DNA from: a virus
DNA: 37,387 nucleotides
Direction: 5' to 3' (one strand)
IMG/VR virus record: IMGVR_UViG_3300038326_000298
Span: 1 to 37,387 of that record
Position 1 is the first letter of the stretch. Each line of letters starts with the position of its first letter. Of the stretch, positions 1 to 37,387 are shown piece after piece. The notes beneath the pieces were generated by a model. That model was given only the letters and a program-made list of their open reading frames with translations, did no database searches and was not told where the DNA came from. The position numbers were made by a program, and so were the translations under genes.

Positions 1-1
1 A

Positions 2-3000
2 GATAGAGCCACAAACCTCTATCTTCTTCACGTTATGGGTATTAGACTTGAAGCAGTACAAGGGGCTAACCGACAAAAGCTTGTAGAGACAAATGACTCT
101 AAGATTTTTGCTCGTGTTTGTGCGAATGTACACCATCAAGGCGACGAGGGTTTTGTTCTGATGGATGACTTCTTCAGACTGTGCGAGTGTCCTACGTTTA
201 ATTTATATGAGGATCTCGTAGGTTTGAATCAGTTGGCTTCTGAAAAAGAAAAGAAAGAGTTTATAGAGTCAAAAAACCTCTTAGCTCGTAGAAAAAAACA
301 AATGAAGTTTCTTCAGAAACTCCACTCCACTACTAGGGCTTATTTCAATGCTTATTTTAATAAGTTTGTTGGAGGGCTGATAAAGCAAGACATCACTCAG
401 ATCCAAGGTGTGCCTTCTGACGAGTATTTCGTAGGAAAAATCCTAGAACTTGTTTCTACAGGGAGAAATAACGACGAGATTCTAAATCAGAGTTATGCCA
501 CTGAGTTTATCCAAGACCTTCCTGATCTATCAGGCCCTTTAAAAGGGGGGCTATTAAAGAAGCTGAGATTTAAAGGGAAAGCTACAATCTACGCTAAGAC
601 TTGGAAGTTTTATAATAATCGTAGGATGAGAGGCACACAATTCGTTGGTATTAAAGGTCTTAGAATGAAGGTTCTTAAAGACGCTAAGTACTTTAACAAC
701 CAGATTAAAGTTTATGCCCATGATGAGCTTACTCGTTATGTAGACCGTAACTTCATTGGTGAAAACATGGAGCGGGAAATAACAGACGCTTCAGAGAACC
801 AAGAGATTTTTCGGTCTATTGTCAAGGAGACAGACTCTACCTTTAACTTGATAGAAAGCTCCAAAGAGTCCGAGAGAAGCTATAAACGTAGCAAGCGAGA
901 AAAGTTAAAGATCGCCAAGAAAGATATTAACAGATCGACTTCGATAGAAGAGCGTAAAGAAATATTAGAAGCTCGTGAAGACTTTATAGGGAGCGTAGTG
1001 AACGCTATACAGTTTAAAGACGTTGCAAAAAGCGATTTGAAATTTATTTCACGCACTCTTCTAAGAGAGACTACATCTTCTTTGGGGGGTATAACAGAGA
1101 AGGATAAGAATCAGCTAAAGCAAATAATAAATATGCTACAAGATGAAGAACAAATTCTCGAAGTTGTAGGAGAAAAAGAGTATCTTGATCAGATCCAAGA
1201 AATACTAGAGAGAGTCTTAATCCAATATCCTGATTCTATTACTCTTATAACAGAGTTTATTTCTGCTTTGTCTAAAGTGACTAAAGCAACCCAAAAAGCG
1301 ATGAAGAGCATTTCTGAAAACATTGAGGTTATCAATAAAGCAATAGATCAGTCTTCTGAGCAGTTTCAGCCTTCAGAGTTTGAGTCCGTCAGACGACTTT
1401 TATATTCCCGTAGAATGAATCAAGGAGATCTTGATGTTCCAGAGATCCTAGAGCTTTCTGATTCTGATCGAAAATCTTACCTTGGTGCTTTAGCAAACGA
1501 CTCCTCTAGTGACTACAGAAAAAGAGAGAAAGACGTTGAAACATATGTTTTAGCTCGTCTTGGTAATGTGGATAAACTAGACGAGTGGAGAAATCTCCAT
1601 AACTCTTCAGATACTTCAAGCAAAGAGAAAGCAGATAAGATTTTTGAGGAGTTTAAAGAGAAATTGGAAATAGAATTTTCAACAAGGGCAAGAGGCAGAC
1701 AACCAAAACCTCGTCAAGAAGTACAGGAGAATTCAGCTAAAGACCTCCTCGCTCCAAAAGATGAGTGGGTTAGTTCGAGAAGTAAAGACAAAGACAATAA
1801 CTTCCCATATCAAACTGCATCTGTCCCTCCTCTTAAAGCTCTGAAAGACGCTATTTCTTCTGTTAGATCGGATCTCTCTACTAGAGAGATTGGAAATAAA
1901 GCGAAAGAAATACTAAAGAGCCAAGAGAAAGTGCTTCTAATTGATGGTAAGATTACAGAAAGTAGTACTAAAACCGCCATCAAAAATGTACTTGAAACAA
2001 TGCTTTCTATAGAAGATCGTGGTGTTTGGTTTAAGGATAGGGATGCTCTTCTTAGAAAAGTGAAAATGGATGCTGTTAAAGAACTTTCTACACAAAGATC
2101 TCTTGAAGATTTGATTGACGAAAATTCAGAGAAAGCTCTTATTGAAGCAGGGGTAGCTACTGAGTCTAACTTTTCCAACATGGAGTTTCGTACTGTAAAA
2201 AGAAACATCGAGCAGATGGGCGGAGAAGACAGCAAGAGAGAAGCTCTTTTAAAGGCACATGGAGAAGCGTTCAGAAATAGGGCGGTGTCTTATTCTGCTT
2301 CTGATTTAGATCGTGAACTTCATGACTACGATCAGAAGAACAACTATGGATCTAAGAAAGAAGCTTGGTCAAAAGCTGTTTCAAACAAGGAAGAAGACGC
2401 TTTGAAAATTCTCAAAGCGATGGGTGTTACTCTTTCTAGCGATGAGTTGGATCTGTTAATCTTAGATAGTGAAGTACCTAGTCGTTCTGACACTAATCTT
2501 GCTGAAGCCCAATATGCGAAAGCGAAAAAGAAACTTATTTCTGTCTATGTGGATCTGAAAAGATTAGATGGTTCAGAAGGTGTCGATACTCTTGCCGAAG
2601 ATTATCGTGAAGAAAGAAGAGATCGGAAATATTTCTTAGAGGGTCTTAAAGATAAATATCGAAATAGCCCCGCTATGGAGTCAATAAGACAAGAGCTTTC
2701 TGAAGCGGAAGAAAAGACAAAAGCCGACACCTCAAAAGAGATTGAGAAAGCTCTTGGAGCTCTCTTAAAAGGTGGGGGAGAGTTCAATGCAAAAAGAAAA
2801 AGAAGGATTATGCAAAGCGGGGCTCTACGGAGTAAGATTTATTCAGACATAAATGAGAAGATAACAGAAGCTGACCGTAAACTTGGTGCGAAGAATGTTA
2901 AAGACATCCTTCGATCTTCTAAGATTTTAGACCTCTCTTTAGAGCAACAAGAAGAACTTCTTGATTTGTCAGAATGTTTCCCAAGTGCTCCTGCTCTAGC

Positions 3001-3808
3001 CGACAAGGATAAGACCATAGCAAAAATGTATCTGAAAGCAACAGACAGCGGTCTGCCTGTTTTTGCCGATCTCAGTGCTTCTGTATATCAGTCTTCAGAT
3101 TTGAAGTTCCCAAATGACTTCTTTAGTGCATCCGTAGGTATGGCACTCATGAAGAATTTTAGGCTCGGTCTTAGAGCGAAATATTCTCCAAGAATGGCTG
3201 ACCATATTGGGTTCTTTGGTGTGGATGCTACGGGGAAAATGGTAGCTCCTGACAACTCCTTCACCACTACAGAACTAGAGCCACTGTTAAATGTAAATAA
3301 GAGCGTTGACTCTGGGATAGGCTCTATACCAGAAACTTTTTTTGCAGGAGAATACGCTTCTATTTTAGAACTAATTAAGTATTCAGATGATCGAGCCACT
3401 GTGAAAGTTAAAGGGGATGTAATGACTTTCACAGATGAAGAGGGTGACAAGCACACTCATTCTATCTCAAAGATCCAATCTGAGTTGAAAGATGTTATGA
3501 TTGGTCAAATGGCTTCAGATTTTGGTATTTCTTCTCAACATGCAGAAGCTATCCTTGATACGTTTCTCAATAAAAGTTTAAAAACCGATGGTGGGGTTTC
3601 TTATGGTAGAGCAACGAGAGTATATGAGTGGTTTAGGTCTGCGGTTGTAGATCTAGGTTATATTTCTTCCGTTTGGGCTTTAGAAATGGCTACAGGTAAT
3701 CTTGAAGATGTTGGTCTTAATGAAGACTGTTTGGACTTCATGGATAGGGTCGCTACAGATGGAGATAAGAAAAAGACAGCTAAAAAGGTCAAGAAGGCAC
3801 TTCGTTAA
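2..3808 (+). CDS. Large Lys/Glu-rich helical phage protein, 5' end outside window
   Basis: I do not recognise this gene. The frame is open to the left edge. An ATG at 35 gives 1257 aa, but the bases before it are pyrimidine-rich with no ribosome binding site and the frame has no stop upstream, so the true start probably lies outside the window. Numbered from the ATG at 35, residues about 60-550 are charged and helical, rich in Lys, Glu and Arg, with heptad-like stretches suggesting coiled coil. A basic, polar linker (about 549-605, containing RGRQPKPRQ) separates a second helical half. Residues about 980-1150 are less charged and more globular. The C-terminus is very basic (DKKKTAKKVKKALR). 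No signal peptide or membrane segment is evident. It ends 70 bases before the baseplate genes, so a virion role (tail, neck or internal protein) is plausible but inferred only from position. Confidence 0.85.
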   Translation, partial: DRATNLYLLHVMGIRLEAVQGANRQKLVETNDSKIFARVCANVHHQGDEGFVLMDDFFRLCECPTFNLYEDLVGLNQLASEKEKKEFIESKNLLARRKKQMKFLQKLHSTTRAYFNAYFNKFVGGLIKQDITQIQGVPSDEYFVGKILELVSTGRNNDEILNQSYATEFIQDLPDLSGPLKGGLLKKLRFKGKATIYAKTWKFYNNRRMRGTQFVGIKGLRMKVLKDAKYFNNQIKVYAHDELTRYVDRNFIGENMEREITDASENQEIFRSIVKETDSTFNLIESSKESERSYKRSKREKLKIAKKDINRSTSIEERKEILEAREDFIGSVVNAIQFKDVAKSDLKFISRTLLRETTSSLGGITEKDKNQLKQIINMLQDEEQILEVVGEKEYLDQIQEILERVLIQYPDSITLITEFISALSKVTKATQKAMKSISENIEVINKAIDQSSEQFQPSEFESVRRLLYSRRMNQGDLDVPEILELSDSDRKSYLGALANDSSSDYRKREKDVETYVLARLGNVDKLDEWRNLHNSSDTSSKEKADKIFEEFKEKLEIEFSTRARGRQPKPRQEVQENSAKDLLAPKDEWVSSRSKDKDNNFPYQTASVPPLKALKDAISSVRSDLSTREIGNKAKEILKSQEKVLLIDGKITESSTKTAIKNVLETMLSIEDRGVWFKDRDALLRKVKMDAVKELSTQRSLEDLIDENSEKALIEAGVATESNFSNMEFRTVKRNIEQMGGEDSKREALLKAHGEAFRNRAVSYSASDLDRELHDYDQKNNYGSKKEAWSKAVSNKEEDALKILKAMGVTLSSDELDLLILDSEVPSRSDTNLAEAQYAKAKKKLISVYVDLKRLDGSEGVDTLAEDYREERRDRKYFLEGLKDKYRNSPAMESIRQELSEAEEKTKADTSKEIEKALGALLKGGGEFNAKRKRRIMQSGALRSKIYSDINEKITEADRKLGAKNVKDILRSSKILDLSLEQQEELLDLSECFPSAPALADKDKTIAKMYLKATDSGLPVFADLSASVYQSSDLKFPNDFFSASVGMALMKNFRLGLRAKYSPRMADHIGFFGVDATGKMVAPDNSFTTTELEPLLNVNKSVDSGIGSIPETFFAGEYASILELIKYSDDRATVKVKGDVMTFTDEEGDKHTHSISKIQSELKDVMIGQMASDFGISSQHAEAILDTFLNKSLKTDGGVSYGRATRVYEWFRSAVVDLGYISSVWALEMATGNLEDVGLNEDCLDFMDRVATDGDKKKTAKKVKKALR

Positions 3809-3814
3809 GATTTT

Positions 3815-3829
3815 AATAAATAGTTTATT
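3815..3829. repeat. Short AT-only inverted repeat
   Basis: AATAAA-tag-TTTATT forms a 6-bp, AT-only inverted repeat just after the stop codon of the preceding gene. It is too weak to be a terminator on its own. It is noted because it sits directly before the stronger hairpin at 3834-3867 in the same 70-base gap. Confidence 0.35.
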
Positions 3830-3833
3830 CACA

Positions 3834-3867
3834 TAGACTGATGTGAGAGAATATTAACGTCAGTCTA
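3834..3867 (+). promoter_or_regulatory. Inverted repeat abutting a ribosome binding site
   Basis: The arms TAGACTGATGT (3834-3844) and ACGTCAGTCTA (3857-3867) can pair over 11 bp with one G-U wobble, leaving a 12-base loop. The last base of the right arm is the first A of the AGGAG ribosome binding site (3867-3871) of the gp25-like gene. No T-run follows, so this is not a classic intrinsic terminator. It could be an RNA processing site, a 5'-end stabiliser or a translational control element; the sequence does not decide between these. Confidence 0.55.
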
Positions 3868-3878
3868 GGAGAATAAAT

Positions 3879-4922
3879 ATGAGCAAAGATGCTCTATTAG
3901 CACACGCTTGCCCCCACTTTATACGATATGAGAGGGCAAGTATTGTTGGAGAGAGAGAAATAATAACACGCTCTCCTATTTCTTCTAGTAATCTTCTTTT
4001 GTTAAGATTCAATGGAGAAGAAATACCAAAAGAGGGTCTACTTCTCGCCTCAGAGACGGTGTTCCCTTCTTCCGCCCCTTATCGTTTTACGAACGACACT
4101 GCAACCCTTTCTGTAAGCTCAGATGGGGTTGAAAAAGCTATTTCTTTCCCCACTTCAAAAATCTTCACACAACAAGAAGTGGTTTTATTTTTAAACAAAA
4201 ACCTACCTTTCCCGATATTTGCAGAGCCTTACGAGTCTTCTATTAAGCTGACTAATCAAAAAAATAGTAGTGGTTTAGTGTTAAAAGGTAGCTCCCTCAA
4301 AAAGCTAGGTTACAAAACATCAAAGATTTCTATAAAAAATAAGAAGACCGTAGGTGCTTGGAACTTAGCAAAGTTGTTTGGTGGAGGCTTTAAAGTGTTT
4401 TTCAAAGAAGAAGAATACTTTAAAGGGGTCGTAGATATCTCTTATCTTACCGAAAAAAGATTTTGTCGGAGGTGCGTAAGTACTGGTGTCGAGAACGATT
4501 TCAGATTTAACACTAAAGGCGAAATAGAGACGATCCAAGACCACAATTTGCTTTATCAGTCTTTATCCAAAATGCTTCTCACAGAAATAACTTCAAACCC
4601 ATACCACAATTGGTATGGTTCTAATGCCATGACCTTGATTGGTCGAAAAGTGAGTGCTTCTGTCGTACAGTCATTAAGAGGCTCTGTCCGTGATGCTTTG
4701 ACAACTTTTAAGAGTGTACAAGACCGACAAGCTTCAATACAGAGTATGTCTTTGAAAGAAAGACTTCGTAGAGTTGTGGGTATTGATGTTTCTACTATTG
4801 GAGAAGATGAGACTAGTTACTTAGTTTCAATAGTTGCTGAGAGTATGTCTTCAGAAGAAGTAAACATTAACATTATATTCGCAGTTCCCGGCTCGTTCTC
4901 ATTAGACGGAGATTTGACATGA
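3879..4922 (+). CDS. gp25/W-like baseplate wedge protein with N-terminal extension
   Basis: This is probably a baseplate wedge subunit of a contractile tail. The C-terminal third (residues about 225-338) has the layout of the GPW/gp25 family: a helix leading to LLTEITSNPYHNWYGS, a long helical middle, then strands such as VGIDVSTI and VNINIIFAVPG. Classic members (T4 gp25, P2 W) are only about 110-130 aa, and this protein is 347 aa. Residues about 78-145 resemble a small beta-alpha domain ending in a GSSLKKLGYK-like strand. A single CxxC (C196, C199) is followed by a TGVENDFRF segment that looks like half of a zinc knuckle. The start has AGGAG 7 bases upstream. Its stop overlaps the next start (ATGA), and the next gene is J-like, as in the P2 order W-J. 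The family call rests on pattern and context, not on a search. Confidence 0.75.
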   Translation: MSKDALLAHACPHFIRYERASIVGEREIITRSPISSSNLLLLRFNGEEIPKEGLLLASETVFPSSAPYRFTNDTATLSVSSDGVEKAISFPTSKIFTQQEVVLFLNKNLPFPIFAEPYESSIKLTNQKNSSGLVLKGSSLKKLGYKTSKISIKNKKTVGAWNLAKLFGGGFKVFFKEEEYFKGVVDISYLTEKRFCRRCVSTGVENDFRFNTKGEIETIQDHNLLYQSLSKMLLTEITSNPYHNWYGSNAMTLIGRKVSASVVQSLRGSVRDALTTFKSVQDRQASIQSMSLKERLRRVVGIDVSTIGEDETSYLVSIVAESMSSEEVNINIIFAVPGSFSLDGDLT

Positions 4923-7900
4923 TTAAAATAGTAAAGCCGGACGGAAATAGTGCAGAGACTCCTGTTTATTTTAGTACAGGAGTCCAAACAATTTACATTA
5001 AGGGTCTTATTTCAACCGAAATAAACCACGTTACCATAGAGTACCTGGGAAATAAATTTAGCGATCCCGATGATGTTTATGTGGGTGGAGGGGAGTTTAC
5101 TTTCCCCAACCCAAACTCATTTTCTGAAGGTATTGATCTCTCAACGGGGCTGAATGTCTTTAAGGTTTCTGCTTTCAAAGATGATATTTCTTATGGTCTT
5201 TTAGAGTTGAATGTTATTTTTTCTGCTGACGTTGTAGGTTTAGTGAATCCTCCTAGTGGGATTATAGTTAGTAGGTCTAGCAACTCCGTAGAAGTTTCTT
5301 TCGACCATCTTGATAGTGAGGTTGTATATTACAACATTTACGCTAGTGCTTTATCTGGGGGTGTGGTTAGCAACTATTTTAAGATAAACCACGAGCCACT
5401 CAGCCCTAATAAATATGGCTCAAGAGAGGAAATAGTAAACGCTCTAAAAGAAACAAGTACCGATATTAGTTTAGAAGACGAAGATCCGCTTTTTTTAGAG
5501 ACAACAAGCACTCAAAAAGACCATTCGGATGTAGTTTTGTCTTCTCAGACTCTAAATACCTTTGAAGTTGCTGAAACCGTTAAAAGGATTCGTATTTCTT
5601 CGACCTTTCAGAGTATCGCATTAAAGACAAGGGTTGCTTTTCGTCATGTTAGAAATGCTTCCCTTATTTCTACTCCTCCTACTATTTCTGTAGGTGCATT
5701 AAGTTCAGTCTCCTCAAACAAGCCTCTGTATTATGTGGTGACTTCAGTTAAAGTTATTGCAGGAGTTGAAATAGAAAGCCCTCTCTCTGTAGAAGTTTCT
5801 GGGATGCCCATTCAAGTTACGAATACCACTTTATCTCTACCTGTTGTCGGCAGAGATCAGATGGCTACAGATATGATTCAGAGTATCTTTCTCTCACAAC
5901 CAAATATCGCTATACAGGCAGGGTCTGTAGTCCGAGATATAATCATAGACCCCTTCTTATCTGAGATGGAGAGAGTCAGATTTCTGTTGGACTTTTGCTA
6001 CAGGTCTTCCTCTTTTTCAGGTCTTTTAAGTATAGACGACCCTTTAAACGAAGGCTCTTCAATCTCTGTAGTTGAGAGTCAATATAAAACAGTTCTTACA
6101 CAAGCTCTTTTTGTACAAGAGGACGAAGTTCAAGTATTCATAGATTCTGCTTTTGAGAAGTTGGCTTCTAACTTTGGTGTGAGAAGAAGTATCGGCAAAC
6201 AAGCGACAGGAGAAGTTAGTTTTTTTACAACAAATGCACCCTCCTCTTCTATTTCTATACCCGCAGGTACAGTATTATCTTCTTCTACTACAAATTTCAT
6301 CACTACACTTTCCGTTGTCCTTAATGTTGACCAGTTAAGTCAGTATTATAACCCCACCACTAAGAAATACTCTATTGTAGTACCTGTTCAAGCAAGAGAT
6401 GCAGGGGTCAGTGGGAATCTCACATCGGATCAGATAACTAAAGGGTCTCCTTTTGGGCTGAAAGTGACAAACCAAGCTCCTACTTTTGGAGGGACAGATA
6501 CAGAAACCAATTCAGAATTGGCTTCGAGAGCTATTTCTGTTTTATCTTCAGTGGACATAAGTACGAAAGCAGGACTTGAAAGGGTATCTAGGGAGATCTC
6601 TGGTGTAATCAACTCGTTTGTAGTAGACAGTGAAAGCCCTTATATGCAACGAGATGACGAGCTTGGTGGGAAGGTTGACATATGGATTAGAGGTGAGAGT
6701 CTCGCTACAGTTTCTGACGTATATGCTCCAAGCTATCAATCCTACTTTGAAAGTAGATTCATCCCTGTTTCTTCGCCAAATGCTTATATCTTCAGAAATA
6801 TGGAGGCGACAATAGAAACGCCTTTGTCCGAAATGATAAATAGAGGTAGCCTTGGATATGGTTTAAGGAATTTAACAACGAATCAGACATTTGACTTAAC
6901 GAATGTTGTGATTTTAGATTATCGCACAATACAGTTAGATTCTTCTATTTCTCAACCGACCTATAGTGTAGCTGACAACATTATAGGCGAATGGAGATCT
7001 GGGATAACAAATAAAATCATTTTGAAGAGACAGCCTGTAAGAGAAATAAAATCTGTTTCTTATGCAGACGGTACTGCTATTTCAGACTATTCTTTTTATG
7101 ATAATGAAGACGCTCTGCAACTAGGTCGGTCTTCTGGGTCTTCAAATTATGTGTTAATACCCAATAACACCGAAAGAAATAAGATACTGATTATAGAAGA
7201 TGAATCTCATACTATTATCGGTTTTTATCCAGAGCGACTGAACAATCTAGGTGTCGATCAGCTTTCTCTTGTAGTGACAGATGTGGCAGGTACAACGATA
7301 TATAAGAGTCCATTCTTATCTCAAAGTGCAGACTACATTATTTCTAAAGATGAAAACGATAACTGTTATATACAGCGAACTTCAGACAGTGCAATTAAGG
7401 ATGGGGATATTATCCATATCTCCTATGAGTACTTAGAAAATATCGTTGTAAATTATGACATAAACTTAGTTGTCAATAACACACAGACAGGTGTGGACGG
7501 GAATAAGAATATTTTTGCGGATATTGTTGTTAAAGAAGCAATAGGCTGTTCTGTAGACGTGAAAGCTACGGTGGTGTTAGATCGAGGAGTAGATAGTACA
7601 TTAGTAGATTCCGAAATCCGCTATTCGTTGACCTCTTTTATTAATGAATCTTCTTTAGGCGGGTCGATCCGACATTCAGAAATAGTGACGGTTCTGAACA
7701 ATGTAGATGGAGTCAACCACATTATATTGCCACTCACACAAATGTCTTTTGCTCAAGACACCTATATTCTCAGAGAAACTATTTCTTTGAGTGCAAGTGG
7801 TTTCAATCGTGTTGCTTCTCTTTCAAACTCAAGAGTGAATGTTTATAGCATAGATTCAGAGCTTCTAAATAAAACACAAGATTTAGGTGGGTTAAGAGGT

Positions 7901-8200
7901 CGAGTTTTCATTGGGAAAGAAGAGATGGGAATCTTAGATACACTAGACAGAAACAACGCTTCTTCTTGGGGGCATAAAGTAGCTACAATTGTAAATGATG
8001 TCGGCTTGGGTATAGAAGGTGTAAAAACAAACAATCGCATACTGTTTGCCCTTAATATTGGAGAAAGCCCTTCAGACTATACTTATTATGTAGACTATAA
8101 TGTCGAGGGTACAATAGAAACGGTGTCTGAGTTGAAGTTGAATGGGTTTTCATTCTTTAAAACAGGCAGCTTGGCTTTCACATATGAAGAGGTGCAATAA
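4919..8200 (+). CDS. Baseplate J-like (T4 gp6 / Mu gp47-like) wedge protein
   Basis: This is a wedge protein of the baseplate ring and the best-supported identification in the window. The J core runs from about residue 313 (TDMIQSIFLSQPNIAIQAGS, then VVRDIIIDP) through a helix. Next comes the family's beta section (TGEVSFFTT, SISIPAGTVLSS, about 429-460), AGVSGNLTS near 492, and FGGTDTETNSELASRAI (about 523-545), the usual signature before the helical part. The C-terminal region (about 890-935) has VDSEIRYSLTSFINES and EIVTVLNNVDGVNHI, also typical of J proteins. At 1093 aa it is far longer than P2 J (about 300 aa) or T4 gp6 (about 660 aa). The extra length is an N-terminal part with a fibronectin-III-like stretch (about 107-150) and beta-rich insertions after the core. 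It overlaps the upstream gene by 4 bases and the next by 1, suggesting translational coupling. Confidence 0.92.
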   Translation: MIKIVKPDGNSAETPVYFSTGVQTIYIKGLISTEINHVTIEYLGNKFSDPDDVYVGGGEFTFPNPNSFSEGIDLSTGLNVFKVSAFKDDISYGLLELNVIFSADVVGLVNPPSGIIVSRSSNSVEVSFDHLDSEVVYYNIYASALSGGVVSNYFKINHEPLSPNKYGSREEIVNALKETSTDISLEDEDPLFLETTSTQKDHSDVVLSSQTLNTFEVAETVKRIRISSTFQSIALKTRVAFRHVRNASLISTPPTISVGALSSVSSNKPLYYVVTSVKVIAGVEIESPLSVEVSGMPIQVTNTTLSLPVVGRDQMATDMIQSIFLSQPNIAIQAGSVVRDIIIDPFLSEMERVRFLLDFCYRSSSFSGLLSIDDPLNEGSSISVVESQYKTVLTQALFVQEDEVQVFIDSAFEKLASNFGVRRSIGKQATGEVSFFTTNAPSSSISIPAGTVLSSSTTNFITTLSVVLNVDQLSQYYNPTTKKYSIVVPVQARDAGVSGNLTSDQITKGSPFGLKVTNQAPTFGGTDTETNSELASRAISVLSSVDISTKAGLERVSREISGVINSFVVDSESPYMQRDDELGGKVDIWIRGESLATVSDVYAPSYQSYFESRFIPVSSPNAYIFRNMEATIETPLSEMINRGSLGYGLRNLTTNQTFDLTNVVILDYRTIQLDSSISQPTYSVADNIIGEWRSGITNKIILKRQPVREIKSVSYADGTAISDYSFYDNEDALQLGRSSGSSNYVLIPNNTERNKILIIEDESHTIIGFYPERLNNLGVDQLSLVVTDVAGTTIYKSPFLSQSADYIISKDENDNCYIQRTSDSAIKDGDIIHISYEYLENIVVNYDINLVVNNTQTGVDGNKNIFADIVVKEAIGCSVDVKATVVLDRGVDSTLVDSEIRYSLTSFINESSLGGSIRHSEIVTVLNNVDGVNHIILPLTQMSFAQDTYILRETISLSASGFNRVASLSNSRVNVYSIDSELLNKTQDLGGLRGRVFIGKEEMGILDTLDRNNASSWGHKVATIVNDVGLGIEGVKTNNRILFALNIGESPSDYTYYVDYNVEGTIETVSELKLNGFSFFKTGSLAFTYEEVQ

Positions 8201-11200
8201 TGAAGTTTCTCAACGATCTTCGTCAAGGCAAAGATCCTCTAGGGTCTTCTTCTCAGAGTAAGACTAACTTTATAGACTATATCTCAGAGCAAGTCTCTCT
8301 CAACTTAGCTAACGCCACAGCTTCTAACTATAATTTTCAGCACTATGGCTCTAATCAAAGAATATTTTTTGAGGCAGTGGCTAAAATCATTGCAGAAGTA
8401 TTTATAGATATTTCAGATCTCCAAGACGACTCTTCTTTCTCAGACTTAAGACCTGAGTTTATTTATTCAAAACTCCTGTCTTTGATCTTTGAAGATGAGA
8501 ACATCCCTAATATTTCAGACACCGTAAAATTAAAGAACCTTTGTGAAGAAATAGTACAAAGTCTTCTTTCAGGTTCTACAGAAGAAAGTATTTCCAAAGC
8601 TTTAGAGAGTACAAAGGATGGGGATCTGATAGAGCTGAGAAAAATAAGTCAGCATATTATTTCTATTTATTCTTCTACTATCAGATACACAGAAAACCCT
8701 ACAGACCAGACTACTGTCAAACATAGACACATTGTCTATGCTCAGTCTAAAGGGTTGGGGTCTACTTCTGCTCCAATCGGTAAGAGTTGGGGCGAAGGAC
8801 TCCACTACCATGAAGTAATAGATGGAGTAGTTCAACCTTATAAGGGACATACACATTCTTTGGAACTTGGTATTTCTTCAAGTTCTCTTGAAGAGCAAGA
8901 GAACCTAAGAAAAGTTCTCAAGACAACTAAACCTGCCCATCTAAAAATAGGGGAGATTTCTTCTGTTCTTGAAGAAAATATCTCTAAGCCAAGTGGGACT
9001 ACTCTTAACTTTAAAAAAGAGGATGGTGTAGTTTCTGAAATAATCCCACAGAATGAAGAGAGTTTTATTTTTTCTTTGGGGAGTTCCCACCAAGAAAACA
9101 TGAGAAAAGTAAGAGCAGGTACTTGGGAGAACGTACTTCTTTGTTATTATAACAATCAAAAAGTCAGAATATCTCAAGCTCTCGTGTCTGTTTTAGACAG
9201 TGTTTCTATTGGAGGAAAACGGAGAACCGTAAAGAGTATAGAAGACGTGACAGCTCCGGATGGCGTGTACGATGTAAACATAGTCAGACATAATAGGATT
9301 GGGTCTTATACCATTACAAATGGGTTTATTTCTTTAGATGAAAGAATCGGAAATAACGAGGTTCTTATAATAGAGGGACAAGCTTATTTCTCGGACAAGA
9401 GGGCAAAAAATCTTTATTACTTGAGAGCCTCAGAAATCACACTTGATTCTGCTATAGGTGTCCAAGCAGGACTGCAAGAAATAACTTTTTTAGAGTATAG
9501 CTGGAAAACACCTCCCTTAAAAAATAGAAATGTTACGGTTACTGTAAGAGAGTCAGGTGGTGCGTTTTATTCAGAGTTGAATGTACCTTTGAGAAGAAGT
9601 TTTAAAGGTGTTCCAATACTCAAAGAAAGTATCACCCCACTTAACGGCTTTATTGAGATAGAAGAATACTACCCTTACTATATTTCTGTAGGCGGTGTTT
9701 CCAATAAAGTCAGCTTAAAGTTCAAAGATCATGTCGAGTTATATGATAATAAAATAATAGAAATAAGAGTCCCTCTAGGCGAAGATGATCTTGTCAACTT
9801 TACGGACTTAAACTCAGAGCAGTTCGTCCTAAACGCTTCGAGAAACACTAGACGCAGTAAAGCAACAGTCCGTCCAAAGAAGCCTGCCACTATAAAATCT
9901 AATGTGAAATCTTCTCCCACCATTGGCATTTACCCTACTTCTCCTATTGAGCCAAAAAACACAGACTTGTTTAAATCTGAAGCAACACTACAAGGTACTT
10001 TTGGGCTAAACACTTATGGGGGTAATGATCCTTCTAATAATCAAATCCTACTAGAAAAAAACACAAAGTATAACTCTAACACTCACTTCTCGTTGAATAG
10101 CTTCAACCCTATTTCTTCTAATGTAAGCGGTGTGCGAGACTATGCTAAAAAAACTATTTCAGTGTATGGGGGCGTAGTTTCTTTTAACTCTTTAGGTTTT
10201 AAGCCAGATTTCATTGTGTCTATACAAGACTCAGATTTAAACGAGTATGGTTTTTCTATACGAACTAGGGGTTTGTATATAGAGGACATTGAAGATGGCA
10301 CTACAGTCAATATCGTATCTATTTCTAGCACCCCCTACACTATGCAGAATTGGTATAAGGGTGCTATTTTCAGTGAAGGTCAAGTAGATTTCTCAGTCCC
10401 TTCTCTAAACAGAAAAGGAAATTCTCCAGAAGAACTAATGCAAAATCCACAGGGTAGGGCAATTAGTTCAGACTTCCCCACAGACGAACCTAGACTCGAC
10501 CTCTATTTAAAACAAAGTAAAGAAAAAGGGATAGAAGCCGAAGAAATCTTCTTTGAAGACGATTTGACAAGAATAGAAATAAAAGGACACCCCTTTATAA
10601 GCCCTATCAAAGCAGTCAAACATACAATAGAGAGAGTTAGACCCTCACTCTCTTTAAATCTCACTTCTTCTCTCATAGGAATAAGAAGCATATTAAATAG
10701 AAGAGAAGTTTTAGAGAGCACTGGGTTAAGAATAAATTTCCAATCAAAAGAAGAAATAGACCTTTTAGCAAGGTATTTCTATGGTGTTTTCTTAGAAGAT
10801 AGTGTGGTGATCAATGACGACAACCAAGAAGAGTTACTCCTCGCTTATCAAGATGACTCAGACTTAGAAGTTGAAGTAGTGAACCTAAGCGATGGAGAGG
10901 ACTTAGAAACCACCTTCTCTATTTCTTTGGGGGATGTGCTTCCTTTAGTTGAAGACGCTACTCTGATTTTAAACGGGAACTTCATTATAGGAGAAGCATT
11001 GATAGACACCGTAGGTGTTTCAGATGACCCTCTATTTACTGTATTTCACCTGCTCTCTTCAGAAGAAGTGGACGTTGCAGATGTGGTAGGACTTTCTGAC
11101 GAAGAAGTAAGTGTAGACTACAGATTTGTGGTTGGTGCAGGAGATGTGCTAGAAGAAGAAATCTTAGCAGGTTTAAATACAGATGATGTAGAAATAAGAT

Positions 11201-12801
11201 TCCCTGTCGTAGGTGTCCAACATATGGAAACTATAGTAGTTTCCGATGAGATGGATGAAACTGATCTTGTTGCTTATAGGTTCAGCCCTATTTCTGAAGA
11301 AGAAACCACAGTTATTTCAGACGACGTTCCTACAGCAGAGTTTGCTTTTTCTCCCGTAGTTGCGGGAGAGGCCGGCAATGAGGAAATCGTTTTAGTTTCA
11401 GACGAGGGTGTGTCAGCAAACACAATATATAGGATAGATCTTGAACCAGATGCTTTCACTAATGAAGTAGTTGAGCCGACCGATGAATATGTAGAGATTG
11501 AACATTCGGTCAGTCTTCTTATTGCCCTAAAAGTTGATAATGATCTCCTAGATAACAGCTTCGACTTCAACATCACATTATATAAAGTAGACCCCCAAAA
11601 AGGACCTGACCCGATCTATAAAAAACTTTATTACCCCTCTATTGAAGCGACAGGCCAGTTTTCTGAAGTTGATCAAAAACCCATATTTGACATCCGAAAC
11701 CCTAGTTGGAGAGACAACATCGGAAATACTTTAAGACTTTCTAGTATTTTAAATGTAGACCAACCTACAGATCAGTTTGTCAATAATGAGGCTTATCACA
11801 ATTCTGCAACACCGACTAACATAAGACAAAATGTTGTAGACCTTTATGTAGAGGGAGACTCAGATTTTCCTGTTAAGCTAGGAGATCGGTTATTTCTTGA
11901 AGTTCAGTCTTTGGGCTATAATGGAGTTGTTTCTCATGAGTCTGAGTACAACATGAAAATGGCTGTCCAAGTAAAATATAGCAATAGTGTAGATCCAAAC
12001 GAAAAAATGAAAGATTTCCCTCAAAAAAGCTTTTCAAGCAACCCCGATGAGTATGTGTGGTTTGAGTTATTTCCTACAGAAGTGACAAATAACGAACACA
12101 CTTTTAATCCACACTATATTCAAAATCCTGTGAGAAGTTATGCTACATATTCTTACTATTTCGATGTGGTCGATTTAGGGCTTCAAAATGATAGAGATAA
12201 TACAAACATAAAAAACCTTCCTATTGTAGGAGAGCGGTTTGTCAATGACCCTCTCTTCCCTATCGTTAAAAAAGGCACACTACCTGCTTACTTAGACAGG
12301 TACTCACCTTACCACAACATCCCATCTGGCGGTGTTTTGCCTCTTAGAGCGTATTTGTTTTTAAACTACGAACATACAGAAGATATGTACATTCAGATTA
12401 AACCTATACAACCTACATCTGCTAACAGCTTTGATTATTTCAACAATGAGCAGTCTTTGAATGCAATAGAGAGAGATATTGGGGGAAACTTCCCTGCATT
12501 TGTTTGGGATCATAATGATGCTGATAAGATAGCACTATCTAGTTCCTTATCTCCTTTTAGCTACACTTCTGCACCTCTATATCTGACATTGAACACTAAT
12601 GTCCATTATCTTATGTCAGTATCTGACCCCGATAAGATTTCTCTTCATTTAGAAACCTATGTGACTGACTTACCTGCACCCGATGAACCCGACTATACAC
12701 AACTAAATCCTCCACCTCTTGTTAACTTTAACACTTTAACTTCCAACACTAATCATTTCGTATTCTTTATAAGAAATGATGGTAACATTTACATCAAATA
12801 G
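8200..12801 (+). CDS. Large baseplate/tail protein with HxH motifs and acidic repeats
   Basis: This 1533-aa protein directly follows the J-like gene (TAATG, 1-base overlap; GAGGTG ribosome binding site). That is the position of gene I in P2-type operons, but it is about eight times longer than P2 I and I cannot confirm homology. The N-terminal 170 residues are helical and could be the baseplate-binding part. Three HxH motifs follow within 45 residues (H175/H177, H202/H204, H217/H219), the last in GHTHS. Histidine pairs like these bind zinc or iron in several phage fibre and spike proteins. Residues about 220-850 are beta-rich. Residues 888-1111 form an acidic degenerate tandem repeat, annotated separately. 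The C-terminal 400 residues are Asn/Tyr/Pro-rich beta structure, as in tail fibre or receptor-binding proteins. A baseplate hub, wedge extension or fibre-like role is inferred. Confidence 0.85.
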   Translation: MKFLNDLRQGKDPLGSSSQSKTNFIDYISEQVSLNLANATASNYNFQHYGSNQRIFFEAVAKIIAEVFIDISDLQDDSSFSDLRPEFIYSKLLSLIFEDENIPNISDTVKLKNLCEEIVQSLLSGSTEESISKALESTKDGDLIELRKISQHIISIYSSTIRYTENPTDQTTVKHRHIVYAQSKGLGSTSAPIGKSWGEGLHYHEVIDGVVQPYKGHTHSLELGISSSSLEEQENLRKVLKTTKPAHLKIGEISSVLEENISKPSGTTLNFKKEDGVVSEIIPQNEESFIFSLGSSHQENMRKVRAGTWENVLLCYYNNQKVRISQALVSVLDSVSIGGKRRTVKSIEDVTAPDGVYDVNIVRHNRIGSYTITNGFISLDERIGNNEVLIIEGQAYFSDKRAKNLYYLRASEITLDSAIGVQAGLQEITFLEYSWKTPPLKNRNVTVTVRESGGAFYSELNVPLRRSFKGVPILKESITPLNGFIEIEEYYPYYISVGGVSNKVSLKFKDHVELYDNKIIEIRVPLGEDDLVNFTDLNSEQFVLNASRNTRRSKATVRPKKPATIKSNVKSSPTIGIYPTSPIEPKNTDLFKSEATLQGTFGLNTYGGNDPSNNQILLEKNTKYNSNTHFSLNSFNPISSNVSGVRDYAKKTISVYGGVVSFNSLGFKPDFIVSIQDSDLNEYGFSIRTRGLYIEDIEDGTTVNIVSISSTPYTMQNWYKGAIFSEGQVDFSVPSLNRKGNSPEELMQNPQGRAISSDFPTDEPRLDLYLKQSKEKGIEAEEIFFEDDLTRIEIKGHPFISPIKAVKHTIERVRPSLSLNLTSSLIGIRSILNRREVLESTGLRINFQSKEEIDLLARYFYGVFLEDSVVINDDNQEELLLAYQDDSDLEVEVVNLSDGEDLETTFSISLGDVLPLVEDATLILNGNFIIGEALIDTVGVSDDPLFTVFHLLSSEEVDVADVVGLSDEEVSVDYRFVVGAGDVLEEEILAGLNTDDVEIRFPVVGVQHMETIVVSDEMDETDLVAYRFSPISEEETTVISDDVPTAEFAFSPVVAGEAGNEEIVLVSDEGVSANTIYRIDLEPDAFTNEVVEPTDEYVEIEHSVSLLIALKVDNDLLDNSFDFNITLYKVDPQKGPDPIYKKLYYPSIEATGQFSEVDQKPIFDIRNPSWRDNIGNTLRLSSILNVDQPTDQFVNNEAYHNSATPTNIRQNVVDLYVEGDSDFPVKLGDRLFLEVQSLGYNGVVSHESEYNMKMAVQVKYSNSVDPNEKMKDFPQKSFSSNPDEYVWFELFPTEVTNNEHTFNPHYIQNPVRSYATYSYYFDVVDLGLQNDRDNTNIKNLPIVGERFVNDPLFPIVKKGTLPAYLDRYSPYHNIPSGGVLPLRAYLFLNYEHTEDMYIQIKPIQPTSANSFDYFNNEQSLNAIERDIGGNFPAFVWDHNDADKIALSSSLSPFSYTSAPLYLTLNTNVHYLMSVSDPDKISLHLETYVTDLPAPDEPDYTQLNPPPLVNFNTLTSNTNHFVFFIRNDGNIYIK
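8722..8856 (+). other. Cluster of three HxH motifs, putative metal-binding module
   Basis: The codons for HRH, HYH and HTH (residues 175-219 of the 1533-aa protein) lie within 135 bases, separated by glycine-rich loops and ending in KGHTHSLEL. HxH pairs bind zinc in the trimeric T4 short fibre gp12 and iron in spike tips such as P2 gpV. Metal binding here is inferred by analogy; the identity of the metal and the oligomeric state are not visible. Confidence 0.5.
10861..11532 (+). repeat. Acidic degenerate tandem repeat inside coding sequence
   Basis: About eight in-frame units of roughly 25-28 residues share a core like VVxxSDEExxxxxYRF. Visible cores include VVNLSDGED, TVGVSDDPL, VVGLSDEEV, IVVSDEMDE, TVISDDV, VLVSDEGV and VVEPTDEY. 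Each is followed by a short strand such as VDYRFVV or LVAYRFS. The block covers residues 888-1111 and is strongly Asp/Glu-rich, unlike its flanks. The repeat is much clearer in protein than in DNA, so the duplication is old or the DNA has diverged under selection on the protein. A stacked beta or solenoid-like rod, perhaps binding calcium, is a guess. Confidence 0.65.
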
Positions 12802-12848
12802 ATTTTTTAATCTTTTATTAACTCACCCTTTCAAAAAGGAGATAGACC
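12802..12848 (+). other. Short intergenic spacer with T-rich tract and strong RBS
   Basis: These 47 bases start with a T-rich tract right after the stop codon, but no GC-rich stem precedes it, so I do not call a terminator. A very short repeat, CCTTT-caa-AAAGG (12827-12839), overlaps the ribosome binding site AAAGGAG of the next gene and could weakly mask it. Confidence 0.35.
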
Positions 12849-13616
12849 ATGTTGAAAATCAAAGGCTACGTTAAGTGCGTTCTAAGAAATAAAAACGGAG
12901 AGATTGTCCAAATAGAAGAGGGTTCAAACTCTCTTACTGAGATGTCTAACAACATTCTTATGGATTGTCTTGCTCCAATGTCTGGGACAAATGCCTCTCC
13001 CTATGTAGCACCCGATAGAGGTGGTTTAGGTGTGCTACTAGGCGACCAACGTACTTACACAGACACTGCCAATTACCCAACAGGGTTTGATTATATAGGC
13101 CCCGCTGGTGTAGCAGGTCAGACAGACATTGAACAAAGCAACCACTCAAATATGATCGGTTGGGTAGCGGTAGGTACAAACACAGGTACAGATGGTCAAG
13201 GTAATGCACATAATGCTGTCAATACAGACGTTGCAGAGCCTACTTATCTTGTTACTATGGTGGACAGTCAGTTCGCACCTACAACAGCAGGGGATGATTC
13301 AGCTACCACAGAAAATGATGCTAAGTATTGTAGGAAGATTGATTCTTTCACTTACCCAGAAGCTAAGAAGATAAAATTCACCACCACTTTTGGCACAGGT
13401 GAAGGGAATATAGAGATTTCAGAGATAGCTCTTTGGACAGCAGGAGAGAACATTGATGGGAACGGTTTTGTAGCCAATACGAACACCGCTTCAAGAAACT
13501 ATCCCCACAGCACAAATAAGATGAGGATGTTTGCTCGCAGAGTCTTAGCAAACACGATTACTAAGACTAATGACGGTACACTAGAAGTTTCTTATACGAT
13601 TACCTTTGGGACTTAA
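12849..13616 (+). CDS. Small beta-rich tail protein, paralogue of the next gene
   Basis: This 255-aa protein has AAAGGAG 7 bases before the ATG. It opens with GYVKCVLRNKNGEIVQ and then an N-rich strand (SNSLTEMSNNILMDCL). The middle is Gly/Thr/Asn-rich. The C-terminal part has IKFTTTFGTGEGNIEISEIA followed by ARRVLANTITKTNDG and LEVSYTITF. The order of strands, and phrases such as K-I-K/D-F-T-T-x-F and L-A-N, recur in the next gene, so the two are paralogues. The theme of an 'EIALW' or 'EMGLI' strand followed by a closing strand ending in TF resembles domains at the base of phage tail fibres. A baseplate or fibre-attachment role is likely from position. No catalytic residues are evident. Confidence 0.85.
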   Translation: MLKIKGYVKCVLRNKNGEIVQIEEGSNSLTEMSNNILMDCLAPMSGTNASPYVAPDRGGLGVLLGDQRTYTDTANYPTGFDYIGPAGVAGQTDIEQSNHSNMIGWVAVGTNTGTDGQGNAHNAVNTDVAEPTYLVTMVDSQFAPTTAGDDSATTENDAKYCRKIDSFTYPEAKKIKFTTTFGTGEGNIEISEIALWTAGENIDGNGFVANTNTASRNYPHSTNKMRMFARRVLANTITKTNDGTLEVSYTITFGT

Positions 13617-13655
13617 AATGTAATAGTCTTTATATTCTTTCTTACTGTTGATGAT

Positions 13656-13686
13656 TTATATGTTGGTATTATATCCTAACATATAA
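13656..13686 (+). promoter_or_regulatory. Inverted repeat upstream of a ribosome binding site
   Basis: The arms TTATATGTTGG (13656-13666) and CCTAACATATAA (from 13675, pairing from 13676) can form 11 bp with one G-U wobble and a 9-base loop. It sits in the largest gap in the window (89 bases), 7 bases before the AAGGAGG of the next gene. A TATTAT in the loop resembles a -10 box, but no -35 box lies at proper spacing. It parallels the hairpin at 3834-3867 in position and size but not in sequence. It could be an mRNA processing or stability element, or an operator. Confidence 0.5.
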
Positions 13687-13705
13687 CCCCGATAAGGAGG
13701 ACAAC

Positions 13706-14323
13706 ATGAAAAATAAAGACTTTATCCCTGCACCCACTACGACTGGACTAGGTTTTGGGTTTAATTTCAGAGAAACAGGTATTTCTGTTCTTGGGGAAGT
13801 TAAGGCTACTTTAACCTTTGCTAATGGCGAAAAAGAAACAGTACTTGATAAGAAAAACATATACACTCTAGATGGTGGTGTTTTTGCTTCTATGTTATTT
13901 AAAGGAGAAGCAGGTATTTCAGGTCTGAAAGTCTTAGCTGTGGGGAGTGGGGCTAATGGGGATGCTAGTTCTCCAGATATAGCGACAGACCAACAAAGAA
14001 GGTTGAACATAGAAGAAGAACGGAAACAGTTTTCTTCTGTAGTATATCGTTCTGCGGATGGCACTGTATCCTCTGTGCCTACTAATGTGATTGATTTTAC
14101 TACAGTATTCTCAGAAAACGAAGCTAACAGTGGTTTGAATGAGATGGGTCTTATTTCTCCTGTAGACATAAATGTAGGAACACCAAATGACCAAGATCCA
14201 CAAAATAGAGATGTCGCAAGAGATTTGAGGAACTATGATGTGCTTGCTAATTATCTCACATTTCCTGTGATTAACAAGCCACAAGGTTCTGTTCTCGCAA
14301 TAACTTGGCGACTTACTTTTTAA
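13706..14323 (+). CDS. Small beta-rich tail protein, second paralogue
   Basis: This 205-aa protein has a perfect AAGGAGG 5 bases before the start. It begins with a flexible Pro/Thr/Gly segment, then GEVKATLTFANGEKETVLDK, which lines up with GYVKCVLRNKNGEIVQ in the preceding gene. KVLAVGSGANGD (about 75-85) is a phrase often seen in phage tail proteins of this kind. NVIDFTTVFSENEANSGLNE and the closing strand GSVLAITWRLTF line up with the end of the paralogue. It lacks the long Gly/Thr-rich middle of the paralogue. It ends 11 bases before the first adaptor-like gene, suggesting the two small proteins sit between baseplate and fibres. The function is inferred. Confidence 0.87.
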   Translation: MKNKDFIPAPTTTGLGFGFNFRETGISVLGEVKATLTFANGEKETVLDKKNIYTLDGGVFASMLFKGEAGISGLKVLAVGSGANGDASSPDIATDQQRRLNIEEERKQFSSVVYRSADGTVSSVPTNVIDFTTVFSENEANSGLNEMGLISPVDINVGTPNDQDPQNRDVARDLRNYDVLANYLTFPVINKPQGSVLAITWRLTF

Positions 14324-14334
14324 GGGGAACATAA

Positions 14335-17300
14335 ATGACTCTTAAACATATAACCTCAGTTTCAAGAAACCTTACGTCTACAGACCGCTCTTGGGAGAGC
14401 GTAGTCTTTCAAGACGGGAAATCTGTTTTAGACAGTGAACTTAATCTTAGCCAAGAAATAGCTCGAAAGAACTCAAATTACACAACTTCTTCAGGAGTTG
14501 TGTCTGTTTTTCCTAGAGAAACAGTAGAGTTTGACTTCCTTTATTCAGAAATACCAAACGCATTCACTATTAAATCCTTCGTTGCTCATGTAGCAGGAGA
14601 AGAAATAGTGGTGTCGGGATCTAATAGTAACAATCCTGCTCTTAATCTTATCACTCTACCTCCTCCGACTGTAGAGGGTTCTCCTCCAGATTCTAAAAGA
14701 ACAGATTTTGTATTTCTTGAAGTGTGGAAACAACTAGTCACGCCAAGTTCACCTGCGAGTGCCACATTCAGACTAAACTCTAATAATGTCGGAGACATCT
14801 ATTTAGATGGTACTGCAAATGTTGGAGGTGGGTTTGTGACGCTAGCGGTCGGTCAAGACTATCAAATCGGGAATACAATCCCTGAAACAGCTAGAAATAT
14901 TAGAGATGCAATAAATGAGCAAAGTACATCCACGACGCTGGGTTTAGCCATAGAAGCCGAAACTAATGGGACAGAATTCATATTCCTTACGATTAATGGT
15001 GGTCTAGCTTCAAACAACGTAGTTATTTCTACACATGGAGATATTCTAATAAGGCAACCGAGTGGAGGCACAGACGGAGAAGGTGCTCCTAACGCTACAA
15101 AAATATATCCTTATGGAAATACACAAGCTGACCCAAGTCTATTCTTAGATAGTGATTTAATAGACACATTTATTTCAGAAGTGACTACGAAAAGAGTCCA
15201 AATACAGTATAGGTTCAGAGTTTTCTCAGTTGATTACAATGGTGAAGGTCAGACACACCCAGATGGAATCAACCCTAAAACACAATATTTCGGCTTTGAT
15301 AATGTAAACGTAGAAGCCCAAGGAGGTCAAAGTTCTCCACAGGCTGGTTACCATTTTTCTCGTGCAAGTTTTGCAGATGTCGTAAGAGCAGATGGAGAGA
15401 CAAACTCTTATCCTTTTACCGATTCGGGTTTGTTCTTTTGTGGAGAGGGTACGGAAGCAAGTTCAAATGCTCTCGGTGCTGTAGATGGGTATGTGTATGC
15501 AATCCCAATTTGCTATGTCTTTAGACGATCACAAGGAGCTTTTGACCCAGAGCATTATGCAAATAATGCTCTTCTTTCTACTCACGAAGCCACTTCAAAT
15601 AATGCTTTAGTTACAGATACGATTATTGCTGTGGGTGTAAGTAATTCAGATAGACCCGATGGACAGTTTAGTGATCTTATTTATGCTGAAGATATACTCG
15701 ATTTGCGAACTACAGTCTTCCCACATGGTTTTGATTATTCTTCAGAGTTAGTGAGACAGTTTCAACTTCTACTCGACAATCAAAACAACACTTGGGCTAT
15801 AGACTCAAGTGATTTCAGACCTTCTTTTAATGGTAGTGGTGGTATTTCTACTAAACCTCTCGTTTGTGATGAGATTGGTAGGACTCAAGCTCATGGTGGA
15901 GTGGGAGATACCACACAAAGAGGAACATTCATTCGTGAGTTTGACCATATCGCTAGAAGGTTTTCTACTGCTCCTGTTTTAGAGAGAGTTATTTTTGAAG
16001 TAAAGTTTGATGTCAGTGAAAACTATGATGGGGCTTTAAGTGTTGCTAAAATAGACAATAATAATGCAGGGTGGTATGAGGGAGATATTATTTCTTTAGA
16101 CATTTCTAAACTAGAAGCGAGTTCAAAATTCAGATATTGGGATGCAAAGTCCAAAGATGGTTTGATGTTTGGACAGTGTGCTCCAACAGGGACCTCTGTT
16201 ATAGATGTTTTAGAGTGTTGGCATGACGATGGTAATAGTGCTTTAGTTATAGACAGAGGGACTCAACTGAAAAAAGTTTCAGGACTTGGAACTGACAACA
16301 TAGAAATAGTGTTAGATAGAAATAATACGACAATAGACTTAGCTTCTGCGGGTTCTCAGATTATAGGGAACTTGAATGATGGTGACGTGGGTTCAGATCG
16401 GAGTGTTTTCATAACTCTTGTCGTTGAATACCCTGCTAAACAAGGAGCTTCCGCTACAGTATTTGGAGAGAGTTTGGTAGGGTCTTCAGAGATATATCCA
16501 ACAGGAGCTGTCTTGGAGTATAGTAGAGATCAAAGACAAGTAGATGCTTTTGATCAGCCTCCTGAAGTTTTCTTCAGAGAAGGGACTCGTGAGATAGGTG
16601 TAGAGTTAGTTGGGGGACAAATAACGTCAGAGTTTATTTCTGAGGGTTTGAATGGAGTAAGGCTTCCTTGGAGAGTGCATTACACAGGAGACCCCTTTTT
16701 CCTCCCGACTGTAATAAGAGTGAGCGACAATTTTAATATCCCTATTGATGTTTCCTTGTCTAAATTTGGTTCAAGTGACACATATTTACATTTCTCGGCA
16801 GTATTGCCTGAAACAACTCGTGTAAGTGTCATGTCTTACCCTAGAATGCCCGTCTCTAACTACGGTGCTAGTGGATATCAGATCGCCTGTTATTACAGAT
16901 CTATTTCTCCTCAGACTTGTGGTTCTAAAGCAACACCTATAAATGCAGAGTCTATAGAGATCCAGCCTATTATTATTTCTGACAAGCTGTGGTCTATTAC
17001 TAAAGGGGCATCTACCACAGAAGAAGGGTATCCATTCTTAGCTCCCTTTGAGCAACTTGGTCATAGTCCAGATGTGGTTGATTTTTCAGAAATAGACTTA
17101 CTTGGAAGTACGCTTATTTCTTTAGAAGACTTTGATGTGAATACAGGTCTTTTAAGTCAACATTCTCTAGTTCCTATGGATCAAACAAACAAGATCAGTC
17201 TTCGTAATCCGATCCAAGACTCTGGTAAGAGAGTTGTATATCGTACCGTAGATAGTGGCGAATATATGCCAAGCACTTACGCTAAGAAGCTAAGTGAAAA

Positions 17301-17556
17301 TATCAGACATAAGAATGCCACCTGTATGTTGGGTCTAGTTTTAAGTGCAGAGAGCCATTTTAACAAAGGCGAGGTAGTTTTAGTTGTTCTTTCAAGAGTG
17401 TCAGAACCTCTCGACACAGGCATTTCTGACCCTTCTCGCTCTAACTTTGTTGCTCTTTTGGATGAAAATGACGACACCGTTGCTTGTGTATATAGAACAC
17501 AAGGTCGAGTATTAAATAAACTTAGAAAACAAAAATACATTGATGTTCGACCATAA
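14335..17556 (+). CDS. Fibre adaptor-like tail protein (SELN motif), paralogue 1
   Basis: This 1073-aa protein has AAGGGG overlapping the previous stop codon as its ribosome binding site. The N-terminus carries VVFQDGKSVLDSELNLSQEI (residues 23-42). It resembles the start of phage tail proteins that open with an 'F.pGk.l...ELN..Q' element (for example DUF4815-type proteins); I could not check the family. The protein at 35093 has the same motif at the same residue numbers. Further shared blocks are RTDFVFLEVW (about 122-131), KRVQIQYRFRV, VDGYVYAIPICYVFRR (about 383) and AEDILDLR (about 451). Between the second and third blocks this copy has an extra domain of about 110 residues, annotated separately. 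The C-terminal half is beta-rich and differs from the paralogue. The likely role is to join fibres to the baseplate. A GC-rich hairpin lies in its first codons. Confidence 0.85.
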   Translation: MTLKHITSVSRNLTSTDRSWESVVFQDGKSVLDSELNLSQEIARKNSNYTTSSGVVSVFPRETVEFDFLYSEIPNAFTIKSFVAHVAGEEIVVSGSNSNNPALNLITLPPPTVEGSPPDSKRTDFVFLEVWKQLVTPSSPASATFRLNSNNVGDIYLDGTANVGGGFVTLAVGQDYQIGNTIPETARNIRDAINEQSTSTTLGLAIEAETNGTEFIFLTINGGLASNNVVISTHGDILIRQPSGGTDGEGAPNATKIYPYGNTQADPSLFLDSDLIDTFISEVTTKRVQIQYRFRVFSVDYNGEGQTHPDGINPKTQYFGFDNVNVEAQGGQSSPQAGYHFSRASFADVVRADGETNSYPFTDSGLFFCGEGTEASSNALGAVDGYVYAIPICYVFRRSQGAFDPEHYANNALLSTHEATSNNALVTDTIIAVGVSNSDRPDGQFSDLIYAEDILDLRTTVFPHGFDYSSELVRQFQLLLDNQNNTWAIDSSDFRPSFNGSGGISTKPLVCDEIGRTQAHGGVGDTTQRGTFIREFDHIARRFSTAPVLERVIFEVKFDVSENYDGALSVAKIDNNNAGWYEGDIISLDISKLEASSKFRYWDAKSKDGLMFGQCAPTGTSVIDVLECWHDDGNSALVIDRGTQLKKVSGLGTDNIEIVLDRNNTTIDLASAGSQIIGNLNDGDVGSDRSVFITLVVEYPAKQGASATVFGESLVGSSEIYPTGAVLEYSRDQRQVDAFDQPPEVFFREGTREIGVELVGGQITSEFISEGLNGVRLPWRVHYTGDPFFLPTVIRVSDNFNIPIDVSLSKFGSSDTYLHFSAVLPETTRVSVMSYPRMPVSNYGASGYQIACYYRSISPQTCGSKATPINAESIEIQPIIISDKLWSITKGASTTEEGYPFLAPFEQLGHSPDVVDFSEIDLLGSTLISLEDFDVNTGLLSQHSLVPMDQTNKISLRNPIQDSGKRVVYRTVDSGEYMPSTYAKKLSENIRHKNATCMLGLVLSAESHFNKGEVVLVVLSRVSEPLDTGISDPSRSNFVALLDENDDTVACVYRTQGRVLNKLRKQKYIDVRP
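14382..14407 (+). promoter_or_regulatory. GC-rich hairpin in the 5' coding region
   Basis: CGCTCT-TGGG-AGAGCG (14386-14401) forms a 6-bp stem with a 4-base loop, and flanking AGAC/GTCT extends it to 10 bp with a 2-base bulge. It begins 47 bases after the start codon and stands out in AT-rich DNA. The paralogous gene has a comparable hairpin at 35168-35189. A role in mRNA folding is possible, but chance is not excluded. Confidence 0.35.
14758..15090 (+). other. Inserted beta-alpha domain absent from the paralogue
   Basis: In the paralogue at 35093, the blocks FLEVW and IYPYGN are joined by a short linker (NNAVNKPQNNA). Here about 110 residues lie between them: ATFRLNSNN, a Gly-rich strand, TARNIRDAINEQ, then NGTEFIFLTINGG and ASNNVVIST. 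The strand-helix-strand order, with a helix ending in AIN and a following 'G.....ltin...G...N...is' stretch, resembles small domains often inserted into phage tail and flagellin-like proteins. Gain here or loss in the paralogue are both possible. Confidence 0.65.
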
Positions 17557-17569
17557 GGAGTGATTCGGT

Positions 17570-20500
17570 ATGCCTAGTAAGAATAATCCGAAGACTATTA
17601 TCAAAATAGGAGAGGGTAGTTCCGTTTGCCAAGATGGTTCTAAGGGTAATCTCTCTACTCAAGTCCAAATGTCTCAAGACGCATATGATGCGAACCAAAT
17701 CTCCGCAGAAAATCCCTTTGAGACATATCTCGGAGATGAAGTTCAATCTCATTTAGATGATTTAGCCTCTCAAGTAAAAATAAAACCACCCCGTTTAGGG
17801 GAGGGAGAGAAGACATATACTTCAGAGAATACCTCTTACACTATTTCTGGCATCCCTGATTGGGGTGTATTGAAGCAAGCGGATTCTGCACCTTGGGATA
17901 GAAATACTACGATAGACTTTGATGGGGTTACAGTAAACTCTACTGACTTCAGAAATAGTGGGTCTGAGACATACCCTTATTTATCTACAAACCCAAAACC
18001 CTTTGGGATTCTAGGTGCGGATCTTAGATCGGATGCTGTTTTTAATGTAGATGATGATACGGATCTTTTACTCGGAGGAGGAGATGGGGCTTCTTTTATT
18101 TCTTCAATGAGAGTAACTACTGGAGAAGATTTCAGACATACTCGAACCACATATACTAATGCCACAAATACAACCGAGGATGGTTTCACTATTTCTGGTT
18201 TCCTATTTCCTGCGGATCGAGGAACTGTCGCTCTTTTACATTGGGCAACAGATGTTCAGTATATCTCTGCAGCCTCTGTAACTGATATTTCAAACAGAGT
18301 AATAGGGGCGATTAATTTAGGTGAAGGCAGACTTAAAGAAGAAGAATACTTATCTGTTTTTATAGAAGGCTCAGATCAAAATGTATTTCCGAGTAAGATG
18401 GCAGGTCAGTATGACTTGAGAGAAATGCAGAATTTAGCTAAAAGATCAGACTTAGAGGGTGCAAATGGAGTTATTTCTTTATCAGGATATGCTGCGGATA
18501 ATAATTTAGGGGCTGTTAGACTATTAAAAGACCCTTCTGCTTGTTTCTTTGGGGTAGATAATACAACAGTGGACGCTCGTGGAAATATTCCTGTGCTTTT
18601 TGGGGCTTATTCTTATAATTCTGTGACTTCAAATTGGGTTGAAAACGAAACTAATTTCTTAGCGTATCGTTTACCCGCATTGGTGGACTATACTCCAACA
18701 GGTTTGAAAACCCCGAATGAGCATCGAGAACGATTTTTCCAAGTTATCCAACCTGCATCTACTTCAACAGATTTCTCTACCGCAGGAAATTATGTTACTT
18801 TTGGTGATGATTATTACACATATCAAGTAGCTAGATATCGTCATGTAGTTAAGTATAGTGATATCGGTTTAAATGTAGAAGGAAAAGGATCTTTCGCTTT
18901 AGTCCACTTTAAAAATGAATCTGCATTTGAGAAATTAGTTAGGGATGGTATTGCCCCGACTGAAGATGACCTTTGGTCTGTCAATTTCTTAAAACCAAAA
19001 GTGGGAGATCACATAGATAACTTGGTGGTAGATGGGGATGCGTATACAGAGTTAGGTATTCCTGTTCTTGGTGCGAAAAATAAAGATTCGATAACTAACC
19101 CTATAATTAGACCTAATGTTTTTGTGAGAAATAGAGATGTAGATGAAAGTGTTAATAGTGCCACAGTTGGAGAGTTCAGCCATGAAACATTCCAAAACAG
19201 CACAGAAACTGCATTTGATCCTACACAGGGGTATTATACCTCTATCTCAGGGTGTAAATATTTATTACCCACTAGAGATAAAAAAGATAAGTCCTCTACT
19301 CTCCTCAATTCTGCGGAAACACACCACAAGATTCTTAATAAAGTCTCATTACTCTCTCTCACAAATGGGGATTTAGATGCAACTATTCCAAGATATTTCT
19401 CTAAAGATACAACAGTAACTAAGAAATACAATGAGCCTTTTAACCCTTTCTTCTTTAACCTTTCCTCTTACACCGCAGAGGATGAAGTCCAAGTAGAAAT
19501 ATTTGTAGGGGATGATAGTACACATAAAGATCTTACTCCAACCACGCAATCTGTAAGTTTTGGGTGGTCAGACATAAGAAATGATACGACAACAGGGGTT
19601 GTGCCTGCTAACTTTTCTTACTTTGTGTTTTATTTTGTACCTAAAGGGGATATAGGGTTATGTACTTTTACTACAAGTGGAAATACTTGTCTAATAGCGA
19701 AAGATCCTCTTTTTCATCACGATGGTTTAGCTATTTCTCACACAAGAAAACCGACATACACAATAAACACCCAAAATGATGGACACAGAACTCAGAATTT
19801 GATGTACCACTCAGCCCGTCTTATTTCTTTAGTCGAAAATGTAGTTTCTTCTTCTGTATTTCTCCACTGCAAATATGGAGCAACCGACAGAAATGATGAT
19901 CAAGCATTTGCTGTCTTTAGATATGACCAAGAAGGCTTCAGAGTTTATCAAACCCTGACTTTATCCGCAGGTACAGGACTTGAGTTATGTTCTACTATTG
20001 CGAAGGTTGGGGTCGGCAATTTCCCCGACTACCCAATATATCGACCTTTAAATGAATCTGTACATAATCCCAACATAGAGGGTAGCCACGATGCCACTTT
20101 ATTATTAGTCCCTAACGAACAATATTTCATAGAAGCTCAACCTGATTTTGCAAATTCAGATATATATTTAGCGTTTGTAGGGAGTGGGGATTATACCGAT
20201 ACTGCCTCATACGATGCACATTTAGTGACCTCGTTTGGTGTTAACACCTATCAAACTTCAGTTGATTTTAGTAATAGGGTTGCGGGTTATGGTTTAAGTG
20301 AGACTAATATTAAGAGTAGTGGGGTAACAGAGTACCCGATACCTGTCGGCAATCAGTTAGATCATTATCCTTGGAAAGTAGCACTTATGCATCGTGGTTA
20401 TGATCTACATGAAGCTCCAAGAGTAAATGGATCAGAGTTACCTACATATGGGAATTTCCTTCAATACCCAAGTGGGATTATAGGGGTTTTAGGGAGTGGT

Positions 20501-21619
20501 GGGTATAAGAAAGCCACAGGAGGGCTGAATGTATTTCATGGTTCAGCGGTACAAAATCAAATACCTTTAAGCTCCCTCTTTACTTCTAAAAAAGACACTC
20601 AAGAAAGATTTCTAGATGAGTCTTATAGAATTAATGTGACCTTTAAATCTATGACAGGAGAAGAGAACTTAATGGGAGATGGTCTGCCTTTAGGTTCTAG
20701 TGCAAATCTTATTTCTGTAAGAGATGATGGGGCTTATGGCGTAAACAATCATGGAGAAGCAGGGTATCTTAGAGAGGGGCATCATTGGGAATGGTGTCAA
20801 GAGCTTAATCTTACAGTATATACTGATGGGAATGGAGATGATTATTATAAATCAGGAGAGGCTCAAGTCCGAGGACTGCCGAGTTTTTCAGATATGGTTT
20901 TAAGTGGGGCATCTTATGGAAATCCAAGAAGAGGTTTATTAGTTAGACCTCAAACAGACTACAACGGGACATCTTATTTCCCTAACAACTCCTACGATGC
21001 TTCTTGGAAGTTAGATCTAGCCACAATCCCACAGTCTTATTCTCATCAAGCAGATTACACTGCGGATTTAGCGACTAAAATTACAGGAAGAACCTTCTCA
21101 TATAGCAGAGCTTTTGACGTGGATTTCTCTAGAAGCGGAACAAAAGAAAACATGGTAGGTACTTCTCGTTTTAAGTTAAGAATTTTGGGCTTAGATATTT
21201 CTGATTTCTCACACTCTACTTCTGATCGTGGTATAATTATTTCTGCAAAGATCCCCGGACTTACTACATGGTTAGATGTGGGTCGTCCTAATGGTAGTGG
21301 TGTGAGCAAACAGCATATTTCTTTGGATGGTGCGGGTTGTCTTATTTCTTATCAAGAGGGTGTTCTTATTAAAGAGGGTTTGATATGTGTGGATCTTCTA
21401 TTGGAGATGGGGAATCTTGCCACTTTCATCAAAAACAGTTCAGATGAATGTCCTGTTTTAGTGAAAGTAGATTTCCTTGATAATGCAAAAGCGTTGGATT
21501 TAGATTTTGGGGAATCTGGGGATACGAAGATACCTTTAAGGGAAAGAAAAGGTCTTGTAGGTTTAGAAATACTAAGAATGTCAAATGGTCTAAACATAGA
21601 TGAAGATGTGGTAGTGTAG
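17570..21619 (+). CDS. Large beta-rich fibre-like structural protein
   Basis: This 1349-aa protein has TAAGGAG overlapping the upstream stop, 9 bases before the ATG. I recognise no family. The N-terminus is polar (NPKTIIKIGEGS), then a short amphipathic helix (about 48-70, containing EVQSHLDDLASQV) that could mediate trimerisation or docking. The rest is rich in Asn, Ser, Thr, Gly, Tyr and Asp with few charged helices, typical of beta-structured tail fibres. No signal peptide, membrane segment, coiled coil or simple repeat is visible. It lies between an adaptor-like gene and the giant gene with matching composition. A fibre or adhesin role is inferred from composition and context only. Confidence 0.82.
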   Translation: MPSKNNPKTIIKIGEGSSVCQDGSKGNLSTQVQMSQDAYDANQISAENPFETYLGDEVQSHLDDLASQVKIKPPRLGEGEKTYTSENTSYTISGIPDWGVLKQADSAPWDRNTTIDFDGVTVNSTDFRNSGSETYPYLSTNPKPFGILGADLRSDAVFNVDDDTDLLLGGGDGASFISSMRVTTGEDFRHTRTTYTNATNTTEDGFTISGFLFPADRGTVALLHWATDVQYISAASVTDISNRVIGAINLGEGRLKEEEYLSVFIEGSDQNVFPSKMAGQYDLREMQNLAKRSDLEGANGVISLSGYAADNNLGAVRLLKDPSACFFGVDNTTVDARGNIPVLFGAYSYNSVTSNWVENETNFLAYRLPALVDYTPTGLKTPNEHRERFFQVIQPASTSTDFSTAGNYVTFGDDYYTYQVARYRHVVKYSDIGLNVEGKGSFALVHFKNESAFEKLVRDGIAPTEDDLWSVNFLKPKVGDHIDNLVVDGDAYTELGIPVLGAKNKDSITNPIIRPNVFVRNRDVDESVNSATVGEFSHETFQNSTETAFDPTQGYYTSISGCKYLLPTRDKKDKSSTLLNSAETHHKILNKVSLLSLTNGDLDATIPRYFSKDTTVTKKYNEPFNPFFFNLSSYTAEDEVQVEIFVGDDSTHKDLTPTTQSVSFGWSDIRNDTTTGVVPANFSYFVFYFVPKGDIGLCTFTTSGNTCLIAKDPLFHHDGLAISHTRKPTYTINTQNDGHRTQNLMYHSARLISLVENVVSSSVFLHCKYGATDRNDDQAFAVFRYDQEGFRVYQTLTLSAGTGLELCSTIAKVGVGNFPDYPIYRPLNESVHNPNIEGSHDATLLLVPNEQYFIEAQPDFANSDIYLAFVGSGDYTDTASYDAHLVTSFGVNTYQTSVDFSNRVAGYGLSETNIKSSGVTEYPIPVGNQLDHYPWKVALMHRGYDLHEAPRVNGSELPTYGNFLQYPSGIIGVLGSGGYKKATGGLNVFHGSAVQNQIPLSSLFTSKKDTQERFLDESYRINVTFKSMTGEENLMGDGLPLGSSANLISVRDDGAYGVNNHGEAGYLREGHHWEWCQELNLTVYTDGNGDDYYKSGEAQVRGLPSFSDMVLSGASYGNPRRGLLVRPQTDYNGTSYFPNNSYDASWKLDLATIPQSYSHQADYTADLATKITGRTFSYSRAFDVDFSRSGTKENMVGTSRFKLRILGLDISDFSHSTSDRGIIISAKIPGLTTWLDVGRPNGSGVSKQHISLDGAGCLISYQEGVLIKEGLICVDLLLEMGNLATFIKNSSDECPVLVKVDFLDNAKALDLDFGESGDTKIPLRERKGLVGLEILRMSNGLNIDEDVVV

Positions 21620-21696
21620 ACATAACTTTGATTGTTCTTTGATATTTCTGAGCTATCACATTGTTGATGTAAAATATGAAAAGCGAGGTTCTAAAT
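21620..21696 (+). other. Intergenic spacer before the giant gene
   Basis: These 77 bases separate the 1349-aa gene from the preferred start of the giant gene. A TAAAAT at 21670-21675 resembles a -10 box but lacks a convincing -35 box at 16-18 bases. A 5-bp repeat, TGATA/TATCA (21640-21658), is too weak to call. The gap also contains an ATG at 21676 in frame with the giant gene but without a ribosome binding site. Confidence 0.4.
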
Positions 21697-24600
21697 ATGG
21701 CTTCTGATTTTGATCGTTTGAATAAAGCTTCTCAAAACATACAGGCTACTAACAATTCTGAGTCAGAACACTACTCAAGAAATAGGACAGTACGCTCTGA
21801 AGAGATAAAAACAGGATTGTCTCGCTTTGAGGGTTCATGGGCTAGTGAGTTTTCTCTTGGAGGTGGGCGTAAATATGATACAACTCCAATACCAACTTTA
21901 AAAACAGGGTTGGGGTTGCATGGGTTTGGGGATATTGATTTTATCCCGTATGTAGAAAACACAAATAGAATAGGTTTAGAGGGAGAAGCCACACTAGGCT
22001 CTCCTATTTCTTTTGAAGTATTAGGACCTACTCTGAAGTCCAATCAAGTAGATTGGACTTGGAGTATTACCAAGTATAATGATGGAGAATACTTAGAAAT
22101 AGAAAATCTTTCTAGTGGCACTATGAAAGAAATGTATGGCTTCACAGACGATGGGGAGCTTACTCTCCCATATACAGATGTGATAGATAATGGTGGTCTT
22201 TATGTTGTTTTCAGATATATTGGACATAGCATATCGACTGTAAACTCAAAAGACCCACAAAGAGTCCCTTACCATATATTTAAAGTGCATGGTATAAACC
22301 AAAATACGATTAAGATCTCTGCTGAAACTCCTATTTCTGAAGTGTTTGACTACTCTGTGGATAACACGCTTAAAGGTGTGATGTTCATACGAAAATCCGC
22401 TTCTCGTATGTTGTCTGTACCTTCTAGTGGTGGTAAATCTTACTTTGTCATGCCACCTGAGAAATCCTTGTCTCTCGACATTGAACCCCCTCTTGCAAAA
22501 TGGTTAGACGGCTCGTTCCATGACAGTGGTTTATTGGGATCTATTTCAACATACGGAAATAGATCTAAACTTCCTGTATTAAGCCCCCTTCAGTTTGGTG
22601 GTTTGGAAGTTTTGACTGGATCTTTGTCTAATACACCTAACCCTAGTGAGCCATCTACTTTCACTCTTAATGTGCAGTTAGAAGATACAGATGGCTTCTC
22701 TGTAAGATATAGTAATGTGCCACAAGGGAAGACAGTAGGAGAACACACTAGTACTTTTGAAAGTATTTCTTGGGTTGGGAAGATTATTAAAATAGTTGAA
22801 GTCGAAAGTACAGAAAAGGTTTTGGGCTTTTTTGAGGTAATCAATTCAACTCAAGTGACGGGTAAGAACTTAACACTTCGAGGAATCACGAAACAACACC
22901 ACACTAGTGGAATCGTTTCTTGGGATGTTTCTCAAACCTTAGACTCCCCTGGCCCTCTTGTGAAGTTCACAGTTCATGAGAGTATTTCAGACTTATTTGC
23001 GAAGAGTAACCCACAACCCCACGAAATAGACGCTACTAGAATCAAGTCTCTTATTTCTCCCTTGCTCTCAGAAGGTTCTTCTTCAGAAAAAGCCACTATG
23101 ATGAGGGCAAGCGATTGCTCTTGGGATGGGAAGGTTATTTCCAACCTTCTCGATTTGGGCTTCAAAGCAGTTGTTTACCCTGCAAAAGAATTGAATAGTA
23201 ATCTTGTCGCAGATTTCGAGAACCCAATAGACCCTAACTTATATGAGTTAGACTATGAAGGAGCTACTCTCTATTTCCATAGTGAGTATACACAAGAGCT
23301 TTCTATTCTTAATCACAATCAAAACCCTACAGGGAATCCTGTATTGTTTATTTCTTGTGTACCTTTAGCTCAAAACGCTTCTTTTGGAAACAGATTTACA
23401 GCCAAAGAAGAAGAAGTTGTTAAAGGTGCTTTTAGAACTCCAAAGATAAAAAACATCTTAAGTGCAGATGCTCTCACATTTGGAGAGGCTTTATATTCAT
23501 TAAGCTCTTTCCCAGACACACTTTACATCCCAGGCGTTTCTATTTCAGAAATACCGATGACAGGTGCTCTTGAGTTTTGGAAGCATGAACAAGTGGGCAT
23601 GGACTCCGTAGAGTATGTCCAAGTCAGATACAAACTAGTTGAAACACATCTAGAAGGTGTGAAGCTACACGTTTATGATGTTGATGACCTTGGATTGATG
23701 GGGGTTGCTAACTTCGATAAGATCCTTACCGAAGGTCATGTTGAGTTTGTTAGAAATAGTAGTCTCAATTTCAGAGAATCTATTTATGCGGGTTTAAGTC
23801 TCAGATCAGAAGAAATAACTTTTAACAAAGGTCTTATTTCTTTAGATGAGAGAGGAAACCAAGTATTAAAGATCAGTGGACTAGAGACAGGAGAGTCTTC
23901 TGTTGTCTACGATAGTTCAGATAAAGAATGGAGCGTAGGTGGAGACTATAATGTAAGTCTTTCTGTGAAGAGAGGGGATCTTGTAGCCTCCAACGTGCTT
24001 GAGTTTTCAAACACCGACTTAACTATCACACCTTATAGCTCTTCCGTTAAAGTTAATATTACAGATTCAGATGAAATAAGATTTGAAGCGACTTCAGATC
24101 AGAATTATCTCCATGAAGATCTTAGTGGGTATTATCTAAATACAGAAGCTGTCACTATTTCTACGAAACAAAACCCTACTTTAACCGCAGGGGAGCGTGT
24201 TGTATTTGGTTTAGATTTCGTTGCAGACTGCCACAATCCTTTTGCTACTTCATGGTATCTCAGAGTAAGCACAGGGTCTACAGACGCTGAAGATGTGGTA
24301 GATGAACTTAAACTTTCTGTCCCACAAGAAGCTCGATATACTGACGCACTAATGGATGGTGTAGTAGGCACTCTAACAGGTAGAAATGCCTGTGTATATC
24401 CTGCATATGCTTACATAGAAACAGCTCCTGTAACAGCTCTTGAGAGCGTGTTAAATGCCGAATTTGGAGTCGAAATACTACCTGCTTCAAGATATTTACT
24501 CTCTTTAGAAAGTACAGAAGCAGGTCAAGAAGATAAGTGGGTCAGCCTAGTAGTCAACAACGAGCAGATCACCTTTAAGATTTCTACATATCCCTCTGTA

Positions 24601-27600
24601 GAGCAGATGGTTAAAGACATTGCAAGTCAACTCAATAAGGATCTCTACTTCGGACACTCCGCACGACTTTTAGATCGTGCTGGTTTTTATGACGCTTGCT
24701 TTCAAGATTATGATTTTTTAAGTGGTGCAAAAACTCCCAATGCTAACCTTCAAGAAGATATAACCTCAATGGAAGCAGCAGGACATGCTGTAGGTGGAGA
24801 GCGTCAAATTCTTTGGGTTACATCTCACGATGTGAGACACCCTAGATATCCTTTTGATGTCAATGATGCAGATACACATAGATTAGCGTTAATTTGTACA
24901 GGGCGTGGCTGTAATAATAAAGTCTTAGACTCAAACACATTATTTCTGTCTACTAAAGCAAGCCTACAAGAAAATAGACTCATAAACATCATCGCTTCTC
25001 TTGGAGAAATAGATGGCTCGTTTATGACCTACCTTTTCAATGGGGAAGATGTAAAAACTCGATACTTTAACCGTATGGGTTATTTCCACACAGGGTCAGC
25101 TTTAGCAGACAATACCACTCAGATAGGTAACCCTACAGTTTTAGGTCAAGAAGGAAACCTTGAGCTAGGATTTCCAAAAGAAGGGCTTTTGCCTTTAGGT
25201 AGACTCTTAGGTGAATCTTTTAGAATAGAACAACAACTATTAGAAGGAAATAGTACGGCTAATTTTGTTACTAGTTTTGTTGAAGATCCTACAGGCAGAT
25301 CCGCTTTTTATCCGATAAGAAGTAACTTAACAAGGTCTTTCCATTTTGGAGTAGACTCTCATGTTTCTTCTGCGGAAAGTTCAGATTTTGATGTTCAAAA
25401 CAGTTGGTTAGACAACCAAAACTTCTCCTTTGATAACAGCTCTTTGACGACTCCGGACTTTAGAAACTTTGCTTGGGTTTCTAAAGATACTCTTGGGTTA
25501 TTAAAAACCAACAGTGGAGCTGTGACAACAGAGGGTGGTTATGTAGAAATCCACGCTTCTTTCTCTGCCACACCAAAAGAAAGAGAATATTTCCATAGCA
25601 CTTACTTAGGAAATAACTTTGGTGGCGAAGATTACATAGCAAAAATAGATTCGTCTAAGTTCATCCTTCCTCTAATAGATAAGAGTGTTCTTCAAAAAGG
25701 AGATGCGTTCTACTTAAGAAATAGTGCTAACCAACAGGCTAAAGCCACCATATTTAGTATTATTAATCAAAATCAGAATCACGAGAACACACCACTCTCT
25801 CTCAGAGTGTTGGTGCAATCTGTAGGAGGACAATACGGAGGTTATAGTCAAATAAGCTCTTTCATGCCTACGGTTTCTTCTATCACAGACGACACTTTTA
25901 GACCTGTATATTCTCCTATCTCGTACACCTATGCTTCTCTTGTAGTTGGAAATAACATACTATGGAACGAAGGGAATATTAAAAGCCTTCTCACCACTCA
26001 AGCAGTTGCCGAGTTTAACAACAGTAACAGCAATCTCAGAGAAACCTCTGCAATAGACGGAGGCTATGGGACTTTTGGTTCTCAGTCTGCAACTCTTATT
26101 TCAGGCGGTAGAATCGGATTGTTTACAGGACTTCCACTTTCCCAAGCAGGTATTTCTTTTGCTTCTATTGTTGGGGGTGTGACTTGGGGTCAGAAGCTTG
26201 AATTTGATCATACATATACAGACTATGAGAAGAACAACTACAGAGTTTTTGAGACTTTTGTAGATCATGGGGTATTTCCTTTTGTCAGCTTACCTTCTGG
26301 TTCTAGCTCAGACAATGCAGGAACAATAGGAAATCTTTCTAGCGATTCGTCAAAGAAATCCAATTATAAAGGTACTGTTTTCGGGGGTTCTTCAGGCTTG
26401 AGGGTCTCAGGCGATATTCAACTCTACGTCAAAAACATTCGTGTTCTCGGAACAGACAAATACACAGCTTTTGTTGTACACTCTGATAACGCACCTGCTA
26501 CTGCAACAGACTATTTAATTGGAGGTGTGGCTTCTTCAGAGAATCGCTCTGATTATTGGAAAGACTGGGAACCCTCCACTACAGGAGGTGTGGGCTATTT
26601 TCCACAATCAGCACGAAGAAATTCAGAGTATTCACTACAACGAGGAGCGGGGGCTCATATGCCTTCGGGAGTTGGGTTGTTTGGTTTCAACAACACTTAT
26701 AATAGTGCAACGGAAACTAATGCTACCATCAAGAGAACTGCTACTATTTCTTTAGGTTTGACGATTGCTGACTTAAAAGGTATTTCTGCAAGTCTTGGTC
26801 AAAACTTAGTAGACCAACAAATAGACGAAGGTAAGCTTAATCCTTTTGTTGGAGAAAGTAACACTCGAACTTTATCGGAAACAGGCGAGACTTTATTTGA
26901 GATGGGGCAGTTTGCCACCTCTGATATTTCAAGCATGGCGTTACCTGCACTTAGAGGTTGCTTCTTATATTTAGAAAGTCAAAACCAAGATAAAACGGAT
27001 GGCTATTTTAAGATTATAGACGTTCCTGTTGTAGCTCCAATAGATGCTTCATCACAAGAGTCGAAGTTTGGTAGTGAAAACACCTTACATGGGTATATTT
27101 CTAACTATAACTCAAAAGTTAGAAATAGCTTATCCTCCATAGTAGCTAATATTACGGTGAGAGTGGAGTCCAATAGGTATTTCTCAGAAATACCTAACAA
27201 TAGTGCAAACAACAGACTCGTTAAGCCAGAGCAACTTTCTCCACCTCAAGAGAAACTTAGAAATGGATTGGATTCATACAAGTGGAGAATCGTACATAAA
27301 GAGTCTCGACAAGGGATGTACTTTCAGCACGTCTATGTTTTTGATGTAGAAAATAGTGGAGGTTCACCCTCCTCTTCTTCTTCAGATTTACAAGGTGTAG
27401 AGATTAACCCTAGAGCTTTAGGGAAGCGTTCTTTACCCGCAGAGATTGTTCCTCTTGCTACTTACAACACACCTTCAGATACACCCTCTGATTTAAAGTT
27501 CAATGACGAGCACCTTTCGGATCAATATAGTAATATCAGACTATTAGGTGTCCACAGAAATATGGACAGAAGAGGAAAAACTTCTTCTTTAGCTTTTGTT

Positions 27601-30600
27601 ACCGTAAGTTCAGATAGTGCTAATGAACTCTATACACTAGATAATGCAGGTCAGGATCTGAGGACAACTGAAGCCGTACCTAATCTTGTTGAAACTTTAG
27701 GAAGCACACCTTCTCGTCTTGTTGTTTATTCCTCAGAAAGATCAGATCGACTTGATGAGTCTTATTCTTTAACCACGAAAAGGAGATTTGAGAACGGTGA
27801 GTCCGGTTTTGTATCTCTTGGGTATCCTGAGAGAATGGGCTTAGGTGTTGTTCTCGACGGTGGTTTGGGTGTTGTTAGTGGAAATGCTATTCGAGTCCAC
27901 CCTCAAAAAGGAAGTACAGATTCTCTTGGAGCACTAGTCCTTTATTCTTTCCCTTATGTAGATCCTAGAGATGAAGTGAGAGATGGGAATCCTGTAAGCC
28001 TACCTTCTCGTTTCAATCGCACTGAGTTCTATGGGGATGTTATTGTTGCAGGATTTAACTCAGACTTAGTAATTGAAGACGCACGTTCTGCGGAGGGTTC
28101 TTTCGCCAGAATAAATGAGAATGAGGCTTCTGCTTCTACTGTTAAAAACTTCCAATCTCAAGTGATGAGATATGCAAGTATTTCTAATCAGACTAGAATA
28201 TCACATGCAAATACGTTGTCTTATTTGCAGTCAGACCACTTTAAAGACTATGTAGATTTCTTTTTAGATACTGACATTGAAAATAACTTCTTTAAGAAAT
28301 TTATAGGCCCCTCCGACTACTATTATTTAGAGTCAAACTTCTTCCGAAATATACCAGCCCCTCCTCTACCAAACGACACTTTGTTTCCTTGGACAAATGC
28401 GGGGATTAGGGTAAAGAGCGGAGGAGGCTTAGTATATGAGAGAGCTTTCAGACCACAAGACGCTACAGGCTCAGACTTAGTAGTTTCACATAGCAAAGGT
28501 GTCAAATCAGATCGTGGTATTAAAGGTCTTGAAATCCCTGCGTTTGGTGAATGTTTATTATTACCTAAAGGCCCTGCAACTCTTGGAGGTCGTGTTCTTG
28601 ATAAGAACGATGGTTCAGGTGCAAAAATTAGAATAGGAAATACACCTACAGACTTACCATTATATGAGTTCTATAATGGCCCTACTCGTTTGAACTATGG
28701 TGGAACACACGCTATTTCTATAGGAAATGTTCTACAAGAGCATGGGGTCTATGGGAGACCTGAGTTTAAGACTGCGGAAGAGGAAAAGCAGCTCTTATTT
28801 GCACCTAAAGGCAATCAGTCTGAGTTAAATCCAATCGAATATGATCCCGGATCTCTTTCTCAAGCTTATCACCACTCAATATCAAATGCTTCTGATGTTT
28901 GGGGCGGTAAATCTGAGCTTATTAGTCCTCGTAGTGTAGAGCTATATGGTTACTTAGCTCTATTATCCACAACGGGGACTAATTTTGATATGTCCAACGC
29001 CCCCTCTGGGAGGCCATATTTCTATGACACCTATTTCTCTCTATTTTATGTGTGGCGAGGAAAAGTACATTACATAGAGTTGACGCTTTTAAATGATGAC
29101 CCGAACAGTAATGCTTTCTTCCTTGAGCGTAGAAATAATGACAATAGACCCTCTTACCAATATGGGAATGTTAATCAAACTGTACAAGCACCGTATGTTG
29201 GAGACACAGCATATGGGACACATGTAGCAGATGAGACAAAAACAGTAGTTCCACAGTTTTCTTTCTACTTACCCGAAGGTGTTCAGAATGTCTTTATAGA
29301 AGCAAAAGGATATAACACATCAGGAAACCAACATAATAATGATACTGCTCATGGGGTCTTACTACATGCTAGTCCTACATTAACGATCACTCTTCCTCCT
29401 GTAGCAGACTCCGAAGTTCTTGTGTCTGGAGACACCCTCGCTGACGACTCTTTTGTCTATGGAAGTCCAAATAACTATAATGACATCACTTTAGCTACGG
29501 ATATAGAATATAGATTCTTAGACTACTCTGGTAGGTATTTGGATGCAGTCGCTTGGGGAGCACCTACTCCTATCGGGGGTGCGAACGATGAACTTATACA
29601 TTCAATCAAGATTAGCACTAACCTAAATGCTCCAATATACAGAGATAAAGTTGGACTTTATTTTAGTTATCAAAGAATCCATGAGACTTTTACAGAAGTG
29701 AACGCTAGAGCGAATCAAATAAATTTTGATACCTCATTTTCAGACAATAACGACTTTCTGGCTAGAACCCTTGAGCTGGATGATGCTGATATAAATAAAG
29801 AGTATTATGATGAAGGTGCTGAGAGACTCACATCAAATATGCAAATAAGATTACTCGATGGTATGGTCTTAGAAGATGTAACCACAGGTACTTTTTACAC
29901 TGTTGGAGAAGTAGGTAGATATCGAGGTTGGCACTCTCACATGAAGCCTACATCACAAGTAGGTGATTATGTTCATTATGAACATGGTATGCACAGCCTT
30001 GATTATCAGAATAAGATAGACGAGATGGACAGCATCTTAGGAAGTCCTCTTATCCGAAATGCAAACTTCGGGTCTATTATTTCTTCCAATGGTCATTCTT
30101 CCCCAGAAATAATTACAGATATACCTAGTCACTTCAACTATGAAAACCCTTTGTATGGGTATTTAAATGAAGATAATTATCCTTTGGAACACAAAAAGAA
30201 TGGTCTTGGCGACATTGTAGATGGTGGTTTTGTTCGTAGACCTTTAGTAGGTCATAAGTTCAGAATTGTACCAAATGTCGAGTTTGTTCCTGTACTCGGA
30301 TATCGCTCAGTTAGAGGTGGTATTTCTGTACCTTACGACAAGAGCACAAGTTATACCACTTATATCAATGATGCAGACGCTGTGCTTTATGACGCTGATT
30401 ATTCTTTCTTAAGAAATGATATCGGGAAGAAGATCTATCTTTGTGGAACATATGAATATGCTTATGTAGGTTGGTGGGTAATTACTGATGTAGTCTCAGA
30501 CTATGAGGTCAATCCTACAGAAGCCATTACAGCAAGTCTGTTTGACGTAGCTGTAGTGAGAAAGATCAAGAGATCTGGAGAGTTCTTAAGTAACACCGCA

Positions 30601-33600
30601 AAACAAAACAATATGATCTTACCTATGCGTCCTCACAACCCTGTGCTTGAGGCTACTTTAGACGCTAACTCAAATGGTAAGAATGTGCTGAATGGAACAT
30701 CGTCTGACAAGAACATAGACTCTCATTATATAGATCCTTTTTTCCCTGAAACCTTGACCAACAGTTTTGCTAAGAGTGTTTATTTTGGAGAAGATGCAAA
30801 TAGTCAAGTAAACAATAGTGAACATATTTCTAATGTTTGGCTAAGTCTCCAATACTTAGACGATAGCGGTAACTTAAAGTGGATTGGCATTAGCCTTAGT
30901 GCTTCAGATTTAGTCACTGTCAATGGACTTGTTAAAACCAATGGCTCTTTCGCCCTTCAAAGCACTTTAGACCAATTAGTAATGTTTAATGGTGTAAATA
31001 TTGGGAAGTTCTTCAAAGATATTGGTCTTTCTGCTTGGGCTAACTATGGTAACGCACCCTTTATTTCTTGGGATCTCAAGACAAGTTATAATGATGGGTT
31101 CTCTAAATATAGTATCCCAGGGTTCTTAGGCTACACCCCCACTTCTAACAGTGCTTCGATTTGTGGTATTTCTTGTAGAATAGACTCTAACTCTTTGACC
31201 CAAGAACAAAGAAATACTCTTCTAGGAAGAGGGACATTCTTAAATGTAGACCTTCTTTTCAATTCACAAACTTTTTTCCATATTGGAACTAACTTTTCCT
31301 CTGCTTTAATGAGTACTTTGGAGAACATAGATACACAAGCATCCAATGATGGCAATTTCAATAACTTTAAAGGTTTTTACTATCGAAAAGGTGTGAATAC
31401 AAATCTATGTATTTCCCACTTAGATAAGAATAGCTATTACCCTAATGCTTATGTTGGGCCTACAGCAAGCTATTTGGACTCTGACAGCAATTTGGGTAAT
31501 GGTTTCACAAATGAGAAATCTCTTGGTGGTAGCACCCGAACCTCTGGGTCTGCAACGGGGGGTGTACGTTGGGTATTCTCAGCTCCTCTTTTAGAAGAAA
31601 ACGTAGGGTCTTATTTACACCTCACCAAACAAAGACCTTATCGTTTTGGAGTTCCTACTTACTCTCAGAAAGTTGCTTTAGAGGCACACAAAAATAGAAG
31701 CACAGGTAATACAGACACCACGCTTGTCAATCCTTTTGGGTGGACTTCGGGTTATCAAAACCTAAACGACATCACAAATGGTGAGGAGTTAGATTTAGCT
31801 ACAGACATCTTCAGAATAAACAGATGTCCAACTACAGGAGATATTCTTGTAGGTGGGGACTGCGAATCTTATGCTGTTGAAGATATTCTTTGTAGAAGTC
31901 AAAAAGGATTTACAAAGAAAGGCGTAGAAATATCTTACTCTCCTCTTTCAGTAGGTGGGAACTGGCCTGACTCAGCTACAGGAATACTGCCAACTACAGG
32001 AAGTCTCAACTATCCGATCATGTACGCTCTGCAACCTATTGCGAGAGAAAGAATAGTTACAGTCAATCCTAGTAGTGCCAACTCTTCTATAGTTTTAGCT
32101 AGAGGGCAACATGGTACTGCTCCTATGGTTATCCCTGCAAACCCTCTAGCTTTAGAGACTACAGGTGCAATTGTCGGAAATAATGCTGACGCTACTGCTT
32201 CTTCATTCTTAATAGATGAGTCAACGTATGGGAAAGACTACCATTGGGGTGAGAAGATTCTCATGGATGTTTCTCGACCTTGGTTGCTATTCGGTAGAGA
32301 CAACGCCATTCAGACGCATGATCTTTATTTTATAACCCCTGCCGAAGCGGCCGGTGCTTCTGGAAACCCACAAGACCTGCCTGAAAGCATCATAACACAA
32401 GCAGGCTCAGAGAGTTCTATACTCTATCAATCAGAAAGTGGAAACGCTGAGTCTTCTTCTCAAGAAATATACACAAAAAATTCATACTTCACACAGAATG
32501 CTGTGTATGCTTGGACACCTAGCGGAGAATGGTGGCAAATACAAACCCCCCTTTATTCTTATGGTGAATCTGACACTAATTCTTCTACTAGAAAAACACC
32601 AATTTCTCCCACTACACCACCTCCTACTTTAAGAATAGATTTGACTGAAGCATTTACTCAATCTATTTCAGCAGGTAGTGGGTTAAACACGCCCTTTGTA
32701 GGTAAATCTCCAAGAGGTTCGAGATTAAATAGGATTTGGGTTAACTTTGGTGTAGATGGAGATCATTCCGCACTTCCGGGATCTCCTTTCAATGTAGACC
32801 ATGAAGAATACTATGAAGATCTTGGAGCTACAGACTTAAGAGATTCTATCTTAGGAGATACTACTCTTAAAACTTCCATCAAAACTATGAGAGATACTAG
32901 TAGTGTCTTTAGAACCTTAGATGGAAAAAACACAAACAGATCCATCACTTTCAATCTTGTTGTAGAAATACCTGGATCTACAGGCTCTTCTCAAGAGGAC
33001 CTTGATATCGGTTATGTCTCAGAGTTTGACGCACTAAGATACAACCAAGATTGGTCAAAATTTGCGGGTGAAGACTATGGGTTTAGTAGCATAGGAGGGT
33101 CAAATGGTTCTTCGTTTGGAGGCAGACTTCCAACGGGTGCATATAGCCACTCTAATAACTCTGAAAACAAACGTGCTATTTATGAGGGTTTAGCAAAACC
33201 TACAAACCAATCTCAGTATTTCGGTGGGACTGTCGTTGTACCTTTGTATATAAACAGAGAAGCAGGCGACATGATGCCAAATGTGATGGAGAGATTTGTC
33301 ACAGTAGGCCCTGCGAGATATAGAGAGACAACGACCAATCTCTTCGCTCAACTTGGAGATAAATATAAATATGTTTCAGATTGGTCTATTGGTAATTGGC
33401 ATTCTGGTCTTGGGGCGACACCACTCAGTAACTCTCATTTGTTTGACAAGAATGTTTCTTATCTTGGAGACGCTTTATTTCCGTATACGAGTTCAAGATT
33501 AGAGATGGAAACAAACGCTATAACGCCTGTAGTTTGGGGTTCTCAGAATTTCTATTCAAGCAAGAGTACATATAACGCATCGCCACAGACTGTAAACGGT

Positions 33601-34380
33601 ATTTTGGAGGTGAATAATAAATCAGGAAAAGCACTAAGTTCTTTCTCTTTGATGGCTTTCGATGACATACGATCCGCAGGTGTTCTTGCCTCTTCTATGC
33701 CACGATCTTCAAGAGTCGGTGGAGGTGTGAACTCTTCATTTACTTCGGGGATATACCCAGACACTCGACTTTTCGATCCGTTTGGTGCTTTTATAGAATC
33801 TCCTCTAGCCCTCCACAGCCCCGCCACGACAGGTATTACAATCGCACATGGAGGAGCAAGTTTAGGGTCTAGTAAAAACGATTCTTATGCATTCGCAGGA
33901 GACGAAGTTCGCAGTCCACAATCTACATCTTCTTCGCACAACTCCTTTACTGTGGCTCTAACTCCTGTAGGGGATGGTTTCACTGCTTCTTTCGGAGCAA
34001 TCACAATGCCTTCTATTTCTGGGGGAGCAAATGTCGCTACTTCTAGTTTATACAATGACATTGCTAGCACAAACCATTGGGATTTCGCTAGATATGGGAG
34101 GATTTTAGAGAATTCAAAAGGAACTGACCCTAAAGATAGAAGATTTAAGGTTGGCAACTGGCTCGATAAAATCATGCAAGCATACGGTATTCCTGCACAA
34201 AGTGGGTCTATGCTTCCTACAGGAGCGAGAGTATTCTTAGAGGTAACTACACCTTGGGCTCTGAAAAACACTCAATCTAACAACGGGACTTGGATTTCTT
34301 CGGTAAAGTGTTCGTTTGAAGTAGAAACCGCAGATGGTACTGCTTGGACTCAAGATGTTAATACTTTAGGAGAAGATTAA
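21697..34380 (+). CDS. Giant beta-rich fibre/adhesin-like protein (4227 aa)
   Basis: This single uninterrupted frame covers a third of the window. I choose the ATG at 21697 (MASDFDRLN) because GAGG lies 8 bases upstream; an in-frame ATG at 21676 would add seven residues but has no ribosome binding site. No known family is recognised. The composition is rich in Ser, Asn, Gly, Thr, Tyr and Asp and poor in long helices or heptads, so it does not look like a tape measure protein. A beta-alpha stretch near residue 933-980 (KWVSLVVNNEQITFKI, then a helix) resembles the small domain in the adaptor. A poly-Ser linker (PSSSSSD, about 1890) and a Pro-rich linker (TPISPTTPPPTL, about 3634) suggest separate modules. 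No collagen-like or short tandem repeats are seen. It ends in a 1-base overlap with the next gene. A very long receptor-binding fibre or tail-sheathing decoration is inferred. Confidence 0.85.
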   Translation: MASDFDRLNKASQNIQATNNSESEHYSRNRTVRSEEIKTGLSRFEGSWASEFSLGGGRKYDTTPIPTLKTGLGLHGFGDIDFIPYVENTNRIGLEGEATLGSPISFEVLGPTLKSNQVDWTWSITKYNDGEYLEIENLSSGTMKEMYGFTDDGELTLPYTDVIDNGGLYVVFRYIGHSISTVNSKDPQRVPYHIFKVHGINQNTIKISAETPISEVFDYSVDNTLKGVMFIRKSASRMLSVPSSGGKSYFVMPPEKSLSLDIEPPLAKWLDGSFHDSGLLGSISTYGNRSKLPVLSPLQFGGLEVLTGSLSNTPNPSEPSTFTLNVQLEDTDGFSVRYSNVPQGKTVGEHTSTFESISWVGKIIKIVEVESTEKVLGFFEVINSTQVTGKNLTLRGITKQHHTSGIVSWDVSQTLDSPGPLVKFTVHESISDLFAKSNPQPHEIDATRIKSLISPLLSEGSSSEKATMMRASDCSWDGKVISNLLDLGFKAVVYPAKELNSNLVADFENPIDPNLYELDYEGATLYFHSEYTQELSILNHNQNPTGNPVLFISCVPLAQNASFGNRFTAKEEEVVKGAFRTPKIKNILSADALTFGEALYSLSSFPDTLYIPGVSISEIPMTGALEFWKHEQVGMDSVEYVQVRYKLVETHLEGVKLHVYDVDDLGLMGVANFDKILTEGHVEFVRNSSLNFRESIYAGLSLRSEEITFNKGLISLDERGNQVLKISGLETGESSVVYDSSDKEWSVGGDYNVSLSVKRGDLVASNVLEFSNTDLTITPYSSSVKVNITDSDEIRFEATSDQNYLHEDLSGYYLNTEAVTISTKQNPTLTAGERVVFGLDFVADCHNPFATSWYLRVSTGSTDAEDVVDELKLSVPQEARYTDALMDGVVGTLTGRNACVYPAYAYIETAPVTALESVLNAEFGVEILPASRYLLSLESTEAGQEDKWVSLVVNNEQITFKISTYPSVEQMVKDIASQLNKDLYFGHSARLLDRAGFYDACFQDYDFLSGAKTPNANLQEDITSMEAAGHAVGGERQILWVTSHDVRHPRYPFDVNDADTHRLALICTGRGCNNKVLDSNTLFLSTKASLQENRLINIIASLGEIDGSFMTYLFNGEDVKTRYFNRMGYFHTGSALADNTTQIGNPTVLGQEGNLELGFPKEGLLPLGRLLGESFRIEQQLLEGNSTANFVTSFVEDPTGRSAFYPIRSNLTRSFHFGVDSHVSSAESSDFDVQNSWLDNQNFSFDNSSLTTPDFRNFAWVSKDTLGLLKTNSGAVTTEGGYVEIHASFSATPKEREYFHSTYLGNNFGGEDYIAKIDSSKFILPLIDKSVLQKGDAFYLRNSANQQAKATIFSIINQNQNHENTPLSLRVLVQSVGGQYGGYSQISSFMPTVSSITDDTFRPVYSPISYTYASLVVGNNILWNEGNIKSLLTTQAVAEFNNSNSNLRETSAIDGGYGTFGSQSATLISGGRIGLFTGLPLSQAGISFASIVGGVTWGQKLEFDHTYTDYEKNNYRVFETFVDHGVFPFVSLPSGSSSDNAGTIGNLSSDSSKKSNYKGTVFGGSSGLRVSGDIQLYVKNIRVLGTDKYTAFVVHSDNAPATATDYLIGGVASSENRSDYWKDWEPSTTGGVGYFPQSARRNSEYSLQRGAGAHMPSGVGLFGFNNTYNSATETNATIKRTATISLGLTIADLKGISASLGQNLVDQQIDEGKLNPFVGESNTRTLSETGETLFEMGQFATSDISSMALPALRGCFLYLESQNQDKTDGYFKIIDVPVVAPIDASSQESKFGSENTLHGYISNYNSKVRNSLSSIVANITVRVESNRYFSEIPNNSANNRLVKPEQLSPPQEKLRNGLDSYKWRIVHKESRQGMYFQHVYVFDVENSGGSPSSSSSDLQGVEINPRALGKRSLPAEIVPLATYNTPSDTPSDLKFNDEHLSDQYSNIRLLGVHRNMDRRGKTSSLAFVTVSSDSANELYTLDNAGQDLRTTEAVPNLVETLGSTPSRLVVYSSERSDRLDESYSLTTKRRFENGESGFVSLGYPERMGLGVVLDGGLGVVSGNAIRVHPQKGSTDSLGALVLYSFPYVDPRDEVRDGNPVSLPSRFNRTEFYGDVIVAGFNSDLVIEDARSAEGSFARINENEASASTVKNFQSQVMRYASISNQTRISHANTLSYLQSDHFKDYVDFFLDTDIENNFFKKFIGPSDYYYLESNFFRNIPAPPLPNDTLFPWTNAGIRVKSGGGLVYERAFRPQDATGSDLVVSHSKGVKSDRGIKGLEIPAFGECLLLPKGPATLGGRVLDKNDGSGAKIRIGNTPTDLPLYEFYNGPTRLNYGGTHAISIGNVLQEHGVYGRPEFKTAEEEKQLLFAPKGNQSELNPIEYDPGSLSQAYHHSISNASDVWGGKSELISPRSVELYGYLALLSTTGTNFDMSNAPSGRPYFYDTYFSLFYVWRGKVHYIELTLLNDDPNSNAFFLERRNNDNRPSYQYGNVNQTVQAPYVGDTAYGTHVADETKTVVPQFSFYLPEGVQNVFIEAKGYNTSGNQHNNDTAHGVLLHASPTLTITLPPVADSEVLVSGDTLADDSFVYGSPNNYNDITLATDIEYRFLDYSGRYLDAVAWGAPTPIGGANDELIHSIKISTNLNAPIYRDKVGLYFSYQRIHETFTEVNARANQINFDTSFSDNNDFLARTLELDDADINKEYYDEGAERLTSNMQIRLLDGMVLEDVTTGTFYTVGEVGRYRGWHSHMKPTSQVGDYVHYEHGMHSLDYQNKIDEMDSILGSPLIRNANFGSIISSNGHSSPEIITDIPSHFNYENPLYGYLNEDNYPLEHKKNGLGDIVDGGFVRRPLVGHKFRIVPNVEFVPVLGYRSVRGGISVPYDKSTSYTTYINDADAVLYDADYSFLRNDIGKKIYLCGTYEYAYVGWWVITDVVSDYEVNPTEAITASLFDVAVVRKIKRSGEFLSNTAKQNNMILPMRPHNPVLEATLDANSNGKNVLNGTSSDKNIDSHYIDPFFPETLTNSFAKSVYFGEDANSQVNNSEHISNVWLSLQYLDDSGNLKWIGISLSASDLVTVNGLVKTNGSFALQSTLDQLVMFNGVNIGKFFKDIGLSAWANYGNAPFISWDLKTSYNDGFSKYSIPGFLGYTPTSNSASICGISCRIDSNSLTQEQRNTLLGRGTFLNVDLLFNSQTFFHIGTNFSSALMSTLENIDTQASNDGNFNNFKGFYYRKGVNTNLCISHLDKNSYYPNAYVGPTASYLDSDSNLGNGFTNEKSLGGSTRTSGSATGGVRWVFSAPLLEENVGSYLHLTKQRPYRFGVPTYSQKVALEAHKNRSTGNTDTTLVNPFGWTSGYQNLNDITNGEELDLATDIFRINRCPTTGDILVGGDCESYAVEDILCRSQKGFTKKGVEISYSPLSVGGNWPDSATGILPTTGSLNYPIMYALQPIARERIVTVNPSSANSSIVLARGQHGTAPMVIPANPLALETTGAIVGNNADATASSFLIDESTYGKDYHWGEKILMDVSRPWLLFGRDNAIQTHDLYFITPAEAAGASGNPQDLPESIITQAGSESSILYQSESGNAESSSQEIYTKNSYFTQNAVYAWTPSGEWWQIQTPLYSYGESDTNSSTRKTPISPTTPPPTLRIDLTEAFTQSISAGSGLNTPFVGKSPRGSRLNRIWVNFGVDGDHSALPGSPFNVDHEEYYEDLGATDLRDSILGDTTLKTSIKTMRDTSSVFRTLDGKNTNRSITFNLVVEIPGSTGSSQEDLDIGYVSEFDALRYNQDWSKFAGEDYGFSSIGGSNGSSFGGRLPTGAYSHSNNSENKRAIYEGLAKPTNQSQYFGGTVVVPLYINREAGDMMPNVMERFVTVGPARYRETTTNLFAQLGDKYKYVSDWSIGNWHSGLGATPLSNSHLFDKNVSYLGDALFPYTSSRLEMETNAITPVVWGSQNFYSSKSTYNASPQTVNGILEVNNKSGKALSSFSLMAFDDIRSAGVLASSMPRSSRVGGGVNSSFTSGIYPDTRLFDPFGAFIESPLALHSPATTGITIAHGGASLGSSKNDSYAFAGDEVRSPQSTSSSHNSFTVALTPVGDGFTASFGAITMPSISGGANVATSSLYNDIASTNHWDFARYGRILENSKGTDPKDRRFKVGNWLDKIMQAYGIPAQSGSMLPTGARVFLEVTTPWALKNTQSNNGTWISSVKCSFEVETADGTAWTQDVNTLGED

Positions 34381-35078
34381 TGATAATTTTTACAAGGTCT
34401 GACAATAAGCCGGTGCAGACTACAAGACATTTAAGTGAAAACATCGACATGAATGGTAAGTATGTTGTAGATTTCCCCGACTGTTTAAAAATAGATCGGC
34501 TTGACGGTACGCCTATAGACATAGTCTCAAGAGAAATAGAGCCACAATTCTTAAAGCAATATCCTTCATATGATCATGTTGTTTATAACCCGATCATTGA
34601 TAACTACGATTTCTTGGATGATACTCAGAACTTCCCATTTTCTACAGGTCAAACTGCTTCAAGATATAAGATAGGTGAGACACCAAACACTTTCGCAGTC
34701 TTACCTGTCAATACGAGTACGAGCTGGAAAGGTGTAGCAGTAACTCAGACTATTGATATTTCTGCTATTACTACCGATGGTTTGGGTCGTGAAACTTTCC
34801 TCTTGTATTGGCGAGCGGTCAAAAAAACCATTTCACACGACCAATCCCCCATCACTCTACTGAATAGAGAAAATTCACCTTCTCGTCTTAAATATGTAGA
34901 AGCAGAAGAAGATTCTCAATACTCAGTTTATATTTCTAATAATGATGGTAACACATACGAACTTGCAAAAAGACTTACCCCTGTGAGTTTTGAAGAAAGA
35001 TCAGAAAATGTGAGGATCGCTTTCGTGAATCACTCTTCTGAAGACATCTTCTTCCTCTCGTATGCCCTTATGTTTTAA
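34380..35078 (+). CDS. Hypothetical small structural protein
   Basis: This 232-aa protein is not recognised. Its start overlaps the stop of the giant gene by one base (TAATG) with AGGAG 7 bases upstream, so its translation is probably coupled to the giant protein. It opens with MIIFTRSDNKPVQTTRHLSE, has aromatic Pro/Tyr/Asp-rich stretches (YPSYDHVVYNPIIDNYDF), a predicted beta strand pair (VAVTQTIDISAIT, FLLYWRAVKK), and ends in a hydrophobic strand (DIFFLSYALMF). The size and coupling fit a cap, chaperone or accessory subunit of the giant protein, but the sequence does not show which. Confidence 0.85.
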   Translation: MIIFTRSDNKPVQTTRHLSENIDMNGKYVVDFPDCLKIDRLDGTPIDIVSREIEPQFLKQYPSYDHVVYNPIIDNYDFLDDTQNFPFSTGQTASRYKIGETPNTFAVLPVNTSTSWKGVAVTQTIDISAITTDGLGRETFLLYWRAVKKTISHDQSPITLLNRENSPSRLKYVEAEEDSQYSVYISNNDGNTYELAKRLTPVSFEERSENVRIAFVNHSSEDIFFLSYALMF

Positions 35079-35092
35079 GGAGAATATTAAAA

Positions 35093-37387
35093 ATGGCTGA
35101 GAACTACGGAAATGACGTATCTAATGTGTTAGAGACTCTTAAATATAACTTCTCTAACGTAGTATGGCAGGCGGGAAAACCCCCGCTTGACAGTGAACTA
35201 AACTTAGTTGGGCAAGTGAACTGGGAGAATTTAGCGGAACAGTTAAGAAATACTACCCATAGTGGCTTTCTTTTAGATCCATTGAGGGCAGAAAAAGACT
35301 ACTTTTTCTATGAGGAATCTTCTAACTATTTTGAAATAAATAGAGGTTTGGATAATCCTCTTGTTGCACTAGTAAATGGTTGGGTAGTTCCTGTGATAGG
35401 GTGTAACTCAGATGATGGTGTTAAAAATGTTATCACACTACCACCACCACCCTTAACGGAAGCGAGAACAGATATAGTATTTCTTGAAGTTTGGAGAGCC
35501 GTTGTTTCTCCAAACAATGCTGTCAATAAGCCTCAGAATAATGCGATATATCCTTATGGGAACGTGCAATACACACAGGATTCTTTACCCGACGAGATGG
35601 TAGACGCAAATGTTGGTTTTGAAACTACAAAGCGAGTGCAAGTACAATATAGACTCAGAGTTACGGAAGGAAATAACACTATTGAAGAGTACCTTGAGGG
35701 TTTAGGGTCTTTAGACCTGTATGCACAAGGTACTGCCAATCTCCCTGTATTAAATTATACTTTCACTAACATGGGTGAAGAACTCGGTGATGTAGGTCTG
35801 TGGAGAGCGGGTTCTGGAGACGATCAGAGTAAAAACGATCTCGGTTGTGTTGACGGCTATGTATATACAATTCCTGTCTGTGCTGTGTTTAGAAGAAACG
35901 GTGGTGGCTATACTGCTGTGGAGCTGAACCAACAGCATCCAAGCCACAATGGTTCTGTAACAAGAACCCCAAGTGGTTCAAAAGGGTTGTTAAAAAACCT
36001 CACGCTTACAAATCTTCTTGGAGATTCAGACATAGGGGATATTCCTGTGCAGAATCTAATTGGTTCTGGATTTGATGACATTCTATTCTTCCAAGGTGGA
36101 GATCCTCTTTTTGCCACTATAGGAGAGGGGGTCCAAAGAGAAATAGTTAAGTTAGATAGTATTTCTACAGCACAAAACATTATTCATATTGTCTCAAGAG
36201 GTCATGGTGGGACTCAAGGAAAGCCTCATCAAGCAGGTACTTCTATCAAAAGGTTCAATGAGCGTTCAGATAATCTCTATGCCGACCAAGTGCATAAGAA
36301 CGACTTGCTTGACCTTCGCCATGCTGTGGGTCTTGGAAGTTGGGATTACACACAACTCCTTAACAATGCCGTTTCTTCTCTTATTTCTAATAACCTCAGA
36401 ACGACTATGAAGCAAGCAGGGACAGGTAGCTTCTCTAAGGGTACTGTGATTGAAGAAGTGTCTGTATTCTCCACAGATAATACATTCACCTACTGCACGA
36501 TAAGAGATAAAACTAACGCTGTTCGTCAAGTGTGGTCAGACGCTTCTGCATTTCAGAGTGAGATCACTTGCTTACTTGACATGAGTAATGGAAACCCATT
36601 AGACGCTCAAGGTCTTGACGTAAATACAAAACTATCTTGGACAATCGGTGCAGACTTTCAGCCAAGAGGTTATTTTAACAACTTAAGTAATGGTACTTGT
36701 TTGTTCTTTAAGATCGGTGGAGAAACAGGTACGGGTGGTCTAAGATCAGGAATAAATCAAAATCAATCTACAGTAAGGTTTGTTTCTCCTAAAGAAATGG
36801 AAGGTAGATTCAGTCCCTTCAAGATTTCCTTCCCGACTCATAATAGACCTAATGCAGAAGACCCACTAGATAACGGAACGCAAGGACTTTATACTTCTCC
36901 AACAAGAGAAAGCAACTTTGAAGAACCTTATATTGTTCTTGGAACTTCTTTATTGCCAGACACTGTTTCTTCTACCCTCGATACTCAGATTTTCAATCGC
37001 ACTTTCAACGGGGATAAAGTTTGGGTAGTTAAAACAAACACCAACTACATCAATGTAAAAAACAATCTTGTTTTAAACAGTACGACTACTTTAAGTAACT
37101 TAATTACAGATAGTAATGTCTACCCATCAGGTTTTTACTCAAAGGCTTATCTTGTAGCTTTTGGAGATACAACAGTATCAACCAACAATGGTTGTTTTAA
37201 GATTATTGGAGCAGGAGACATTACACCTATTAATAGCTCTTTAAATACTCCAATGTCTGCTCAGGACTTACCTTTCTGCCTATTTCTTAAGAGAGTAGGT
37301 TCTTCCGATGATGTCTTTGCTAACTCAGCAGGTAATCTTACGTTAGAAATAAGAACACAAACTTTAGATTCAAGAGATACAGATAAC
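35093..37387 (+). CDS. Fibre adaptor-like tail protein (SELN motif), paralogue 2, 3' end outside window
   Basis: The frame starts with TAAGGAG 10 bases before the ATG and stays open to the right edge, giving 765 residues so far. It is a paralogue of the protein at 14335. The two align without gaps from the start: VVWQAGKPPLDSELNLVGQV at residues 23-42 matches VVFQDGKSVLDSELNLSQEI at the same numbers. RTDIVFLEVW, KRVQVQYRLRV, VDGYVYTIPVCAVFRR and NDLLDLRHAV follow in the same order. It lacks the inserted domain of paralogue 1, and instead has its own stretch with IIHIVSRGHGGTQGKPHQAG before the DLLDLR block. The rest is beta-rich. It probably starts a second fibre cassette continuing to the right. 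The adaptor role is inferred. Confidence 0.85.
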   Translation, partial: MAENYGNDVSNVLETLKYNFSNVVWQAGKPPLDSELNLVGQVNWENLAEQLRNTTHSGFLLDPLRAEKDYFFYEESSNYFEINRGLDNPLVALVNGWVVPVIGCNSDDGVKNVITLPPPPLTEARTDIVFLEVWRAVVSPNNAVNKPQNNAIYPYGNVQYTQDSLPDEMVDANVGFETTKRVQVQYRLRVTEGNNTIEEYLEGLGSLDLYAQGTANLPVLNYTFTNMGEELGDVGLWRAGSGDDQSKNDLGCVDGYVYTIPVCAVFRRNGGGYTAVELNQQHPSHNGSVTRTPSGSKGLLKNLTLTNLLGDSDIGDIPVQNLIGSGFDDILFFQGGDPLFATIGEGVQREIVKLDSISTAQNIIHIVSRGHGGTQGKPHQAGTSIKRFNERSDNLYADQVHKNDLLDLRHAVGLGSWDYTQLLNNAVSSLISNNLRTTMKQAGTGSFSKGTVIEEVSVFSTDNTFTYCTIRDKTNAVRQVWSDASAFQSEITCLLDMSNGNPLDAQGLDVNTKLSWTIGADFQPRGYFNNLSNGTCLFFKIGGETGTGGLRSGINQNQSTVRFVSPKEMEGRFSPFKISFPTHNRPNAEDPLDNGTQGLYTSPTRESNFEEPYIVLGTSLLPDTVSSTLDTQIFNRTFNGDKVWVVKTNTNYINVKNNLVLNSTTTLSNLITDSNVYPSGFYSKAYLVAFGDTTVSTNNGCFKIIGAGDITPINSSLNTPMSAQDLPFCLFLKRVGSSDDVFANSAGNLTLEIRTQTLDSRDTDN
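35168..35189 (+). promoter_or_regulatory. GC-rich hairpin in the 5' coding region of paralogue 2
   Basis: CAGGCGGG (35168-35175) pairs with CCCGCTTG (35182-35189) over 8 bp with one G-U wobble and a 6-base loop. It lies about 75-95 bases after the start codon, close to the coding position of the hairpin in the other adaptor gene. The sequences of the two hairpins are unrelated. Confidence 0.35.

Follow-up and report, generated by a model that had tools for sequence, protein, structure and literature searches.

Huge phages are predicted to encode proteins of up to 7,694 amino acids, some of which have tentatively been annotated as structural (PMC7162821). The protein described here is like those giants in its huge-phage setting, its extreme length and its tentative structural role; the part of that account concerned with them describes no family, no fixed gene slot, no common base and no alternative distal parts. 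In general terms, very large structural-type proteins of huge phages are already known; what is new is a defined protein family, the slot that it occupies and the series of lengths found there. The jumbo myovirus CBB carries very long, thin whiskers, a possible functional analogue to which no gene is assigned (PMC5259590).

Tunturiibacter phage Tunturi_5 is comparable in that its tail block (gp240-gp257) contains gp25- and gp6-like genes, a homologue (gp247) of the 1,073-residue protein F1073 of our window (the whole stretch of viral DNA analysed, 37,387 nt), and a separate gene annotated as tape measure (gp257, 1,106 aa; the tail is 167 nm long). It differs in gene order, and none of the 14 tested tail-block proteins matches the slot protein; the other large genes of the Tunturi_5 tail block are annotated as RCC1-like. 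The 485-kb uncultured phage LR745208.1 has its baseplate block in common with the window, but no match to the base domain described below. The wedge protein of the window aligns with that of LR745208.1 over its full length, and partially with those of Bacillus phage G and Tunturi_5. LR745208.1 also harbours, on the strand opposite to its baseplate block, a beta/loop-rich open reading frame of 3,642 amino acids (L006:5287-16215, + strand), for which BLAST detected no resemblance to the giant of the window.

The giant gene and its neighbours

The giant gene is a single open frame without an internal stop, specifying a protein of 4,227 amino acids (~464 kDa). The frame opens at 21676 or 21697; we have taken the ATG at 21697 as the start, because a GAGG motif precedes it by 8 nt and because the start and its upstream GAGG context are identical in the homologue at locus L003. 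For 4,227 random codons of the window's composition, the probability of a stop-free run is ~10^-128. A contig from another metagenome (L002) is 100% identical to the window giant as far as it reaches (residue 2331), a 4,296-aa homologue (L003/L004) aligns over the full length with 63% identity (4,340 alignment columns), and segments of a 4,077-aa homologue (L005) align at ~35% identity. With homologues over its whole length, the giant cannot be put down to an error of assembly or reading, and, as judged from these comparisons, the predicted protein of 4,227 residues is genuine and conserved. The differences per codon position between the window gene and that of L003 (0.28, 0.21 and 0.54, the third position being highest) are those expected under constraint at the protein level. 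Neither the pieces of the giant nor the base of a short family member found relatives by tblastn in 50,697 phage records, and the profile of the C-terminal region found none in a collection of genome contigs.

Table 1. Features of the giant gene and its surroundings, in window coordinates.
Feature	Position	Strand	Basis
gp25-like baseplate protein	3879..4922	+	phrog_43/phrog_975; homologue of Tunturi_5 gp242
gp6/J-like baseplate wedge protein	4919..8200	+	phrog_6, E 2e-27; homologues in LR745208, Tunturi_5 (gp241) and phage G (gp188)
F1073 protein	14335..17556	+	homologue of Tunturi_5 gp247 "tail fiber protein"
F1349 protein, directly before the slot	17570..21619	+	54 loci; synteny
GAGG, Shine-Dalgarno-like	21685..21688	+	8 nt before ATG 21697; read from the sequence
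Giant slot protein, 4,227 aa	21697..34380	+	open frame and homologues
N-terminal base (residues 1-740), common to slot proteins of every length	21697..23916	+	profile and BLAST searches; AlphaFold2
Middle part, giants only, non-repetitive	23917..30813	+	islands of conservation around residues 2001-2300 and 2701-3000
Variable, indel-rich segment (residues 2401-2700)	28897..29796	+	15-19% identity to L155 vs 46% overall
Second more variable segment (residues ~3001-3200)	30697..31296	+	identity comparison among giants
C-terminal region, giants only, conserved (652 aa)	32422..34377	+	extreme C-terminus among the best-conserved parts
F232 small protein, directly after the slot	34380..35078	+	synteny
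F1723 protein, cut by the window end	35093..37387	+	N-terminal module common with F1073; synteny

On the + strand, the genes follow each other in the order gp25-like, gp6/J-like, those for proteins of 1,533, 255, 205, 1,073 (F1073) and 1,349 (F1349) amino acids, the giant, the 232-aa protein (F232) and the cut protein (F1723). F1073 and F1723 have an N-terminal module in common (~350 profile columns) and are both homologous to Tunturi_5 gp247; they are probably two different fibres on equivalent docking sites. Directly before the gp25-like gene, at 2-3808, lies a gene that is cut by the start of the window; its product is helix-rich and has 1,268 amino acids or more. Two adjacent proteins (12849-13616 and 13706-14323) each match phrog_5417, a family of unknown function, and probably arose by tandem duplication.

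Three claims of the sequence-only reading concerned the gene itself: an intact 12.7-kb frame for 4,227 residues, a non-helical, heptad-poor composition, and a location in the fibre block after an adaptor-like gene. The frame has withstood scrutiny by its absent stops, the chance estimate and its homologues; the composition is confirmed by the residue counts given below; and the adaptor-like gene proves to be a member of the F1349 family, with baseplate genes upstream.

One base and three distal parts in a common slot

With a profile of the giant's first 300 amino acids, we found the same domain just after an F1349 homologue in many other contigs. The common base reaches to about residue 740 in the window protein and to ~820-870 in short members; a base of ~740-860 residues starts every slot protein, whatever its total length. 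The window protein matches the base profile A3 with 594 bits over profile positions 8-834, being itself one of the 25 rows of that profile; its kinship with shorter members is also found by BLAST, independently of A3. Searching with the base and clustering near-identical stretches yielded 57 entries, some of which are pieces of one protein. All these relatives occur in metagenomic contigs and are known from sequence alone; the contigs include ones of 402, 497, 536 and 619 kb. The order F1073-F1349-slot-F232-F1723 recurs in dozens of uncultured contigs, at almost every locus with sufficient flanking sequence, and the window giant sits between F1349 and F232/F1723. By its predicted base and its gene position, it represents the giant form within a slot family conserved across uncultured huge phages. 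A literature search found no paper that describes this family.

Slot proteins range from 998 to ~5,090 amino acids and fall into three size classes: short (998-1,203 aa), medium (1,468-2,212 aa) and giant (2,954-5,090 aa). The longest, in contig G007, has the base and the C-terminal region in a single frame of 5,105 codons. The F1349 neighbour in G007 (L103:2287-9885) is also long, 2,533 amino acids vs the usual ~1,000-1,400, so that length plasticity is wider than the slot alone. Two loci, L039 and L054, have no protein in the slot, and F1349 is directly followed by F232 and F1723. The contig of L054 (G005) encodes a giant elsewhere, which appears to cross the contig ends and would, when joined there, be ~3,450 amino acids long; this suggests a circular genome of ~289 kb.

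Profile comparison of the short, medium and giant distal parts detected no relationship between them; the base alone is common. The giant distal part likewise showed no homology to F1073, F1349 or F1723. Among the giants, found in some 12 distinct phages, there is one homologous middle and C-terminal region, which occurs only in contigs with giants (members of at least 2,954 aa), the window included. Within the slot family, a right-handed beta-helix (PF13229), a tailspike-type fold, was found only in medium members, L067 (E 8e-15) and L121 (E 7e-6), but neither PF13229 nor a related beta-helix in the window giant; two distant giants had no Pfam match at all, beta-helix included. The fold known from PF13229 tailspikes and fibres is thus present in medium slot proteins, with no match in these three giants.

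The proposed role of the giant protein

The length of the giant and its location in a tail locus could suggest a tape measure protein, an identity that the sequence-only reading had denied and that we reject as well. The giant has a beta/loop-rich composition, its fraction of helix-favouring residues (AELKMQR) being 0.31, and no signal of heptad periodicity. In G002, the contig of L003 and our closest relative, a separate tape-measure candidate is predicted at L014:9259-12816: a helix-rich protein of 1,186 amino acids with strong heptad periodicity and an AELKMQR fraction of 0.51, located directly before gp256/255-like and gp254-like genes, as ordered in Tunturi_5. The position expected for a tape measure is thereby filled. 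Moreover, slot lengths of 998-5,090 amino acids would mean five-fold differences in tail length among related phages, and five records (possibly fragments) have no A3 match in the slot. Taken together, it is exceedingly improbable that the giant measures the tail.

We propose instead, with a probability of about 0.6, that the giant is an elongated, baseplate-anchored fibre or adhesin of a contractile-tailed huge phage. The sequences themselves show an intact gene, a conserved base, distal parts that are interchangeable, a fixed gene slot and a separate candidate for the tape measure; presence in the virion, docking on the baseplate, an elongated shape and binding to a receptor or surface are all inferred. 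The base (residues 1-~740) would dock on the baseplate beside the F1073, F1349 and F1723 proteins, and the distal part of ~3,500 residues would project outward and contact the host surface. In T4 long-tail-fibre proteins, roughly 0.05 nm of length corresponds to one residue; if packed likewise, the giant would extend over ~200 nm. The tail would measure ~180 nm when the 1,186-aa candidate is scaled by the Tunturi_5 ratio (167 nm/1,106 aa).

The fibre reading is favoured by the company of the giant gene in an operon-like run, which includes gp25- and gp6-like genes and one whose product is homologous to an annotated tail fibre protein, by the F1073-F1349-slot-F232-F1723 block being kept in many huge phages, and by the existence of a tape-measure candidate as a separate gene. 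A product of the late phage genes that is secreted or stays associated with the cell, outside the virion, would also fit a family whose members found here are known from their genes; as the giant gene adjoins baseplate and fibre genes and shares their orientation, we consider this improbable. The fibre reading gains further from the slot family's conserved N-terminal anchor, one base bearing alternative, unrelated distal parts, an arrangement typical of phage fibres and tailspikes, and from the beta-helix found distally in medium members. The beta/loop-rich composition and the strand-rich N-terminal model argue in the same direction. AlphaFold2 predicted residues 1-740 as mostly strands (pLDDT 62, pTM 0.65); this model had no significant match among PDB folds, and its best matches in BFVD were partly fibre-named, names to which we give no weight because the TM-scores were ~0.1. 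The model of residues 3040-4227 (1,188 aa) had a pLDDT of 33 and was uninterpretable.

Other observations weaken the fibre reading. There is no direct match to fibre families: Pfam and PHROGs gave nothing significant for the window giant, and four profiles covering its whole length found no relatives in the PDB by sequence. Profile self-comparison revealed no internal repeats, and we found no collagen-like runs, chaperone domain, Ig module or carbohydrate-binding module in the giant. The sequence-only reading had looked to predicted beta-helix, Ig or carbohydrate-binding modules as support for a fibre; strands are indeed predicted at the N-terminus, while none of these modules was found in the giant.

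The same searches bear on an ejected internal enzyme, such as the virion RNA polymerase of N4, or an enzyme of another kind. Ejected phage proteins may exceed 3,000 amino acids, a point in favour; an enzyme fold over much of the length, which the sequence-only reading had named as fatal to its proposal, did not turn up in these searches. Pfam had no match in the window giant or in the two distant giants, the four whole-length profiles none in the PDB, the giant lacks D-x-D-G-D, Walker A and HExxH motifs, and the base is also present in proteins of 1,000 amino acids. We regard such a polymerase, or an enzyme of any other type, as very improbable.

The giant's C-terminus, among its best-conserved parts, weakens the fibre reading too. 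In a fibre, the tip that binds the receptor tends to vary most; within the giants, the variable segments are internal, and no variable C-terminal tip is seen. This unusual conservation leaves room for a role as a mere stalk, or as a decoration or whisker on the tail or around the baseplate without a specific binding partner, receptors being bound by other proteins of the block. The 1,533-aa protein (window 8200-12801) is a better candidate for a receptor-binding tip than the giant: compared with its L003 counterpart, its N-terminus is 74-77% identical and its fast-evolving C-terminal third 21-37%. Phage CBB, moreover, has tail hairs of ~119 nm to which no gene is assigned (PMC5259590). Against such a purely structural role, the slot belongs to the baseplate/fibre block and is separate from the tape-measure/hub block of G002, and the swapping of distal parts among phages resembles host adaptation; we think it unlikely, and the baseplate-anchored fibre or adhesin remains our preferred reading.

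History of the distal parts

In the tree of the base, the giants require four changes, and well-supported branches make at least three of these unavoidable; in that of F1073, they are split into several lineages that surround one short clade and the medium groups. Both trees are unrooted and result from quick searches, and the giants fall in about four places on either. Homology among all giant distal parts is most simply explained by an old giant form whose place was later taken by short and medium parts, as the trees also suggest. Alternatively, the giant part may have spread among phages by transfer.

The sequence-only reading had also suggested a new class of extremely long protein. The giant is indeed of beta type, very long and without a curated family, yet it is a member of a family rather than an isolated oddity. 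A more far-reaching proposal is that of a baseplate slot with one base and a five-fold length range, in which the distal part of the giants (more than 2,000 aa) represents a new class of structural appendage, ancestral and repeatedly replaced by shorter fibres during host shifts; we put it forward tentatively, as possible but rather doubtful in its entirety.

The giant proteins of huge phages have mostly been left "hypothetical"; here, one of them is assigned to a family with a common base, a fixed slot and a phylogeny, and with three alternatives for the distal part. The three size classes built on that base provide a concrete comparison for what extreme length gives a phage, and the slot family offers a route to testing this in a cultivated relative.
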